A DNA stretch of 64,000 nt from an uncultured Acidobacteriota bacterium (GTDB lineage: Bacteria > Acidobacteriota > Thermoanaerobaculia > UBA5066): assembly GCA_903845115.1 (NCBI GenBank), contig CAIMWE010000211.1, positions 1-64,000 on the forward strand, in the 5' to 3' direction. Made by a program: the position numbers and the translations under genes. Below the pieces are notes generated by a model. It saw only the letters and a program-made list of their open reading frames with translations. It was not told where the DNA came from and did no database searches. Of the stretch, positions 1 to 64,000 are shown in pieces. Each line of letters opens with the position of its first letter. Position 1 is the first letter of the stretch.

Positions 1-168
1 CAGGACGTAGGCGTGCACCCTCCAGCCCGCCGTCACCGCCACCCGCCCGATCACGTCCAGCCACTTCTCTCGATCGACCTCGTCCCGGAACACATCTCTC
101 CTCTCGTTTCCACGCGACGTCACGTGCCAGATCGCACCGGAGTGCTCGAGTCGGAGGGGTCGGCTCAT
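1..168 (-). mobile_element. REP-associated tyrosine (Y1) transposase, N-terminal 56 residues, cut by window edge
   Basis: Reading leftward from an ATG at 168, the first 56 codons stay open to the window edge. The N-terminus has the typical opening of RAYT/TnpA_REP proteins: MSRPLRLEHSGAIWHVTSRG, then a GNERRDVF segment and a WRVHAYVL strand that leads toward the catalytic HUH motif, which lies beyond the edge. In this family the Y1 HUH nuclease acts on palindromic REP hairpins, and many copies are single domesticated genes. No REP hairpins were recognised next to the fragment. The family call is firm; whether the gene is complete cannot be seen. Confidence 0.8.
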
Positions 169-247
169 CTCACCCAGTATAAGCCAGACACCAGACCTGA
201 CCCTATCTGCTCCGAGGCGCCCGCCTGGCGCGAGAGTCATCCCTCCG

Positions 248-346
248 TCAGACGGGAATGATCTCGAGGTACGCAGCGGGAACGAGGCCGGGGGTGACGA
301 GCGAGGAGAGCCCGCGGTCGAACGTGGCCAGGCGGTTCCTGTCCCG
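248..346 (-). pseudogene. Remnant of a PIN-domain (VapC-type) toxin, C-terminal end only
   Basis: On the minus strand a 32-residue stretch ends at a TGA (250-248) and contains RLATFDRGL followed by VPAAYLEIIPV. This matches the last strand and acidic region of VapC-like PIN RNases, where the last catalytic Asp sits in a TFDRG-type motif. Upstream of about 346 the frame no longer resembles a PIN domain and no start or N-terminal acidic residues are visible, so this looks like a decayed fragment. Nothing else was recognised in the non-coding stretch 169-487, except that its right end carries the ribosome-binding site of the STAS gene. Confidence 0.5.
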
Positions 347-487
347 TTTCGACTTTCGGCCGCGCAGCCGACGGATTTCAAAGCTACTATCCCTGCTGGA
401 GAGTTCCGGAGCCACGAGCGCGCGAGGGCGCCCTTTTCTCGCCGGTCCGGCGAGGGAGCCCTGGAACGGGAATGAAGGGAGATTTCC

Positions 488-805
488 ATGGTCGAGATGG
501 AGTTTGATCCTGGCGCGGCGCGGCTGGTGTGCCGGTTCGACGGGCGAATGGACGCCGCGGTGAACGCGGAGGCCCAGACCGCGGTCGAGGAGAGGGTGAA
601 CGCGCTTCTCGCGGCGCAGCCGGAGCAGCTTTCGGTCGTCTTCGACGTCGAGAAGGTCTCGTACGTCTCGTCGGCGTTCCTCCGGATCTGCCTCATCGTC
701 GCAAGGAAGGTCGGAGGGGACCGCTTCTCGGTGAGCGGGACGAACCCGACGCTGAAGAAGATCTTCCTCGTGGCCGGGCTGGACAGCACCTTCTCGATCG
801 GCTGA
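488..805 (+). CDS. STAS-domain protein (anti-sigma factor antagonist-like)
   Basis: A 105-residue protein that is a single STAS domain: an initial strand pair (FDPGAARLVCRFDGRMDA), a helix, the central strand SVVFDVEKVSYVSSAFLR, and a final helix after NPTLKKIFLVAGLDSTF. In SpoIIAA/RsbV-type antagonists a Ser at the start of the helix after the central strand is phosphorylated by an anti-sigma kinase; here two adjacent Ser (VSSAFLR) lie at that place. The start is supported by a GAAGGGAG ribosome site a few bases upstream. No kinase or phosphatase partner is adjacent, so its switch is probably encoded elsewhere. It could instead act as a scaffold-type STAS protein. Confidence 0.85.
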   Translation: MVEMEFDPGAARLVCRFDGRMDAAVNAEAQTAVEERVNALLAAQPEQLSVVFDVEKVSYVSSAFLRICLIVARKVGGDRFSVSGTNPTLKKIFLVAGLDSTFSIG

Positions 806-948
806 GCCCCGGCCCGCCGGGCGCCGGATCGCCCGAATCCCCCGCGCGTTCCCGGGGAAGCTCCTTCGCCGCCCTCCTGACCTGACCATCGGAGGAAAGA
901 GGGAGCCTCGCTCTTGCGTCGGCCGGGCGCCAAACCTATCCTCTGACG

Positions 949-3537
949 ATGGATGAGAAGAGCAGCACCCAGAGCGCGAAAGCAGCGGCGGATGACCTCG
1001 TAGACCAGGCTCGGCTGGCGTCGGCGGTCTTTCTCCAGTACGACCAGCAGGCGGTGGACCGGGTGGTCGAAGCAGCCGCCAAGGCCGGTCTCGCCCGGCA
1101 TCTCGAGCTCGCCCGGATGGCGGTCGACGAGACCGGCATGGGCGTCTTCGAGGACAAGGTGACGAAGAACTTCTTCGCCACCGAGAACATCTTCAACGAC
1201 ATCCGTCACGAGAAGACCGTCGGGCTCATCAAGGACTCGCCGGAGACGGGGATGCTCGAGTACGCCGAGCCCCTCGGCGTCATCCTCGGGATCACGCCGG
1301 TCACGAACCCGACGTCGACGGCGATGTTCAAGATCCTCATCTCGCTGAAGACGAGGAACCCGATCATCATCTGCGCGTCGCGCAACGCCCTACACTGCAC
1401 GAACGAGGCGGCCCGCGTCCTCTACGAAGCCGCGCTCGCCGCGGGCGCCCCGGAGTACTGCGTCCGCTGGGTGGAGAACCCGTCCCGCGAGCTGACCCAC
1501 GCGCTGATGTCCCACCCGGGCGTCTCGCTCATCCTCGCCACCGGCGGCATGGGGCTCGTCCAGGCCGCTTACGGCTCCGGAACGCCCGCCATCGGCGTGG
1601 GCCCGGGGAACGTCCCCGTGTACATCGAGAAGAGCGCCGACGTGCGGATGGCCGTCAACGACATCCTGCTCAGCCAGACGTTCGACAACGGCATGATCTG
1701 CGCTTCGGAGCAGGCGATCGTGGTCGACCGCGTGATCCAGAAGGCCTTTGACGAGCGGTTGCGGTCGCAGGGAGGTCACTTTCTCTCCCCGCAGGAGATC
1801 GCGGTGATCCAGGACATCGTGATCGACCCGTCCAAGCTGGCGATGTCCCCGAAGGTCGTCGGTCAGCCGGCGACGAAGATCGCCGAGATGGCCGGGATCA
1901 GCGTCCCGCCGGGGACGCGGCTCCTGATCGCCCCGCTCGACGGGGTCGGCGCGCGCTACCCGCTCTCCCGCGAGAAGCTCTGCCCGGTTCTCGCTTACTA
2001 CGTCGTCGACACCTTCCGCGCCGGTGTGAACCTCTGCACGGAGCTGACCCACTTCGGCGGGCTGGGGCACACCGCCTCCATCTTCTCGCAGGACGAGGCG
2101 GCGATCCGGGAGTTCGGCGAGACGATCAACGCGGGCCGGGTCGTGGTGAACTCCCCCTCCTCTCTCGGAGGGATCGGCAACATCTACAACCTCCTGCGCC
2201 CTTCGCTCACCCTGGGCTGCGGCACCGGCGGGAAGAACATCACGACCGACAACGTCACGGTCACCCACCTGCTCAACATCAAGAGGATCTCGAAGCGAAT
2301 GGTCAACATGAAGTGGTTCCGGGTGCCGGCACGGATCTATTTCGAGCCGTTCTCGTTCGACACCTTCTTCCAGCACGAGGTGAGGGAGCTGGGCGCCCGG
2401 CACGCGTTCGTCGTCTGCTCCGGCTCGTCCGTCCGGAGCGGGCTCATCGAGCGTCTGAGAGGCTATCTGGTCGCGGCGGGCATCACCTCGACCGTCTTCT
2501 CGGAGGTCCTGCCCGACCCGACGGTGGAGACGGTCGAGGAGGGCGTCCGGCTCATGAAGAAGGACAGCCCGGACCTCATCATCGCCGTCGGGGGCGGCTC
2601 GCCGATGGACGCCGCCAAGGCGATGTGGCTCCTCTACGAGCGGCCCGAGCTGACGTTCGAGGACGCGAGGCTCCGGTTCGCGGACGTCCGCAAGCGCGCC
2701 GTCCGGTTCCCCGAGCTGGGCCAGAAGGCAAAGCTCATCGCGATCCCCACGACGAGCGGCACGGCGAGCGAGGTGACGGCCTTCACCGTCATCACCGACT
2801 CGCGGACCCACGCGAAGTACGCGATCGCGGACTACGCCCTGACGCCGACCATCGCGATCGTCGACCCGAACCTGGCGCTCTCCGTCCCGCCGTCGACGAC
2901 CGCCGACACGGGGCTGGACGCGGTGTCGCACGCCCTCGAGAGCTACGTCTCGGTCATGGCCTCCGACTTCACCGACCCGCTCGCGCTCAAGACGTTCCAG
3001 CTCGTCTTCGAGCACCTGCCGCAGGCGGTGGCCGACGGGAGCAACCGCCTCGCCCGCGAGAAGCTGCACAACGCCGCGACGATCGCCGGCCTCGCGTTCA
3101 CGAATGCCCTCCTCGGCGCGAACCACGCGCTCGCCCACATCCTCGGGGCGACCTTCAAGATCCCTCACGGCCGGGCCAACGCGTTCGTGATGATCCCGGT
3201 GATCCGGTTCAACGCCGCGATGACGGGCAAGTTCCCGCTCTACCCCAACATCCGCTTCGGCCAGGCTCGCGAGCGGTATGCCGAGATCGCCGCGGCGCTG
3301 AAGCTGGACGCCTCGACGCCGGAGCAGGGCGTCGAGAGCCTCATCACCGCCATCGCCGACCTGAAGCGGAAGGTGGGGATCCCCGCTTCCCTGCGCGAGG
3401 CCGGGATCCCGGAAGCCGAGTACATGGCGAAGACGCGGTTCATGGCCGAGATCGCGTTCGACGACCAGTGCCTCGGGACGAACCCGACCGCCCCCCTGAT
3501 CGACGAGCTGGAGCAGATCCTGAAGAACGCCTACTGA
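949..3537 (+). CDS. adhE: Bifunctional acetaldehyde-CoA / alcohol dehydrogenase AdhE
   Basis: The 862-residue protein has the usual AdhE architecture. The N-terminal half is a CoA-acylating aldehyde dehydrogenase with the catalytic Cys at about residue 251 in NGMICASEQ. The C-terminal half, from about residue 450, is an iron-dependent alcohol dehydrogenase with the nucleotide-binding [24 protein letters not shown], and metal ligands in [14 protein letters not shown] and [20 protein letters not shown]. It reduces acetyl-CoA to ethanol through acetaldehyde, or runs in reverse, with NADH/NAD+; members of the family form spirosome filaments in the cytosol. Length is normal for the family. It stands alone, converging on the capA-like gene 13 bases downstream. 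It suggests fermentative or micro-oxic metabolism, or ethanol oxidation. Confidence 0.95.
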
Positions 3538-3550
3538 GGCCGCCCGGGAG

Positions 3551-4900
3551 CTAAGGGAGCTTCACCTCGGCGTACCACCCCCTGTCGACGATGGTGGTCT
3601 TGTAGGGCTCCGACAGCTTCGTCAGGATTCCGATGATCTCCTTCGCCCGGGCCGCGGTGGGGAGGCGCGGGACGCCGTAGAGCGGCCCCTCGTCGTCGAT
3701 GGAGAACGGGATCAGCTCCAGCCGCTTCAGGCTGGCGTCCCGGTAGGTCATCCGGGCCACGAACCCCTCGAAGATCCGCCTCGGGTCGCGGCGGTCCCAG
3801 ACGGAGACGTTCGTCGGGCGGTCGACCTCGGTGTCGCGCTGGTGGATCAGGTCGACCGGGATCCTGTCGGGCGTGCGGTACTGGTAGATGAAGTTGGAGA
3901 GGCTGTAGAGGATCGGCTTCCCCTTGTAGAGCTCGATCCCCCGGACGACGTGCGGCCCGGTCCCGAGGACGAGGTCGGCGCCGGCGTCGACGGCCCGCCG
4001 GAACATCACCTCGTCGTTCGCCGGGGTGGTGTCCTGGATCCCGAAGGCGCGGTGGTGGCTCCGGTCGTGGTCGTGGAGGGAGACCATCACGACCTCCTGG
4101 TGCCGCTTCGCGACGACGACGTCGTCCTCCATCGCCTTCACGTCGCCTTCCACGAGGCCCTCGACCGGCTCCACCTTCCCCTCCTTGTCCGCGACGAGGA
4201 TCACGGCCGGGTTGACGGTGGCGAGGCAGGCGCCGCTCGGGTCGGCGCACCTGTACTTGGAGGTCCAGTACCGGACGTACGAGAGGAGCCCGAACTTCGT
4301 CTTCACCGCCTGGACGCCCGTGGAGCCGACCGCCTTCGCGTCGGCCAGCGTCATCCCCGCCCCCGCGTGGGTGATCTGCGCCCGGTCGAGCGCCTTCAGG
4401 CAGTCGCGCAGCCCCTCGGGCCCGAAGTCGAGGGCGTGGTTGTTCGCCATCGAGACCAGGTTGATCCCGATGGCGGCCAGCTCCCACGCGAACTCCGGGT
4501 CGGCCCGGAAGTTGTAGAAGGGGCGCTGCGCCTCCGGATGGGAGTTCAACGAGAACTCCAGGTTCCCGTAGCCGATGTCGGCCTCCTGGAGGATCCGGAG
4601 GAGCTGCTGGTGCTCGGGCGTCTTCAGCTTCGAGATCTGCTCGTTGAAGATCATGTCGCCGACCGCGGTGACGACGACGTCGCCCGGCTCCTCGCGGAGG
4701 AGAGACGTGACCCGTCCCGGCCAGTCGACCTTCTCCGGTGGCTCGGCCGGCCGGATCCTGCGGTTCTGGACCGACCTGCTCTGGTCGAAGATGAGCTTCG
4801 CCGGCGCCTCGGCGCCCCGCGCCGCCCCCGGCGGGAGGAGCAGCAGGAGCCCCGCTCCGGCCGCGATCAGGTCCCGTCGCATCCCTCTCCGCATCCGCAT
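3551..4900 (-). CDS. CapA-like secreted metallophosphatase-fold protein
   Basis: A 449-residue protein of the CapA family (poly-gamma-glutamate biosynthesis type, calcineurin-like fold). After a signal peptide (MRMRRGMRRDLIAAGAGLLL to about residue 30), the domain starts at VVTAVGDMIFNEQI and continues with GYGNLEFSL, the FRADPEFAWELAAIGINLVS segment and MANNHALDFG, then the late VSLHDHDRSHH and GTGPHVVRGIELY motifs. These supply the Asp, Asn and His ligands of the family. The start has a GAGGAG five bases upstream. It lies 35 bases downstream of the cyanophycinase-like gene on the same strand. In Bacillus CapA takes part in poly-gamma-glutamate handling, but most family members are uncharacterised and no capBC synthetase is present here. 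Confidence 0.88.
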   Translation of the reverse strand: MRMRRGMRRDLIAAGAGLLLLLPPGAARGAEAPAKLIFDQSRSVQNRRIRPAEPPEKVDWPGRVTSLLREEPGDVVVTAVGDMIFNEQISKLKTPEHQQLLRILQEADIGYGNLEFSLNSHPEAQRPFYNFRADPEFAWELAAIGINLVSMANNHALDFGPEGLRDCLKALDRAQITHAGAGMTLADAKAVGSTGVQAVKTKFGLLSYVRYWTSKYRCADPSGACLATVNPAVILVADKEGKVEPVEGLVEGDVKAMEDDVVVAKRHQEVVMVSLHDHDRSHHRAFGIQDTTPANDEVMFRRAVDAGADLVLGTGPHVVRGIELYKGKPILYSLSNFIYQYRTPDRIPVDLIHQRDTEVDRPTNVSVWDRRDPRRIFEGFVARMTYRDASLKRLELIPFSIDDEGPLYGVPRLPTAARAKEIIGILTKLSEPYKTTIVDRGWYAEVKLP

Positions 4901-4935
4901 GGGCTCTCCTCGCTTTCCCCCGCTCGGGGACTCCG

Positions 4936-5880
4936 TCAGGGCCTGGCCGGCGCGGTCGCCGGGCCGGGGATCACCCCCCGCCGGATCGGGTCGTAGCCGT
5001 CCCCCGGGAGGAGGACGTGGATCTTCAGGCCCTGGACCCCGAGGAGGGCGCTCCCCTTGTCGACCGCTTTCCTCGTGGGGACCGCCCCCTTCGGGTCGAG
5101 GACGACGACCGACCGGTCGCCCAGGACCTCGAACGTGCCGTCCGGCTTCACCCAGACCGCCGTGTCCTCGTCGATCCCGACCCCGACGAGGTCCGGGTGC
5201 TCCAGGACCACCGACAGGAGCCGGTTGAGGCGCTGCCGGGCGATGAAGTGCTGGTCGACGACGACGCCGCGGAAGTAGCCCAGGCCCCGCGTCAGCTCGA
5301 CGACGCTCGCCCGGACGGCCTTGAAGTCCCCCTCGCCGGTGATCATCAGGGCGCTCTGGCAGGCTGTCCCGGCCGAGGTCCCTCCGACGGCCGCGCCGCC
5401 CTGGAACGCCGCGTCGATCGCCAGCCCGACCTGCGTGTCGAGGAGGGCCTTCGTGATCCGGACCTGGTCGCCGCCGGCGAAGAAGACCCCCTTCGCCCGC
5501 GCGGCCGCCGCGGTCAGGTCGGCTCGCCCCGCATCCTCGCGCGTCTTGATCGGCAGGACGACGACGTCGGTGCAGCCGTGCTCCTCCCGGAAGAGCTTCG
5601 TGTAGTACGAGGCGACGTCCGGGTCCTCCGAGGCGGTCGGGACGACGACGATCGGGGCGGAGGGCCCCCCCGCCAGCTCGACGAACTTCTTCATCGCGAC
5701 GACCGGCTTCTCGCCTCCGCCGATCAGAACGAGGTGGCCCTTCGGGGCGCCCATCGAGGCGGGCGCCGCCGCGGAAACGTCCGCCGCGAAGGCCGCCAGG
5801 AGGACGGCGAGGGCGGCGGGAAGGGCGGGCACCGCGCCCGCCAGAAGGGCCGTCAGGAACCGGGGTCTCCAGTCGCGCAT
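4936..5880 (-). CDS. Secreted cyanophycinase-like serine peptidase (family S51)
   Basis: The 314-residue product begins at the ATG at 5880 with a long hydrophobic export signal (about residues 8-40). The S51 domain follows: GHLVLIGGGEKP, the nucleophile elbow GGTSAGTACQ, the His-containing VVVDQHFIARQRLNRL, and the acidic VGIDEDTAVW. Cyanophycinases use Ser, His and Glu in these three motifs to cleave the beta-linked Asp-Arg units of cyanophycin; relatives are alpha-aspartyl dipeptidases. The signal peptide implies periplasmic or extracellular action on imported polymer or peptide. An in-frame ATG 25 codons upstream is rejected because the added residues have no family match. Neighbours (CapA-like protein, TonB receptor, OPT transporter) fit scavenging of peptides or polyamides. 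The exact substrate is not shown by sequence. Confidence 0.88.
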   Translation of the reverse strand: MRDWRPRFLTALLAGAVPALPAALAVLLAAFAADVSAAAPASMGAPKGHLVLIGGGEKPVVAMKKFVELAGGPSAPIVVVPTASEDPDVASYYTKLFREEHGCTDVVVLPIKTREDAGRADLTAAAARAKGVFFAGGDQVRITKALLDTQVGLAIDAAFQGGAAVGGTSAGTACQSALMITGEGDFKAVRASVVELTRGLGYFRGVVVDQHFIARQRLNRLLSVVLEHPDLVGVGIDEDTAVWVKPDGTFEVLGDRSVVVLDPKGAVPTRKAVDKGSALLGVQGLKIHVLLPGDGYDPIRRGVIPGPATAPARP

Positions 5881-5981
5881 TGGTCCGATACCTCCCAGGG
5901 GGACGAGGATCCGAAAAGGAGAGGGGGCGGTCCCCCCGGACCGCCCCCGTGACAAGGAAGAGCGTGGGCTAGGACATCACG

Positions 5982-8729
5982 TCAGAAGGTCAGGCGGGCG
6001 CCGGCGCGGAGCTCGCGAGGCCTCTCGATGGCGGTCGCGTTGCCGTAGGTGGAGTTCTTCGTGAAGCTGCTGGGCCGGATCCGGCCGTAGTAGTCGTCGA
6101 CGGCGAGGGCGGTGTCCCCGTTCAGGAGGTTGAAGCACTCGAGGGAGAACTCGACGCGCACCGACTTGGCGACGTTGGTCCCCCAGGCGAGACGCAGGTC
6201 GATGAGGTTGCGGGCGGGGAGCTTCTCGGAGCCGCGCTCCGTCAGGTAGACGTAGCGGCCGGTGGTGTAGTTGCCGTCCAGAAAGGAGCGGACGTCGGCG
6301 TAGGGGGTCCAGTACTGCCCGGAGAGGTAAGTGTACTGGCCGCTCGCGGTGAACCCGAGGGGGAGGTTGACCGAGCCCGAGAGCTTGAACTCCCACTCGT
6401 TGGCGGAGAGGTCCATCTTCCCGTCGCCGTTCACGAGGCCGTTCCAGTCCTTGAGTTCGTCCGCGTAGCCGTTGTTCTTGAGGACGTTCCCCTTCAGGTC
6501 GGTCCAGACGAGGGACGACCGGAGCTGCCAGCCGTTGGCGTAGCGCTTGTCGAACCGGAGGACCAGGGAGTCGTAGGTCCGGTAGCCGGGGTTGTCGGTC
6601 GTCAGGACGAAGACCGGATCGGTGTTGAGGTTCCAGAAGTTGAGCGTCCCGCCGGTGAGGGGGTTCCTGGCGCTGACCGCCGAGTAGTCGTTGTTGGTGT
6701 TGACCAGCCCCATGATGTTGTGGAAACGCCGGTCGATGAAGTCGAAGCCGAGGGCCATCTCCTTGCCGAGCTGGTGCTCGAGCGAGATGAGCGTCTCGTC
6801 CACGTACGGGTGGGAGACGTTCCCCATCGGCGCCGCCTCGGGCACGTTCGTGGACCAGGGGCCCCAGGTCTGGGTGTCCCCGTCCCACTCGCTGTCCTGG
6901 GACATGATCGAGGCGTGGCCGGAGATCTCCCGGTCGTACAGGTAGGTGTACATCGAGGAGTGGTAGCGCCCCCAGTGCGCCTTGACCGCCCACTTGGCGT
7001 CGCAGGAGATGTCCCAGATGAGGCCGATGCGCGGGTCGACGAAGTCGACGCTGTAGACGTTCGAGTCGCCGTAGCCCGGCTGGAAGCCGGCCCGGTAGCT
7101 GGTGTACCGGAGGCCCGCGTTGATCGAGAAGTTCTCGAAGCGGGCGGAGTCCTGCGCGTAGGCGGTGAAGCCCTTCTGCTGGCCGTGGAGCTCGTACTCG
7201 CCGTAGCCCTTCGAGCGCTCGTAGCGCCCGCAGTCGGGGTTCTTGAAATAGGCGTCGAGGGAAGAGCAGGCCGAGGAGTCGTCGTAGTAGGTGTAGCCGC
7301 CGTTGCGCCGCCAGGAGTCCATGGCGGAGGCCTCCTCGTAGAGGGCCCCGAACTTGAACGAGTGCGAGTCGTTCTTGCTCAGCAGCCCGTCGGAGAAGAG
7401 GCTCCACGACGCCTCGCCCGTCACGGTGTGCCGGTGCGAGAGATTCTGGAAGGGGGCGTTGTACCAGGTCGTTACTGGATCGTCGAGGGAGTAGTAGTTG
7501 ATGTGTCCGGGGACGCTGGTCCCGCTATAGGGGTAGTAGTTGTCGTTCCCGTCGTTCCCCGTGACCTTGACGTTGATGAAGTTCGACGAGTTCAGGGTCG
7601 ACTCCCAGTTCACGGCGAACGTGACGCCCGGTCCATCCTGCTTCTGCGAGCCGCTCGCGAGGGTGAGCGCGCTGATTCCCCGCCGCTCGTTCGTCACGGC
7701 GTCGTACTCGCCCATCACGAAGATCCGGTTCTTGTCGTTCGGCTGGAACGTCACCTTCCCGAGGAAGCGGGGGATCGTCCGGTCGGAGGTGTCGAGGGCG
7801 CCGACGGGGGTCGAGATCTGGTGCCAGTACTCGGCACTGCCGAAGAACCAGACCTTGTCCTTGACGATCGGGCCGCCCACGCTGAGGGCGTAGTCCTCGA
7901 ACTTGAAGGTCTCCTGCGTCCCGGTGGGGCTGTTGCTCGAGACCCACGCCGTGGGCTCGTAGTAGGCCTCGAGCGCGCCGTGAAACTCGTTTCCGCCCGA
8001 CTTCGTGACGCCGTTGATGATGCCGCCCGTGTAGCCACCGAACTCGGCGTTGGCCCCGAGGCCGGTCACCTGGATCTCCTCCATCCACTGGATGCTCGGG
8101 AGGAGCCAGTGGCCGCCCCCGCCGGAGTCGCCGACGTTGACGCCGTCGAGGGTGTAGGCGTTCTGGTTCTCCGTCGTTCCGCCGTAGGCGAGGATCGCGC
8201 TGCCGCTCGACCCGGTGGGATCGGCGTTGACGCCCGGGGCGGACGTGATGACCTGGTAGTAGTTGCGCGGGACCGCCTGCTTGTCGAGGTACTCCTTGCC
8301 GAAGTTCGTCGAGATGCTGTTGGAGACGACGCTGACGATCGGCGCATCGGCCGTGACCGTGACGCCGGCCGTGACCTTGGCGAGCTCCATCACCAGGTCG
8401 ACCGCGATACCCTGCCCCAGGGTGATGTGGACGCCGTCCTTGCGGGTCGTCTGAAAGCCGGGGAGCGCCGCCTCGACGGCGTACTTCCCGACGGGCAGCG
8501 CCGGGAAGCGGTAGACGCCGCTGCCGTCGGTGACGGTCGACATCTTCCTCCTCACGAGGGAGTCCGAGGAAACCGTGACGGTGACGCCCGGGACGGGCAA
8601 CCCGCCGGAGTCCTTCACCGTCCCCTCGATACGGCCTGTGACGCTGCCCTGGGCCAGGGCCGGCGCCGTCAGGACGACCAGCATCACCAGCAGCACCGCC
8701 CCGATCGGGATCCACACTCTCCTGCTCAT
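5982..8729 (-). CDS. Oar-like TonB-dependent outer-membrane receptor with carboxypeptidase-regulatory domain
   Basis: A 915-residue protein. It has a signal peptide (MSRRVWIPIGAVLLVMLVVL to about 27), then a CarboxypepD_reg beta-sandwich (GRIEGTVKDSGGLPVPGVTV to about 115), a plug domain (YQVITSAPGVNADPTG, YTLDGVNVGDSGGGG, GGYTGGIINGVTKSGGNEFHG) and a long aromatic-rich beta barrel. It ends in ARLTF, with the C-terminal Phe typical of outer-membrane barrels. This Oar/TonB architecture is greatly expanded in Acidobacteriota. The start was chosen at 8729 because GAAGGAG lies seven bases upstream and the signal peptide begins there; the open frame further upstream is the shadow of the GntR gene. 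It lies between the regulator and the secreted peptidase on the same strand, so peptides are a reasonable but unproven ligand. Confidence 0.93.
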   Translation of the reverse strand: MSRRVWIPIGAVLLVMLVVLTAPALAQGSVTGRIEGTVKDSGGLPVPGVTVTVSSDSLVRRKMSTVTDGSGVYRFPALPVGKYAVEAALPGFQTTRKDGVHITLGQGIAVDLVMELAKVTAGVTVTADAPIVSVVSNSISTNFGKEYLDKQAVPRNYYQVITSAPGVNADPTGSSGSAILAYGGTTENQNAYTLDGVNVGDSGGGGHWLLPSIQWMEEIQVTGLGANAEFGGYTGGIINGVTKSGGNEFHGALEAYYEPTAWVSSNSPTGTQETFKFEDYALSVGGPIVKDKVWFFGSAEYWHQISTPVGALDTSDRTIPRFLGKVTFQPNDKNRIFVMGEYDAVTNERRGISALTLASGSQKQDGPGVTFAVNWESTLNSSNFINVKVTGNDGNDNYYPYSGTSVPGHINYYSLDDPVTTWYNAPFQNLSHRHTVTGEASWSLFSDGLLSKNDSHSFKFGALYEEASAMDSWRRNGGYTYYDDSSACSSLDAYFKNPDCGRYERSKGYGEYELHGQQKGFTAYAQDSARFENFSINAGLRYTSYRAGFQPGYGDSNVYSVDFVDPRIGLIWDISCDAKWAVKAHWGRYHSSMYTYLYDREISGHASIMSQDSEWDGDTQTWGPWSTNVPEAAPMGNVSHPYVDETLISLEHQLGKEMALGFDFIDRRFHNIMGLVNTNNDYSAVSARNPLTGGTLNFWNLNTDPVFVLTTDNPGYRTYDSLVLRFDKRYANGWQLRSSLVWTDLKGNVLKNNGYADELKDWNGLVNGDGKMDLSANEWEFKLSGSVNLPLGFTASGQYTYLSGQYWTPYADVRSFLDGNYTTGRYVYLTERGSEKLPARNLIDLRLAWGTNVAKSVRVEFSLECFNLLNGDTALAVDDYYGRIRPSSFTKNSTYGNATAIERPRELRAGARLTF

Positions 8730-8827
8730 ACCCACTCCTTCTTCCGGGGACTCGAGACGATCACGGCCTGGCGCCCCAGAGCCAGGACGGTGCGTAGCGA
8801 TGAAACGGGGCTCATCCCCGGTTCCAA

Positions 8828-9511
8828 TCAAGGTTCCCCCCGCATCGCGGCCATCAGAGCGGCCGCGGCGGCCTCGACGTGACGGCGGACGGCATGCTCG
8901 GCGCGCTCCGGGTCCCGCGCCCCGAGCGCCGCCACCACCTCGGCGTGCTCCTGGTTGTCGGGGTCGTTCCGGTCGGGGACCGAGGTCACGGCGACCCGCG
9001 GGACGTTGCTCCAGAGCATCGTCGGGAAGGCCGACCAGAGCTGGAGAAGGTTCCGGATCAGGTACGACCGGTGGCTGGCCTGGAAGACCGCCTCGTGGAA
9101 CCGGCGGTTCAGGTCGCGGTAGCGCTGGAGATCGGCCGGAACCGCGCACGCCTCCATCCCGGTGTGGAGCGCCCGGATCGCCGCCACCTGGTCGTCGGTG
9201 ATCGCCAGGGCCGCGTAGCGGGCGGCCCTCGCCTCGAGGACCGCCCGGCACGCGTAGAGGTCCTCGACGTCGTCGGGGGTGAGCGAGATCACCCTCGCCC
9301 CGCGGTATGGCAGGTGCTCCACGAAACCCTCGGCGGCCAGCCGCTTGAGCGCCTCCCGGACCGGCATCTGGCTGACGCCGTACTCCTGGGCCAACCGCTC
9401 CTGCCGCAGCCACTCTCCCGGCCTGATCCGACCCTCGAGGATCGACGAGCGGACCCGGTCCGACACGAGCTGCGCGAGTTGCCTGTGGGAAGGGCTTCCG
9501 GCTTCGAGCAC
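8828..9511 (-). CDS. GntR-family transcriptional regulator, FCD subfamily
   Basis: The 227-residue protein has an N-terminal winged helix (residues about 10-75: LVSDRVRSSILEGRIRPGEW, LAQEYGVSQMPVREALKRLA, GARVISL) followed by an all-helical FCD ligand domain. The FCD metal-site residues are visible in RDLNRRFHEAVF, NQEHAEVVAAL and AVRRHVEAA. FCD-type GntR proteins bind small organic acids or metal ions and usually repress neighbouring catabolic or transport genes. It is flanked by the OPT transporter upstream and the TonB receptor downstream, all on the minus strand. An AT-rich inverted repeat just upstream of its own start is a likely autoregulatory operator. The effector cannot be named from sequence. 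Confidence 0.93.
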   Translation of the reverse strand: MLEAGSPSHRQLAQLVSDRVRSSILEGRIRPGEWLRQERLAQEYGVSQMPVREALKRLAAEGFVEHLPYRGARVISLTPDDVEDLYACRAVLEARAARYAALAITDDQVAAIRALHTGMEACAVPADLQRYRDLNRRFHEAVFQASHRSYLIRNLLQLWSAFPTMLWSNVPRVAVTSVPDRNDPDNQEHAEVVAALGARDPERAEHAVRRHVEAAAAALMAAMRGEP

Positions 9512-9533
9512 CGCTCCCCCTCTCCGAGATATT

Positions 9534-9548
9534 AGATATTAAATCTAG
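9534..9548. promoter_or_regulatory. Putative operator of the GntR-family gene: TAGAT-N5-ATCTA inverted repeat
   Basis: An unusually AT-rich patch in this GC-rich region holds perfect 5-base arms TAGAT and ATCTA around ATTAA, 23 bases upstream of the GntR start. A direct repeat AATCTAG occurs at 9543-9549 and again at 9558-9564. FCD-GntR proteins commonly bind short AT-rich palindromes in their own promoter. The assignment is inferred from position and symmetry only. No matching arms were noticed upstream of the TonB receptor or the OPT gene. Confidence 0.45.
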
Positions 9549-9602
9549 CTTTGGAGAATCTAGGGGCGCCCTTCCCCGGAGTCAAGGAGAATTGGTGGCG
9601 GG

Positions 9603-11480
9603 CTAGGTCTTGACGCGCCGCCCGGCCCGGACCAGGAAGGCGGAAACGAGGAGCAGGAGTCCGGCCCCCGCCAGCAGCCCCAGGTCCCCGGCGAGCCTCG
9701 GCACCATCTCCCTGGGCGCCCATTTCAGCCCCACGAGGGCCGCCACGAGCACCCCGGCCAGCCCCTCCCCCGCGACGATCCCCGACGCGGCGAGGATGCC
9801 GGGGTTGCTCTCGTCGGTCGGGGCGGCGCCGGTCCGCCGGGCCACCAGGGCGCGGAGGCACCCCCCGAGGTAGACGGGAGCCATCGACGCCAGCGGCAGG
9901 TAGACCCCGATGGAGAACGCGAGCCCCGAGACGCCGCAGAGGCTGGCGGCCAGGGAGATCCCTCCGCCGGAGAGGACGAGGCCCCACGGCAGCTTTCCCG
10001 CCAGGACCCCCTCGATGATCGTCTTCATCAGCATCGCCTGGGGGGCGGGGAGCTCCTTCGACCCGAAGCCGTAGGCGGAGCCGAGGAGGAGGATCGTCCC
10101 CGCGACGGCCCAGCACGCCACCGATGCCCCGATCAGCTGGCCGAGCTGCTGGCGCGCCGGCGTCGCCCCCACGAGGTAGCCGGTCTTCAGGTCCTGGGAG
10201 ATGTCCCCCGCCTTCGAGGCGGCGATCGCCACGATCGTCCCGACCGTCAGGACCGCGGCCCGGGCGCCGGGCTGGATCCAGCCGGCCGCCGCGAAGATCG
10301 ACGCGATCCCCAGGATCGTCACGAGAGCGATCCCGGAGGTCGGCTGCGAGGAGACACCGACGATGCCGACGATCCGCGCCGCCACCGCGACGAACAGGAC
10401 GCCGAAGACGCCGACTCCGGCCGCGCAGACGAGGCGCGGGACGAGCGGCATGTTCCCGGCGAAGACCCCGGGGACGAGCCCGGCCACGAGAACGACGAGG
10501 AGGATCCCCCCGATGACGAACCCCCCGTGCAGGTCCCGGTCGGTCCTCTCGACCTCCAGCCGGGGTCCCTCCTCCTTCCGGGCCATCCCCTTCGCGACGG
10601 CGCGGAATGCCGAGACCATCGACGGCAGGTTGTGGAGGACCGTCACGATGCCGCCGGTCGCGACCGCCCCCGCGCCGATGTACCGGACGTACCGGGACCA
10701 GATGTCCCCCGCGTCCATCTGCGAGACCAGCTTCACGGTCTCCGGGTAGAGCGGGGCGGAGAGCGACGCCCCGATCCAGGCGATGAGGGGGGTCAGGGCG
10801 AAGGCCGAGACGATGGACCCCGCCACGACGACCGCCGACTGCTGGTAGCCCAGGATGAAGCCGACCGCGATGAGGGCCGGCGCGATCTCGATGGCGGCCT
10901 CCGCCTTCGGGAGGAACGGGATCTTCGCCCCGATCTCGGACGGGACGAGGAAGAGGAGGGAGACGGCCAGCTTCACCGCGGCGCCCACCGCCATCCCGCG
11001 GAAGATCCAGGCGCTCCCGGAGGTCCCTTCCGCCGTCGCGCGCAGCACCTCGGCGCACGCCATCCCCTCGGGGTAGGGCAGGGTGTCCTTCTCGCGGACG
11101 ATCAGCAGCCGCCGGAGCGGGATCATCGCGGAGACGCCCAGGATCCCGCCGAGGAGGCAGAGGACGGCGACCTGGACGAACGGCGGGACCATTCCCCACA
11201 GGAAGAGCGCCGGGATGGTGAAGATCGCTCCCGTCGCCAGCGCCGTCGAGGCCGACCCGATCGTCTGGGAGAGGTTCGCCTCCAGGATCGTCCCCTTCTT
11301 CCGGAGGACCCCGAAGACCGCGACCGTCATGACGGCCGCGGGGATGGAGGCCGAGACGGTCATTCCGACCCGGAGCCCGAGGTAGGCGTTCGCCGCGCCG
11401 AACACGATTCCCAGCAGGATGCCGGTGACGACCGCCTTCAGCGTGAACTCGGCGAGGCTCCCGTCCTGGACCTTCGTCAT
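9603..11480 (-). CDS. OPT-family oligopeptide transporter
   Basis: A 625-residue inner-membrane protein with about 15 hydrophobic segments. It opens with FTLKAVVTGILLGIVFGAAN and AYLGLRVGMTVSASIPAAVM, the conserved N-terminal signature of bacterial OPT transporters. Further family motifs include LPYPEGMACAEVL and SQDLKTGYLVGATPARQQ. OPT proteins are proton-coupled carriers of tri- to penta-peptides or metal chelates. The start at 11480 follows a GGAGGG site. It precedes the GntR regulator by about 90 bases. Together with the TonB receptor and the secreted peptidase it could form a complete outer-membrane to cytosol peptide route; that link is inferred from gene order. Confidence 0.93.
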   Translation of the reverse strand: MTKVQDGSLAEFTLKAVVTGILLGIVFGAANAYLGLRVGMTVSASIPAAVMTVAVFGVLRKKGTILEANLSQTIGSASTALATGAIFTIPALFLWGMVPPFVQVAVLCLLGGILGVSAMIPLRRLLIVREKDTLPYPEGMACAEVLRATAEGTSGSAWIFRGMAVGAAVKLAVSLLFLVPSEIGAKIPFLPKAEAAIEIAPALIAVGFILGYQQSAVVVAGSIVSAFALTPLIAWIGASLSAPLYPETVKLVSQMDAGDIWSRYVRYIGAGAVATGGIVTVLHNLPSMVSAFRAVAKGMARKEEGPRLEVERTDRDLHGGFVIGGILLVVLVAGLVPGVFAGNMPLVPRLVCAAGVGVFGVLFVAVAARIVGIVGVSSQPTSGIALVTILGIASIFAAAGWIQPGARAAVLTVGTIVAIAASKAGDISQDLKTGYLVGATPARQQLGQLIGASVACWAVAGTILLLGSAYGFGSKELPAPQAMLMKTIIEGVLAGKLPWGLVLSGGGISLAASLCGVSGLAFSIGVYLPLASMAPVYLGGCLRALVARRTGAAPTDESNPGILAASGIVAGEGLAGVLVAALVGLKWAPREMVPRLAGDLGLLAGAGLLLLVSAFLVRAGRRVKT

Positions 11481-11609
11481 GCGCCCTCCTGGCTCGAAAG
11501 GGCGCTGATCGTAGCAAGGCCCGGACGGAGCCCCGAAGCCTCGCCCCCGCGGGAGGAGTTTCCGGGCTCCGCTACCAGGGACCCCGCCCGGAACCGGCCG
11601 GCCCGGGCC

Positions 11610-11840
11610 TCAGATCCCGGTGTTCCCCTTGATCACGTCGAATCCGCCAGTGAGCGTCTTGAGTTCCTTGTCCAGGAGCTTGGGGAAACCGGGCGTGTAT
11701 TCCCACTTGATGGTCCTGGACGTCCCCCCAGCGGGCATCGCTCCCCCGGCGACTTGCTCCAGGTCCTTGCCCGCCAGCTCGACCGTCTTCGTCTCTTCCG
11801 GAGCCTTCGCTTCCTCTTCCTTCTTGGCTTCGTCGCTCAT
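11610..11840 (-). CDS. Small double-glycine-leader peptide (possible RiPP/bacteriocin-like precursor)
   Basis: A 76-residue peptide whose ATG at 11840 is preceded by GGAGG at six bases. Its first half is highly charged (Lys/Glu-rich) and ends in ELAGKDLEQVAGG, matching the ELxxVxGG double-glycine leader used by C39-peptidase exporters and by NHLP/Nif11-type RiPP precursors. The remaining 43 residues (AMPAGGTSRTIKWEY onward) lack Cys and would be the released part. No C39 transporter, lanthionine synthetase, YcaO or radical-SAM enzyme was seen nearby. It is divergent from a cysteine-rich protein gene 130 bases away. A ribosomal or regulatory small protein with a chance GG motif cannot be excluded. 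Confidence 0.7.
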   Translation of the reverse strand: MSDEAKKEEEAKAPEETKTVELAGKDLEQVAGGAMPAGGTSRTIKWEYTPGFPKLLDKELKTLTGGFDVIKGNTGI

Positions 11841-11970
11841 GTCGGTCCTCCGCACGGAATATTAGGTTCGGGTCCGGGCGAAATCCAGGGACGGCCACCC
11901 GGGAAAGGGCTCCTGGTGATCCGGCTCACGTTCCGGTCCCCGGGCTCCGCGCCGGTGACACAATTCGACC

Positions 11971-13038
11971 ATGGCTGAAGCCACCGAGGCCACCTTGCCG
12001 CCCCTTTACTCCGCCTGGATCCGCGAGGTCGTCGGCGGCCCCATCCCTCGGGAGACCGTGGCCACCTGCGACCACTGCGCCATGCTCCCTCCCGCGGGCT
12101 CGGAGCCGACCGCCGCCTTCTTCCTCCCCGGCCTCAAGTGCTGCGCCTACCAGCCGACGATCCCGAACTTCCTGGCGGGCCGCATCCTGGCCGACGCCGA
12201 TCCCGGGCTCGCGCGGGGCCGGGCGGCCCTCGAGGAGCAGATCGAACGGCGCGTCAACGTCCTTCCGATCGGCATCCGGTCGAGTGGCGTCTTCCAGCTG
12301 CTGTACTCCCATACGCCGAACGTCTTCGGCCGCGCCCCGGACCTCAGGTGTCCGTACCTCGTCGGCGACGGCGACTGCGGCATCTGGCGCCATCGCCCCG
12401 GCGTCTGCTGCACCTGGTTCTGCAAGTACGTCCGGGGCGAGACGGGACGCTCCGTGTGGAAGCTCGTCGACAAGCTTCTTCGCGCCGTGGAACTCGACCT
12501 GGCGATCTGGTGCGCCGCCGAGCTGGGCGCCGACCCGGCGGCGATGGCCGGCCTGGCCACGGAACCTCACGACCGGCCGGACGTGGCCGAGCTGGGCGGC
12601 CCGATCAACTCGGCGCGTTACCGCGAGCTGTGGGGCGAATGGGAAGGGAGAGAGAAGGAGCTCTACCTGGGCGCGGCGAAGCTGGTCGACCCGCTGGGGT
12701 GGGACCGCGTGCTCGCGATCTGCGGCCCGACCGTCCGGGTTCTGGCCCAGGAGGCGCGGGACGCCGCCCGGCGGCTGGCCTCGAACGAGATCCCGGCCCG
12801 TTTGAAGGTCGGCTCTTACGGGCTGACGCAGGGCGCGGACGGCGAGATCCTCGCGACGTCGTACAGCAGCTACGACCCGCTGACCATGCCGGAGCGCCTC
12901 GCGGACGCCCTGCGGACCTTCGACGGCAGGCCGACGGAGGACGCCCTGGTGGCGATCCTGGCCGAGAGAAACCTCTCCCTGGACCTCTCCCTCCTCCGCC
13001 GCCTGGTCGACTTCGGGATCCTGAAGGACGCGGGCTAG
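11971..13038 (+). CDS. Cysteine-rich protein of unknown function, possibly metal or Fe-S binding
   Basis: A 355-residue soluble protein. Cysteines cluster in the N-terminal half: C33-X2-C36 (TCDHC), C57-C58 (LKCCAYQP), then C127, C136, C146-C147 and C151 (RCPYLVGDGDC, GVCCTWFCKY). The spacing resembles the YkgJ-type CxxxCC iron/zinc-chelating arrangement but is not an exact match. The C-terminal part (about 180-355) is helical and lacks Cys clusters; it ends in LLRRLVDFGILKDAG, which looks like a winged-helix tail. The gene is divergent from the double-glycine peptide gene, which raises the possibility that it acts on that peptide. I do not recognise the family with certainty. Confidence 0.75.
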   Translation: MAEATEATLPPLYSAWIREVVGGPIPRETVATCDHCAMLPPAGSEPTAAFFLPGLKCCAYQPTIPNFLAGRILADADPGLARGRAALEEQIERRVNVLPIGIRSSGVFQLLYSHTPNVFGRAPDLRCPYLVGDGDCGIWRHRPGVCCTWFCKYVRGETGRSVWKLVDKLLRAVELDLAIWCAAELGADPAAMAGLATEPHDRPDVAELGGPINSARYRELWGEWEGREKELYLGAAKLVDPLGWDRVLAICGPTVRVLAQEARDAARRLASNEIPARLKVGSYGLTQGADGEILATSYSSYDPLTMPERLADALRTFDGRPTEDALVAILAERNLSLDLSLLRRLVDFGILKDAG

Positions 13039-13045
13039 CTACCCC

Positions 13046-15169
13046 TCACCAGACCCGGACGCGCTCCGCGGGGGCGAGATAGAGCGCCTGGCCCGGCTGG
13101 ACGGAGAACGCGTCGTACCAGGCATCCAGGTTGCGGACGGTGGCGACGCGGTACGGGGAGAGGGCGTGGCCGTCGGTGAGGACCAGCTGGCGGAGGGCGG
13201 GCTCGCGCAGCTTCTTGCGCCAGCTCTGGGCGTAGCTGAGGAAGAACTGCTGGTCCCCGGAGAGCCCCTGGGAGGCCGGAGCCTCCTTCCCTCCCATGGA
13301 GAGCCTGTAGGCGTCGTAGGCCGCCGCGAGCCCGGCCACGTCGGCGATGTTCTCGCTCACCGTCAGCCGGCCGTTCACGGGCAGTTCGGGGAGGGGGCGG
13401 TAGGCGTCGAACTGCCTGATCAGCTGCTCGGCGGACGCCTGGAAGTGCGCGTAGTCCTCCTTCGTCCACCAGTCGGCCAGCCGTCCGGCGGCGTCGAAGA
13501 GGGCCCCCTGGTCGTCGAAGCTGTGGCTGATCTCGTGCCCGATCACGGAGCCGATCGCGCCGTAGTCGGCCACGACGGGCCTCGCCGGGTCGAAGAAGGG
13601 AGGCTGGAGCATGGCGGCGGGGAAGTTGAGCGCGTTCATGGCCGGGAGGTTGACGGCGTTCACCACCTGCGGGTCCATCACCCACTCCCCGCGGTCCACC
13701 GGCTGCCCCAGCTTCGCCAGGTTCCGGCGGTACTCGAAGAGCTTGGCCCGCCTGGCGTTCCCGAGCGGGTCGCCGGCCACCACCTCCAGCCCCGAGTAGT
13801 CGCGCCACCGGTCGGGGTAGCCGACCCCCACCTTCAGCGCCGCCAGCTTCGCCTTGGCCCTCGCCTTCGTCTCCGGGGCCATCCAGTCCAGCCGGTCGAT
13901 CCGTCGCGCGAAGGCCGCCAGCTCGTTCCTCACCATCTCCTCGGCCCTGGCCTTCTCCGCGGCCGGGAAGTAGCGCTCCACGTAGAGCCGCCCGATCGCT
14001 TCGCCGAGCGCGTTGCCGGTCGTCTCCACTCCCCGCTTCCAGCGGTCGCGGAGGGCGGGAGTCCCCGAGAGGACCTTGCCGTAGAAGGCGAACTTCTCGT
14101 CCACGAACGCCTTCGGAAGGAAGGAGGCGCTGCGCTCGGCCTCGCGGAAGGCCAGGTACTTCTTCCAGGCTTCGAGCGGCTGGCTGGACACCAGGGCCGA
14201 GATGCCGGTGACGGCGCCCGGCTGCCAGACGACGAAGTCGTCCTGCTCGCCCAGTCCGGCCGCGCCGAAGAAGGCCAGCCAGTCGAGCCCGGGCGCCCGG
14301 ACGGCAAAGTCCCGGCGCTTCCAGTGGTTGTTCCCCTTCAGGACGTCCTCGGAGTCGACGCGGCTCGCGTGGACGGCCGCGATCCGCCGCTCCAGGTCGA
14401 AGATCCGGTCCCCCCGGGAGTCAGCCTCCGCGCCGGCGGCAAGGCCCGCCAGCTTCAGCACCGCCGCGATGTGAGCGCGGTAGCGTTTCCTGACCTCTTC
14501 CATCCGCGGGGAGGGGTCCAGGTAATAGTCGCGGTCGGGCAGGCCGAGCCCCCCCTGCAGCAGGAACGACGAATAGCGGCCCGGGTCGTCCAGGTCCTGC
14601 GCCACCCAGAGACCGAAGAGGTTGCCGGTGTAGAGGTTCGTGGCGTTCAGGACGTCGACGTCGGCCCGCAGCCCTCCTCCCAGCTCGCGCGCCAGCCCCT
14701 CGGCGCTCGAGATCGCGGCGATCCGGTCGAGGGACGGCCGGAGCGGCGAGACCCCTTTCGCCTCGACAGCCGCCTCGTCCATGAAGGAGGCGTAGTAATC
14801 GCCAATCTTCCTCGCGTCGATGCCGGCCAGGGATTTCGCCCTGGCGGCCTCCTCGATCAGCTCGGCGGTCCTCCGGGCCGTCAGCTCCGTCAGGATGTCG
14901 CTCGCGCCGTACGAGGAGCGGTCGGCCGGGATCTCCGTCCTCCGGAGCCAGGTCCCGTTCGCATAGGCGAAGAAGTCGTCCCCGGGCGCGATCGACCGGT
15001 CGAGGCCGGCCAGGTCGATCCCGTCGACGCGCGGCAGAGCGGCGGCGGACGCGGGGGGAGCCTTCGCCGCCGCGACCGCAGGCGGGACGGCCGTCGGGCC
15101 GCAGGAGGCGGAGAGGAGGGCGAGCAGAGCGAGGAGGGAGGCGACGGAGTGGCGGCCGCGGCTCTTCAT
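13046..15169 (-). CDS. M13-family zinc metallopeptidase (PepO/neprilysin-like), lipoprotein
   Basis: A 707-residue protein starting at the ATG at 15169. The N-terminus carries a lipobox (LLALLALLSASC), so it is probably anchored to the outer or inner membrane facing the periplasm. The M13 N-domain begins at IDLAGLDRSIAPGDDFFAYA with the family hallmark GTWLRRTEIPAD. The catalytic motif is VIGHEISHSFDDQG with the third ligand in SENIADVAGLAAAYDA, and the NAVNLPAMNALNFPAAMLQP substrate-binding segment precedes it. It ends in RVRVW, like the C-terminal CRVW of family members but without the Cys. M13 peptidases cleave short peptides of less than about 40 residues. It lies 84 bases downstream of the kinase operon on the same strand. 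Confidence 0.94.
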   Translation of the reverse strand: MKSRGRHSVASLLALLALLSASCGPTAVPPAVAAAKAPPASAAALPRVDGIDLAGLDRSIAPGDDFFAYANGTWLRRTEIPADRSSYGASDILTELTARRTAELIEEAARAKSLAGIDARKIGDYYASFMDEAAVEAKGVSPLRPSLDRIAAISSAEGLARELGGGLRADVDVLNATNLYTGNLFGLWVAQDLDDPGRYSSFLLQGGLGLPDRDYYLDPSPRMEEVRKRYRAHIAAVLKLAGLAAGAEADSRGDRIFDLERRIAAVHASRVDSEDVLKGNNHWKRRDFAVRAPGLDWLAFFGAAGLGEQDDFVVWQPGAVTGISALVSSQPLEAWKKYLAFREAERSASFLPKAFVDEKFAFYGKVLSGTPALRDRWKRGVETTGNALGEAIGRLYVERYFPAAEKARAEEMVRNELAAFARRIDRLDWMAPETKARAKAKLAALKVGVGYPDRWRDYSGLEVVAGDPLGNARRAKLFEYRRNLAKLGQPVDRGEWVMDPQVVNAVNLPAMNALNFPAAMLQPPFFDPARPVVADYGAIGSVIGHEISHSFDDQGALFDAAGRLADWWTKEDYAHFQASAEQLIRQFDAYRPLPELPVNGRLTVSENIADVAGLAAAYDAYRLSMGGKEAPASQGLSGDQQFFLSYAQSWRKKLREPALRQLVLTDGHALSPYRVATVRNLDAWYDAFSVQPGQALYLAPAERVRVW

Positions 15170-15253
15170 GACCGCCACGATAAGAACTCCTCCCCCCTCC
15201 CGCAAGGCCCACGGACGCGGACCGCCGGCGGCGGCAGGAGGACCGGGGACCCG

Positions 15254-16477
15254 TCAGGTCCCCGGCTTCTCGCGGGCGAGCACCGGCAGCTCGAACGAGA
15301 ACGTCGCTCCCTCCCCGACCGCCCCCTCCGCCCACATCCGGCCCCTGTGCCTCACGACGATCCTCTGGGCCAGCGCCAGCCCCACGCCCGTCCCTTCGAA
15401 CTCCTTCATCCCGTGGAGGCGCTGGAACACGCCGAAGAGCTTCGCCACGTACGCCATGTCGAACCCCGCGCCGTTGTCCCGGACCCGGTAGAGGGCACGC
15501 TCCCCTGCCACGGCCCCCTCGACCTCGATGACCGGCTTCTCCCTCCCCGCCGAGAATTTCACCGCGTTCGACAGGAGGTTGATCCACACCTGCTCGAGGA
15601 GCGCCGGGTCCCCTTCCACGTCCGGGAGCTCTCCCAGCCGGAAGTCGATCGCCGCCCGCCGCCCGCAATCCGCGGCCACCTCGAGGAAGGCCGCGCCGGC
15701 CATCCTCCCCATGTTCAGGCGGGCGTAGCGCATCTCGCTCCGGCCGAGCCGCGAGAACGCCAGCAGGTCGTCAATGAGCCGGGCCATCTTTCGCGCGTTC
15801 GCCCGCACGACCCCGAGCAGGCGCTGCGCCTCGGGGTCCACCTGCGACCCGTAACGCTCCACGACCATCCCGGAGAAGCCGTCGATGGCCCGGAGCGGGG
15901 CGCGCAGGTCGTGCGACACCGAGTACGAGAACCCTTCCAGCTCCCGGTTCGACGCCTCGAGCTGGGCCGTCCGTTCGTTCACCCTCAGCTCCAGCTCGGC
16001 GTTGAGCTGGCGGTACCTCGCCTCGCTCTGATGGAGGGCCGCCGTGCGCTTCTCGACCAGCTCCTCGAGGAGGCTGGCCTGTTCTCGCAACCGGTCCTCG
16101 GCCTGCTTGATCCGCACCATCGCCTTCACCTGCGCCGTCAGCTCGCCGGGGTCGACCGGTTTCGACAGGAACGCGTCCCCCCCGATCTCCAGGCCCCGGA
16201 CTCGGCTCGCGGAATCCGCGTTCCGCGCGGTCAGGAAGACGATCGGGACGTGGCGCGTCAGCGGGTCTTCCTTGAGCAGCCGGCACACCTCGAACCCGTC
16301 CATTCCGGGCATCTGGATGTCGAGGAGGATGGTGTCCGGCTCCCGGGACCGCGCCTTCGCGATTCCCTCGAGCCCTGACGAGGCCGTCTCGACGTCGCAC
16401 CCGGGGAGGTAGGTCCGGAGCAGGGCCGAGAGGGCGACCAGGTTGTCGGGAACGTCGTCGATGGCGAGAAGTCTCAT
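15254..16477 (-). CDS. Response-regulator/histidine-kinase protein (REC-HisKA-HATPase)
   Basis: A 407-residue cytosolic protein. Residues 1-120 form a receiver (LLAIDDVPDNL, phospho-Asp in TILLDIQMPGMDGFEV, Lys in AFLSKPVDPGEL). A coiled coil (about 130-190) leads to a HisKA domain with the phosphoacceptor in YSVSHDLRAPLRAIDGF, then an ATPase domain with NAVKFS, RDNGAGFDMAYV and GTGVGLALAQRIV. This N-receiver layout is common in kinases that are switched by another kinase rather than by a ligand. It begins four bases after the stop of the four-receiver hybrid kinase, so the two are one transcription unit, and the upstream hybrid is a plausible phosphodonor. No output regulator follows; the next gene is a peptidase. 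Confidence 0.93.
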   Translation of the reverse strand: MRLLAIDDVPDNLVALSALLRTYLPGCDVETASSGLEGIAKARSREPDTILLDIQMPGMDGFEVCRLLKEDPLTRHVPIVFLTARNADSASRVRGLEIGGDAFLSKPVDPGELTAQVKAMVRIKQAEDRLREQASLLEELVEKRTAALHQSEARYRQLNAELELRVNERTAQLEASNRELEGFSYSVSHDLRAPLRAIDGFSGMVVERYGSQVDPEAQRLLGVVRANARKMARLIDDLLAFSRLGRSEMRYARLNMGRMAGAAFLEVAADCGRRAAIDFRLGELPDVEGDPALLEQVWINLLSNAVKFSAGREKPVIEVEGAVAGERALYRVRDNGAGFDMAYVAKLFGVFQRLHGMKEFEGTGVGLALAQRIVVRHRGRMWAEGAVGEGATFSFELPVLAREKPGT

Positions 16478-16481
16478 GTCG

Positions 16482-19400
16482 CTATCCCCTTCCGGGGCTC
16501 TCCTCCGGTCCGAGCCAGCGCTCCACGGTCTCGAGCAGCTGTTTCACGTCGACCGGCTTGGAGAGGTAGCCGTCGCATCCGGCGGCCAGGAGCCTCTCCC
16601 GGTCTCCCTTCATCGCGTGCGCGGTCAGCGCGATCACCGGGATCTCCCGCGTGGCGGGATCCTCTCGAAGTCTCCCGAGGAGGGCGGTTCCGTCCATTCC
16701 GGGGAGCGACATGTCGAGAAGGATCAGGTCGGGATGGCGCTCCCGGGCGGCGCACAGCCCCTCCGCCCCGTCCCTGGCCTCCAGGATCGTGAACTTCTCG
16801 TTCAAGATCGCCCAGAGGGTCGTCATGCTGTCCGGGTTGTCCTCCACCGCGAGGATGCGGCGAAGCTCCCCGGCGCGGCGCGGGACCGGGACCGTCCTCC
16901 GGGGAATCGCCTTGACCGGCGCCGGCGCCGTCCGCTCGCGACCCAGGAGCCGCCCGACCTCCCGGAGCAGCCCCTCGCGGTCCACGTCCCCCTTCTGGAT
17001 CAGCTGGTGGACGTTGTTGGCGCTCAGGCGGTGAAGGTCCCCGGAAGTCAGGTCCTTGGCCGTGAGGATGAGGACCGGCGTTCGGGCGGTGGCGGGGGTC
17101 CCCCGCATCCGTTCGAGCAGGGTGAGCCCGTCCATCCCGGGCATCATCAGGTCGAGGATGATGCCGTCCGGAGGGGGGCTCCCCATCTTCGCGAGCGCCT
17201 CGTCCCCGCCGCGAGCGACCTCCACGCGGTAGCCTGCCGCCTCCAGGACCATCCGGATCTGGACGATCGCCGGCTCGCTGTCCTCCACCAGGAGGAGGCG
17301 GTTCCCGCGGGGCGCCGCGGGCTTCTTGCCCAGGCGTTCCAGGATCCGCGCGATCTCCTTCAGGAGCTCGCCGGAGGCGAGAGAGCTCTTCTGCACGACC
17401 GACGCGACGGTCCCCTTCAGGCGCTCCCGCTCCTTCGCCGAGAGGTCGTGGGCCGTGACGATGATGACCGGCAGGCCGCGGGTGAGGGGGTCGCGCCGGA
17501 GGTTGTCGAGCACCTCGAACCCCCCCATCCCGGGCATCACCAGGTCGAGGGTGACGACGTCCGGGAGCCGCTCGCTCACCAGGGCCAGGCACTCCTTCCC
17601 GTCCCTGGCCTGGTTGACCTCGAGCCCTTCCGACGCCAGGAGCCCGGCCACCAGGCGTCGGTCGGTCTCGTCGTCGTCCACGACCAGGACCGAGGCGCGG
17701 TCGGATGGCGCGACCCTCCGGACTTCCTTCATGAGAGCGCCCCGGTCCACCGGTTTCGAGACGACGCCGATGGCGCCGAGGGCCAGGCCGGTCTCGCGGT
17801 CTTCCGCCATCGAGACGATGATCACGGGGGTCGAGGCGGTCACGGGGTTCCGTTTCAGCGCCTCGAGGACCTCCCAGCCGTCCATGTCGGGCATCAGGAC
17901 GTCCAGCGTGATCGCGAACGGACGGTGGACCTCGGCCAGCCGCAGGGCCTCCTTGCCCGAGAGGGCCGTCACCGCGTCGTAGCCTTCGCCGGAGAGGAAG
18001 CTGGCGACGAGGCCGGCGTCGCGCGGGTCGTCGTCCACGACGAGGACGGTCCGGCGGCCGTCCCCCGCGGAGAGCTCCTCGGTCATGGCGGGGACCAGTC
18101 CGGCTCTCGTGCCGGTCGCGGCCGGGAAAGCGCAGAAGGCGTGGAGCGGCAGGACGAACGTGAAGGTCGAACCGGCGCCCACCTGGCTCTCCACGCCGAT
18201 CCGGCCCCCGAGGAGCCGGGCGGACCTCGCCGCGATGGCGAGACCCAGCCCCGTCCCCTCGAACGAGCGGGCCGTCGTCCCGTCCACCTGCCGGAACTCG
18301 TCGAAGATGTGCGGCAGGTCCTTCTCCGGGATGCCGATGCCGGTGTCGGTGACGGCGACCTCGACCTCGTCCCCGCGCCGCCTCGCCATCACGGTCACCC
18401 GTCCCGCGGGGGTGAACTTGACCGCGTTCCCGACGATGTTCTGGAGGATCTGGTAGACCCGCCGCTCGTCGGTGAAGAGGCGCGGCAGGCCTTCCTCCAC
18501 GTCGACGGCCAGGTGGACCCCCTTCTCCTCGCAGATGGGCTGGAGACTCTCGGCCAGGGCGATGACCTTCTCGCCCAGGGAGAACTCCTCGGCGAAGACG
18601 TCCATGCGGCCCGATTCGATCTTCGCCAGGTCGAGGATGTCGTTGATGAGGGCGAGGAGGTGCTTGCCGTTCCTCTCGATGATCTCGAGGTACCCCGCCT
18701 CCTCCGCCGTGAAGCGTCCCTTGCCCTTCACGAGGAGGACCCGCGACAGGGCCATCACCGAGTTGAGGGGGGTGCGCAGCTCGTGGCTCATGTTCGAGAG
18801 GAACTCGCCCTTGAGGCGGTTCGCCTCGGCGGCCCGCATCGTCTGGACCTCCAGCTCGGCGTTCTGGTCCTGGAGGATGCCCGACTGCTGCCGGAGCTCC
18901 ACGGCCTGGGCTTCCAGCTCGGCCGACTGGGCCTGAAGGTCGGAATTCCGGTCCGACAGCTCGGCGGCCAGCCGCCGGGTCTCCTCCCCGGCCACGATGT
19001 TCGCGAAGCCGATGCTGAAGGCGGGGAGCGATTTCTGGACGACTCCCAGCGACTCCGGCGGGTAATCGCGAAGGGAGGCCAGGGCGATCAGAGCCACCGT
19101 CTCTCCCCTGACGACGACCGGGATCGTCAGCATCTCGCGGGGGATGGCCGTCCCGGCGAGGGTCCGGAACGTGAACCGGGTATCCGGCGGGATCTCCCGC
19201 AGGTGGACGACCTCGTGCGAGGAGAGGGCGGCACCGAGCGCCCCTTCCAGATGATTCGCGTCGAACGGCTCGAGGGCGCCGCCGGAGAGACCGATCGAGG
19301 CGGCCGGAGCGAGTTTCCCGCCCGGCGCGGGGAGGTAGAAGGCACCCATGTCAGAGCGGGTCGCCCGGACGAGGACCGGGAGAAGCTCGGCGCAGAAAGC

Positions 19401-20573
19401 GTCCAGCGTCGCCGGCCGGACCATCGCCTCCATGATCTCCCGGTGCCCTTTCGCCACGGCCAGCTGGCTCTCCACGGTGTCGGCCATGCCGTTGAAGGCC
19501 CGGGCCAGGAAGCCCAGCTCGTCGCCCCGGTCCACCTGGTTGCGCGCGGCCAGGTTCCCGCCACGGACCGCCTCGACGGTCGACTGCATCTCCAGGAGCG
19601 GCCGGGAGAAGTACCTGGCCACGGCGACGGCCATGGCCCCGACGAGGACGAGGCAGACCGGGAAGAGGACGAGGAGAGCCCGGTCGAGCTTCACGATCGG
19701 CGCGTAGAGCTCGGAGAGGTCCTGCTTGGCGACGAAGCCCCAGCCGGTCCGCGGGATGAAGGTGTAGGCCCCCAGCACCGGGACGCCCCGGTAGTCGATC
19801 GCCTCCGTGACGCCGGTCTTTCCCTGCGAGGCGAGGATCGCCGGGAGGCCCGAGAGCTTCAGCCTCAGGGGAGCGTCCGGAAGCCAGCGCAGGTCGGCCA
19901 GCGCGACGACGTCCCGGTTGACGACGAGCGTCTCGCCGGAGTCCCCCAGCCCGGTCCGTTCCCCGAGGAGCCGGTCGAGAGCCTGGATGTCGACATCGGC
20001 CACGACCACGGCGAGAACGACGGCACCCGGACCGGGCAACACTACCGGCGTCCCAAGGTCCATCCGCCGCTTGCCGGTCGTGGTGGAGCGATGGATATCG
20101 TTGACGAAGGGCTTCTTCGTCTTCAGCGGCTCCGCGAAGCTCAGGGAGGTCGACCGGTCCTCCCCCTCGTGGCGCCCGTCCGTGGAGATGAGGACCCTCC
20201 CGGTGGCCGGATCGACCAGCTGGATCTCCGCAATCGTCTTCTGGAAGCGAGAGTAGGTCAGGAAGCTCTCCCGGAGCGCCCTCAGCGTCGTGTCGCCGGC
20301 CAGAGGGCGGACGCCTCCGCCGGGCGCCAGGATGGCCCGGGCATTCGCGGAGACCATCTCCATGTCGGCGGAGATGTCGTCCAGCCAGTCGGTGATCCGC
20401 TGGGTCTTCAGGTCCCGGATCGCCTGGAGCTTGCTGAAGGCCTCGCTCTTGACCGCCGCCACGCGCTGGCGATAGGTGACGACGGCGAAGAGGGCGAGGG
20501 GAACGGTCGCGACGACGAGGAACCAGGCGACGAGCTGGCCGCGGATGGTCTTGAACGGCATGCGGGGCTTCAT
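16482..20573 (-). CDS. Membrane hybrid sensor kinase: Cache-HAMP-GAF-HisKA-HATPase plus four receivers
   Basis: A 1363-residue protein starting at the ATG at 20573. Order: transmembrane helix (about 12-35), periplasmic dCache-like sensor (about 40-310), second helix (about 325-345), HAMP (SRPLLEMQSTVEAVRGGNLA), GAF-like domain (about 410-560), coiled coil, HisKA with FLSNMSHELRTPLNSVMAL, ATPase (NAVKFT, DTGIGIPEKDLPHIFDEFRQ, GTGLGLAIAARSARLLGG). Four consecutive receivers follow, each with an intact phospho-Asp: TLDVLMPDMDGWEV, TLDLVMPGMGGFEV, ILDLMMPGMDGLTL and LLDMSLPGMDGTAL. The ATG overlaps the cheR stop as ATGA, so translation is coupled. Neither an Hpt domain nor a DNA-binding output is present, so the downstream target must lie elsewhere, perhaps the REC-kinase that follows. 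Confidence 0.94.
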   Translation of the reverse strand: MKPRMPFKTIRGQLVAWFLVVATVPLALFAVVTYRQRVAAVKSEAFSKLQAIRDLKTQRITDWLDDISADMEMVSANARAILAPGGGVRPLAGDTTLRALRESFLTYSRFQKTIAEIQLVDPATGRVLISTDGRHEGEDRSTSLSFAEPLKTKKPFVNDIHRSTTTGKRRMDLGTPVVLPGPGAVVLAVVVADVDIQALDRLLGERTGLGDSGETLVVNRDVVALADLRWLPDAPLRLKLSGLPAILASQGKTGVTEAIDYRGVPVLGAYTFIPRTGWGFVAKQDLSELYAPIVKLDRALLVLFPVCLVLVGAMAVAVARYFSRPLLEMQSTVEAVRGGNLAARNQVDRGDELGFLARAFNGMADTVESQLAVAKGHREIMEAMVRPATLDAFCAELLPVLVRATRSDMGAFYLPAPGGKLAPAASIGLSGGALEPFDANHLEGALGAALSSHEVVHLREIPPDTRFTFRTLAGTAIPREMLTIPVVVRGETVALIALASLRDYPPESLGVVQKSLPAFSIGFANIVAGEETRRLAAELSDRNSDLQAQSAELEAQAVELRQQSGILQDQNAELEVQTMRAAEANRLKGEFLSNMSHELRTPLNSVMALSRVLLVKGKGRFTAEEAGYLEIIERNGKHLLALINDILDLAKIESGRMDVFAEEFSLGEKVIALAESLQPICEEKGVHLAVDVEEGLPRLFTDERRVYQILQNIVGNAVKFTPAGRVTVMARRRGDEVEVAVTDTGIGIPEKDLPHIFDEFRQVDGTTARSFEGTGLGLAIAARSARLLGGRIGVESQVGAGSTFTFVLPLHAFCAFPAATGTRAGLVPAMTEELSAGDGRRTVLVVDDDPRDAGLVASFLSGEGYDAVTALSGKEALRLAEVHRPFAITLDVLMPDMDGWEVLEALKRNPVTASTPVIIVSMAEDRETGLALGAIGVVSKPVDRGALMKEVRRVAPSDRASVLVVDDDETDRRLVAGLLASEGLEVNQARDGKECLALVSERLPDVVTLDLVMPGMGGFEVLDNLRRDPLTRGLPVIIVTAHDLSAKERERLKGTVASVVQKSSLASGELLKEIARILERLGKKPAAPRGNRLLLVEDSEPAIVQIRMVLEAAGYRVEVARGGDEALAKMGSPPPDGIILDLMMPGMDGLTLLERMRGTPATARTPVLILTAKDLTSGDLHRLSANNVHQLIQKGDVDREGLLREVGRLLGRERTAPAPVKAIPRRTVPVPRRAGELRRILAVEDNPDSMTTLWAILNEKFTILEARDGAEGLCAARERHPDLILLDMSLPGMDGTALLGRLREDPATREIPVIALTAHAMKGDRERLLAAGCDGYLSKPVDVKQLLETVERWLGPEESPGRG

Positions 20574-21487
20574 CGCGAAATCCTTTCCGCCGATCTCCGG
20601 CCGAGGGCTGGCTTGCGATAGACCGGGAGGCTCTCGTTCACGCGCTGGAGACGCCCCCGCCACCGTTCGGCCAGGCTCTCGGTCCGGCCGAGGACGAGAT
20701 ACCCCCCCTCGGCCAGCGACCGGTAGAGCTTCCCGAAGACGATCTCCTGGTGGTCCGGCTCGAAGTAGATGAGGAGGTTCCGGCAGAGGATCAGGTCGAA
20801 GGTGCCGAAGACGCTCTCGGCGGGCGAGGCCGTCCGCGGGTCCAGCACGTCGTGGACCGAGAAGCGGACGGCGGACGCGATCGCCGGGACGACCCGGAAA
20901 GAGTCCCCCTCGCGGGAGAACGAGGACTCCAGGAGACCGTGGCGGACGTTCTCGACGGCGGAGCCGGGGTAGAGGGCCTCGCGCCCCCGGGCCAGGGCCT
21001 TCTCGTCGATGTCGGTGGCGAAGAGGGTCACCTCGGGAGGGGGAATCTCGCCCCGGCCCGCCTCGCGGAGGAGGATGGCGATCGAGTAGGCCTCCTCCCC
21101 GCTCGCGCACCCGGCCGACCAGATCCGGATCGGCGGGCCTCCCCCGCCAGCCTTGCCGGCCAGCAGGAAGGGGAGGACGAACTCACCGAGGTACTCGAAC
21201 ACGAAGGGGTCGCGGAAGAAGCTGCTGACCTTGATGGTGAGCGCCTCCGCGAGGAGGTCCAGCTCGGCCGGCGACCCCTCGAGGAGCTGCCTGTAGGCCG
21301 CGAGATCCGCGGCCCCGACCGCGGAGAGGCGGCTCGCGACGCGTGTCTCCAGGACCGACGGACAGTACCCGTCCCACCGGAATCCCCGGGCAGCCCGGAC
21401 GACCTCGAGGATGTCGGCCAGGCTTCCGCTTCCATCCTGCGGGGATGGTCTCGGGGAGCCCCCTGCGATCGGTCCGGTCCTGCTCAG
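20570..21487 (-). CDS. CheR-type glutamate methyltransferase, apparently starting at CTG
   Basis: The SAM domain is clear: RIWSAGCASGEEAYSIAILL, LFATDIDEKALARGREALY, FDLILCRNLLIYFE and GGYLVLGRTESL. The CheR N-terminal helical domain is also encoded in the same frame: LADILEVVRAARGFRWDGYC, then VASRLSAVGAADLAAYRQLL and LTIKVSSFFRDPFVFEYL. The first ATG/GTG in frame is a GTG at 21202, in the middle of this conserved segment, and the frame is open up to a TAA at 21580. A CTG at 21487 has GGAGG at about six bases upstream and gives 305 residues, the normal CheR length, so I place the start there. CheR methylates chemoreceptor Glu residues, but no receptor is in this operon; the partner may be the coupled hybrid kinase. 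Its stop overlaps the kinase start. Confidence 0.85.
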   Translation of the reverse strand: MSRTGPIAGGSPRPSPQDGSGSLADILEVVRAARGFRWDGYCPSVLETRVASRLSAVGAADLAAYRQLLEGSPAELDLLAEALTIKVSSFFRDPFVFEYLGEFVLPFLLAGKAGGGGPPIRIWSAGCASGEEAYSIAILLREAGRGEIPPPEVTLFATDIDEKALARGREALYPGSAVENVRHGLLESSFSREGDSFRVVPAIASAVRFSVHDVLDPRTASPAESVFGTFDLILCRNLLIYFEPDHQEIVFGKLYRSLAEGGYLVLGRTESLAERWRGRLQRVNESLPVYRKPALGRRSAERISR

Positions 21488-21666
21488 CCTTTCCTCCTCT
21501 GCGAGCGCCCGCGGGCCGCCCGGTTCCGAAGCGTCAACTCCCCCAGGGGGGCGACCCGGCCGCCCTCTCGGGCCAGTTTACGCCGTCCCCTGCGGCCGCG
21601 CGCAAGGGGTCAAGGCCTCTCGGGAGGCCCCCGCCGGACGGACGGTGCAGAATCCCGTCTCGACCG

Positions 21667-22368
21667 ATGACCCTTCCCGACTCCAACCCCGGCGCCGCCA
21701 GGAAGGCCCCGTCTCGGCTGCCCGAGCTCATCTGGCCGTTCCTCCTCGCGGTGGCGGTCACCTTCCTCTGGAACACGGCCGCCCTCTTCCCGCTCAAGAT
21801 CTTCACGGTCTTCCTCCACGAGCTCTCCCACGGCCTCGCGGCGCTCGCCACCGGCGGCACGATCGAGCGGATCGAGCTCTCGGCCGACCAGGGCGGCGTC
21901 TGCTGGACCCGGGGCGGCTCGAGGTTTCTCGTCACCTCGGCCGGATACCTCGGCAGCCTCCTCTTCGGCGCCCTCCTCGTCGTCGTGGGGGGCAGGGCGC
22001 GGCCCTCCTTCCAGCGGGCCGTCGTGGCCCTCTCCGGACTCGTCATCCTCGGCGCCACCTTCCTCTGGATCCGGACGGGGTTCGGGGTCCTCTGGGGCCT
22101 CCTCACGGGAGCGGCTCTCCTCGGCACCGCCTGGTGGCTCCCCGCCGGGGTCTCCGTCTTCGCCCTCCGCCTCCTCGGGATCACCAGCGGGCTCTACGCG
22201 ATCTGGGACATCGGGTCGGACCTGATCGCGAGGAGCGTCCCGTCGAGCGACGCCGAAGCCCTGGCGAGGATGACGGGCATTCCCGGCGTCGTGTGGGGCC
22301 TCCTCTGGGGAACGGTGGCCGTCGTCGTGATGCTCCGGGCGGTCGGGGCCGCGGTTCGGCGGGCCTGA
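21667..22368 (+). CDS. M50B-like membrane zinc peptidase/permease
   Basis: A 233-residue integral membrane protein with about six hydrophobic segments. An HELSH motif lies in FTVFLHELSHGLAALATGG, within the second hydrophobic region, as in peptidase M50B-like proteins. A second putative metal ligand is in LYAIWDIGSDLI. M50-type enzymes cleave substrates inside the membrane, though many M50B-like members are uncharacterised. The start at 21667 places the first helix at about residue 20 (LIWPFLLAVAVTFLWNTAAL). It is divergent from the cheR unit with 179 bases between them, and is followed 35 bases later by a hydrolase gene on the same strand. Confidence 0.82.
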   Translation: MTLPDSNPGAARKAPSRLPELIWPFLLAVAVTFLWNTAALFPLKIFTVFLHELSHGLAALATGGTIERIELSADQGGVCWTRGGSRFLVTSAGYLGSLLFGALLVVVGGRARPSFQRAVVALSGLVILGATFLWIRTGFGVLWGLLTGAALLGTAWWLPAGVSVFALRLLGITSGLYAIWDIGSDLIARSVPSSDAEALARMTGIPGVVWGLLWGTVAVVVMLRAVGAAVRRA

Positions 22369-22403
22369 ACGGCAGCCCAGCCTCCCCCGGGAGACAATCG
22401 GGC

Positions 22404-23234
22404 GTGCCCCTGACTCGACTCCTCGCCCCGGCCGCTGCCTTCGTCGCCGTGACGGCCCTCGTGGCCGGGGTGGCCGTCCTCGCCCTGAGGGCGCTGTCGC
22501 GCTCGGTCATCTATCCGGGGTCGAACCAGGCCTTCCCGCCCGAAGCGGAGCTGGCCCGGGCGATTCCGGGGGCCTCGCTGATCCGGTACGCGGCTCCTCG
22601 CGGCCCCACCCTGACCGGCGCTCTCGTCCGGGCCCGGAGCGATTCCGGCCCGGGCCTCCGCCGCGTCATCGCCTTCTTCCACGGAAACGCCGAGTCGGCC
22701 GCCGAGAATCTCCCGCTCGCCGCGCTCTTCGCGGAGGCCGGCGTCGACGTTTTCCTGGGGGAGTACCGCGGATACGGGGGCAACGCGGGCCGTCCGTCGG
22801 AAGAGGGCCTCTACGCGGACGGCGAGGCCGGGCTCGACGCCCTCTCGAGGCTCGGGTATCGCCAGGAAAACGTCTTTCTCGTGGGACGCTCGCTCGGAAC
22901 CGGCGTCGCCGCCGAGCTGGCCGTCCGGCGTTCCGCCGCGCTCGTCGTCCTCGTCTCCCCGTTCACCTCTGCGGTGGAGATGGGACGGGTGGCCGCCGGG
23001 CCGCTCGCGCCGCTCCTCGTCGCCGACCGGTTCGACACCCTCTCGAAGATCGGCCGGGTCCGGTCACCCGTCGCCATCCTGCACGGGACGCTCGACGAGG
23101 TGGTCCCGGTGGCGATGGGCCGCCGCCTCGCCGCAGCCTCTCCCGGAGCCCGGTACGTCGAGGTCCCGGCCGCGAGCCACAGCGACTTCCCGGGACTCCC
23201 GGAGCTGATCCTCGAGGAGCTGCGCCGCCGATGA
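22404..23234 (+). CDS. Membrane-anchored alpha/beta hydrolase
   Basis: A 276-residue protein starting at GTG 22404, where a hydrophobic N-terminal anchor begins (LLAPAAAFVAVTALVAGVAV). The hydrolase core shows FFHGNAESAAENLPL (oxyanion-side loop), LGEYRGYGGNAGRPSEEG, the nucleophile elbow VGRSLGTGVA, an Asp in LHGTLDEVVPV and a His in AASHSDFP. These belong to the BEM46/ABHD13-like group of serine hydrolases, whose substrates are mostly unknown esters or thioesters. The stop overlaps the start of the aldo-keto reductase as ATGA, so the two are translationally coupled. Confidence 0.88.
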   Translation: MPLTRLLAPAAAFVAVTALVAGVAVLALRALSRSVIYPGSNQAFPPEAELARAIPGASLIRYAAPRGPTLTGALVRARSDSGPGLRRVIAFFHGNAESAAENLPLAALFAEAGVDVFLGEYRGYGGNAGRPSEEGLYADGEAGLDALSRLGYRQENVFLVGRSLGTGVAAELAVRRSAALVVLVSPFTSAVEMGRVAAGPLAPLLVADRFDTLSKIGRVRSPVAILHGTLDEVVPVAMGRRLAAASPGARYVEVPAASHSDFPGLPELILEELRRR

Positions 23235-24085
23235 AAGCCGTCCACGCGACCTCCCCCGGCGAGATGCCGCTTCCCGGCTTCCTCTACGGCACGGCGTGGA
23301 AGGAGGAGCGGACCGAAGCCTTGACCCGCCTGGCGCTCGAGGCCGGCTTCCGGGGCATCGACACCGCGAACCAGCGGCGCCACTACTTCGAGGCCGGGGT
23401 CGGCGCGGCGGTCGCGGGGGCGATCGCCGGAGGGCTCGTCCGGCGAGACGACCTCTTCCTCCAGACCAAGTTCACCCACCTGCGCGGCCAGGACCACCGG
23501 CTCCCCTACGACCCGGACGCCGATCCGGCCACCCAGGTGCGGCAGTCCTTCTCGAGCTCGCTCGAGCACCTCGGAGTTGAACGGGTCGACTCCTACGTCC
23601 TCCACGGCCCCTCGACCGGCCACGGCCTCGCCGCGGCCGACCGCGAGGTCTGGAGGGCGATGGAGGGGCTGCACGACGCCGGGAAGACCCGCTTCCTCGG
23701 GATCAGCAACGTCACGCTCCCCCAGCTGGAGGAGCTCTTCGCGTTCGCGGCCGTCCCCCCGGCGTTCGTCCAGAACCGCTGCTTCGCGCGACTGGCCTGG
23801 GACCGGGAGGTGCGGGCCTTCTGCCGGACGAACGGCGCCGTCTACCAGGGGTTCTCCCTCCTCACGGCCAACGTGCAGGAGCTTCGAGCCCCGGCCTTCG
23901 CGCGCCTTTCCGCCCGCGTCCGGAAGGGCCCCGCCCAGATCGTCTTCCGGTTCGCCCAGCAGGTGGGGATGCTGCCGCTGACGGGGACGACGCATCCCGA
24001 CCACATGCGCGAGGATCTCGAGGCGGACCGGTTCGACCTCTCCGAGGACGACCTCCGCCTCGTCGAGACGATCGCCGCCCGCTGA
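23231..24085 (+). CDS. Aldo/keto reductase
   Basis: The 284-residue protein has the AKR barrel with its catalytic set visible: Asp in FRGIDTANQRRHYFEAG with the following Tyr, Lys in LQTKFTH and His in SYVLHGPS. The phosphate-binding C-terminal part contains PLTGTTHPDHMREDL. It would reduce an aldehyde or ketone with NAD(P)H in the cytosol. The DTANQRRHY variant is shared with a subgroup of AKRs found in fungi and bacteria whose substrates are not defined. It overlaps the hydrolase gene by four bases and converges on the molybdenum hydroxylase gene. Confidence 0.9.
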   Translation: MKAVHATSPGEMPLPGFLYGTAWKEERTEALTRLALEAGFRGIDTANQRRHYFEAGVGAAVAGAIAGGLVRRDDLFLQTKFTHLRGQDHRLPYDPDADPATQVRQSFSSSLEHLGVERVDSYVLHGPSTGHGLAAADREVWRAMEGLHDAGKTRFLGISNVTLPQLEELFAFAAVPPAFVQNRCFARLAWDREVRAFCRTNGAVYQGFSLLTANVQELRAPAFARLSARVRKGPAQIVFRFAQQVGMLPLTGTTHPDHMREDLEADRFDLSEDDLRLVETIAAR

Positions 24086-24103
24086 GGCGCCTCTACGAGA
24101 CCG

Positions 24104-26275
24104 TCAGGCCGGCGGCTTCCGGCTCGCGGCCGCGAGCGCTTCCTTCACCCGCCCGGCCGTCATCGGCATCTCGAACAGCCGGGCCCCCGTGGCGTCGAAA
24201 ATGGCGTTCGCGAGGACCGCCCCCACCGGGACCAGGGCCGGCTCGCCCCCTCCCTGGGGGGCCAGCTCGTCGTTCTTCACCAGGACTGTCTCGAGCGCGG
24301 GCATCCCCGAGAACCGCGGCAGCTCGTAGGTGTCGAAGTTCTTCGTGAGGATCCGGCCGCCGCTGAACCGGACCTCCTCCGACAACGCGTACCCGAGGCC
24401 CATCATCAGGCACCCTTCCATCTGCATCTTCGCGCCGTCGGGGTTGATCACGATCCCCATCTCCTGGGCGGCGACGACGCGTACCACCTTCACGCTCCCG
24501 GTGGCTGCGTCGACCTTCACCTCGGCCATCAGGGCGACGTAGGTCCCGGCGTCGAGGCCGCAGGCCAACCCGACGCCGCGGCCGCTCGGCCCGGCGGCCT
24601 TCTTCCAGCCGAACTTCGCCGCAGCGGCCTCCAGGACGGCCCGCATCCTCTTGTCGGACGTGTTGTTCAGCCGGAACTCGAGGGGGTCGACCTTCGCTTT
24701 CGCCGCCATCGTGTCGACCTGCGACTCCCGCGCGAAGACGTTGACGTTGGCACCCGGGGCCCGCCACGGACCGGTGGCGAAGAGGTGCATCTTCGGGGTA
24801 TCGCCTCCCCACCGGCCGTAGGCGCGGATCAGGTTGTGGGGTACGTCGTAGAACTGCTCGGAGCTGCGCGGACCGGCCGCGTAGACCTGGTAGTCCCACA
24901 GGGAGATCTTCCCCGCGCCGTCGATTCCCGACCGGATCCTGACGACCGCCGCCGGCCGGAACGAGTCGAGGAAGAACTCCTCGGCCCGGCTCCAGCAGAC
25001 CTGGACCGGCTTCCCGGTCGCCTTCGCCAGCTTCGCCGCCTCGATCGCCTGGAGGCCGCCGCCGCTCTTGCCGCCGAAGCCGCCGCCCACGAACGGCGTG
25101 ATGACGCGGACGTTCTCCTTCTCCATCCCGACCGCCTGCGCGATCGCCGCCTGGTTCGGGAACGGGGTCTGCGTGGAGACCCAGACGGTCATCGTCCCCC
25201 CCTCCAGCCGGGCCAGCGCGGTATGGGTCTCCATCGCCGCGTGCGCCCCGTACCCGTTCAGGTAGGTCCCCTCGAAGAGAGAAGCGGACCGCTTCTCCCC
25301 CTCGGCGAGGTCCCCCTTCTTCTCCCGCTCCTCGCCCGTGCCGGCCACCGACTGGAGGTGGGCGAAGACGGTCCGGTCGTCGAACGGGGGGGGCGGGACG
25401 TCGAACTCGGCCCTGACGAGGGCGAGCGCCTTCCCGGCGGCCTCGGGGTCCTCGTGAAGGACCGCGACCATCCCCCCTTCGTGGACGACGACCACTCCCG
25501 GCAGCCTCGCGGCCGCGGAGGTGTCGACGCTCTTCAGCGCGGCCCCGTGCGCCTGCGGTCGGAGAATCCTCGCGTAGAGCATCCCCGGGAGACGGATGTC
25601 CCCGGCGAACTGAGCCTTCCCCGTCACCTTGGCCCGCGCGTCGCGCCGCTTCTCGGACCTCCCCATCACCTTGAATTCGGAGACCGACTCGAGGACTGCC
25701 TTCCCGTCCAGCTTGCGGACGATCTTCTGCCCGCCCGCCAGCTCTCCGAACGACACTCTCGTCTTCCGGTCGGAGGCGAGGAAGACGACGCCGTCCTCGA
25801 CGGTCAGCCGGTCCGGCGGCACCTTCAGGCGCTCCGAGGCGAGCGTCACCAGGACCGCCTTCGCCTCCGCCGCCGCCCCCCGGAGGGCCGGGCCGAAGAA
25901 CCGTGTCGACATCGAACCGTAGGTCCCGTTGTCGAACGGACACAGAGCCGTGTCCCCCATGACCATGTCGACGGAGTCGAGGGAGACGCCCAGCTCGTCG
26001 GCCGCCATCTGGGCGAGAGAGGTGACGATGCCCTGCCCCATCTCGATCTTCCCGGAGTAGACCGTCACCCGGCCGTCCCCGGCGATCCTGAGGTAGGCGT
26101 TGAAGTCGGTGGGGTAGCCCCTCGTCCGGGCCTCCTGGCCGAGGAGCTCCGACAGGTCGGCGTTGAAGAGGACGATGATCCCCCCGCCGAGGAGCCTGAC
26201 GAAGTCGCGGCGGCGAAGAGCGCTGGCCGGAGGCCTGGAGGACCGTGCGGCGAGGTCGAAGGAGTCGTCTCTCAT
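24104..26275 (-). CDS. Molybdopterin-binding subunit of a xanthine dehydrogenase-family oxidase (IorB-like), Tat-exported
   Basis: A 723-residue protein starting at the ATG at 26275. It carries a twin-arginine signal (ALRRRDFVRLLGGGIIVLF), so the folded cofactor-loaded enzyme is probably exported to the periplasm. Family motifs include KIEMGQGIVTSLAQMAADEL and GGGFGGKSGGGLQAIEAAKL, the latter being the molybdenum-cofactor glycine loop. EMGIVINPDGAKMQMEGCLM follows. The duplicated start of the domain with an N-terminal MGQG segment is typical of isoquinoline 1-oxidoreductase-type large subunits. These enzymes hydroxylate N-heterocycles or oxidise aldehydes and usually pass electrons to a cytochrome c, because no FAD subunit is encoded. 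It lies eight bases after the Fe-S subunit gene. Confidence 0.92.
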   Translation of the reverse strand: MRDDSFDLAARSSRPPASALRRRDFVRLLGGGIIVLFNADLSELLGQEARTRGYPTDFNAYLRIAGDGRVTVYSGKIEMGQGIVTSLAQMAADELGVSLDSVDMVMGDTALCPFDNGTYGSMSTRFFGPALRGAAAEAKAVLVTLASERLKVPPDRLTVEDGVVFLASDRKTRVSFGELAGGQKIVRKLDGKAVLESVSEFKVMGRSEKRRDARAKVTGKAQFAGDIRLPGMLYARILRPQAHGAALKSVDTSAAARLPGVVVVHEGGMVAVLHEDPEAAGKALALVRAEFDVPPPPFDDRTVFAHLQSVAGTGEEREKKGDLAEGEKRSASLFEGTYLNGYGAHAAMETHTALARLEGGTMTVWVSTQTPFPNQAAIAQAVGMEKENVRVITPFVGGGFGGKSGGGLQAIEAAKLAKATGKPVQVCWSRAEEFFLDSFRPAAVVRIRSGIDGAGKISLWDYQVYAAGPRSSEQFYDVPHNLIRAYGRWGGDTPKMHLFATGPWRAPGANVNVFARESQVDTMAAKAKVDPLEFRLNNTSDKRMRAVLEAAAAKFGWKKAAGPSGRGVGLACGLDAGTYVALMAEVKVDAATGSVKVVRVVAAQEMGIVINPDGAKMQMEGCLMMGLGYALSEEVRFSGGRILTKNFDTYELPRFSGMPALETVLVKNDELAPQGGGEPALVPVGAVLANAIFDATGARLFEMPMTAGRVKEALAAASRKPPA

Positions 26276-26283
26276 CACGTGCC

Positions 26284-26748
26284 TCACGCGCGTCCGGAAG
26301 CCTGCTCGATGGCCTGGACGATCCGGTGATGGGCGGCGCAGCGGCAGAGGTTGTCGTCCATCGCCACGACGATCTGCTTCCGTGTCGGTTTCGGGATCTT
26401 CAGGAGGAGGGCGTACGCGTTCATGATCATCCCCGGCGTGCAGAAGCCGCACTGCAGCCCTCCCGTATCGGCGAACGCCTCCTGCAGCGGGTGGAGCTTC
26501 CCGTTCTTCTCCAGCCCCTCGATCGTCGTGACCTCCTTGCCGCGGACCGCCTTCACCGGCAGCTGGCAAGACCTCACCGCCTCCTTGCCCACGACGACGG
26601 TGCAGGCGCCGCAGAGACTCTCGCCGCAGCCGGACTTCGTCCCCGTGAGGCCGAGGTCGGTGCGGAGGACCCAGAGGAGCGTGCGGTCGGAGTCGACCTC
26701 CAGCTGGATGGGCTTGCCGTTCAGCCGGAACGAGACGGAATCCTTCAT
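26284..26748 (-). CDS. (2Fe-2S) small subunit of the molybdenum hydroxylase (IorA-like)
   Basis: A 154-residue protein with two [2Fe-2S] domains. The N-terminal ferredoxin-like domain has Cys in SGCGESLCGACTVVV and a final Cys in AVRSCQLPV. The helical second domain has CGFCTPGMIM and DNLCRCAAHHRIVQAIE. It passes electrons from the molybdenum centre of the adjacent large subunit to an external acceptor. The start at 26748 has GGAGG seven bases upstream. It lacks its own signal sequence, so it probably rides with the Tat-exported large subunit. The gene order small then large with no FAD subunit matches the iorAB type. Confidence 0.94.
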   Translation of the reverse strand: MKDSVSFRLNGKPIQLEVDSDRTLLWVLRTDLGLTGTKSGCGESLCGACTVVVGKEAVRSCQLPVKAVRGKEVTTIEGLEKNGKLHPLQEAFADTGGLQCGFCTPGMIMNAYALLLKIPKPTRKQIVVAMDDNLCRCAAHHRIVQAIEQASGRA

Positions 26749-27057
26749 CGCAACCCCTCCGTGCGTGGGAATACTACGACTCCACTGCGCAGGCGGCGCC
26801 GGCCGCCAGGTCGTCCGAACGAGTGACGCCCGACGGACTCGCGGAGGGCACCTTTGCCCATTCGCGGCGGGACCTCCTTCCCGAGCGTCGTCCCGGCCGA
26901 CCGCCCGGAGGCGATCTCCTCCGCGTGGCAAGTGTCGGAAGTCTTCTCGCCGGAAGTGAAAACCGGGGGCGAGCTGTTTTCCGAGATCGAGGCTGACAGG
27001 CCCGGCTCCACGGGCGGACAATGGACGAACGGACCTCGAGCTTCTCTTTATTGGAGG

Positions 27058-27537
27058 ATGTGGCTGGAGAAACTTCTGCTCTTCCAGGTCGCGGGAAGGC
27101 GATTCGCGCTTCCCCTGGCGGCAGTGCGCGAGGTGGTCCGGGCCGTGGCAGTCTCGCCGCTCCCCGGCTCCCCCCCGATCGTCGAGGGAATCGTCGACGT
27201 CCACGGAATGGCGGCGGCCGTCCTCGACCTCGGCGCCCGGCTCGGGACGGAACGGGGCGAGGTCTCCCCTTCCGACTTCATGATCGTGGCCTCGGCCGGA
27301 GAACGGCTCGTCGTCCTTCGCGTGAACGAGGTGGCCGGCATCGTCGAGCTGCCCGCGGATTCGATCGAGGCGGTGGGGGCGGTCACGTCCCGCGCCCCGG
27401 AAGGATTTCCGATCTCGGGGGTCGCCCACCTTCCCGACGGGCTGGCCTTGATCCACGACGTCGGGTCGTTCCTCCAGGCGGCGGAAGCGACGGAGCTCGA
27501 GGAAGCCCTGGCCTCTCGAGGGGGGGCCCTCGCGTGA
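27058..27537 (+). CDS. CheW coupling protein (WspB-like), first gene of the chemosensory operon
   Basis: A 159-residue single CheW domain: LLLFQVAGRRFALPLAAVRE, PGSPPIVEGIVDVHGMAAAV (the conserved region that docks to the receptor and kinase) and LRVNEVAGIVELP. CheW links the receptor tip to CheA. The start is uncertain: the ATG at 27058 has a GGAGG only one base before it, so the ribosome may use a site further upstream in the same open frame, which extends to 26854. The stop overlaps the GTG of the next gene (GTGA), showing translational coupling. It is the first gene of seven. Confidence 0.9.
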   Translation: MWLEKLLLFQVAGRRFALPLAAVREVVRAVAVSPLPGSPPIVEGIVDVHGMAAAVLDLGARLGTERGEVSPSDFMIVASAGERLVVLRVNEVAGIVELPADSIEAVGAVTSRAPEGFPISGVAHLPDGLALIHDVGSFLQAAEATELEEALASRGGALA

Positions 27538-28970
27538 TCGCGCTCGTCGAAGGGTGTCCCCGCGTCCAGCCTCCCTCCGGTCGAACGTCTTCGGCGGTCC
27601 TCGACCTGGTCCGCTCGCGGACGGGCCTCGTCTTCTCCGCCGCCCGGATGCCCGACGCCGAGGCGGGGATCCGGCGCGCCCTGGCCCGGGCCGGCTCGTC
27701 CGAGACCGCGTTCGTGGAGGACCTCCGGCGCAATTCGTCTCTCTTCAACGACCTCGTCGAGGAGCTGACCGTCGGCGAGACCTACTTCTTCCGGGAGCCG
27801 GGAAACTTCGATTTCGTGAGGCGCGCCGTCCTGCCCCTCCTCGCGGGAGAGGTGAGCCCGTCGCGGCCGCTCCGTGCCTGGAGCGCCGGGACGGCCACCG
27901 GGGAAGAGGCCTACTCGCTCGCAGTCCTCCTCCACCAGGGGGGCTTCGGGGAGCGTTCGACGATCCTCGGCACCGACATCTCGCAGGCGGCGCTCCGGTG
28001 GGCGGAGGAGGGCCGGTACAGGGCCTGGTCGGTCCGAGGGGAGGCGGAAGAGGCCTCGCGCGCCTTTCTCGCCCGGGACGGTGAGCTCTTCGTCGTCCCA
28101 CGGGCCCTTCGGCGCCGGGTGACGTTCCGGCAGCTGAACCTGGCCGAGGAGGTCTACCCGGACCCGGCCGCCGGACTCTCCGCGATGGACCTGATCTTCT
28201 GCCGGAACGTCCTGATCTACTTCGATCCCCCGACCGTCCGCGCCATCGCGCGGCGGCTCTACGACACCCTCGCCCCCGGAGGGTGGCTGGTGACCGCGTC
28301 GTCGGACCCGCCGCTCGGGAAGCTCGCCCCCTTCGAGGTCGTCGTCAACAGGGAGGGGGTCTTCTACCGCCGGCCCGGATCCCCGGGTGCGCCCGATCGA
28401 GAGCCTCCCCGCCCGGATCCACGGCGCCCGCTCGCCCCCCTTCCACCGGCCGCCGCAGCCCGCGCCGTTCCAGCGCCTGACCTCCTCGCCCAGGCCTCCC
28501 GAGCCTACGAACGGGGGGAGTGGTCCATCGCTGCCGAGCTCGCGGGGCAGCTTCCATCCGACCGCGCGGCGTGCGCGCTCCTGATCCGGTCGATCGCCAA
28601 CGCGAGAGGCCCGCTCGCCGCCTCGGAGAGCGCCGCCCGCTCCGCCGAGGCGCATCCGGACGCCCCCGAGTTCCCGTATTTCCGAGGCTTCTTCCTCGCG
28701 GCGGCCGGGCTCCCGGGCGAGGCCCTCGCCTCCTTCCGCCGGGCCCTTTACCTGGACCGTCGGCTGGCCGTCGCTCACTTCGGCACCGCCTCTGCCGGAG
28801 AGAAGCTCGGGGACCACGGCCTCGCGCGGCGCGGGTACCGCAACGCTCTCGGGATCGCCTCGGGGATGCCGCCCTCGGAGACCGTCCCCCTCTCCGACGG
28901 CGAGACGGCGGCACGGTTCGCCGAGGGGTGTCGGGCCCGCCTCGGATCCCTCCGGAAGGAAGGCTCGTGA
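27534..28970 (+). CDS. CheR methyltransferase with C-terminal tetratricopeptide repeats (WspC-like)
   Basis: A 478-residue protein beginning at GTG 27534. Residues about 15-95 are the CheR N-domain (LVEELTVGETYFFREPGNFD). The SAM domain follows with LRAWSAGTATGEEAYSLAVL, ILGTDISQAALRWAEEGRY and DLIFCRNVLIYFD. After a Pro-rich linker (about 285-315) come helical pairs typical of TPRs (YERGEWSIAAELAGQLPSDR, FRGFFLAAAGLPGEALASFR and AHFGTASAGEKLGDHGLARR). It would methylate the operon's receptor. The CheR-TPR form is the hallmark of WspC and of Frz-like systems. It overlaps both neighbours by four bases. Confidence 0.93.
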   Translation: MIALVEGCPRVQPPSGRTSSAVLDLVRSRTGLVFSAARMPDAEAGIRRALARAGSSETAFVEDLRRNSSLFNDLVEELTVGETYFFREPGNFDFVRRAVLPLLAGEVSPSRPLRAWSAGTATGEEAYSLAVLLHQGGFGERSTILGTDISQAALRWAEEGRYRAWSVRGEAEEASRAFLARDGELFVVPRALRRRVTFRQLNLAEEVYPDPAAGLSAMDLIFCRNVLIYFDPPTVRAIARRLYDTLAPGGWLVTASSDPPLGKLAPFEVVVNREGVFYRRPGSPGAPDREPPRPDPRRPLAPLPPAAAARAVPAPDLLAQASRAYERGEWSIAAELAGQLPSDRAACALLIRSIANARGPLAASESAARSAEAHPDAPEFPYFRGFFLAAAGLPGEALASFRRALYLDRRLAVAHFGTASAGEKLGDHGLARRGYRNALGIASGMPPSETVPLSDGETAARFAEGCRARLGSLRKEGS

Positions 28971-29525
28971 ACGGCTTCCGCGAGGTCGCCCTCCTGCTCG
29001 AGCAGCGGGCCCGCGTCCTGGCCCGGCGAATCGCGACGGACGACGACGCAGGGTCTCGCCTCTCCTTCCTGACGTTTCTCCTCGGGCAGGAGAGATACGC
29101 CATCGAAGCCGACGCCCTCGTCGAGGTCGCGCGCCCGGGGCCGATCTCGCCCCTTCCCGGCACGCCCCCCCATGTCGCGGGCCTGACGAACTTCCGGGGG
29201 GAGATCCTCCCGGTCTTCGACCTGGCCCTGCTCTTCGGGCTCCCCGGGAGCGTCCACACCCTCACCGCTCGTCTCCTCGTGGCGGGGCGGGAACGCCCGG
29301 AAGCCGGGCTTCTCGTGGATGCGGTCGAGAGGGTCGTGGATCTTCCCGCCGGAAGCGTCCAGCCGATGCTCCAGCCCCCCCCCTCCCGGTCTCCCCGCCT
29401 GGGCCCTCCGCGGGGTCACGGCGGATGCCATCATCGTCCTCGACGTCAACGCCCTCCTCGACGACGACCGGCTCGTGGCCGTGGGGGACGAGGACGCGCG
29501 CCACCAGCCTTCAGGTGAGGAGTGA
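28967..29525 (+). pseudogene. CheW coupling protein (WspD-like), interrupted by a frameshift at a run of nine C
   Basis: From GTG 28967 the frame encodes a CheW domain: an N-terminal helix, then LSFLTFLLGQERYAIEADAL, PPHVAGLTNFRGEILPVFDL and LLVDAVERVVDLPAGSVQPM. After CAG at 29382-29384 comes a run of nine C (29385-29393), beyond which this frame gives only Arg/Pro-rich shadow sequence. The missing CheW C-terminus is in the frame one base later: GLPAWALRGVTADAIIVLDV, ending at TGA 29523-29525. Eight C would restore one continuous protein of about 185 residues. This can be a sequencing or assembly slip, a real mutation, or a phase-variable or slippage site. The flanking genes are intact. Confidence 0.85.
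29385..29393 (+). repeat. Mononucleotide run of nine C inside the second cheW
   Basis: Nine consecutive C lie exactly at the point where the CheW reading frame changes. Runs of this length are prone to polymerase slippage and to sequencing error. The neighbouring codons are Gln before and Ser or Pro-Gly after, depending on frame. Confidence 0.9.
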
Positions 29526-29530
29526 TTTCG

Positions 29531-31180
29531 ATGAACCAGATCCGTTTCTCGGTCGGTTGGAGGCTCGCCTCCGGATTCGCGATCTCCCTGGCCATCCTCA
29601 CCATCGTGGGGGGGATCGCCTACCGGAACACCGTCCTCCTCGTCGAGGCGACCTCCCGGCGCGCCCATGCGAGGTCCTCGGTCCTCGCCTACGAGCAGGC
29701 GGTCTCGTACGTCCGGGACGCCGTCAACGCGGAGAGGGGCTACCTCATCACCGGGGACGAGAGGTTCAACCGGGAGTTCCTCGCCGCTGTGGCGGCGGCG
29801 CAGAAGGGTCTGCAGAAGGTGCGCGACATGAGCGCCGGCGACACGGGCCAGCTAGCGCGGCTCGAGGAGGTGGAACCGCTGACCCGGAAGGTCGTGGAGA
29901 TCCTCAGGGAGAGCATCGACCTGAGGGGCCGGAAGGGTTGGGAGGAGTCCGCGGCCGCCGTGAAGGAGCAGCGGACGAGGCCGCTCATGGACGACATCCT
30001 CAGGATCGCCAAGGCGATGGCCGACGAGGAGTCGGGGGTCCTCGCCCGTCTGACGGCCGAGGCGACCGCGACCTCCGAGCGGACCCTCCGGACGATCGTC
30101 TGGGGAACCGCCGTCGCCTTCCTCCTCGTCTCGATCGCGGGCTTCTTCCTCACGAGGGGCCTGACGAAGCCGCTCGCCGGGCTGGTCGACGGTGCGCGGA
30201 GGTTCGGAAGCGGAGAGGCCTCCCACCGGATCCCCGTCCTGTCCAACGACGAGATCGCGGACGTGGCAGTCGCCTTCAACGCCATGGCCGCGAGCCTGGA
30301 GGCGAGCGCCGCCACGGAGGGGCAGGCCCGCGCCCGCTCGGAGAGCCTGCTCGGGACCATTCGCGAGACGGCGGTGAGGCTCTCCTCCTCCTCCGTCGAG
30401 CTGCTGGCGGCCACGAGCCAGCAGGCCGCCGGGATCCAGGAGCAGGCCGCCGCGGTCTCCGAGACCGTCAGCACCGTCGAGGAGGTCTCCCACGTGGCCG
30501 AGCAGCTCTCCCAGCGGGCCGGGATCGTGGCCGACTCGGGACGGCGGGCGGACGACGTCGGGAAGGCCGGCTGGAAGGCGGTGGAGGAGGCGGTGGCGGC
30601 GATCGCCGGCGCGAAGGGGCAATCGGAGAAGACGGCCGCATCCATCGTGGTCCTCGCGGGGCAGGCCCAGGCCATCGGCGAGATCATCGCTGCGGTCAAC
30701 GAGATCGCCGAGCAGACGAACCTCCTGGCCCTGAACGCCGCCATCGAGGCGGCGCGGGCCGGCGAGCAAGGACGCGGGTTCTCCGTCGTCGCCTCGGAGA
30801 TCAGGGCCCTGGCCGACCAGTCGAAGAAGGCGACCGGACAGGTCCGCCAGATCCTGGGCGACATCCAGAAGTCGACCAACTCGGCGGTCATGGCAGCCGA
30901 GGAAGGGAACCGCGAGGTGGGGGCGGCGGCCCGGACGGCGGCCGTCGCGGGCGAGACGATCCGGGCCCTGAACGAGACGGTGGCGGAGGCCGCCCAGCTC
31001 GCGGCTCAGATCGGCGCCTCGGCCGGCCAGCAAGCCGCCGGGATGGCGCAGATCCAGCTCGCCATGAGGAACATCAACCAGGCTTCCGTCCAGAGCCTCT
31101 CGTCGACGCGCCAGTCCGAGCTGGCGGCGGCCGATCTGAGCGCGCTGGGGGAGAGGCTCCGCAGGCTCCTCGAGGCCTGA
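29531..31180 (+). CDS. Methyl-accepting chemotaxis protein with CHASE3-like sensor (WspA-like)
   Basis: About 549 residues from ATG 29531, which has GGTGAGGAG upstream; a GTG nine bases earlier is the alternative start. There is one transmembrane helix at about 10-30, a periplasmic helical bundle of CHASE3/4HB type ([19 protein letters not shown]), a second helix at about 195-215 ([20 protein letters not shown]), HAMP, then a long signalling coiled coil. The conserved tip reads [20 protein letters not shown] at about residue 385, followed by [18 protein letters not shown]. It would sense a periplasmic or envelope cue and control the CheA kinase encoded next. No C-terminal CheR-tethering pentapeptide is visible. 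Confidence 0.95.
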
Positions 31181-31194
31181 GGAGGTCCCCGCGA

Positions 31195-33333
31195 ATGGAC
31201 CTTGCGAGGCTCCAGGCGAGGCTCATGGAGACCTATGTCGCCGAGCTGGAGGAGCACGTCGCGGAGCTGAACGGAGGGGCGCTCGCCCTGGAGTCCGAGG
31301 GAGACGCCGCCCGAAGGTCCGAGCTGGTCCGGACCCTCTTCCGGACCGCCCACAGCCTGAAGGGAGCGTCCCGGGCGGTGGAGCAGCCGGCCGTGGAGAA
31401 GGCCTGTCACCTCCTGGAGGGAGTCCTCTCGAAGGTCCGGGACGGCGTCCTCCCGTCCGGGCCCGCCCTCGTCGACATTCTCCTGAAGGGCGCGGACGCG
31501 TTCGCGGACGCCGCCTCACGCCTCCGCGCGAACAGGCCGGCAGAAGGGCCCCTTCTCGGCGCGCTGACGGAGGCCCTGGCGGCCGCCGAGGCGGGGAGCG
31601 CCGCCGCACCTGTCCGGCCTCCCCCCGCGCCCGCGGAGCAGGGAGGCGGCGGGACCGGGACACCTGCGGACGGGACGGAAGAGGCCGCGCCCGAGCCTGA
31701 GCCGCAGCGCGAAGCCGGGCGCACCGTCCGCGTCGCCTCCGCGAGGCTGGACGGCCTCCTCGCGCGGAGCGGCGAGCTGCGGCTCGTCCTGCGCCGCCTC
31801 CGCAGAGAGGCTACGTCCCTCGGTCAGCCCGCGGACGGAAGGGACGCAGCGGCGGGGGGACCGGCGGCCCCGGCCGCGAAGGGGTTCGACGCGCTCCTCG
31901 CCAGCGTTCGTGCGGCAGGACTGGCCGCGGACCTCCTCGACGGCGAGGTCCGTGCCCTGAGGCTCCTTCCGTTCTCCGAGGCGTGCGAGGCCCTTCCGCG
32001 GGCCGTGAGGGACGTCGCCCGGCTGACGGGTAAGGAGGCGACGTTCGCCATCGAGGGAGAGGGGGTCGAGATCGACCGCTCGGTCCTCCAGGCCCTGAAG
32101 GACCCGCTCCTCCACCTGGTGAGGAACGCGGTCGACCACGGCTCCGAGGGACCGGAGGAGAGGATGGCAGCAGGAAAGGCGCGCGCCGTCATCATCAAGG
32201 TGGCCGCGTCGCTGGAAGGCTCCCGGGTCCTCGTCCGCGTTTCCGACGACGGCCGCGGAATGGACCCCGCCGCCATCCGGGCGCGCGCGATCCGGACCGG
32301 TCTCCCGGTCCCCGAGGACGACGCCGAGGCGTTCCGGCTCGTCTTCCTCCCCGGCTTCTCCACGTCGGCCGCCGTCACGGGAATCTCGGGGCGCGGCGTC
32401 GGGCTGGACGTCGTGAGGTCCCGGGTCGAGTCCCTCGGTGGGTCGGTCGACGTCGCTTCCGTTCGCGGAGCGGGGACGACTTTCTCGCTTCGCGTCCCCC
32501 TCACCCTGACGGTCGTCCGGGCCCTCGTGGTGGAAGCGGGCGGACACCCCTTCGCCATCCCGTCCGCGGGCGTCGATCGCCTTCTCAGGGTCGCTCCCGA
32601 GGAGCTCCGGCCGGCCGGGGGGCGGGAGACGCTGCTCCTCGGAGGTCCCCCCGTGCCGGCCGTCTCGCTGGCCGGGGCGCTCGGCCTTCCCTTGCCCCCC
32701 GCGGCGAGTCCCGGACAGAAGATTCCGTTCGTCGTCCTCTCGGGGGACGGCAAGCAGGCCGCCTTCGCGCTCGACCGCGTCCGCTCGGAGGAGGAGATCC
32801 TCGTCAAGGAGCTGGGACCCCGCGTCCTCCACGTCCGTCACGTCTCCGGAGCGGCGGTCCTTCCGTCGGGCGAGGTGGCCCTCGTCCTCACCCCCCAGGC
32901 CCTCGTCCGGACGGCGCTCGCGCCCAGCGCCGGAGGAGGGGCGGTCCTCCGCGCGGAGAGGCCCGCGCCGCGCCGCCGCCTCCTCGTGGTCGAGGATTCC
33001 CCGACCATCAGGAGCCTCGAGCAGGCCATTCTCGAGGCCGCGGGCTACGCGGTCGTCGCGGCCCCGGACGGGGAGGAGGCGTGGCGCCTTCTCGGGGAGC
33101 GGGAGTTCGACGCGGTGGTGAGCGACATCGAGATGCCCTGGCTGGACGGGTTCGCCCTGACCGAGGCGATCCGCTCGTCGCCGCGCTTGGCGAAGCTCCC
33201 GGTCGTCCTCCTCACCTCGCGCGAGAGCGACGGCGACCGGGCCCGCGGGCTCGCGGCCGGAGCCGATGCGTATCTCGTGAAGAGCGCCTTCGACCAGGCC
33301 AATCTCCTGGAGACGATTTCCCAGCTCCTATGA
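31195..33333 (+). CDS. CheA histidine kinase with C-terminal receiver (WspE-like)
   Basis: A 712-residue hybrid CheA. The Hpt domain holds the phosphorylated His at residue 53 in FRTAHSLKGASRAVE. A Pro/Ala-rich linker of about 60 residues lacks an obvious CheY-binding P2 domain. Dimerisation helices follow from about 180 (VASARLDGLLARSGELRLVL), then the ATPase with LLHLVRNAVDHGSE, VSDDGRGMDP and GRGVGLDVVRSRVESLGG, then a CheW-like regulatory domain. The receiver (about 600-712) has LLVVEDSPTIRSLE, Asp in AVVSDIEMPWLDGF and Lys in AYLVKSAF. In Wsp and Frz systems this receiver acts as a phosphate sink or modulator. The stop overlaps the cheB ATG. Confidence 0.95.
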   Translation: MDLARLQARLMETYVAELEEHVAELNGGALALESEGDAARRSELVRTLFRTAHSLKGASRAVEQPAVEKACHLLEGVLSKVRDGVLPSGPALVDILLKGADAFADAASRLRANRPAEGPLLGALTEALAAAEAGSAAAPVRPPPAPAEQGGGGTGTPADGTEEAAPEPEPQREAGRTVRVASARLDGLLARSGELRLVLRRLRREATSLGQPADGRDAAAGGPAAPAAKGFDALLASVRAAGLAADLLDGEVRALRLLPFSEACEALPRAVRDVARLTGKEATFAIEGEGVEIDRSVLQALKDPLLHLVRNAVDHGSEGPEERMAAGKARAVIIKVAASLEGSRVLVRVSDDGRGMDPAAIRARAIRTGLPVPEDDAEAFRLVFLPGFSTSAAVTGISGRGVGLDVVRSRVESLGGSVDVASVRGAGTTFSLRVPLTLTVVRALVVEAGGHPFAIPSAGVDRLLRVAPEELRPAGGRETLLLGGPPVPAVSLAGALGLPLPPAASPGQKIPFVVLSGDGKQAAFALDRVRSEEEILVKELGPRVLHVRHVSGAAVLPSGEVALVLTPQALVRTALAPSAGGGAVLRAERPAPRRRLLVVEDSPTIRSLEQAILEAAGYAVVAAPDGEEAWRLLGEREFDAVVSDIEMPWLDGFALTEAIRSSPRLAKLPVVLLTSRESDGDRARGLAAGADAYLVKSAFDQANLLETISQLL

Positions 33334-34391
33334 AGGCGATCCGCGTTCTCGTCGTGGATGATTCGCCCACGGCGCGGGGGCTCCTCGTCGGAATCCTCCG
33401 CTCCGGGTCTGGCTTCGTCGTCGTGGGCGAGGCGGCCGACGGGTGGCGGGCCGTGGAGATGGCCACGCTCCTCAGGCCCGACGTGATCGTCATGGACATC
33501 CTGATGCCCGGACTCGACGGGTACGAGGCGACACGGCAGATCATGGCCAGCGCCCCGGTCCCGATCGTCCTCGTCACCGCCTCGGCGGGGGCCCGCGAGG
33601 TGAGCTTCTCTCTGAACGCCCTTCGCATCGGGGCCGTCGCGGTCCTTCCAAAGCCCGTCGGTCCCTCGAGCGAAGGTTTCTCCGGCGCCGCGGACGAGCT
33701 CGTCTGGACGGTTCGTGCGATGGCCAGCGTCAAGGTGGTGAGGCTCTACACCTCGGCCCTCCGTCGCGACCTCCCCGCCGGGCCGAAGGCTCTACCGGAC
33801 ATCCGGTTTCGCAGCGCCACCAGGCGGATCGTCGCCATGGCCGCTTCGACGGGCGGACCCGCTGCCCTCTGCCAGGTCCTCTCGTCGCTGCCAGGCGATT
33901 TCGCGGCCCCGATCCTGGTCGTCCAGCACATCTCGGCCGGGTTCACCGAGGGCCTCGTCGAGTGGCTGAGCGCGTCCTGCAAGCTCAGGGCGAAAGTGGC
34001 GGAAAGCCGGGAACCGCTCGAGCCAGGCGTGATCTACGTCGCGCCGGAGGAGAGGCACCTCGGGGCCGAGGGCCACGCGATCCTCGTCTCGGACGCTCCC
34101 CCCGTCGCCGGCTTCCGTCCCTCGGCGACCTTCCTCTTCGAGTCGGTCGCGGCCTCCCGGGGCCAGGACGTGGTCGCCGCCATCCTCACCGGCATGGGCG
34201 AAGACGGGGTCGAAGGGCTTCGGGCCGTCCGCCGCGCCGGCGGATGGGTCCTCGCCCAGGACGAGGCGACCTCGGTCGTCTTCGGAATGCCCGGCGCGGC
34301 CATCGCCGCCGGGTGCGCCGACGCGGTCGTTCCGCTCGACGCGATCCACGAACACCTGCTCGAAGCCGTCGGAAGGAGAGGGATCGCATGA
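33330..34391 (+). CDS. CheB protein-glutamate methylesterase (WspF-like)
   Basis: A 353-residue protein: a receiver (1-120; VLVVDDSPTARGLL, Asp in VIVMDILMPGLDGYEA, Lys in VLPKPVGPS), a linker, and the methylesterase domain from about 168. The catalytic residues are Ser in MAASTGGPAALC, His in VVQHISAGFTEGLVEWL and Asp in TGMGEDGVEGL. Phosphorylated CheB removes methyl groups from the receptor and gives adaptation opposite to the CheR-TPR protein. In Pseudomonas, loss of the homologue WspF locks the Wsp system on. It overlaps both the cheA and hybrid genes as ATGA. Confidence 0.95.
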   Translation: MKAIRVLVVDDSPTARGLLVGILRSGSGFVVVGEAADGWRAVEMATLLRPDVIVMDILMPGLDGYEATRQIMASAPVPIVLVTASAGAREVSFSLNALRIGAVAVLPKPVGPSSEGFSGAADELVWTVRAMASVKVVRLYTSALRRDLPAGPKALPDIRFRSATRRIVAMAASTGGPAALCQVLSSLPGDFAAPILVVQHISAGFTEGLVEWLSASCKLRAKVAESREPLEPGVIYVAPEERHLGAEGHAILVSDAPPVAGFRPSATFLFESVAASRGQDVVAAILTGMGEDGVEGLRAVRRAGGWVLAQDEATSVVFGMPGAAIAAGCADAVVPLDAIHEHLLEAVGRRGIA

Positions 34392-36613
34392 CGGGCGAGG
34401 AGACCTCCGGCCCCATCCGGGTCCTCGTCGTGGAGGACAGTCCGACGCAGGCGCAGAAGCTCGTCTTCGCCCTCGAGGACGCGGGCCTCGAAGCCGAGGT
34501 GGCGCGGAGCGCAGAGGCCGCGCTCGAGATTCTCCAGCTCCCCTCGGGGAGCCGGTTCGCAGCGGCCATCTCGGACGTGACGATGCAGGGGCTCGACGGC
34601 TTCGAGCTGTGCCGGCGGCTCCGGAACGATCGGCGCTTCGCCCGCTTCCCCTTCCTTCTTCTCACCACGATGGAAGATCCCGGGGAGGTCGTGCGCGGCC
34701 TCGAGTGCGGCGCGGACGGGTTCGTCTCGAAGCCCTACGACCCCGAGGAGATCGCCGAGCGCGTCCGATCGCTGGTCCGCTCGCGGCGCCTGCGCGACGC
34801 CGCTCCGGAGAGCGCTGCCTTCACGGCTCGCTTTCGGGGCAGGACGATTCGCGTCGAGGCCGGGCGGGAGCAGGCCGTCGACCTCCTCCTGCCGGCGCTG
34901 GAAGCGGCCCTTCGGACGGCCGGCCCTCTCGAGCCGGCCGGTGCGGAGCAGGCGACGGCGGCCCGGCTGGAAGAGCTGGAGGCCCGGCTCCGCGAGGAAG
35001 CCGCGAGGAATGAGGAGCTCCGGAAGAGCGCCGGGAGCCGCTCCCGCCCGCTCGACCCGCTGGCTTCCGAGATCCGGCTTCCGGTCGCCGAGCTCCTCAG
35101 GATGGCCGGAACCCTGGCTCAGACGCCGCTCTCCATCGCCCAGCGCGCGTACCTCTCGGCGATGCAGAGCTCGACGGAAGCCCTCCTGGCGGCCCTCGAC
35201 GACCTCGAGGACCGCTCGCGCCTCGAGGGCGGGCCGACCGTGGCGAAGGAGTCGGAGGTCGACGCCGGGAGGATCCTCGAGGACGTCGCGGCTCTCATCG
35301 CCGAGTCCGCGAGCGCCAAGGGACTGGAAGTGACCTGCTACGCCGGACCGGGGCTCGACGCGCTCAGGGGCGACGCGTCCCGCCTCCGCCAGGTGCTCCT
35401 GAATCTTGCACGCAACGCGGTGAAGTTCACGACCGAGGGCGTGGTCTCGCTGTCGGCGCATCTCGAGCGCGAGGAAGGGGACGGCGGGGCCGTTCGCTTC
35501 GAGGTCAAGGACACGGGGATCGGGATCGCCCCTCCGGGGAGGGACCGCCTCTTTCACCCTTCGACCGGAGACGGCCCCGCGGCGCCGGGTCCGGCGAGCA
35601 CCTCCCGCGGCCTCGCCGTCTCCCGCCAGCTCGTGGAGCTGATGGGAGGCTCGATCGGCGTCGAGAGCGCCCCCGGCGAGGGTTCCACCTTCTGGTTCAC
35701 GGCCCGCTTCCCGCGAGCCGGCGGCGTTCCGTCCCGCCCTCGAGACGCCCGCCTGGACGGAAAGAGCGTGCTCGTGATCGACGATTGCGCCGCGTCGCGC
35801 GACGCGCTGACCCGCATCCTCGCGGATCGGGGGATGGCCGCGACCCAGGCCGAGGAGGCTGGCATGGGCCTCGAGGCGGTCCGTTCGGCCGCGCGTTCCG
35901 GCAACCCGTTCGCGGTCGTCCTCCTCGACCTGACGCTCCCCGGCAGCAGCTCCCTCGGCTTCGTGCGCGACGCCTCCCTGGAGCTCGGACGCTCCGCTCC
36001 GCCGGTGGTTCTCCTCACGTCGTCGGCCCGCCGCAGGAAGAACGACGACTCCTTCGAATCGGCTGGCGTCACGGCGTGGCTTCCGAAACCGGTCCGCCGG
36101 GCGGTCCTCTTCGAGACGATCGCTCACGTCCTGGAGGAGCGCGGCACCGAGGTCCGCCCTCCCGGATGGCTGTCTGGCCCCGAGTGGGACAGGCCGGTTC
36201 CCGCAGCGCGGAAGGGCCTCGTTCTCGTCGCGGAGGACAACAAGGTCAACCAGCGCGTCGCGACCATCCAGCTGGACCGCCTCGGCTACGACGCCGACGT
36301 CGTGGGCACCGGGCTGGAGGCCGTCGCCTCGGCCATGTCCCGCCCGTACGGCCTCGTCCTGATGGACTGCGAGATGCCCGGGATGGACGGGTTCGAGGCG
36401 ACGCGGGAGATCCGGAAGCGCGAGGGGACCGATCGTCACCTCCCGATCCTCGCGATGACGGCGCATTCCTCGGCAACCGAGATGGACCGTTGCCTCGCCG
36501 CCGGAATGGACGGGTTCCTCCAGAAGCCGCTCAGCCTCGGGACCCTCGAGGAAGCGATCAGCCGGTGGTGGGCCTCGCCGTCTCCGACCCCTTCCCCCGA
36601 CCCGGGGCAGTGA
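34388..36613 (+). CDS. REC - degenerate kinase core - REC - REC hybrid protein, last gene of the chemosensory operon
   Basis: A 741-residue soluble protein. Receiver 1 (about 8-130) has VLVVEDSPTQAQKL, Asp in AAISDVTMQGLDGF and Lys in FVSKPYD. A coiled coil leads to a HisKA-like helix pair where the usual SHEIRTPL box reads ASEIRLPV, so the phosphoacceptor His is replaced by Ser. The ATPase domain keeps NLARNAVKFT and DTGIGI but has a weak G2 box (SRGLAVSRQLVELMGG). Receivers 2 and 3 keep their Asp (VVLLDLTLPGSSS; VLMDCEMPGMDGFEAT) and Lys (WLPKPV; FLQKPL). It takes the place of WspR but has no GGDEF domain. It probably receives phosphate from the operon's CheA and acts as a phosphate relay or sink, or by binding partners. 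Confidence 0.92.
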   Translation: MTGEETSGPIRVLVVEDSPTQAQKLVFALEDAGLEAEVARSAEAALEILQLPSGSRFAAAISDVTMQGLDGFELCRRLRNDRRFARFPFLLLTTMEDPGEVVRGLECGADGFVSKPYDPEEIAERVRSLVRSRRLRDAAPESAAFTARFRGRTIRVEAGREQAVDLLLPALEAALRTAGPLEPAGAEQATAARLEELEARLREEAARNEELRKSAGSRSRPLDPLASEIRLPVAELLRMAGTLAQTPLSIAQRAYLSAMQSSTEALLAALDDLEDRSRLEGGPTVAKESEVDAGRILEDVAALIAESASAKGLEVTCYAGPGLDALRGDASRLRQVLLNLARNAVKFTTEGVVSLSAHLEREEGDGGAVRFEVKDTGIGIAPPGRDRLFHPSTGDGPAAPGPASTSRGLAVSRQLVELMGGSIGVESAPGEGSTFWFTARFPRAGGVPSRPRDARLDGKSVLVIDDCAASRDALTRILADRGMAATQAEEAGMGLEAVRSAARSGNPFAVVLLDLTLPGSSSLGFVRDASLELGRSAPPVVLLTSSARRRKNDDSFESAGVTAWLPKPVRRAVLFETIAHVLEERGTEVRPPGWLSGPEWDRPVPAARKGLVLVAEDNKVNQRVATIQLDRLGYDADVVGTGLEAVASAMSRPYGLVLMDCEMPGMDGFEATREIRKREGTDRHLPILAMTAHSSATEMDRCLAAGMDGFLQKPLSLGTLEEAISRWWASPSPTPSPDPGQ

Positions 36614-36857
36614 CACCCAGGATCTCTGCCGACGCTTGCGAGGTGTCAGCTGGTCCTCCAGCGCCGCCCGCGGTCCCGGCCCTCGCGTTCCTCTGCGGCC
36701 TCGTCTGACGGTTCGCCCACCGGCGGCGCTCGCGCAGCCCTCCCCTGCATCCCCCGGGGTGCGATCGGCCCGATCGCGGGATCGAGAGGGCGGCCTGGTT
36801 CCGGCACGCCATCTCACTGAGATCGCCCCTGGTCCGGGAACACCGGGGTCCCGGCGT

Positions 36858-38070
36858 CTACGGGGTGGACGGCGAGTTTTCTGGAGTCGCCCTCGAGCCT
36901 GCAAACGGGGCAAGCAGCGATCGACCCGGCTTCAGGTTTCGCAGGAAACTCTCGACCGGAAGGCACCAGACCTTCCCGGCCCGGAGCTGTTCGGTTCCCC
37001 GGTAGAGGAGGATCGGCACGGCCTCCGGGTACTCCTCCGCGAAGGTCGCGAGGGATCGGAGGTCCTCTGGCCGGACCTTGCCCGTGTTCTTCACCTCGAT
37101 TCCGTAGAACCCGGCCTCGCCATAGACGACGAAGTCGACCTCGGCGCCGCCTCGGGTCCGCCAGAAGAAGAGCTCTCCGCCGCCGCCATAGGCGAGCCAG
37201 GCTCGGAGGTGCTGGGCCACCAGGCCCTCGAGCGCTCCGCCGTCGATCTCCTCCGGCCTGTCCAGGGGTCCCTTCGGTCGCAGCGAGCGGAAGACCCCGG
37301 CGTCGAACAGATAGAACTTCGGGTGAGCCGTCACCTCTCGTCTTGCCCTCTTCGAGAAGACACCGAGACGAAAGCCGAGGAGAAGGTCTTCGAGGATCTC
37401 CACGTAGCTCGCGACCGTCTTCCGTTCGATCTGGCGCTCGCGGGCGACGTTCGAGACGTTGAGCAGGCCGCCGTGCGAAAAGCTCGCCGCTTCGAGAAAT
37501 CTGGCGAAGGCGCCGACGTTTCGCGTCAGCCCTTCGAGCCGGACCTCCTGCTCGAGATAGAGGGAGGCATAGGCCCCGAGCACCTCGGCGGGCGCTGGCG
37601 AGGCGACCACGAGGGGAGCGAGCCCGGTAACGAGAGCGTCTTCAAGCCGGAACGAAGGGAGCTCGGCCGCCATGAACGGGTGGAGGCTCCGCACGCAGGA
37701 GAGCCCGGCCGGCCAGGAGGTCGAACCCGCCTCGCCGGAGCTTGCGGGCGCTGGAGCCTGTGAGGACGAATCTCCTCCGGTCCGGGGATTCCAGGAGGGA
37801 GTGGACGACCCTGAGAAGCTCCGGCACCCGCTGTACCTCGTCGATGACGACGGTCTCCTTCTCCGGGGAGCCTCGGACCAGGTCGCGTAGCCGTTCGGGC
37901 CGCGCCGCCAGCTCGCGTTCCAGATCCGGACGGAGGAGATCGAGGTACAGGGCTTGTGGGAGCGCGTTTTTCAGCCAGGTCGACTTCCCCGTCCCACGCG
38001 GCCCGAGCAGGAAGAAACTCTGAGGGGGCGGCTCGAAGAAACGAGGCGTCAACTCCAGTTTGAGACGCAA
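36858..38070 (-). pseudogene. AAA ATPase with DUF4143-type C-terminal domain, split by a frameshift
   Basis: The N-terminal part (38070 down to about 37700) starts LTPRFFEPPPQSFFLLGPRG with Walker A GPRGTGKST, Walker B VVIDEVQRVPELL and FVLTGSSARKLRRGG, reaching LLAGRALLR. The rest of the family (RSLHPFMAAELPSF, LYLEQEV, the winged-helix segment VARERQIERKTVASYVEILE and the restriction-nuclease-like FYGIEVKNTGK) continues in another frame from about 37694 to 36858. One extra base (or two missing) near 37690-37700 explains the break. These ATPases are common accessory genes of unknown role, sometimes toxin-antitoxin-like. It stands alone in a gene-poor stretch. A real two-gene arrangement with an internal GTG start at 37694 is possible but less likely. 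Confidence 0.85.
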
Positions 38071-38200
38071 AACGGTATCTCCACTTCCAGAATGCTGGAC
38101 ACGGGGGCCGTCCGTATCAAGTCACCGGGGCTGTCGTCTCCGAGGGAGCCAGCCATCCGCCGGCATCCTTGCTGGCTGAACGGGAAAGTCTCGCCGCAAT

Positions 38201-38236
38201 TGCTTCCACCGGGCACGAGTCTGCCCGGTGGAAGCA
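38201..38236 (-). terminator. Perfect 15-bp hairpin with 6-nt loop, likely terminator or 3-prime stabiliser of the repeat-protein gene
   Basis: Arms 38201-38215 and 38222-38236 are perfectly complementary, with loop CGAGTC. The hairpin lies 32 bases past the stop of the minus-strand HAF-like gene, where a terminator would be expected. On that strand the bases that follow are AATTGCGG, without a T tract, so Rho-independent function is uncertain; it may instead protect the 3-prime end or belong to a palindromic repeat family. Confidence 0.5.
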
Positions 38237-38268
38237 CAGCAAGGCGCGAGCCGAACTCGAGGCCCGGC

Positions 38269-39435
38269 CTAATTCGTCTGAGGATTCCGCACGAACGCGT
38301 GGTACACGTTGTTTGCGTCGAGAATGGTGCCTGAGATGGCACCCCGATCATTGAGACCTTGCGTCGTGGTCCCCTGGCCGGAAAATTGTGCCGAACCAGC
38401 GCCCGGAGCGTCGAAGACAGTGATGGCTCCGCTGCCCGTGCGGACGTACCCGTGCGAACCGAAGTACGAGTCCCACCAGGTCCCGGCGGTCAGGCCGCGG
38501 GAGTTGTGTTGCCAGCCATTCGTGCCCTCGCCGGAACCTGGGGTCGAGCCCGCCCCCGGAGCGTCGTAGGTCTTGAATTTGCCATCGTGAGTCCGGACGA
38601 ACCCGTGATAGATATCGTTCCCGTCGATCACGGCGCCTGAAATCTCCCCTTGCGGGTTGATGCTGTGGCCGATCGTACCCTGGCCCTGTCTGCCGTCGGT
38701 TCCCGCGCCGGGAGCGTCGAAGGTCGTGATCCTGCCTTCGGCAGTTCGCAGGTAGCCGTGGCGCACGTAGTTCTGATCGATGAACTGGCCTGCCAGATCA
38801 CCATCTGGATTGATGGACGAGATGGGCTGCACGATAGTGCCCTGGTAGGGGGCGGTGCCTGCGCCCGGAACGTCGAAAGTGGTGAACTTCCCGTTCTGCG
38901 ATCGCACGAAGCCGTGGAACACGTTGGCTGCATCCCGAAAGTAACCGGCAATCTTGCCATCGGCGTTGATTGCCGATGGGAACGTCCCCTGGGCTTTCGA
39001 ACCGTCGGTCCCTGCCCCGGGGGCGTCGAAGGTCGTGATGTGCCCGGAGGGGGACCGTACGAACCCGTGGTAGAGATAGCTGGCATCCTGGAAATCCCCT
39101 GTTATGACTCCCTCGACGTTGATGTCTACTCCTTCGGTGCCCTGCGACGAGCCCGCGACCATGCCCGAGCCCGGTGCATCGAAGGTCGTGATGTGCCCTC
39201 CGGGAGACCGCACGAACCCGTGGTAGACGGAATTCTTGTCGACTACCCCGCCGGTTATCGTTCCGCCGAGGTTGATCCCCCCGGCATACGTACCAGTGTA
39301 GGAGTCGGGGGCCGAGCCCGCCCCCGGGGCGTCAAAGACCGTGAAAGAGGGGCCTTCTGCGTCCGACCGAACCGGAATCGCCAGTACGGCGAGCGTCCCC
39401 ATCACGGTGATACAAACTGACATCCTGGATCTCAT
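38269..39435 (-). CDS. Secreted tandem-repeat protein (HAF-like extracellular repeats)
   Basis: A 388-residue protein with a signal peptide (MRSRMSVCITVMGTLAVLAI to about 26) and about seven repeats of roughly 50 residues. Each unit has the pattern G-x-I-x-G-x3-D, then YHGFVRSPSGHITTFDAPGA, then a Gly/Ser loop with QGT and an IN-x2-G turn. The regular beta-strand rhythm suggests a seven-bladed propeller-like fold. Similar HAF-repeat proteins are abundant in Acidobacteriota and thought to be extracellular, with no known activity. No sorting signal or anchor is seen at the C-terminus, which ends AFVRNPQTN. The repeats are close to each other in sequence, suggesting recent internal duplication. 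Confidence 0.85.
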   Translation of the reverse strand: MRSRMSVCITVMGTLAVLAIPVRSDAEGPSFTVFDAPGAGSAPDSYTGTYAGGINLGGTITGGVVDKNSVYHGFVRSPGGHITTFDAPGSGMVAGSSQGTEGVDINVEGVITGDFQDASYLYHGFVRSPSGHITTFDAPGAGTDGSKAQGTFPSAINADGKIAGYFRDAANVFHGFVRSQNGKFTTFDVPGAGTAPYQGTIVQPISSINPDGDLAGQFIDQNYVRHGYLRTAEGRITTFDAPGAGTDGRQGQGTIGHSINPQGEISGAVIDGNDIYHGFVRTHDGKFKTYDAPGAGSTPGSGEGTNGWQHNSRGLTAGTWWDSYFGSHGYVRTGSGAITVFDAPGAGSAQFSGQGTTTQGLNDRGAISGTILDANNVYHAFVRNPQTN

Positions 39436-39561
39436 GGTGCCTCCTTCTCGAGACCTGAAGCGTGGAAATGGCGAAAAGACGTCGGCGTGGACACGGGGAA
39501 AGAAAACGGCGAAAGCCGAACCCCGGTGTCAATGCGAGAGTCGCGTGACAGCGATCGACCA

Positions 39562-39825
39562 TCACCTCCTTTGTTCCGACTTCGGCAGCAGCGTCCGGGA
39601 GTCATTCGCCGCGTGGTCGATGACCGCGGCACGGGCGGCAAACGCTCCCGCGAGGGTCGGTGCAGAGAGAACGAGCCCGGCTCCGGTGACGGGGTCGGAG
39701 ATGCCGAAGGACCGGACCAGAAGAGAAGCCAGACCCGCCGAACCCAGCGTCGTGCCGGCGCCAGGGTGAGCGGCCCCTGACTTGTGCTGAGCTATTCCGG
39801 TGCGATTGGTAGTCATTGAGGACAT
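39562..39825 (-). CDS. Small Ala/Gly-rich hypothetical protein
   Basis: An 87-residue open frame whose ATG at 39825 is preceded by AGAGGAG at seven bases, a strong ribosome site for this genome. The middle (TTLGSAGLASLLVRSFGISD to about residue 70) is hydrophobic and Gly/Ala-rich, and the tail is charged. No family is recognised. It sits between the HAF-like gene and a double-glycine-leader peptide gene, in a stretch of small genes. It could be a small membrane-active or secreted peptide; a chance open frame cannot be ruled out. Confidence 0.45.
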   Translation of the reverse strand: MSSMTTNRTGIAQHKSGAAHPGAGTTLGSAGLASLLVRSFGISDPVTGAGLVLSAPTLAGAFAARAAVIDHAANDSRTLLPKSEQRR

Positions 39826-40239
39826 GTTCGAACTCCTCTATGGGGCCCCGGACAACACTTCCAGACGCTCTGTACCGCAGGCAGCTGACACCGCCGAAAA
39901 ATCCCCGGTGAGAGCCAAACAGCCCCACCTATGATCGATTGCGGTTTCAATATGAGACGGGGTCACGACTTTGTCAAGGGATCGCATCTCAATTTCAATC
40001 CAAGGGAAGATCGGATGGGCGGTCCCAGCGAGATTCTTGGCTCCGCCCCACCATCTCGACCGATGGGGTCCGTTTCAAGAGATCGTCCGCAGTTCTCCGT
40101 GCCTCGAGTCAGTGGCGGGCAATCGTCGAGTCCTTCTCGCCACGGAGTTCGCGCGATTGATTCTCATTGCCAGGACGGTCCCTGGCGGGAGATGATTCCT
40201 TTCGTCAGGTGCCCCCTGGGCACGGAAAGGGAACAGATC
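39826..40239. other. Non-coding stretch between two small genes, containing repeat copy A
   Basis: This 414-base stretch separates the divergent small protein (39825, minus) and the double-glycine peptide (40240, plus). Base composition is lower in GC than its neighbours around 39930-40020. It contains copy A of a 44-base imperfect repeat (40102-40145) and a GGACGGTCCCTGGCGGGAG segment shortly before the peptide gene. Open frames across it lack start signals and recognisable domains. It probably holds the promoters of both small genes. Confidence 0.5.
40102..40145 (+). repeat. 44-base imperfect repeat, copy A
   Basis: Matches copy B (41256-41299) at 37 of 44 positions without gaps; it begins CCTCGAG and ends TCTCGCCACGG. 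It lies about 95 bases upstream of the double-glycine peptide gene. Both copies are upstream of plus-strand genes for small or secreted products, so a shared leader or promoter element is possible. Confidence 0.65.
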
Positions 40240-40410
40240 ATGCCGGAACAGCCGAAGCTCAACGTGGAAGACCTGCCCGAGGACGAGAGCCAGCTGAACG
40301 AGAAGGAGCTGGACGCGGTCAACGGGGGCCTGGGGAGACCCGCCCCCATCAGGCCCACTCAGAGCCGCGGCGTGCTTCGCACGGGCGATCCTTGCATGGG
40401 AGGCGAGTAG
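40240..40410 (+). CDS. Second small double-glycine-leader peptide (possible RiPP precursor)
   Basis: A 56-residue peptide starting at ATG 40240, with AAGGGA about nine bases upstream. The acidic leader (residues 1-30) ends in LNEKELDAVNGG, matching the ELxxVxGG double-glycine motif of C39-processed precursors. The predicted released part is 26 residues, Pro/Arg-rich (LGRPAPIRPTQSRG), with a single Cys near the end (GDPCMGGE). No maturation enzyme is certain, but a SAM-dependent methyltransferase gene converges on it 138 bases downstream. It is related in leader logic, not in core, to the peptide at 11610-11840, which suggests several precursors served by shared export machinery elsewhere in the genome. 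Confidence 0.72.
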   Translation: MPEQPKLNVEDLPEDESQLNEKELDAVNGGLGRPAPIRPTQSRGVLRTGDPCMGGE

Positions 40411-40548
40411 GCCTGACTGCATCGACGCGGCCGGTTCGGTAGGCGGCGCCCTTTCAGGTGAGGGGCCCTGCGAGGCCCGCGGTCGACATCCGCTGGCACT
40501 GGCTCTGAAGCCTCGAGCGCTCTCGCGGGCGCGGCCGGAGGGGAATCC

Positions 40549-41121
40549 TCACTCCTTCTTCAGCAGGCCCCCCGCCTTCCGGAAGGTCGCGAAGCGTAGT
40601 TGATGGACCCCGCCCGCGCGCGTCTCCTCGAGCCCCAGCCCGGCGAGAAACCCGCGCGCCCAGTCGAGGGTCACCGGCCCCACCGGGTGACCGCCTTCGG
40701 CCGAAAGGACGCGAGCGGCGATGTCGAACCCCTCCGGGGAGAAGTCCACCAGCAGGAGGAGGCCGCCGGGCCTGACGACGCGGGCCATCTCGCGCAGGTA
40801 AGAGGCGCCATTCTCCACGTGGTGAAGGGTGTTGAACGAGACGGCGGAAGCATAGGTGCTGTCGGGAAACGGAAGAGCTGCGAACAACGACTCCTCGTAC
40901 TCGGGGAAGTGACCCTCGACGACGAGACCGCGGAGCTCGAGCTCACGGGCGACGTCGCTCGTCGTCGATCCGAGATTGAGGACGGGACCCTCGAGGAGTT
41001 CGACGCCGTCGAGGACGAGGGCGGTAGCGCGTCTTCCGTCGTATCCGAGCGCCACGAACGCCGCGCGCCACCTTCGGTGGGCCTGTCGCTCCTCTTCGAG
41101 CTGATCGGGAGTCGAGGTCAA
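40549..41121 (-). CDS. Class I SAM-dependent methyltransferase, TTG start
   Basis: A 190-residue protein starting at TTG 41121, which has AAAGGAG at about eight bases upstream. The Rossmann core has VLDGVELLEGPVLNLGSTTS (motif I, degenerate GxGxG), then YASAVSFNTLHHVENGASYL and MARVVRPGGLLLLVDF, typical of type 11 methyltransferases. The substrate is not identifiable. It converges on the double-glycine peptide gene, which makes peptide modification conceivable but unproven. Longer upstream starts were rejected because the extra residues overlap the repeat-containing non-coding stretch and lack ribosome sites. Confidence 0.8.
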   Translation of the reverse strand: MTSTPDQLEEERQAHRRWRAAFVALGYDGRRATALVLDGVELLEGPVLNLGSTTSDVARELELRGLVVEGHFPEYEESLFAALPFPDSTYASAVSFNTLHHVENGASYLREMARVVRPGGLLLLVDFSPEGFDIAARVLSAEGGHPVGPVTLDWARGFLAGLGLEETRAGGVHQLRFATFRKAGGLLKKE

Positions 41122-41463
41122 GATCCCGTCTCCTTTCGAGTGCCCGGGTCCGACGAACCGGGGCGGTTGTCGTACCTCCCCGCGCGCCCAGGTCTTCCGA
41201 GCCACCGTCGTGGGAGAAGGCCCTGACATCCGGCCAGGGCTTTCCACTGTACTCTCCTCGAGCCAGTGGTAGGTAATCGCGGAGTCCCTCTCGCCACGGT
41301 CGTGCGTCGCCGCCGGGCCCGGCGTGGCGGTGTCCGCGCTGTCGCGGCCGGCGCTCCCGGGGCTCGCCGGCTTGCTCGGCGCGCTCGGGGTGCGGCAGCT
41401 GATTCGACGATGACTGCCGGAAGGGATCTCAGGCAACGGCCACGATCCAGACAGGAGAAGCGG
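41122..41463. other. Non-coding stretch upstream of two divergent genes, containing repeat copy B
   Basis: This 342-base stretch holds the divergent upstream regions of the methyltransferase (minus) and the DUF1566 protein (plus). It contains copy B of the 44-base repeat (41256-41299), a short hairpin CCACTG/CAGTGG that overlaps its left side, and a GC-rich inverted repeat around 41312-41330. A short open frame running to TGA at about 41414 ends in LAGLLGALGVRQLIRR, a hydrophobic-then-basic tail, but it has no ribosome site and is not annotated as a gene. Confidence 0.5.
41256..41299 (+). repeat. 44-base imperfect repeat, copy B
   Basis: Partner of copy A, with 37 of 44 identical positions. 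It lies about 165 bases upstream of the DUF1566 gene. A six-base hairpin stem (CCACTG with CAGTGG) spans its left boundary; copy A has a weaker version of the same pairing. Confidence 0.65.
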
Positions 41464-41988
41464 ATGCGAAGAATCGAATTCCTCGCTCTGGGAGCGGTCC
41501 TGGCCCTCCTTCCCTTCCTGGCAGCGAGTGCGGCCACCGCACAGACCACCAAGGAGAAGGCCAAGGATTCCCCGGCCGCCGGGTCCGCCGCTCCGGCTGG
41601 CGAGACGGCCAGGGACAAGGGTTGGTGGACCGACGACAAGGGTCTGACCTGGACGACGAAGGACAACGGCGTCGGCGGCCTCACCTGGCACGAGGCCGCT
41701 TATCACTGCAAGACGCTCGAGCTGGGAGGGTTCAGCGACTGGCGGCTTCCCGCGATCGACGACCTGGACCGGATGTACGACGGATCGCTCCCGGAGAAGA
41801 CGCTGAGGGTCAGGCCACCCCTGGAGCTGTCCAAGGAAACGTGGTGGATCTGGAGCGGGACGGTGGACCCTTCGAACGCGTCGCAGGTGCTGGCCCTCGC
41901 CTTCCACACGGGAAAGCGCTACTCCTTCATCTTCTCCCTCCGCCGCGAGCACGGACGCGTTCTCTGCGTGCGCCGCGCCGGGGCGTGA
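41464..41988 (+). CDS. Secreted DUF1566 (Lcl C-terminal-like) domain protein
   Basis: A 174-residue protein with a signal peptide (RRIEFLALGAVLALLPFLAA to about 28) and a low-complexity Lys/Ala linker. The DUF1566 domain follows: GLTWTTKDNGVGGLTWHEAA, YHCKTLELGGFSDWRLPAID and WWIWSGT, ending in GRVLCVRRAG. DUF1566 is related to the C-type-lectin-like fold and is found in bacterial surface or adhesion proteins. The two Cys (HCKTLEL and VLCVRR) could form a disulfide. A ribosome site AGGAGAAG precedes the ATG. It is 30 bases upstream of the HtrA-like protease on the same strand, so they may be co-transcribed. Confidence 0.85.
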   Translation: MRRIEFLALGAVLALLPFLAASAATAQTTKEKAKDSPAAGSAAPAGETARDKGWWTDDKGLTWTTKDNGVGGLTWHEAAYHCKTLELGGFSDWRLPAIDDLDRMYDGSLPEKTLRVRPPLELSKETWWIWSGTVDPSNASQVLALAFHTGKRYSFIFSLRREHGRVLCVRRAGA

Positions 41989-42018
41989 AAGCGTGAGCGG
42001 GGCGAGAAGAGGGACGCC

Positions 42019-43209
42019 ATGAGCTCAGCTGCCGCCCGCCGCCTTCCCGGTCTTCGCCACCTCCCGCTGCTGGTCGTCCTCGCGATCGTTCCGCCAGCTC
42101 ACGGCGACCAGGCGGCGACACCGGTGAAGACGGACGCCGCAACGCCCTGTCCATCCTCGATCCCGGAGCTCTACGATGCCGTCTCCCCGGCAGTGGTGTC
42201 GGTCACGGCCACGGCCATCGACCCCCGGGAAGCGGCCGATCGAGTGACGCGCGTGGCGGGTTCGGGCGTGATCATCGACTCGTCCGGCCTGATCGTGACC
42301 AACTCGCACGTCGTGTTCGGCCGACGGGCAATCCTCGTCACGCTCGACGACGGCACCTCGGTCCCCGCTCGTTTGGTCGGGACCGATCCGATCTTCGACG
42401 TCGCTCTCCTCAAGATCTCCTCGCCCGAGACCAAGCCTCTCCCCTTCGCCGTCCTGGGGGACTCCGGGCGGCTGCGGGTCGGAGAGGAGGTCTTCGCGAT
42501 CGGCAATCCGTTCGGGCTGGAGCAGACGCTGACCCGAGGCATCGTCTCCGCGGTGAACCGGATCGTCCCGGGCTCGACCTGGTCCGTGCGCGAGCCGATG
42601 ATCCAGACCGACGCCGCGATCAACCACGGCAGCTCCGGCGGGCCGCTCGTCGACCGGTGCGGCCGGGTCGTCGGGATCAACACCGCGATCCTGCCCGACG
42701 CGCAGGGGATCGGGTTCTCGATTCCCATCGACCTGGTTCGCAGCCTCCTCCCCGACCTGCGGGACAAGGGCCGCGTCATCAGGCCTTGGCTCGGCGTGCA
42801 GGGGCAGGTCCTCCCGCAGCCGGTCCGGACGCTCTTCCGGACTTCTCCCGCCGAGGGCCTCCTCGTCGAGGTCGTCGAGAGCGGAAGTCCCGCGGCCGGC
42901 GCGGGCCTCCGGGGAGGGGACCTCGATGTCGAGGTGAGCGGCGCGTCCTACCTCCTCGGAGGGGACATCATCGCGGAGATGAACGGGAAGAAGATGGGAG
43001 AGCCGGCGTCGGCCGCGGCCGCGATCGCCTCCCTGAAGATCGGCGAGAAGAGCCGGATCACGGTGGTCCGAGGCGAGGAGACGCTGGTCTTCCAGATCCC
43101 GGTCGTGGAGCGGCCGATCCTCCCCATGGATGTGCCGTCGGGCCGCACGACCGCCGCCGCGGTTCACGGGCCCTCCGCCGCCTCACGCGCGAATCTCTGG
43201 CGGTTCTGA
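42019..43209 (+). CDS. HtrA/Deg-like periplasmic serine protease with PDZ domain
   Basis: A 396-residue protein with an N-terminal export signal to about residue 30. The trypsin-like domain shows His in VTNSHVVFG, Asp in FDVALLKIS and Ser in INHGSSGGPLVD. A PDZ domain follows from about residue 255 (PWLGVQGQVLPQ, LLVEVVESGSPAAGAGLRGG, GDIIAEMNGKKM). HtrA proteins degrade misfolded envelope proteins or act as regulated proteases. The catalytic loop reads NHGSSGG rather than the usual NPGNSGG, a conservative change. It has one PDZ domain, like DegS, but no obvious retained anchor. It probably shares a transcript with the DUF1566 gene just upstream. Confidence 0.93.
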   Translation: MSSAAARRLPGLRHLPLLVVLAIVPPAHGDQAATPVKTDAATPCPSSIPELYDAVSPAVVSVTATAIDPREAADRVTRVAGSGVIIDSSGLIVTNSHVVFGRRAILVTLDDGTSVPARLVGTDPIFDVALLKISSPETKPLPFAVLGDSGRLRVGEEVFAIGNPFGLEQTLTRGIVSAVNRIVPGSTWSVREPMIQTDAAINHGSSGGPLVDRCGRVVGINTAILPDAQGIGFSIPIDLVRSLLPDLRDKGRVIRPWLGVQGQVLPQPVRTLFRTSPAEGLLVEVVESGSPAAGAGLRGGDLDVEVSGASYLLGGDIIAEMNGKKMGEPASAAAAIASLKIGEKSRITVVRGEETLVFQIPVVERPILPMDVPSGRTTAAAVHGPSAASRANLWRF

Positions 43210-43411
43210 AAGGAGCCTGACCTCTCCCCGGCGAGACCGGTCAGCCCCGGGGCGGCCGCCCCTGTCCCATCCGTCCGCCCCGAAGGGAACGACGAGCACG
43301 TGAAAGCCTGGAGCGAGGCCCTCCGAGTCCGGTCCACGAATCCTCGCCGCTCGGCGTCGTTCACCCCGGCCCCGATCCTCGACGCCCTCCCCGCGCCGTA
43401 GAATCGCGTAG

Positions 43412-43633
43412 ATGGACGGACCGGACGTCGAGACGGCCGCCGAGCGGCTTCGGATCGCCTTCGAGCTTCACTCGTTCGCGGAGGCCATGGTGCGACAGAA
43501 CTGGTCGCGACGGCATCCCGGGGCGAGCGATGAGGAGATGGAGGCTGCCGTCGCCGCGTGGCTGGAGAAGCGTCCCGGGGCCGAGCACGGGGACTGCGAG
43601 GGACGCCCGATCCCGTGGCCCCGCCCCGTGTGA
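43412..43633 (+). CDS. Small helical partner protein of the nucleotidyltransferase (antitoxin-like position)
   Basis: A 73-residue protein: a helix (AAERLRIAFELHSFAEAMVR), then QNWSRRHPGASDEEMEAAVA and a tail WLEKRPGAEHGDCEGRPIPW. Similar small proteins precede nucleotidyltransferase genes in Actinobacteria and other phyla, from memory of the family pattern. Its TGA overlaps the GTG start of the downstream gene, so the pair is translationally coupled, an arrangement typical of two-component toxin-antitoxin loci. Its own function is unknown. The start ATG at 43412 lacks a clear ribosome site. Confidence 0.72.
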   Translation: MDGPDVETAAERLRIAFELHSFAEAMVRQNWSRRHPGASDEEMEAAVAAWLEKRPGAEHGDCEGRPIPWPRPV

Positions 43634-44229
43634 GTCGGCTCGAGGAGGCTCTCCGCCGTGCGGTCGAGGCCCTTCGAGGCTGCCGGCTTCGATGGGCCGT
43701 CGTGGGCGGGCTCGCCGTCAGCGCGCGAGCCGAGCCGCGCACCACCCGCGACGTGGACATCGCGGTGGCCGTCGCTGGAGACGCAGAAGCGGAGTCGGCC
43801 CTCTTCCGCCTTCAGGGATACGGCTTTTCCGTCGTCTCGGTCGTCGAGCAGTCCGCTCGGGGGCGTCTGGCGACGGCGCGGCTTCGGCCGTCCGCCGACG
43901 GAGCCAGGGGGATCATCCTCGACCTCCTGTTCGCGTCCTCCGGCATCGAGCCAGAGCTGGTGGATGCTGCGGAGGAGATCGACCTCGTGCCAGGTCTCTC
44001 CGTCCCCGTCGCGAGGACGGGACACCTGCTCGCCCTGAAGGCGCTCGCCCGGAACGACCGCGACCGCCCCCAGGACCTCGACGACATCCGCGCCCTGCTG
44101 CGCCAGGCGACCGCGGCAGACCTGGACGAGGCGAGGGAGGCTGTCCGATTGATCGAGGAGCGCGGGTTCGCCCGCGGAAAACAGCTCTCCGGCGAGTTCG
44201 AGCGCATCCTGAGGGACGAGGGCCGCTGA
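43630..44229 (+). CDS. Nucleotidyltransferase of the AbiEii/MNT-like superfamily
   Basis: A 199-residue protein starting at GTG 43630. The pol-beta fold signature is VVGGLAVSARAEPRTTRDVD, with the active-site Asp pair in RDVDIAV and a third acid in GIILDLLFAS. The C-terminal helices contain GHLLALKALARNDRDRPQDL, where the LxAxKxxARxxxRxxxD pattern matches AbiEii-like proteins. Such enzymes transfer NMP groups to RNA, tRNA or proteins and act as toxins or as modifiers of a partner. The upstream small protein overlaps it by four bases and is the likely partner. Whether the pair forms a toxin-antitoxin or defence module is inferred from arrangement. Confidence 0.87.
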   Translation: MSRLEEALRRAVEALRGCRLRWAVVGGLAVSARAEPRTTRDVDIAVAVAGDAEAESALFRLQGYGFSVVSVVEQSARGRLATARLRPSADGARGIILDLLFASSGIEPELVDAAEEIDLVPGLSVPVARTGHLLALKALARNDRDRPQDLDDIRALLRQATAADLDEAREAVRLIEERGFARGKQLSGEFERILRDEGR

Positions 44230-44277
44230 GGTCCCAGCTGGTCCTTCCGGGCCGCCCGTCGATCAGGCCTTTCGGGC

Positions 44278-47200
44278 TCAGTGCGGCTCCGTCGCCCCTC
44301 CGTGCGTCACCGCCTCGACCGGCATCATCCCCTTGCGCCTCTTCCGCGCCGCCGAGACCCCCTCGCTCCACTCCCGGAACTCCTCCATGTAGACGTAGAA
44401 GACCGGGGTGACGAAGAGCGTCAGGAGCTGCGAGAAGACGAGGCCTCCCACCACCGCCAGCCCCAGCGGCCGGCGCGACTCGGCGCCGGCGCCCAAGCCG
44501 AGGGCGATCGGGAGCGTCCCCATCAGGGCCGCCATCGTCGTCATCATGATCGGCCGGAAGCGGACGACGCAGGCGTCGAAGATCGCCGTGGGGGCGTCCT
44601 TCCCCTCGCGCCGCGCCTCGATCGCGAAGTCGACCATCATGATCCCGTTCTTCTTGACGAGGCCGACCAGCATGATGACGCCGACGAAGGCGTAGATCGA
44701 CAGCTCCACGTTGAAGACCAGCAGCGTCACGAGGGCGCCGAAGCCGGCGAACGGCAGGGCCGAGAGGATCGTCAGGGGGTGGAGGAAGCTCTCGTAGAGG
44801 ATCCCCAGCACCATGTAGATGACGAGGATCGCCACGAAGAGGAGGAGGCCGAGCCCCTTGAACGACGACTGGAAGGCCTGCGCGGTCCCCATGAAGCTCG
44901 TCTTCACCGAGGCGGGGAGCTCCTGCCGCGCCAGCTTGTCCACGGCGGCCACCGCGTCCCCGATCGCCGCCCCTTCCTTCAGGTTGAACGAGATGGTGAC
45001 GGCGGGGAGCTGCCCGGCATGGTTGACCGTGAGCGGCCCGGTCCCCTCCTTCATCCGCGCGACCGACGCCAGAGGGACGAGCCCCCCCTTCGCCGACCGG
45101 ACGTAGAGGAGCGAGAGGGCCGAGGGGTCCCGCTGGAACTGGGGCTGGACCTCCATGATCACCTGGTACTGGTTGTTCGGCGCGAAGATCGTCGAGATCT
45201 GCCTCGAGCCGTACGCCGTGTAGAGGGCGTCCTCGATCCGGGCGGCCGAGAGCCCGACGACAGCCGCCTTGTCGCGGTCGATGTCGATGACGACCTGCGG
45301 GTTCTTCAGCTGGAGGTCCGAGGTGACGTCCAGCAGCCCCGGGACCCCCTTCATCTTCTCCTCGAGCAGGGGGGCGTACCTGTAGAGCTCCTCCGTGTCG
45401 GGGTTCTGGAGGGTGTACTGGTACTGGCTCTTCGTCAGGTTGCCGCCGATCCGGATGGGGGGCGGGTTCTGCAGGAAGACGCGGATGCCCGGGATCTCCG
45501 CCAGCTTCGGGCGGAGGCGGGCGATGACCTGCTCGGGAGTGGCCTTCCGCTCGGACCGGGGCTTGAGCCGCCCGAAGATCGTCCCCGAGTTGTTGGCGTT
45601 GACGTTGTTGCCCCGGTTCCCGCAGTTCGACATGAACCCGGCGAAGGCCCCGTCCTCGGCGATGACCGTCGCGACCGCCTTCTGGTGCGTGACCATCGAA
45701 TCGAACGAGATCCCCTGGGCGGCCTCGGTGAAGCCGAAGAGCTGGCCGATGTCGTCGCTGGGGAGGAATCCCTTCGGAATCCGGACGAAGAGCCAGCCAG
45801 TGGCCAGGAGGACGAGGCCCGAGAAGGCCATCGTCGCCCGGCGGTGGCCGAGCGCCCAGCCGAGCCCCTTCTGGTAAACGTGGAGCATCCCGTCGAAGAA
45901 GCCCTCGAGGGCGTTGTAAACCCGCCCGTGCCGCTTCTGCTCCGCGTGGGGCTTGAGGAACCGGCTGCAGAGCATCGGGGTCAGGGAGAGCGAGACGAAG
46001 CCCGAGACGAGGATCGCGACGCCGATCGTGACGGCGAACTCCCGGAAGAGGCGGCCGACGATCCCCCCCATGAAGAGGACCGGGATGAAGACGGCGGCCA
46101 GCGAGATCGTCATGGAGAGGATGGTGAATCCGATCTCCTTGGAGGCCGCGAAGGACGCCTCCATCACTCCCTGCCCCAGCTCGATGTGCCGGACGATGTT
46201 CTCGAGCATGACGATGGCGTCGTCGACGACGAAGCCGACCGAGAGGGTGAGCGCCATCAGCGAGAGGTTGTCCAGCGAGTAGCCGAGGAGGTACATGACG
46301 GCGAAGGTGCCGGCGATCGAGAGGGGCAGCGCGAGGCTCGGGATGATCGTGGCCGACAGGTTCCGGAGGAAGAGGAAGATGACGAGGACGACCAGGGCGA
46401 GCGTCAGCAGGAGGGTGAACTGGACGTCGTCCACCGACTCGCGGATCGACTGCGACCGGTCGAAGAGGATGTCCAGCTTGGCGGAGGCCGGGATCTGCGT
46501 CTGGAACGTCGGGAGGAGCTTCTTGATCTCCTCGACGACCGCCACCGTGTTCGTCCCCGGCTGCTTCTGGACCGCCAGGACGACGGCCCGCTTCCGGTTG
46601 AACCAGGCGGCCGTCTTGTCGTTCTCCACGCTGTCGAGCGACTCCCCGATCTCCGAGAACTTCACCGGCGCCCCGTTCCGGTAGGCGACGGTCACCGGAC
46701 GGTAGTGGTCCGCCACCATCAGCTGGCCGGTCGCCTCCACCGTCATCGCCTGGCTGGACCCCCAGAGGGTCCCGGTCGGGAGGTTCACGTTGGCGGCCCG
46801 GATGGCGTCGGCCACCTCGTCGATCCCGATCCCCTTCGTCGCCAGGGCGAGCGGGTCGACCTGGAGGCGGACGGCGTACTTCTGCGAGCCGAAGACCTGC
46901 ACCTGCGCGACGCCGCTGACGGTGGAGATCCGCTGGGCCATGTTCGTCTGGGCGAACTCGTCGATCGTGGAGAGGGGGAGCGTCTCCGAGTGGAGCGCGA
47001 GGTAGAGGACCGGCTGGTCGGCCGGGTTGACCTTGAAGTAGACCGGCGGGGCCGGCATGTCGGGAGGGAGCTGCCGGGACGCGGCGGTGATCGCGGCCTG
47101 GACGTCCTGGGCCGCGGCGTCGATGTTCCGGTCGAGGGAGAACTGGAGGGTGATCTGCGTCAGGGCCAGGATCGACGACGAGGTCATCGAGTCGAGCCCG

Positions 47201-47424
47201 GCGATCGTCGTGAACTGCCGCTCGAGCGGAGTCGCCACGGCCGAGGCCATCGTCTCGGGGCTGGCCCCGGGGAGGCGCGCCATCACCTGGATCGTCGGGA
47301 AGTCGACGTTCGGGAGGTCGGAGACCGGCAGCAGCCGGTACCCCATGATCCCGAAGACGAGGATGGCCATCATGACGAGGGTCGTCATGACCGGCCGGCG
47401 GATGAAGAGGGCCGAGAGGTTCAC
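44278..47424 (-). CDS. RND multidrug efflux permease (AcrB/MdtB-like)
   Basis: A 1048-residue inner-membrane transporter starting at GTG 47424. It opens with LSALFIRRPVMTTLVMMAIL and NVDFPTIQVMARLPGASPET, the HAE1 pattern. The proton-relay Asp pair is in SVGFVVDDAIVMLENIVRHI and the relay Lys in LVGLVKKNGIMMVDFA. Two large periplasmic loops lie after helices 1 and 7, as usual. It exports hydrophobic or amphiphilic compounds across both membranes with the adaptor and outer-membrane protein encoded just upstream. Its start overlaps the adaptor stop by four bases. The operon is headed by a TetR regulator. Substrate range cannot be read from sequence. Confidence 0.96.
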   Translation of the reverse strand: MNLSALFIRRPVMTTLVMMAILVFGIMGYRLLPVSDLPNVDFPTIQVMARLPGASPETMASAVATPLERQFTTIAGLDSMTSSSILALTQITLQFSLDRNIDAAAQDVQAAITAASRQLPPDMPAPPVYFKVNPADQPVLYLALHSETLPLSTIDEFAQTNMAQRISTVSGVAQVQVFGSQKYAVRLQVDPLALATKGIGIDEVADAIRAANVNLPTGTLWGSSQAMTVEATGQLMVADHYRPVTVAYRNGAPVKFSEIGESLDSVENDKTAAWFNRKRAVVLAVQKQPGTNTVAVVEEIKKLLPTFQTQIPASAKLDILFDRSQSIRESVDDVQFTLLLTLALVVLVIFLFLRNLSATIIPSLALPLSIAGTFAVMYLLGYSLDNLSLMALTLSVGFVVDDAIVMLENIVRHIELGQGVMEASFAASKEIGFTILSMTISLAAVFIPVLFMGGIVGRLFREFAVTIGVAILVSGFVSLSLTPMLCSRFLKPHAEQKRHGRVYNALEGFFDGMLHVYQKGLGWALGHRRATMAFSGLVLLATGWLFVRIPKGFLPSDDIGQLFGFTEAAQGISFDSMVTHQKAVATVIAEDGAFAGFMSNCGNRGNNVNANNSGTIFGRLKPRSERKATPEQVIARLRPKLAEIPGIRVFLQNPPPIRIGGNLTKSQYQYTLQNPDTEELYRYAPLLEEKMKGVPGLLDVTSDLQLKNPQVVIDIDRDKAAVVGLSAARIEDALYTAYGSRQISTIFAPNNQYQVIMEVQPQFQRDPSALSLLYVRSAKGGLVPLASVARMKEGTGPLTVNHAGQLPAVTISFNLKEGAAIGDAVAAVDKLARQELPASVKTSFMGTAQAFQSSFKGLGLLLFVAILVIYMVLGILYESFLHPLTILSALPFAGFGALVTLLVFNVELSIYAFVGVIMLVGLVKKNGIMMVDFAIEARREGKDAPTAIFDACVVRFRPIMMTTMAALMGTLPIALGLGAGAESRRPLGLAVVGGLVFSQLLTLFVTPVFYVYMEEFREWSEGVSAARKRRKGMMPVEAVTHGGATEPH

Positions 47425-48572
47425 CTCTTCGCCCCCCCGGCGGGCGGATCGGTCTCCCGAGCCGGCTTGACGCCGGGGACGTCTTCCTTGATCGAGACCC
47501 GGACCCCGGGGGCGAGGCGGATCTGGCCGTCCACGGCGACGGTCTCGCCCGGCTCCAGCCCCCTGGAGACGACGGTGAGGCTCTTCCAGTTCCGGACGAC
47601 GGTGACCGGGCGGAGGTCGGCCGTCCGGTCTTCCTTCACGACGAAGACGTAGGTCCCCACCTGTCCTTTCTGGATGGCGTCCGTCGGGACCACCGTGACC
47701 GCGGCGTCCGTCGCGAGGTTGAGGGCCACCTGGGCGAACTGGCCCGGCCAGAGGGCCCGGTCCCGGTTGGCAAAGGTCGCCTTGAGGGTGATGGTCCCGG
47801 TCGTCGGGTCGACCGCGTTGTCGACGAAGGTCAGCTCGCCCTCGTGGGGCGCGCCTCCCGGCGGGGTGGCGGTGACCCTCAGCGCCCCTTCCCGAGACCG
47901 GGCCTTCACGTCGCCGAGGACCCGCTCCGGGACCGCGAACGAGACGCGGACCGGCTCGATCTGGTTCAGGACGACGAGCGCCCGGTCGTCCCCGGCCTTC
48001 ACGACGTTCCCCGCGTAGACGAGGAGGCTCCCGGCCCTCCCGGCCACGGGCGATTCGATCTGGCAGTAGGCGAGGTTCAGCCGCGCCTGCTCCACTGCCG
48101 CCTCGTCGCCGACGACGGTGGCCTTCAGGGCCGCGCTGTTGGCGCGCGCGCCGTCGAGCTGCTCCTGGGTGACGTACTCCTTCTTGATCAGCTCCTCGTA
48201 CCGCGCGAGCGTCCGCTCGGCCTCGGCCTGCCGCGCCCGGTCCCGCTCGAGGCTCGCCTTCGCCTGGGCGAGGGCCGCCTCGAAGGGCCGGGCGTCGATC
48301 TGGAAGAGGAGCTGCCCCGCGGAGACGTCCTCCCCTTCCTGGAACCCGACCTTCAGGATCACGCCGCCGACCTGCGGCTTCACGGAGACGATGGAGCTCG
48401 CCTCCACGTGCCCGACGGCCGCCACCTCGAGCGGAACCGCCTGGCGAGCCACCTTCGCCACCCGGACCGGAGCGTCGGCAGGGGGAAGCTTCTTGGCCGC
48501 CCCCCCACCGCACGCGGAGAGGACGAACGAGAGCGCGACGGCGCCCGGGACGAGGACCTTGTTCGGCGTCAT
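47421..48572 (-). CDS. RND periplasmic adaptor (membrane fusion protein), lipoprotein
   Basis: A 383-residue protein with a lipobox (ALSFVLSAC). Domains follow the usual order: barrel-sandwich half (VSVKPQVGGVILKVGFQEGE, QLLFQIDARPFEAALAQAKA), alpha-helical hairpin (about 105-165), the second lipoyl half (YCQIESPVAGRAGSLLVYAG), beta-barrel and membrane-proximal domain to the C-terminus. It bridges the RND pump and the TolC-like protein. The ATG overlaps the stop of the TolC gene, and its own stop overlaps the pump GTG, so stoichiometric coupled translation is likely. Confidence 0.95.
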   Translation of the reverse strand: MTPNKVLVPGAVALSFVLSACGGGAAKKLPPADAPVRVAKVARQAVPLEVAAVGHVEASSIVSVKPQVGGVILKVGFQEGEDVSAGQLLFQIDARPFEAALAQAKASLERDRARQAEAERTLARYEELIKKEYVTQEQLDGARANSAALKATVVGDEAAVEQARLNLAYCQIESPVAGRAGSLLVYAGNVVKAGDDRALVVLNQIEPVRVSFAVPERVLGDVKARSREGALRVTATPPGGAPHEGELTFVDNAVDPTTGTITLKATFANRDRALWPGQFAQVALNLATDAAVTVVPTDAIQKGQVGTYVFVVKEDRTADLRPVTVVRNWKSLTVVSRGLEPGETVAVDGQIRLAPGVRVSIKEDVPGVKPARETDPPAGGAKR

Positions 48573-50026
48573 GGCGTGTCCTTCTTCAGCTGCGGAATCG
48601 AGGGGAGCCCCAGGGCCCCGGCGTCGTGGGCGAGCTGGGCGAGGGTGACGAGGAAGCTGGCGCGCGCCTGGACGTCGGTGGAACGGGCGCCGGCCAGCGC
48701 CGACTCGGCGGCGAGAAGGTCCAGGATGCTCCCCACTCCCGCCTTGTACCGTCCGAGGGCTACCTCCTCCGACTCCTGGGCGCTTCCGAGGAGGTCCTTG
48801 GCAGCCCGAATCTTCTGCGCCGCGGTCTGGACCGAGTAGTAGCCCGACCAGATCTGGAGGCCGACCTGCTGGGCGAGGCTCTCGGTGAACGCGTCGGCGG
48901 CCTTCGCGTCCTCTTCCGCCCTCCTCGCGTCGTAGCTCTTCTGGAAACCGGTGAAGACCGGCCAGCGGAGGAAGAGGCCCGCCGAGTAGTTGTCCCCGAA
49001 GGACGTGACGGCGTCGGTTCCCTGGAAGTAGGCGCGGTTGTAGCCGGCGTTGCCCGAGAGGCTCGGCAGGGCGCCGGCCTTCACCGCCCTCGCCCGGCTC
49101 CAGAGGGAGGCCGCCCTGGACCGGGACGCGGCCAGGTCGGGGCGATCGGCGGCGGCCCGGGCGACCAGGTCGTCGACGCTGGGAGTCGACCCTTCCAGCC
49201 TCAGGCCGTCCGGCAGGTCGGTGACGTCGACCGGCACGTTGGCCGGAACGCCCAGCGAGGTCGCCAGGGCCCCCCGCGTCGTCTCGATCTGCCCGCGCGC
49301 CGACTCCACGTCGAACTTCCGCTGCGAGACGGTCGTCCTCGCCTGCAGGACGTCCGCGATGGTCGCCACACCGGCCCGCCGCCGCTCCTCGGCGGCCGTC
49401 AGGCTCTCCTCCGCCGCCTTCAGGCTCGACTCGCTGGCCAGCAGGAGGGCCCGGGCCGCCTGGTACCGATAGTAGGAATCCTGCACCAGGAGGACGACGT
49501 CGGCCACGGCGGCGTTGTGGGTGAAGTCCGCGGCGTAGAGCGCCTGCCGGGCCGCTTCCACGTCGGCCGACCGGGCGCCGAAGTCGAAGAGGATCCAGTT
49601 GAGGGCCGCCGACGGGCCGTAGGTCGTCAGGATCGCCTCCGCTTTGCCGCCGAGGGAGACCGTCTTCCCGCGGTTCGCCGCGGCGTCGATCTCCACGATG
49701 GGCCAGAAGAGGGCCTGCCGGCTCCCGACGTCCGCCGCCGCGCTCCGCGCGAGGCGCCAGCTCCGGTGCGTGAGCGGGTTCGTGGAGAGGGCGACGTCGA
49801 CCGCCTCGGCGAGCGAGATCGTGCGCTTCCCGGAGAGAAGCTCCGGCGGGATACCCGCGGGCGTCGCGGGCGGCGGCGACGGCCGGACCGCCTCGGGCGG
49901 GGGAGCCCAGGTCTTGCCGGGCGACGCGGGGGCGGACCGGTCGACGAACTCGGACGGCCGGGTGACGGAGCAGCCGGCCAGCAGGCCGCCGGCGAGCGCG
50001 AGGGGCAAGAGCGCCCGCCTCCTCAT
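48569..50026 (-). CDS. TolC-family outer-membrane efflux lipoprotein
   Basis: A 485-residue protein starting at the ATG at 50026, with a lipobox (LALAGGLLAGCS). Two tandem OEP repeats follow: TISLAEAVDVALSTNPLTHR, the helical barrel segments (ADVVLLVQDSYYRYQAARAL, RRRAGVATIADVLQARTTVS) and in the second repeat LPSLSGNAGYNRAYFQG and RYKAGVGSILDLLAAESALA. It forms the trimeric outer-membrane channel of the pump. A Pro-rich stretch follows the lipid anchor. The gene lies between the TetR regulator and the adaptor with four-base overlaps on both sides. Confidence 0.94.
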   Translation of the reverse strand: MRRRALLPLALAGGLLAGCSVTRPSEFVDRSAPASPGKTWAPPPEAVRPSPPPATPAGIPPELLSGKRTISLAEAVDVALSTNPLTHRSWRLARSAAADVGSRQALFWPIVEIDAAANRGKTVSLGGKAEAILTTYGPSAALNWILFDFGARSADVEAARQALYAADFTHNAAVADVVLLVQDSYYRYQAARALLLASESSLKAAEESLTAAEERRRAGVATIADVLQARTTVSQRKFDVESARGQIETTRGALATSLGVPANVPVDVTDLPDGLRLEGSTPSVDDLVARAAADRPDLAASRSRAASLWSRARAVKAGALPSLSGNAGYNRAYFQGTDAVTSFGDNYSAGLFLRWPVFTGFQKSYDARRAEEDAKAADAFTESLAQQVGLQIWSGYYSVQTAAQKIRAAKDLLGSAQESEEVALGRYKAGVGSILDLLAAESALAGARSTDVQARASFLVTLAQLAHDAGALGLPSIPQLKKDTP

Positions 50027-50604
50027 CGCGTCCCCGTCCCGACGCCGCGGAGGAAGAGGTCCGCGATCTGGACGGCGTACGTCGACGCCGTCTCCGAGTC
50101 GCGGTGGTAGGCCAGGGCGGACCGGACCATCCCGAGGAAGAGGTTCGCGGCGACTCTCGAATCGACCGCCCGGAAGGCGCCCGCCTCCACGCCCTTCTCG
50201 ATCGTCTCCTGCACGATCCGCTCGAGGTCGGCCCTCTTCCGCCGCACGGCCCGGTCCCGGTCCAAGAGCAGCTTCTCGTCCCGGTGAAGAAGCATGTAGA
50301 ACGGCCGGCGATTCCAGAACAGCTTCAGGACGTCGGCGGCGATCCGCTGGATCCGGTCCTCGGGCGTGCACTCCGGCGGGGCCGGCACCGGGAACGCTTT
50401 CGACAGCTGGTCGAAACCCCGCATCAGCGTGGCGAAGTAGAGCTCGTCCTTCGTCCTGAAATAGCGGTAGATCGTCCCCTTCCCGACCCCCGCCTCGGCG
50501 GCGATCTCGTCCGTGAGGACCGCGTGGAAGTCCTTGCGGGAGAAGACCTCCGCCGCGGCATCGAGGATCACGAGCCGCTTCTCTTCCGTCAGCTTTCTTG
50601 CCAT
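50023..50604 (-). CDS. TetR-family transcriptional regulator of the efflux operon
   Basis: A 193-residue protein with the TetR helix-turn-helix in EIAAEAGVGKGTIYRYFRTK (about residues 30-55), and an all-helical ligand domain (RRPFYMLLHRDEKLLLDRDR, VAANLFLGMVRSALAYHRDS). It is the first gene of the four-gene efflux operon, and its stop overlaps the TolC start. It probably represses the whole operon until a pump substrate binds. A near-palindrome centred 26 bases upstream is the likely operator. There is no ribosome site before the ATG and a TATATT lies eight bases upstream, so the transcript may be almost leaderless. Confidence 0.93.
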   Translation of the reverse strand: MARKLTEEKRLVILDAAAEVFSRKDFHAVLTDEIAAEAGVGKGTIYRYFRTKDELYFATLMRGFDQLSKAFPVPAPPECTPEDRIQRIAADVLKLFWNRRPFYMLLHRDEKLLLDRDRAVRRKRADLERIVQETIEKGVEAGAFRAVDSRVAANLFLGMVRSALAYHRDSETASTYAVQIADLFLRGVGTGTR

Positions 50605-50622
50605 GGCGCGGCAATATAACTG

Positions 50623-50638
50623 AACTGACCGGTCCGTT
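50623..50638. promoter_or_regulatory. Putative TetR operator: AACTGACC/GGTCCGTT near-palindrome
   Basis: Sixteen bases with two-fold symmetry at 50630/50631; seven of eight base pairs match. GACC-GGTC cores are frequent in operators of TetR/AcrR-type efflux regulators. It lies between the TetR start and the end of the phosphoesterase gene, upstream of a TATATT element on the minus strand (50618-50613). Binding is inferred from symmetry and position. Confidence 0.6.
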
Positions 50639-50641
50639 CCC

Positions 50642-52024
50642 TTATTTTCCGGCGGCCGGCCTCCCCGGGCTGGCGTATTCCGTGCGTCCCGCGCCGTCCT
50701 TCCGCAGCTCGAAGGAGTCCACCAGGGTCCCGACCACGTCCCACGACTCGTATCGCAGCCGGTCCGGGCCGACGTCGACCACCTGGTACATCTGGGACGC
50801 GTCGAGAGTCACGGCCATCAGGTCGTCGAACTGTGGGTTCTTCACGTGAGTCTTCGGGCCGCTCGTCATGATCGTGTAGACGGTTCCGGGAGCCTTCGGG
50901 TCGACGATCCGGCCGCCTGCCAGCTTCGGCGTGCGCCCATAGCGGTGGTTGTGGCCCGCGAGGACGAGGTCCACGTGGTAGCGGTCGAAGATCGGGAGGA
51001 AGACCTTCCGGAGCTCCTCGAAGTCGACCGCCTTGGCCACCATGTAGAGCGGGTTGTGCATGATGACGACGGTCCAGCGATTCGGGTTGTTCTTCAGCTG
51101 CTCCTCGAGCCAGGCAGGCTGGGCGTCGTAGAGCAGCTTCTTGACCGACTCGGAAAAATTCTCTTCCGCGTAAACATTCGCCTCGAGCGAGAGAAAACGG
51201 ACCCCCTGGTAGTCGAGCGACCAGACCGTGTCCCTCAGGGTCTCGAAACCCTTCGGTCCGTTCCCGGGGGCCGTCAGGTGGGCGCGCCAGGTCGGCTGGA
51301 CGCCGACGACCGTTCCCTTCTCGGGGTCGGTGGGGGGCCGGTGCAAGTCGTGATTCCCCGGCGTCGCCAGGAACGGCATCGTCGTCCCGATGAACCCCAG
51401 GGCGTACGCGAATTCGCTCCAGCGGGCGTCGTCCCACCCGTCCGACGTGATGTCCCCGACGCTCAGGATGAAGCGGGCGTCCGGGGCGTGAGCGTAGGCT
51501 CCCCGGACGGCCCGCGACCAGAGCGACTTCAGCCCATCCTGGGCGTCGCCGAGGGCCAGGAACCGGAATGGCTTCGAGGCCGCGGAGGCCGTCCGGAAGT
51601 GGCTCCACTCGCTCCAGACGGCGCCGTCGCCCACCCGGTAGGCGTAGGTGGTCTCGGGCGAGAGCCCTTCGAAGATCGCCCTGTAGTGGTAAGCGTTCGC
51701 CCCTTTCGCGAGGTCGAGCTTCGAGGTCGCGGCCGGCACGCTCCGCGCGTCCTTCTGGAAGTCGGCCGTCGGGCCGGCCGGAGCGATCTCGGCCCGGGGC
51801 GTCTCCACCGCGAGCGACGTCCGCCAGGTGACCGCGAGGGACCGAGCCGGGTCGGAGACGAAGCCGAGGATGATCCTCTCCGGCACCTTGCCGGGGGTCT
51901 GGAGCGACAGGGGGAAGTCCCCTCCGGTGGAAGGGAGAGACGGAGCGGGGTGGGCCCGCAGCAGGAGCGCCGCGGCCAGGGAGAGAGAGGTCAACAGGCG
52001 GTACTTCCAGCATCTGGTCTTCAT
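50642..52024 (-). CDS. Secreted metallophosphoesterase, purple-acid-phosphatase-like
   Basis: A 460-residue protein starting at the ATG at 52024, with a signal peptide (YRLLTSLSLAAALLL to about 30). A fibronectin-like N-domain, as in purple acid phosphatases, runs to about residue 150 (IILGFVSDPARSLAVTWRTS, YHYRAIFEGLSPETTYAYRV). The metal-ligand blocks of the phosphoesterase follow in order: LALGDAQDG, SVGDITSDGWDD, TPGNHDLHR, VVIMHNPLY and LVLAGHNHRYGR. It would hydrolyse phosphate esters in the periplasm or outside the cell. It is divergent from an alkaline-phosphatase-family gene with 123 bases between, so both may serve phosphate scavenging. Confidence 0.92.
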   Translation of the reverse strand: MKTRCWKYRLLTSLSLAAALLLRAHPAPSLPSTGGDFPLSLQTPGKVPERIILGFVSDPARSLAVTWRTSLAVETPRAEIAPAGPTADFQKDARSVPAATSKLDLAKGANAYHYRAIFEGLSPETTYAYRVGDGAVWSEWSHFRTASAASKPFRFLALGDAQDGLKSLWSRAVRGAYAHAPDARFILSVGDITSDGWDDARWSEFAYALGFIGTTMPFLATPGNHDLHRPPTDPEKGTVVGVQPTWRAHLTAPGNGPKGFETLRDTVWSLDYQGVRFLSLEANVYAEENFSESVKKLLYDAQPAWLEEQLKNNPNRWTVVIMHNPLYMVAKAVDFEELRKVFLPIFDRYHVDLVLAGHNHRYGRTPKLAGGRIVDPKAPGTVYTIMTSGPKTHVKNPQFDDLMAVTLDASQMYQVVDVGPDRLRYESWDVVGTLVDSFELRKDGAGRTEYASPGRPAAGK

Positions 52025-52147
52025 CCGGTCACGCTCCTCCTCGAGGTTCTCGCGCGAGTCTGAGACCTCCGGGCGAACGCCGTCAACGCGGCCCCGCCAG
52101 CGGTCTCTATTCCGTTCGTCCGGCCCCCGGGTGGGAGAATCCCCGCG

Positions 52148-53938
52148 ATGAACCTCCGCCGCCGGTCCCTCGAATGGCTCCTCTCCCTCCCCGTGGCCGC
52201 CTTCGCCTTCGCCGCGCCCTCGGCGCCGCCCCCCGCCTCGCCGGCAGCGTCTTCCGGCGGGGAGCGCCTCCCGAAGCTGGCCGTCATCATCTCCGTCGAC
52301 GGCATGGGCTGGGAGCGCCTGTCCGGCTACCGCCCGTATTTCACGGAGGGCCTCCGGCGCCTCCTCGACGAAGGGCACGTGGAGCAGGAATCTCGCTACC
52401 GGCACCTGAACACCGAGACGGCCCCTGGTCACGCGGCGCTCGGGACGGGTGCCCCGCCGCGAGTCACCGGGATCGTCGGGAATTTCTGGTACGGGACGAA
52501 GGCGGACGGCTCGCTCGGCGAGATCCCCGGCACGAATCAGACCGTCATCGACCCGGCGACGGGCGAGAAGAGCGTCTTGCCGGGCCCGGGCAACCTCAGG
52601 ATCCCCACACTCGGGGACCGCCTGGTGGAGAAATACCCGGGCTCGCGCGTGGTGGCGATCTCCGGGAAGGACCGCGGGGCGATCTTCCTGGCCGGCCGCA
52701 ATTCCCACCACTCGGTCTACTGGTGGGATACCGAGACCGGCCGTTTCAGGAGCTCCGCCGCGTACGACACGAATTCGCGACCGGGCTCCGTCGTCGCCGG
52801 GATCGTCACGAAGTTCAACAAGAGCCGGGCCGGAGGCCGGCTCCCCGGCCGGTTCGGCCTCACCTGGAAGAAGCTCGTGACCCCCGTTCCGCCCGGCGTC
52901 GACGAGAAGACGGCCCGGCCCGTGCCGGCGGCCGAGATGGCTCCGTACCAGCTGCCGATCATGGGGCTCGGCTGGGACCACGACCTGACGAAGCACCACT
53001 CGGGTTACTTCGGAGGCATCTTCTCCAGTCCCTTCATCGACGAGCTGGTGGCCGACCTCGCCGTCGAGGTCCTCGCCGACAAGACGCTCGCCCTGGGACT
53101 CCGTGCCGATCCGGACCTCCTCTGCCTCTCGTTCTCGGGGCAGGACGGCGTCTCGCACAACTACGGATCCGAGTCCGAGGAGAACCTCGACCTCCTTCGC
53201 CGCCTGGACCTACAGATCGGCCGCGTTCTCCAGGAGCTCGAGCGGGCGCTTCCCGGAAAGGTCGTCGTGGCGCTCTCCGCCGACCACGGCATCTCGCCGA
53301 TCCCGGAGGCCGCCAAGCAACGCGATCCCCGGTTCAAGGGGGGGCGTGTGCCCTGGGGGACCTACGCCAACGTCCCGTTCCTCGCCCGCCTCAACCGCGC
53401 GGTGGACGACGCCCTCTGCCTTCCCGAAGGGTCCAGGCCCATCTTCGGAGTGGAGGGATTCAACCTGCGGTACGACCTGCCGAAGCTCCCGATGATCCTC
53501 TCCGTCGAGGGGGCGTGCGGCGCCGCGGGACGGCCGGTCACGCGGGAGGACGTGGATCGCGTCCTCCCCGGGGTGGTCGGGCGGCTCTGGCACGAGGAGT
53601 TCTCCGGCGTCCTCCTCGCGTCGCGGAAGGACGCCTGGGACGCAAAGGACCCGGCGGTGGAGTTCGCCCGCAACGCCTACGACGCCGAGAGGACCGGAGA
53701 GGCCCAGCTCGTTCCGAGGCCCGGCGTCATGATGGGCTGGGACCCCGCGCGCGGGAGCTCGCACGGGTCGCATCAGGAACCCGACATCCACGTCCCGCTG
53801 ATCTTCTGGGGCGCCGGGATTCCCCGGAAGGTCTCCGCCGTCCCTTCCGCCCCGTACGACCTCGCCCCGACGCTCGGGGCCCTCCTCGGAGTCCAGGTCC
53901 CGGACGCGGTCGGACGGGCGCTGCTGCCGGCGCGGTAG
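52148..53938 (+). CDS. Secreted alkaline phosphatase-superfamily protein (PafA/nucleotide pyrophosphatase-like)
   Basis: A 596-residue protein with an N-terminal signal to about residue 25 (LLSLPVAAFAFAAP). The metal site opens with LAVIISVDGMGW; the nucleophile Thr is in HLNTETAPGHAALGTG, matching the T-x-P-G-H-A pattern of PafA-type phosphatases. Later ligands are in LSFSGQDGVSHNYG, VVALSADHGISPIPE and, near the end, GSSHGSHQEPDIHVPLIFWG. These enzymes cleave phosphate monoesters in the periplasm. A GGGAG lies eight bases before the ATG. It shares a divergent promoter region with the phosphoesterase gene. Confidence 0.92.
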   Translation: MNLRRRSLEWLLSLPVAAFAFAAPSAPPPASPAASSGGERLPKLAVIISVDGMGWERLSGYRPYFTEGLRRLLDEGHVEQESRYRHLNTETAPGHAALGTGAPPRVTGIVGNFWYGTKADGSLGEIPGTNQTVIDPATGEKSVLPGPGNLRIPTLGDRLVEKYPGSRVVAISGKDRGAIFLAGRNSHHSVYWWDTETGRFRSSAAYDTNSRPGSVVAGIVTKFNKSRAGGRLPGRFGLTWKKLVTPVPPGVDEKTARPVPAAEMAPYQLPIMGLGWDHDLTKHHSGYFGGIFSSPFIDELVADLAVEVLADKTLALGLRADPDLLCLSFSGQDGVSHNYGSESEENLDLLRRLDLQIGRVLQELERALPGKVVVALSADHGISPIPEAAKQRDPRFKGGRVPWGTYANVPFLARLNRAVDDALCLPEGSRPIFGVEGFNLRYDLPKLPMILSVEGACGAAGRPVTREDVDRVLPGVVGRLWHEEFSGVLLASRKDAWDAKDPAVEFARNAYDAERTGEAQLVPRPGVMMGWDPARGSSHGSHQEPDIHVPLIFWGAGIPRKVSAVPSAPYDLAPTLGALLGVQVPDAVGRALLPAR

Positions 53939-53967
53939 GCGGGAGCGGAAGAGTCGCCGGCCGGTCC

Positions 53968-56001
53968 TCAGCCCGCGGAGCCGGGGCCGAAGGCGAAGCG
54001 GACGGTCGCCCCGCGGTCGACCTCGCCGTCCGCGCGGATCCAGCCTCCGTGGCGCTCCACGATCCTCCGGGCGAGAGCCATGCCGATCCCGGTCCCCTCG
54101 AATCCGTCCGGCCCGTGGAGCCGCTCGAAGACGCCGAAGATCCTCTCCGCGTAGCGCGGGTCGAAGCCGACGCCGTTGTCCCTCACGAAATAGACCGTTC
54201 CCCCCGGGCCCGCCTCGAAGCCCACCTCGACCGTCGGCCGGGGCCGTTTGACGCTGAACTTGACGGCGTTCGAGAGGACCTGCCGGAGGACCTCCGCCGC
54301 CAGCTCCCGGTCGGCACGGACCGGCGGGAGGTCCCCGACCCGGGCCTCGAGACGGCCCGGCCCGGTCCCCTGCGACAGCTCTTCCAGCACCTGCTCCACC
54401 AGCCACTTCATCTCCACCGTCTCCAGGCGGAGGGGCGCCCGTCCGATCCGGGTGTAACGGATGAGACCGTCGACGAGGCTCCCCATCTGGGTGGCCGCCC
54501 TCTCCACGACCCCGAGCAAGCGGCGCCCCTCGTCGTCGAGCCCGCTCCCCAGGTGGCGCTCGAGGAGCTTCGAGAAACCGTGGATGGCGCGGAGCGGGGC
54601 CCGGAGATCGTGCGAGACCGTGTACGAGAAGGACCCCAGCTCCTGGCTGGCTTCCACCAGCTCCCGGGAGCGCCGGGCGACGGTCTCCTCGAGGCGGTCG
54701 CGGTGATCCCTCAGCTCCCTCTCGGCCCGCTTCAGCTCCGTGACGTCGTTCAGCACGGTCAGGACGAGCTTCTCGCCCCTGATCTCCAGGGTCTCCGCCG
54801 AGAAATGTCCCTCGCGGAGGCTCCCGTCCTTCGCCCGGACCGTCACGTCGAACCCCTTCAGCCGTCCATCTTCCCGGAGCTCCTTCAGCGCCGCCTCGCG
54901 CCCCACGGGATCCACCCAGAGGCCGAGACCGAAATCGGCCCCCCCCACCACCTCCTCGCGCGAGTAACCGAGGAGTGCGGTGAAGGCGTCGTTGACGTCC
55001 ACGGCCGTGCCGGCGGAAAGGGAGCGGAGGACCATGGGGCACGGATTCGACCGGAACAGCTTCTCGAATTTCTCCTCGGCCGCCCGCAGCTCGGAGAGGT
55101 CCCGGCAGACGCCGAACAGGACCTCCTCCCCGTTCCACCGGCCGCGGTAGACCCGGCTCTCCACCGGGATCAGCCTCCCGTCCTTCATGACGACCGGAAG
55201 GGGGCACTTCTCGGCCGCGCCCGCGAGGAGGGCCGAGTAGTTCTCCTCGGCCTCTCGCCGCCGATCCTCGGGGTTGAGCCGGAGGATCTCCATGCCGGCC
55301 AGCTCGTCCGCCGAATACCCGAGCCGGGAGAGGGCCATACGGTTCGCGTGAATGATCCGGCCCGCGCCGTCCACGACGAAGACGAAATCCTCGACCGCGT
55401 CGAAGTAGCTCCGGAGGCTCTCCTCGCTCAGGCGGAGCGATTCCGCCGCCGCCAGCTCCTCCGTCACGTCCCGGAACGTCACGACGGCCCGAGCCGCCTC
55501 GCTCCCGGCCAGCCGGATCGGGACCGCGCTCACGAACAGGGTCCGCGGCGAGGCCGCTCCGATCGGACGCAACCTCACGGGGAACCGCACGACCGTCTCC
55601 CCGCGGACCGCGCGCGAGCCGGGCCACTCCTCCGCCGCAAGCGGCCGGCCCGCCAGGTCGCACGGGTCGAACGTCGCCGCGAAACACACGGGAGTCGTGC
55701 GCTCCCCTCGCATCGAGGGCATGCCGAACATCTCCGCCGCCGCACGGTTGGCCCAGGCGATGGATTGGTCCTGGTCGATCAGGACCATCCCCTCGACCAT
55801 GCTGTCCGTCATCGCCTGGAAGAGCTGCAGGTCGAGCGCGGCCTCTTCCGCGAGGAGCCGGACTCTCTCCTCGGCTTGCCGGCGGGCCTCCTCGAGGGCC
55901 TTCCGCTCCGTGACGTCGGCAAAGGTGGCCACGCCCGCCGAAGGCTCTTCCCCGGACTTCAGAACAGGTGAATCGGCCCCGTTCAATTCGGCCACCGACA
56001 C
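53968..56001 (-). CDS. Soluble multi-PAS sensor histidine kinase
   Basis: About 677 residues with no transmembrane segment. The N-terminus (ATFADVTERKALEE) looks like the tail of a PAS domain whose body is missing. Three PAS domains follow (about 45-175, 185-300 and 305-420; for example AMTDSMVEGMVLIDQD, DAVEDFVFVVDGAGRIIHAN and MVLRSLSAGTAVDVNDAF). Then comes HisKA with FSYTVSHDLRAPLRAIHGF and an ATPase with NAVKFS, RDNGVGFDPRYAERIFGVF and GTGIGMALARRIVERHGG. The kinase core is close to that at 15254-16477. The start is GTG 56001 or GTG 55995; the latter has better spacing to GGGGAGG. No response regulator is adjacent, so it is an orphan kinase. Confidence 0.92.
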   Translation of the reverse strand: MSVAELNGADSPVLKSGEEPSAGVATFADVTERKALEEARRQAEERVRLLAEEAALDLQLFQAMTDSMVEGMVLIDQDQSIAWANRAAAEMFGMPSMRGERTTPVCFAATFDPCDLAGRPLAAEEWPGSRAVRGETVVRFPVRLRPIGAASPRTLFVSAVPIRLAGSEAARAVVTFRDVTEELAAAESLRLSEESLRSYFDAVEDFVFVVDGAGRIIHANRMALSRLGYSADELAGMEILRLNPEDRRREAEENYSALLAGAAEKCPLPVVMKDGRLIPVESRVYRGRWNGEEVLFGVCRDLSELRAAEEKFEKLFRSNPCPMVLRSLSAGTAVDVNDAFTALLGYSREEVVGGADFGLGLWVDPVGREAALKELREDGRLKGFDVTVRAKDGSLREGHFSAETLEIRGEKLVLTVLNDVTELKRAERELRDHRDRLEETVARRSRELVEASQELGSFSYTVSHDLRAPLRAIHGFSKLLERHLGSGLDDEGRRLLGVVERAATQMGSLVDGLIRYTRIGRAPLRLETVEMKWLVEQVLEELSQGTGPGRLEARVGDLPPVRADRELAAEVLRQVLSNAVKFSVKRPRPTVEVGFEAGPGGTVYFVRDNGVGFDPRYAERIFGVFERLHGPDGFEGTGIGMALARRIVERHGGWIRADGEVDRGATVRFAFGPGSAG

Positions 56002-56228
56002 CTCCCCCGGGGCCGGCCGACCGGCGCGGGCTCCCCGGGGAACCCGATGGCGTGCCGCAGACTGACCTCCTCCGCCCGGAACAGGTGACCCGAAATGGGA
56101 TTTTACCCCAGCCCGACCGCCGTCCCCTCCCGGCCCGGACGTTCGGTGTTCGGAATGAACACCCTTCCGCCGGCCGGGCGGACCTCCCCCGCCGTTCGCT
56201 GCCGGCGCCGGTTACGATCCGCCCCGCC

Positions 56229-57314
56229 ATGAGCGACGACGCGGCCGGCCCCCCGGCGCCCCGCCCCCCCCGGCGGCCGCGCTACCGCGGGACTCACCCC
56301 CGGCGCTTCGCCGAGAAGTACAAGGAGCGCGATCCCGAGCGGCACCCCGAGACCACCGCGAAGGTGGAGGCGTCGGGGAAGACGCCTGCGGGAAGCCACC
56401 GGCCGATCCTGGTCGCGGAGGTCCTCGCGGCGCTCCGCCCGGAGCCGGGCGAGACCGCGGTCGACGCCACGCTCGGCCACGGTGGACACGCCGAGGCGCT
56501 GTTGCCCCGGTTGCTGCCAGACGGCCGGCTGATCGGCCTGGACGTCGACCCGATCGAGCGGCCGAAGACGGAGAGGCGCCTCCGCGCCCTGGGCTTCGGC
56601 CCCGAGGTCCTCGCCGTCCGCGCCTCGAACTTCGCGGGGCTTCCGAAGGTCCTCGCGGCCGAGGGGCTGGCGACCGTCGACCTGGTCCTGGCCGACCTGG
56701 GGGTCTCGTCGATGCAGCTGGACGACCCGGCGCGCGGCTTCACCTTCAAGGAGGACGGCCCGCTGGACCTCCGGATGAACCCGGACCGCGGCCTCCCCGC
56801 GTCGGCCCTCCTCGCCCGCCTCGACACGGCGAAGCTCGCGCGGCTCCTCCGCGAGAACTCCGACGAGCCGCACGCCGAGGAGATCGCCACGGCCGTGGTG
56901 GAGGCCGGGCGGACGGAGCCCGTGACGACGACGGCCCGCCTGGCGGAGGCGATCCGGGAGGCCCTCGCGCCCCTCCCGGCCAGGGTCCGCGCCGAGGAGG
57001 GGACGGCGCCTCTCTCCCGCGTCTTCCAGGCCCTCCGCATCGCGGTCAATGAGGAATTCACCGCCCTGGACGCGTTCCTCGCCGCGCTCCCCTCCTGCCT
57101 CGCGCCGGGGGGACGCGCCGCGATCCTCACGTTCCACTCCGGCGAGGACCGCCGCGTGAAGCAGGCGTTCCGGGACGGGGAACGGGCCGGCCTCTACGCG
57201 TCGGTCGCGCGCGAGGTCATCCGCGCGGGGCCGGAGGAGCGCCGCGCCAACCCCCGGGCCTCCGCGGCCAAGCTCCGCTGGGCCGTCCGCGCCGTCGCTC
57301 CCCCCGGGGTGTAG
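56229..57314 (+). CDS. rsmH: RsmH-type 16S rRNA (cytosine-N4) methyltransferase, standalone
   Basis: A 361-residue protein. After an Arg-rich N-terminal extension of about 55 residues come the family motifs HRPILVAEVL, VDATLGHGGHAEALLP, IGLDVDP, LVLADLGVSSMQLDDPARGF and ILTFHSGEDRRVKQAF. The enzyme N4-methylates C1402 of 16S rRNA in the P site. In most bacteria rsmH opens the dcw cell-division cluster; here no ftsL, ftsI or mur gene follows. FHSGEDRRVK differs from the usual FHSLEDRxVK, and the extension is unlike canonical RsmH, so it may be a second, divergent paralogue. Confidence 0.88.
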   Translation: MSDDAAGPPAPRPPRRPRYRGTHPRRFAEKYKERDPERHPETTAKVEASGKTPAGSHRPILVAEVLAALRPEPGETAVDATLGHGGHAEALLPRLLPDGRLIGLDVDPIERPKTERRLRALGFGPEVLAVRASNFAGLPKVLAAEGLATVDLVLADLGVSSMQLDDPARGFTFKEDGPLDLRMNPDRGLPASALLARLDTAKLARLLRENSDEPHAEEIATAVVEAGRTEPVTTTARLAEAIREALAPLPARVRAEEGTAPLSRVFQALRIAVNEEFTALDAFLAALPSCLAPGGRAAILTFHSGEDRRVKQAFRDGERAGLYASVAREVIRAGPEERRANPRASAAKLRWAVRAVAPPGV

Positions 57315-57427
57315 GACCGTCTCGTCCTCGCGGGTGTCAGCCGACTATCATCGGGAGGATGGGCGTTCCCCCTCCCCGAGCGAATGCGCCGGTGCATCGC
57401 GAGATGATCCGAACGGAGGGTCCACTC

Positions 57428-58516
57428 ATGGCGGCAGCGAAGCTGGCCTCGGCGGTTCTCGTCCTCGTCTGCGGGATCCCGGCGCCGGCAGCCGCCGCCC
57501 CTTCTCCCGGGGCGGCTCCTCCCGCCTCGGCGGTCCTGAACGTCGGCGCCCTCTCGGCTCCCCCCTTCATGATCAAGCAGCCGGACGGCACCTGGACGGG
57601 TGTCGCGGCGGAGCTCTGGAACGAGGTGGCCCGGCGGGAGAAGCTCGCTTGGCGCTACGACGAGAGGGCTCCCGACGGCCTCGTCGCGGGCATCATCGAC
57701 GGGAGCCTCGACGTCGTGGCCTACCCGATGGTGCCGACTCTCGAGCGCGAGCGGCTGATGGACTTCACCTACTCCTGGTACCGGACGGGGATCGGCATCG
57801 CCGTCCAGCGGCCGTCGGAATCGCGCCGGTGGCTGCGGCTGGGGCAGACGCTCCTCTCGGCGGGCATCCTCAAGGTCCTCGCGGTACTGCTCCTCTCACT
57901 CGCCGTCGCCGGGCTGGTCATGTGGAGGTTCGAGAAGCGGTCCAACCCCGACCACTTCGGTCCTGGCCTCAAGGGGTACGGGGACGGCGTCTGGTGGGCG
58001 GCGGTGACGGCCACGAGCGTCGGCTACGGAGACCGGGTCCCCGTCACGCCGGCGGGGCGCGCCGTCGCCGTCGCCTGGATGCTCCTCTCGGTCCTCTTCA
58101 TCAGCGCCTTCACGGGGTCGGTGGCGGCCAGGGTCGCGATCGAGCACTTCGAGGAGATCCGGACAGCGGACGACCTGCGCCGCGTCCGGGTCGTCGTCAT
58201 CGAGGCTTCTTCCTCGGCCGAGTACGCACGACGCCACAGCATCCGGGCCACTCCCGTCGGCTCGGCGGAAGAGGCGTTCCGGGCGGTCGCCCGGGGCGAC
58301 GCCGACGCCTTCCTCGCGGGCGAGGCGATCCTGCGGCACCAGACGCTGCACGCATTCCCGGAGCTCATCGTCCTGCCGACCATCCTGGAGCCGCAGACCT
58401 ACTCGTTCGGCCTCGCGAACGGAAGTCTGCTGCGCGAGCGGCTCAACCGGCGGCTCCTGGAGGTCCTCGACGAGCCCGTGTGGCACAGCATCTCGTACCG
58501 CTACTTCGGCAACTGA
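57428..58516 (+). CDS. Ligand-gated potassium-type channel, prokaryotic ionotropic glutamate receptor-like (GluR0 type)
   Basis: A 362-residue protein. The start at ATG 57428 has GGAGGG seven bases upstream and is followed by a signal peptide (LASAVLVLVCGIPAPAAA). A periplasmic binding-protein lobe (LNVGALSAPPFMIKQPDGTW to about 135) is interrupted by transmembrane helix 1 (about 150-172), a pore loop with TATSVGYGDRVP and helix 2 (about 210-230), and then the second lobe (VRVVVIEASSSAEYARRH, AFLAGEAILRHQTLHAFPEL) resumes. This split SBP/channel design defines GluR0-like receptors, with a K+-selective filter close to TVGYGD. The likely ligand is an amino acid. Members are rare and scattered among bacteria. 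Confidence 0.92.
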   Translation: MAAAKLASAVLVLVCGIPAPAAAAPSPGAAPPASAVLNVGALSAPPFMIKQPDGTWTGVAAELWNEVARREKLAWRYDERAPDGLVAGIIDGSLDVVAYPMVPTLERERLMDFTYSWYRTGIGIAVQRPSESRRWLRLGQTLLSAGILKVLAVLLLSLAVAGLVMWRFEKRSNPDHFGPGLKGYGDGVWWAAVTATSVGYGDRVPVTPAGRAVAVAWMLLSVLFISAFTGSVAARVAIEHFEEIRTADDLRRVRVVVIEASSSAEYARRHSIRATPVGSAEEAFRAVARGDADAFLAGEAILRHQTLHAFPELIVLPTILEPQTYSFGLANGSLLRERLNRRLLEVLDEPVWHSISYRYFGN

Positions 58517-58526
58517 GCGGAAGCGG

Positions 58527-61500
58527 TCAGCGCGGGGCGCGCCCGCCGCCGCGGACGAGGGACTTCACGAGGGCGAGGAGGCGCTCGCCGTACTTCGCGA
58601 GGCGCGAAGGGCCGATGCCGGCGACCTCGAGAAGCTCCGCGTCGGTCGCCGGCCTCTTCGCCGCGATCCCGAGGAGGGTCTGGTCGGTGAGGATCCGGAA
58701 AGCCGGCACGCGGCTCTTCTTCGCCTCCCCGAGGCGCCACTGGCGGAGCGCCGTGACGAGGGGGTCGAGCGCGCCGCCCTCCTCTTCCGGAGCGCCGCCC
58801 AGCGCCCGGCGAGGAGCGCCCCGGACTCCCCCGACGGAAGGGGTCGCCTTCCGCCGGGCCGGGCCGCTCCCCTTCCTCGCCGCGCGAAACGACGGGTACG
58901 CGACCGGGATCCGCGCGGCGGCCGCGGCGGCCGCGGCGTCCCCCCTGGACCCTTCTCCCGTCAGGTAGGCGCGGCGGAAACGGATCGTCTCCCCGTCCTT
59001 GTCGAACTCGTCGTCCTCGATCCGGATCGACCCGGCCCGCGCCAGGCCTCCCAGGAGGTCCTCGAACGTCCGCCGCTCGACAGAAGGGAACTGCTCCACG
59101 ACGCCGCGGTGGAGCTGCCCCGTCCCCTGGCCGTCGCGCTGGCGCAGCAGCTCCAGGGCCCGCCGCAGGGCCGCCTCCTCCATCGGGCTGGGTCCCTTCA
59201 GGCGCGTGGCCACCCCGGACGCCGGGGCACAGACGTCGCAGAGGCCGCACCGGGCGCCGGAGTCCTCCTGGTCGCCGAAGTGCCGGACGAGCTGGAGCAT
59301 CCGGCACTGCGAGCCCGAGGCGAAGCGGCGCATCAGCTCCAGCTGGGTCTTCTTGTGCTCGCGCTGCTCCTCGTAGAGGCGCTTCCACCCCTCCTTCCCG
59401 CGGGAGACGTCCTCCTCGGGGGAGACGACCGCGCCGCCGAACGTCCAGAGCTTCTCGAGGGCCTTCTCGAACTCGGCCGGCACGAGGCCCGCCTTCTCCC
59501 GGACGGCGTCGGACGGCGCCGGCTCGGCCCCGAGGGCGCCGAAGATCCGCTCGAGGATCCCTGACTCGGGGTAGTCGCGCTCGAAGAAGAACTCGTGCGT
59601 CTTCGTGTCGGAGTACGAGTGGAGGAGGACCGCCCGCGAGGGGAGCCCGTCCCGCCCCGCGCGGCCGATCTCCTGGTAGTACCCCTCGACGCTTCCGGGG
59701 AGGCCGGTGTGAAGGACGGTCCTGACGTCGGCCTTGTCGATCCCCATCCCGAAGGCGATCGTCGCGACCATCACCTCCACCCGTCCCTCGAGGAACAACC
59801 GCTGCGCCTCGTCGCGCGCCCGGGCGGTCATCCCCGCGTGGTACGCGACGGCCCGGAGGCTTCCCGACAGCTCCTCGGCGAGTGACTCCGCGTCCCGCCG
59901 CGTCGGGGCGTAGACGATCGCGGGGCGCCGCGCCGGGTCCGACAGGACGCCCTGGACGATCTTCCCGCGTCCGCTGGGCGGCGCCTCGGCCACCTCGACC
60001 GCCAGGTTCGTCCTGCGGAAGCCGTGGATGAAGCGGGCCGCCTTCGCCATCCCCAGCTGCTGGCAGACGTCCTCCTGCACGCGCGGGGTCGCCGTGGCGG
60101 TCAGCGCGATGACGGGCGCGGGCCGGAGCGAAGGCAGGCGCGCGCCGAGGAGGCGGTAGTCCGGACGGAAATCGTGCCCCCAGTGCGAGATGCAGTGCGC
60201 CTCGTCCACGGCGACGAGGGCCGGCGTCCGCTTCGCCAGCATCTCGGGGAAACCGGGGACCGAGAGACGCTCCGGGGCGATGAAGAGGAAGTCGAGCTTC
60301 CCGTCCAGGTAGTCCCGGCAGACCTGGCGGGAGGCGAGCCGGTCGATCCCCGAGTGGATCCGTTCCGCCGCGAGGCCCAGCGCCCGGAGGCGCGTCGCCT
60401 GGTCCTCCATCAGGGCGATGAGGGGCGAGATGACGAGCGTCGTCCCGGCGCGGGCGATCCCAGGCAGCTGGTAGCAAAGCGACTTCCCCGCTCCCGTCGG
60501 CATGACGAGCAGCGCGTCGCGCCCCTCCGTCACCGCCCGGCAGACCGCCTCCTGGAACGGGCGGAACGCGTCGTGGCCGAAGACCGTCTTCAGCACCTCC
60601 CCGAGGCGATCGGGGGGGACCTTCTCGCGGGCGGGGCGCACGGGAGCGGGGGCCGGGACGACCGCGGTGACGGTCGTCCCGCCGGGGGCCGCCGCGTTTC
60701 CGGCCGCGCCCACCCCTGCGACCACGTCGCGGACGTAGGCCTCGATTCCGGCCATGAACGCGTCGAGGCGCCCCTCGCCCCTCCGGACCCGGTTCAGCTC
60801 CGCCTCCCAGCGGCCGGTCAGGGCCGGGCTCTTCACCGAGGCGGGGACGGCCGCGATCACGCCGATCCCCTTGTCGGTCGCCGCGAGGGCCTTCCCGAGG
60901 CGCTCGGCGTACTTTCGCGAGAGGAGCGTCTCCAGGATCTCGGCCCGGGTGGCCGGCGTCCCGAGGCCGTTCTCCTTCATGGCGTCGGCCAGCTCCTTCT
61001 CGTCGAGCGTCCTCCCGGCCGTCTCCATCGCCGTGAGCAGCGTGGCGTCGGTGAAGCGCTTCGGGGGCCTGGTCTTCTTCGCCAGCGCCCCGGCGTCGAC
61101 GACCCGTTTCGCCTGCCCGGCTGCCAGGCCCGGCGGGAGCGTCTCCTCCTCCTCGGCCGCGGCGCCGGCGTCGTCCGCGCCGTCCTTCCCGGACCTCTCC
61201 GGCCCCGCCGCCTTCCGGCGCTTCGGCGGGTCGGGCTCCACCGCTTTCCACCCCACCTCGAGGACGACCGTGCCGGACGAGCGGTACCGGTCCACGAACC
61301 CCGGCGAGTGGATGGCCGTGACGACCGTCGTCGTGGCGGTGACCGAGTCGCCGTGCCACGCGGCGAGGAGGCGCCGCGCGATGGCGTCGTGGAGCGCCTG
61401 CTCGTCCGCGTCGAGCCCTTTCGCCGCGACCGGCGTCGGGACGATCGCGTGGTGGTCGGTCACCTTCGCGTCGTCGACGAACCGTGCCCCGAGAGGCCTC

Positions 61501-62597
61501 TCCCCGGTCCCGGGCGCGAAGTGCGCGCCGTATCCGGGAGCGAGGGCGCGGACGACGGCCCCGATCTCCCGGGCGACGTCCTTCGAGAGGTGGCGGCTGT
61601 CCGTCCGCGGGTAGGTGATCGCCTTCTTCTCCTCGTAGAGCCTCTGCGCCACGTCGAGCGTCTTCTTCGCGCTCCAGCCGAAGCGGCGGTTGGCGTGGCG
61701 CTGCAGCTCGGTCAGGTCGAAGAGGAGAGGCGGGGCCGCCCGCCGCGTCTCGCCGGAGACCGACGCGACGGAGGCGCTTCCCGTCGTCGCCCGCGAGACC
61801 ACGGCCCGCGCCTCGGCCCCTCCCGGAGGGAAGCGGGTCCCTCCCGCCTCCTTCACGGCGGGGTCGAAGAAGGTCCCGCGGTAGCGCCCCGCCTCCCCCT
61901 CGAACGTGGCGACCACCTCCAGGTAATCCTCCGCGACGAACGCCCGGACGGCCTCCTCCCGCTCCACGAGCATCGCGAGCGTCGGCGTCTGGACGCGCCC
62001 GACGGTGACGAGGTCCCCCGCCGCGATCGTGAAGGCGCGGGAGAAGTTCATCCCGACGAGCCAGTCGGCGCGGCTCCGCCCCCGCGCCGCGTCGGCGAGC
62101 GGGTCGAAGTCGGCCGAGGGGCGGAGCCGGGCGAACCCCTCGCGGATCGCGTCCGGCGTCAGCGACGAGATCCAGAGGCGCTTCACGGGCTTCGTGGCCC
62201 CGGCCGCCTCGTAGAGCTGCCGGAAGATCAGCTCCCCCTCGCGCCCGGCGTCCGTCGCGCAGACGATCTCCTCGACCCGCGGGTCGGTGATGACAGAGCG
62301 CACGATCTCGAACTGCTCCTTCAGCCGCTCCGTCACGACCAGGGGCCAGGAGGACGGGAGCATCGGCAGGAGGCCCATGCGCCAGAGCTTCCACTCGGGG
62401 CGGACCTGGTGCGGCTCGGGGAGGGCGACGAGGTGGCCGATCGCCCAGGTGACCAGGTACCGCCCTCCCGAGAGGGAACCGTTCCCGCGGTGCGTCGCCC
62501 CGAGCACCGCCGCGATGTCGCGGGCGACGGAGGGCTTCTCGGCGACGACCGCGACGAGCCCGCCGCCTTCCTTGCTTCCGCCCGCGGTCGGCACCAT
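58527..62597 (-). CDS. Single-chain fusion of DNA topoisomerase III and RecQ helicase with HRDC domain
   Basis: A 1356-residue protein starting at the ATG at 62597. Residues about 15-640 are topoisomerase III: TOPRIM (VVAEKPSVARDIAAVLG, DAGREGELIFRQLYEAAG), and the catalytic Tyr at about residue 329 in AITYPRTDSRHLS, with VGRVQTPTLAMLVEREE and GLGTPATRAEILE. After a short linker comes RecQ: Walker A VMPTGAGKSLCYQLPG at about 700, DEAH box VDEAHCISHWGHDFRPDY, motif VI YQEIGRAGRDGLPS, zinc Cys in SQCRMLQ and RCGLCDVC, a winged-helix part and a C-terminal HRDC (LLEVAGIGPSRLAKYGERLL). In other organisms RecQ/BLM and Top3 are separate partners that dissolve double Holliday junctions. Topo III zinc fingers are absent. 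Its ATG shares one base with the stop of the EamA gene. Confidence 0.95.
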   Translation of the reverse strand: MVPTAGGSKEGGGLVAVVAEKPSVARDIAAVLGATHRGNGSLSGGRYLVTWAIGHLVALPEPHQVRPEWKLWRMGLLPMLPSSWPLVVTERLKEQFEIVRSVITDPRVEEIVCATDAGREGELIFRQLYEAAGATKPVKRLWISSLTPDAIREGFARLRPSADFDPLADAARGRSRADWLVGMNFSRAFTIAAGDLVTVGRVQTPTLAMLVEREEAVRAFVAEDYLEVVATFEGEAGRYRGTFFDPAVKEAGGTRFPPGGAEARAVVSRATTGSASVASVSGETRRAAPPLLFDLTELQRHANRRFGWSAKKTLDVAQRLYEEKKAITYPRTDSRHLSKDVAREIGAVVRALAPGYGAHFAPGTGERPLGARFVDDAKVTDHHAIVPTPVAAKGLDADEQALHDAIARRLLAAWHGDSVTATTTVVTAIHSPGFVDRYRSSGTVVLEVGWKAVEPDPPKRRKAAGPERSGKDGADDAGAAAEEEETLPPGLAAGQAKRVVDAGALAKKTRPPKRFTDATLLTAMETAGRTLDEKELADAMKENGLGTPATRAEILETLLSRKYAERLGKALAATDKGIGVIAAVPASVKSPALTGRWEAELNRVRRGEGRLDAFMAGIEAYVRDVVAGVGAAGNAAAPGGTTVTAVVPAPAPVRPAREKVPPDRLGEVLKTVFGHDAFRPFQEAVCRAVTEGRDALLVMPTGAGKSLCYQLPGIARAGTTLVISPLIALMEDQATRLRALGLAAERIHSGIDRLASRQVCRDYLDGKLDFLFIAPERLSVPGFPEMLAKRTPALVAVDEAHCISHWGHDFRPDYRLLGARLPSLRPAPVIALTATATPRVQEDVCQQLGMAKAARFIHGFRRTNLAVEVAEAPPSGRGKIVQGVLSDPARRPAIVYAPTRRDAESLAEELSGSLRAVAYHAGMTARARDEAQRLFLEGRVEVMVATIAFGMGIDKADVRTVLHTGLPGSVEGYYQEIGRAGRDGLPSRAVLLHSYSDTKTHEFFFERDYPESGILERIFGALGAEPAPSDAVREKAGLVPAEFEKALEKLWTFGGAVVSPEEDVSRGKEGWKRLYEEQREHKKTQLELMRRFASGSQCRMLQLVRHFGDQEDSGARCGLCDVCAPASGVATRLKGPSPMEEAALRRALELLRQRDGQGTGQLHRGVVEQFPSVERRTFEDLLGGLARAGSIRIEDDEFDKDGETIRFRRAYLTGEGSRGDAAAAAAAARIPVAYPSFRAARKGSGPARRKATPSVGGVRGAPRRALGGAPEEEGGALDPLVTALRQWRLGEAKKSRVPAFRILTDQTLLGIAAKRPATDAELLEVAGIGPSRLAKYGERLLALVKSLVRGGGRAPR

Positions 62598-63535
62598 CAG
62601 GCCCCGGCCGTCCGGTACTGGACGAGCGCCACGCCGCCCAGGATCACCGCCATTCCCAGGCCCATCCGCGCGGTGAACGTCTCCCCGAGGAGCAGCGCCC
62701 CCAGGAAGACGGCGATGACGGGATTGAGGTAGGCGTAGGTGCCGGCTCGCACGGGGTGCCAGGCCTTCGTGAGGAACCCGAAGGCGGTGTACGCGAGGCA
62801 GGAGCCGAAGAGGGCGAGATAGGCGACCGCCAGGAGGGCCTTCTGGGTCGGGACTCCCTTGACGAAGCCTCCCGTCAGCGGCGCGACGAGAAGGCCGATG
62901 ACGGCGGCCGCCAGCATCTCGACACCGGCGCAGGTCAGGATGCTCCTCGAGCGGATGTGCCGGCGGTGGTGGATCGTCCCGACGGCCCAGATGACCGTGG
63001 CCGCCAGGATCGCCCCGGTCCCCACGAGGTCGATCGAGTGGCCGGACGACGGCGCCACGAGGATCCCCACTCCGGCCAGCCCGACTCCCGTCCCGGCCCA
63101 GCCACGAACGCCGAGGGGCTCCTCCCGCAGCGTCAGGAGACCGGCGAAGGCCGGGGTCATGGCGCAGAGGACGGCCGCCACCCCGGAGCTGACGTGCTGC
63201 TCGGCCCAGACCACCAGGGCGTTGCAGATCCCCAGGAGGAGCGTCCCGACCCAGAGGAGGTGCGGCAGCTCCCGGCGCGGCGGCAGCGGCTCGCGCAGGA
63301 CCCGCCCCAGCACTAGCGTGAAAACCGCCGCGACGGAGAACCTGACCGCCACCATCCCGTACGTGGTGAACGACTCCAGGGCCACCGCGATCGCGAGATA
63401 GGTGCTCCCCCACACGACCGACACCGTGCCGTAGGCGAGCCACGGTCCGACCCCGCCGGCGGAGCTGGCGCCAGCGGTCCCAGGAGTCGCGTCTCCCGCG
63501 GCAGCCCCTGGTCGATCGGACGAGGAAGGCGACAT
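62597..63535 (-). CDS. EamA-family (DMT) transporter
   Basis: A 312-residue inner-membrane protein with ten hydrophobic segments and two EamA repeats: PWLAYGTVSVVWGSTYLAIA with VRFSVAAVFTLVLGRVLREP, and GAILAATVIWAVGTIHHRRH with AYLNPVIAVFLGALLLGETF. These exporters move amino acids, metabolites or drugs. The N-terminal 30 residues are Ser/Ala/Gly-rich and disordered. It precedes the topoisomerase-helicase gene with a TGATG one-base overlap, so translation is coupled even though the functions look unrelated. Confidence 0.93.
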   Translation of the reverse strand: MSPSSSDRPGAAAGDATPGTAGASSAGGVGPWLAYGTVSVVWGSTYLAIAVALESFTTYGMVAVRFSVAAVFTLVLGRVLREPLPPRRELPHLLWVGTLLLGICNALVVWAEQHVSSGVAAVLCAMTPAFAGLLTLREEPLGVRGWAGTGVGLAGVGILVAPSSGHSIDLVGTGAILAATVIWAVGTIHHRRHIRSRSILTCAGVEMLAAAVIGLLVAPLTGGFVKGVPTQKALLAVAYLALFGSCLAYTAFGFLTKAWHPVRAGTYAYLNPVIAVFLGALLLGETFTARMGLGMAVILGGVALVQYRTAGA

Positions 63536-63674
63536 GTCCGCCCCGGACGATACGCGACCGGGGCCGATCGAGGGTCCTCCAGGCCCCCGCCTGGGTCCCG
63601 CACCTCGCCCGCGCCCTGCGCCGGATACCGGAGGACGAGCCGCATCATGATGCGGCCCTGATAGACTCGGATGC

Positions 63675-63959
63675 ATTAGAACCACGGTCACGCTTCCCGA
63701 CGAGCTCCTCTCGAAGGCCCGGAAGGAAGCGCTGGAGAACGGGCAATCGCTGGCGGCGCTGGTGGAGGAGGCCCTGCGGGGGAAGCTCGGCCGAAAGCCG
63801 GCCAGGGCCGGAAGGGCCCGTCAGGCCTTGCCGACGTTCGGCCGCGGGGGGCTCCAGCCGGGCGTCCATCTCGACGACACGGCGTCCCTTCTCGACCTGA
63901 CGGACAGGGATTTCAGCCGTTTCCGGGGGCTCCGGTGCCGCCACCCGTTCGACGGGTGA
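63675..63959 (+). CDS. VapB-like ribbon-helix-helix antitoxin with a non-standard or lost start codon
   Basis: The frame from 63675 encodes RTTVTLPDELLSKARKEALE, a ribbon-helix-helix DNA-binding start as in VapB antitoxins, then SLAALVEEALRGKLG and a toxin-binding tail GLQPGVHLDDTASLLDL typical of PIN-toxin partners. No ATG or GTG precedes the RHH in this frame; the codon before Arg is ATT, and the first GTG is 29 codons later, inside the domain. Either ATT is the start or the gene has lost it. After the tail the frame runs on for about 14 unusual residues. The 41 bases left in the window show no PIN-domain start, so the toxin partner is not seen. Confidence 0.65.
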   Translation: MRTTVTLPDELLSKARKEALENGQSLAALVEEALRGKLGRKPARAGRARQALPTFGRGGLQPGVHLDDTASLLDLTDRDFSRFRGLRCRHPFDG

Positions 63960-64000
63960 CCGTCGTCGCCTCGCTCGAGACCCGTTCCGCCGCTCAGGGG

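Follow-up and report, generated by a model that had tools for sequence, protein, structure and literature searches.

An ACF-class chemosensory operon of an uncultured Acidobacteriota bacterium with a disabled kinase as its predicted output

The coupling of chemosensory pathways to protein kinases has been described in several bacteria. In Rhodospirillum centenum, the Che3 system (CheA3-CheS3-CheY3) acts in cyst development, with CheA3 phosphorylating the REC1 domain of CheS3 and thereby restraining the CheS3 kinase (PMC3868531). Equally, multidomain response regulators with a kinase module are typical of CheR-TPR/ACF clusters (about 40%; PMC3447774), so that an output leading from a receptor array to a kinase is already known. 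Kinase folds can also serve in signalling without catalysis; a tested example is Caulobacter DivL, which recognizes a receiver in its phosphorylated state without acting as a kinase (PMC4211667). Here, we describe an operon in a window of 64,000 nucleotides, which is the whole stretch of DNA that was analysed (assembly GCA_903845115.1, contig CAIMWE010000211.1, positions 1 to 64,000), from an uncultured Acidobacteriota bacterium. Its gene set is that of a well-known family; the disabled kinase encoded by its last gene is the unusual part.

Seven genes, all on the forward strand between positions 27058 and 36613 and each confirmed by Pfam where a sequence-only reading had placed it, follow one another in the order cheW-cheR-cheW-MCP-cheA::REC-cheB (W-R-W-M-A-B) and a hybrid of receiver, pseudo-kinase, receiver and receiver. 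The genes are tightly coupled, with 4-bp overlaps at the junctions of the first cheW with cheR, cheR with the second cheW, cheA with cheB and cheB with the hybrid gene, and with spacings of 12 bp between the second cheW and the receptor gene and 14 bp between the receptor gene and cheA. A single, weak promoter-like site is located at 26993-27022, and a convergent DUF4143 gene lies 3' of the operon. The first CheW (27058-27537; Pfam CheW 91.7 bits) precedes the methyltransferase CheR (27534-28970; 132.6 bits) whose C-terminal extension is possibly a short TPR; of the CheR-TPR fusion read previously, the CheR part stands, while the TPR matches remain sub-threshold (best 15.3 bits against a Pfam cut-off of 32.7), such a fusion being frequent, not universal, in the ACF class. 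The chemoreceptor (29531-31180) consists of CHASE3, HAMP and MCPsignal domains (75.5, 48.9 and 121 bits). CheA (31195-33333) combines Hpt, HATPase, CheW and receiver domains (43, 67.9, 53.1 and 83.9 bits) and carries the motifs AHSLKG, RNAVDHG, DDGRGMD and GRGVGLDVV. The methylesterase CheB (33330-34391; CheB 203.1 bits, N-terminal receiver 75.2 bits) exceeds the cut-off of an NCBIfam CheB subfamily. The output protein of 741 amino acids (34388-36613; three REC matches 195.7 bits, HATPase 83.7 bits) is arranged as REC1, linker, pseudo-DHp, degenerate CA domain, REC2 and REC3. Elsewhere in the window, an AcrB-type RND pump gene adjoins an outer-membrane efflux gene (44281-50614, reverse strand), and an AdhE-like fusion of an aldehyde dehydrogenase to an iron-containing alcohol dehydrogenase is encoded at 949-3534 (forward strand).

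The second CheW (28967-29518; Pfam CheW 88.5 bits over 103 of 138 positions) is present as previously read, but its 3' end lies in another frame in the assembly, the shift occurring at a run of nine C (29375-29383). The C-terminal piece in this other frame (29397-29525) has a codon-position GC of 0.84/0.42/0.88 and, searched alone, matches the CheW2 C-termini of relatives (best E 6.8e-6). The frameshift is either a draft-assembly error, a true mutation or possibly a variable tract; the other six frames of the operon are open with normal codon-position GC.

The position of the pathway among chemosensory systems can be derived from its CheA. A FastTree phylogeny of 147 CheA-REC rows and an IQ-TREE phylogeny of 38 rows agree in placing the window CheA in a six-row clade (100/100) together with L120, the closest of the operons that have this gene order and a REC-kinase as last gene (CheA 54%), Anaeromyxobacter (L158), Corallococcus (L151), Gemmatimonadota (L165) and Planctomycetota (L152), the latter two being MAGs. 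A 13-row clade is shared with the CheA of Azospirillum oryzae (L214), a relative that stands here for R. centenum, the placement being that of the relative and not of R. centenum itself. The wider group of CheAs from W-R-W-M operons has moderate support (77/86). The Wsp CheAs form a separate clade (100/100), and forcing the window CheA into it is 35 log-likelihood units worse (AU p=0.022). Furthermore, the window CheA stands apart from the outgroup rows of Campylobacter/Helicobacter CheA-REC and of PilL-like proteins, and judged against these rows it belongs with the non-flagellar, non-pilus CheAs; CheA, CheW, MCP, CheR and CheB are moreover linked to a multidomain response regulator. As far as sequence comparison reaches, the operon is thus an ACF-class chemosensory pathway in the sister group of Wsp.

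Several earlier expectations can be judged on these grounds. The sequence-only reading had seen a Wsp system with its receptor moved to fourth place, an interpretation that is rejected by the CheA tree and the linker type, the order W-R-W-M-A-B-output being usual in the sister group. Equally, its view that the diguanylate cyclase WspR had been replaced is not supported, as hybrid kinases are the commonest sister-group output in the set read and GGDEF proteins are an alternative there; with this usual order and a REC-linked histidine kinase as the commonest output, the loss of a GGDEF state is not shown here. A placement of CheA among flagellar classes, which had been named as a refutation, was not observed, since the protein does not group with the flagellar-type Campylobacter/Helicobacter outgroup. 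No flagellin gene was found in the 96%-complete genome of the organism, by which a flagellar reading was rejected and the system looks non-flagellar.

Related operons were collected by anchoring the search on CheA in 149 genomes of the class, 396 genomes of the phylum and GTDB contigs, since searches with the whole hybrid mostly yielded HK-REC-REC paralogs matching from about residue 195 on. The suggestion to look for the same gene order in other genomes proved fruitful: the order W-R-W-M-A-B-output is widespread and its last gene variable. A REC-kinase is encoded last at L120, L123, L127, L128, L129, L141, L156, L160, L175 and further loci, a REC-GGDEF protein at L125, L133, L154, L167, L170, L185 and L191, and a receiver with linker but no effector at L132. 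The phosphorylatable His is kept in every sister-operon kinase output examined that has a complete DHp domain, and no orthologue of the pseudo-kinase was found at the CheA loci of the 149 class or 396 phylum genomes. Systems with a Wsp-like CheA have GGDEF proteins, SpoIIE-type phosphatases or class III cyclases as outputs. One such Wsp-like system with a REC-SpoIIE phosphatase instead of a GGDEF protein is present in the organism's own genome (L057, contig C67), and in Wsp-like operons of two genomes of the same family (L058, L085) the output gene fuses a receiver with a class III adenylate/guanylate cyclase. The own genome also has a second W-R-W gene set cut by the end of a 5550 bp contig (L277, C108), the receptor, CheA, CheB and output of which were not found, so that the assembly may be missing another such operon. 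CheB-CheR fusions are encoded on its contigs C194 and C132, with no CheA cluster around them as far as these contigs were read.

What the outputs of the W-R-W-M group have in common is a segment between receiver and effector, GVEIxFxGxxxxITSxRxQILDLLxSTYExAVxxN, that occurs regardless of the effector. The window protein holds a diverged copy (34811-34918) that scores 14.3 bits against an HMM from which the window was left out, the best of 1000 shuffles reaching 3.7 bits, and that is predicted to form a beta-hairpin and a helix. This linker was detected in 29 of 43 W-R-W-M outputs (18 kinases including that of the window, six GGDEF and five receiver-only proteins; groups defined by the tree) and in none of the 30 outputs of Wsp type. 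The latter have a linker of their own, RYHSRSYxxLLQRDEAY, which is present in 28 of them and in none of the 43 W-R-W-M outputs, and which has no match in the window output at E<=0.01. Since the set itself supplied the training members of the models, it is the mutual exclusion of the two linkers that is informative; the counts may also be slightly low, because at L155 and L166 the GGDEF gene taken was the first one downstream, though a REC-GAF-GAF-GGDEF gene follows CheB. A search of 297 phylum genomes with the linker model yielded 17 matches at E<=1e-4, of which 14 lie in che clusters, one at a contig end and two without che genes in the stretch read. Two REC-linker-kinase genes without che genes in the stretch read (L269:3135-5330 and L270:7524-9815) indicate that the linker can exist away from che clusters. 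In a member of the Planctomycetota (L231:826-1968, reverse strand), receiver and linker are, from reading the translation, fused to an apparent class III cyclase. No Pfam family covers the linker in the proteins scanned. Within this CheA group, it recurs in outputs that carry a kinase, a cyclase or no effector. Neither this lineage-specific linker nor a dead kinase as such an output was found described in the open-access literature searched.

As previously read, the output is a three-receiver pseudo-kinase and not a cyclase, which Pfam and a residue check confirm. All three receivers retain the acidic pair, the phospho-Asp, the Thr/Ser and the Lys, namely REC1 (34415-34792; ED pair, SDV, LLTT, SKPYD), REC2 (35759-36145; IDD, LLDL, LLTS, KPV) and REC3 (36212-36577; AED, LMDC, MTA, KPL). 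The kinase half, so far termed kinase-like, can now be characterized more sharply. Its HisKA hairpin (35051-35230) is detectable below the Pfam cut-off (20.1 against 26.9 bits), and the phospho-His position is occupied by Ser227 (35066-35068), where an alignment with 26 relatives has His in 25 and a gap in one; the SHEIRTPMN of the relatives reads ASEIRLPVA. In the ATPase domain (35252-35716; HATPase_c 83.7 bits), the N-box and DTGIGI are retained, but GGTGLGL of the ATP lid/G2 has changed to STSRGLA, with Ser at 404 and 406 in the place of two glycines kept in 24 of 25 relatives. With Ser227, Ser404 and Ser406, the catalytic competence of a Che3/CheS3-type output kinase is lacking. A sequencing error behind the loss of His was ruled out, as several DHp and lid residues differ and frame and GC3 are normal. 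GC3 is about 0.90 along the hybrid gene (codon-position GC of the DHp-CA part 0.73/0.54/0.90), which together with the intact receivers argues that its coding is maintained.

The hybrid ends after REC3 with no Hpt following, and without phospho-His and Hpt it can neither begin nor complete a phosphorelay alone. HK-REC-REC paralogs of the own genome, 35-41% identical, are followed by an Hpt (C93, C222, C15, C149, C109, C56); further Hpts lie near kinases on C102 and C169, and one clear stand-alone Hpt gene is found on C222. An AlphaFold2 model of the hybrid (mean pLDDT 82.6, pTM 0.53, 27 rows) retains the DHp helices (222-244 and 250-281) and the CA fold, with the lid at low confidence. Its Foldseek matches to solved structures include ShkA, GacS, RetS and DivL, generic kinase-fold matches from which a shared mechanism does not follow.

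The best explanation as a whole, to which we assign a probability of roughly 0.55, is an ACF array in which CheA addresses REC1 and the output, a dead kinase, exerts its effect on a bound partner. The membrane receptor with its CHASE3 domain, the two CheWs and CheA-REC would form the sensing complex, which CheR and CheB would adapt, and the C-terminal receiver of CheA probably drains phosphate, as suggested by R. centenum CheA3. In this view, the output gene joins an adaptor of ACF type, REC plus linker, to the kinase, receiver and receiver portion of a hybrid kinase resembling BarA/GacS, which has lost its phospho-His, ATP lid and Hpt. By analogy to CheA3 and CheS3, CheA most likely phosphorylates REC1, and possibly also REC2 or REC3; phosphorylation of REC1 would, via the linker, reshape a dimeric pseudo-kinase unable to autophosphorylate. 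Lacking the phospho-His and autophosphorylation, the output would have to act by binding, the likeliest targets being products of other loci, namely an active hybrid kinase, an Hpt protein or a further response regulator; the HK-REC-REC-Hpt paralogs and the stand-alone Hpt on C222 are putative partners. RetS of Pseudomonas acts on GacS and signals without being a phosphate donor, and partner binding is here modelled on DivL and RetS, which act through CckA and GacS. That the array drives the dead hybrid kinase as a phosphorylation-controlled binding switch, via an undescribed linker by which one CheA lineage can be coupled to kinases, to cyclases of the diguanylate or the adenylate/guanylate kind, or to no enzyme, is a more tentative proposal, held at clearly less than even odds.

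Other readings of the same features have been weighed. The receivers might merely drain CheA~P and thereby determine the timing at some other target, for instance a response regulator from another locus, with the dead kinase as a dimer scaffold. Three intact receivers in a hybrid without effector, His or Hpt agree with such a phosphate buffer, as does the description of the CheA3 receiver of R. centenum as a phosphate sink (PMC3868531); but CheA has a receiver of its own already, and the hybrid retains the folds of DHp and CA as well as the REC1 linker, for which a pure sink would have no use. This alternative is held to be unlikely, though it leads the others. Following it in likelihood, and likewise improbable, is a role as the middle step of a split phosphorelay, in which CheA would be the kinase and REC2 or REC3 would exchange phosphate with a stand-alone Hpt or an active HK-REC-REC-Hpt paralog. 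The intact receivers would permit it, as would the one clear stand-alone Hpt of the genome and its HK-REC-REC paralogs with an Hpt, at least six in number, but the operon has neither a linked Hpt nor a linked regulator, its downstream neighbour being the convergent DUF4143 gene.

Degeneration of the operon in this lineage, leaving it without present function, is given lower odds still. The cheW2 frameshift, if real, and the several losses in the kinase half including the Hpt could be read in this way; on the other hand, the catalytic residues are intact in CheA, in CheB and in each of the three receivers, the six remaining frames are undisturbed, and a homopolymer error in a draft genome would account for the frameshift. 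Finally, a c-di-GMP output through an unlinked diguanylate cyclase phosphorylated by the CheA of the operon, which had been named as a possible refutation, appears very improbable. The genome has 17 GGDEF matches, three of them with a clear receiver before the GGDEF domain, so that candidate partners do exist; however, two of these three REC-GGDEF genes adjoin hybrid kinases, none lies beside che genes in the stretches read, and operons of this CheA group that use a GGDEF protein usually encode it as their last gene. Of the earlier proposal of an output logic distinct from c-di-GMP control, the non-cyclase output is supported; kinase outputs of this pathway class were already known (PMC3447774, PMC3868531).

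The analysis separates two look-alike ACF lines, Wsp and W-R-W-M-A-B, each with its own conserved receiver-linker behind which effectors are swapped. The linker type can serve as a sequence handle to predict the response regulator addressed by an ACF CheA and, if functional, the dead-kinase output would make array-to-kinase coupling without kinase activity directly testable. Among known systems, Wsp of Pseudomonas and Burkholderia (WspA-F, WspR) has the same components up to CheB and is equally of ACF type, but its receptor comes first, followed by W-R-W-A-B-REC-GGDEF, and it has a separate CheA clade and another REC-effector linker, whereas the window has the order W-R-W-M-A-B and no GGDEF protein in the operon. 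DivL and RetS are likewise kinase-fold proteins that signal without phosphate donation, a likeness that for the modelled window protein is one of fold by Foldseek; neither is known to serve as the output of a receptor array or to possess an N-terminal receiver addressed by CheA. R. centenum Che3 shares CheA-REC, two CheWs, CheR, CheB and a single MCP, and its output is likewise a histidine kinase that bears receivers, but CheS3, with REC-REC-PAS, is an HWE kinase that is active and has a linked CheY3, whereas the window kinase is dead, with two extra receivers and no linked CheY. Loss of the phospho-His, as in the window kinase, is not mentioned for the REC-HK outputs of CheR-TPR/ACF clusters in the accessible part of PMC3447774. 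In Ca. Magnetominusculus LBB02, an output of the form REC-linker-HK-REC-REC is equally encoded by the last gene of an R-W-W-M-A-B operon (L183:8352-11741); it differs from that of the window in having PAS domains, in keeping its His (SHEIRTPMN) and in its GTGLGL lid.
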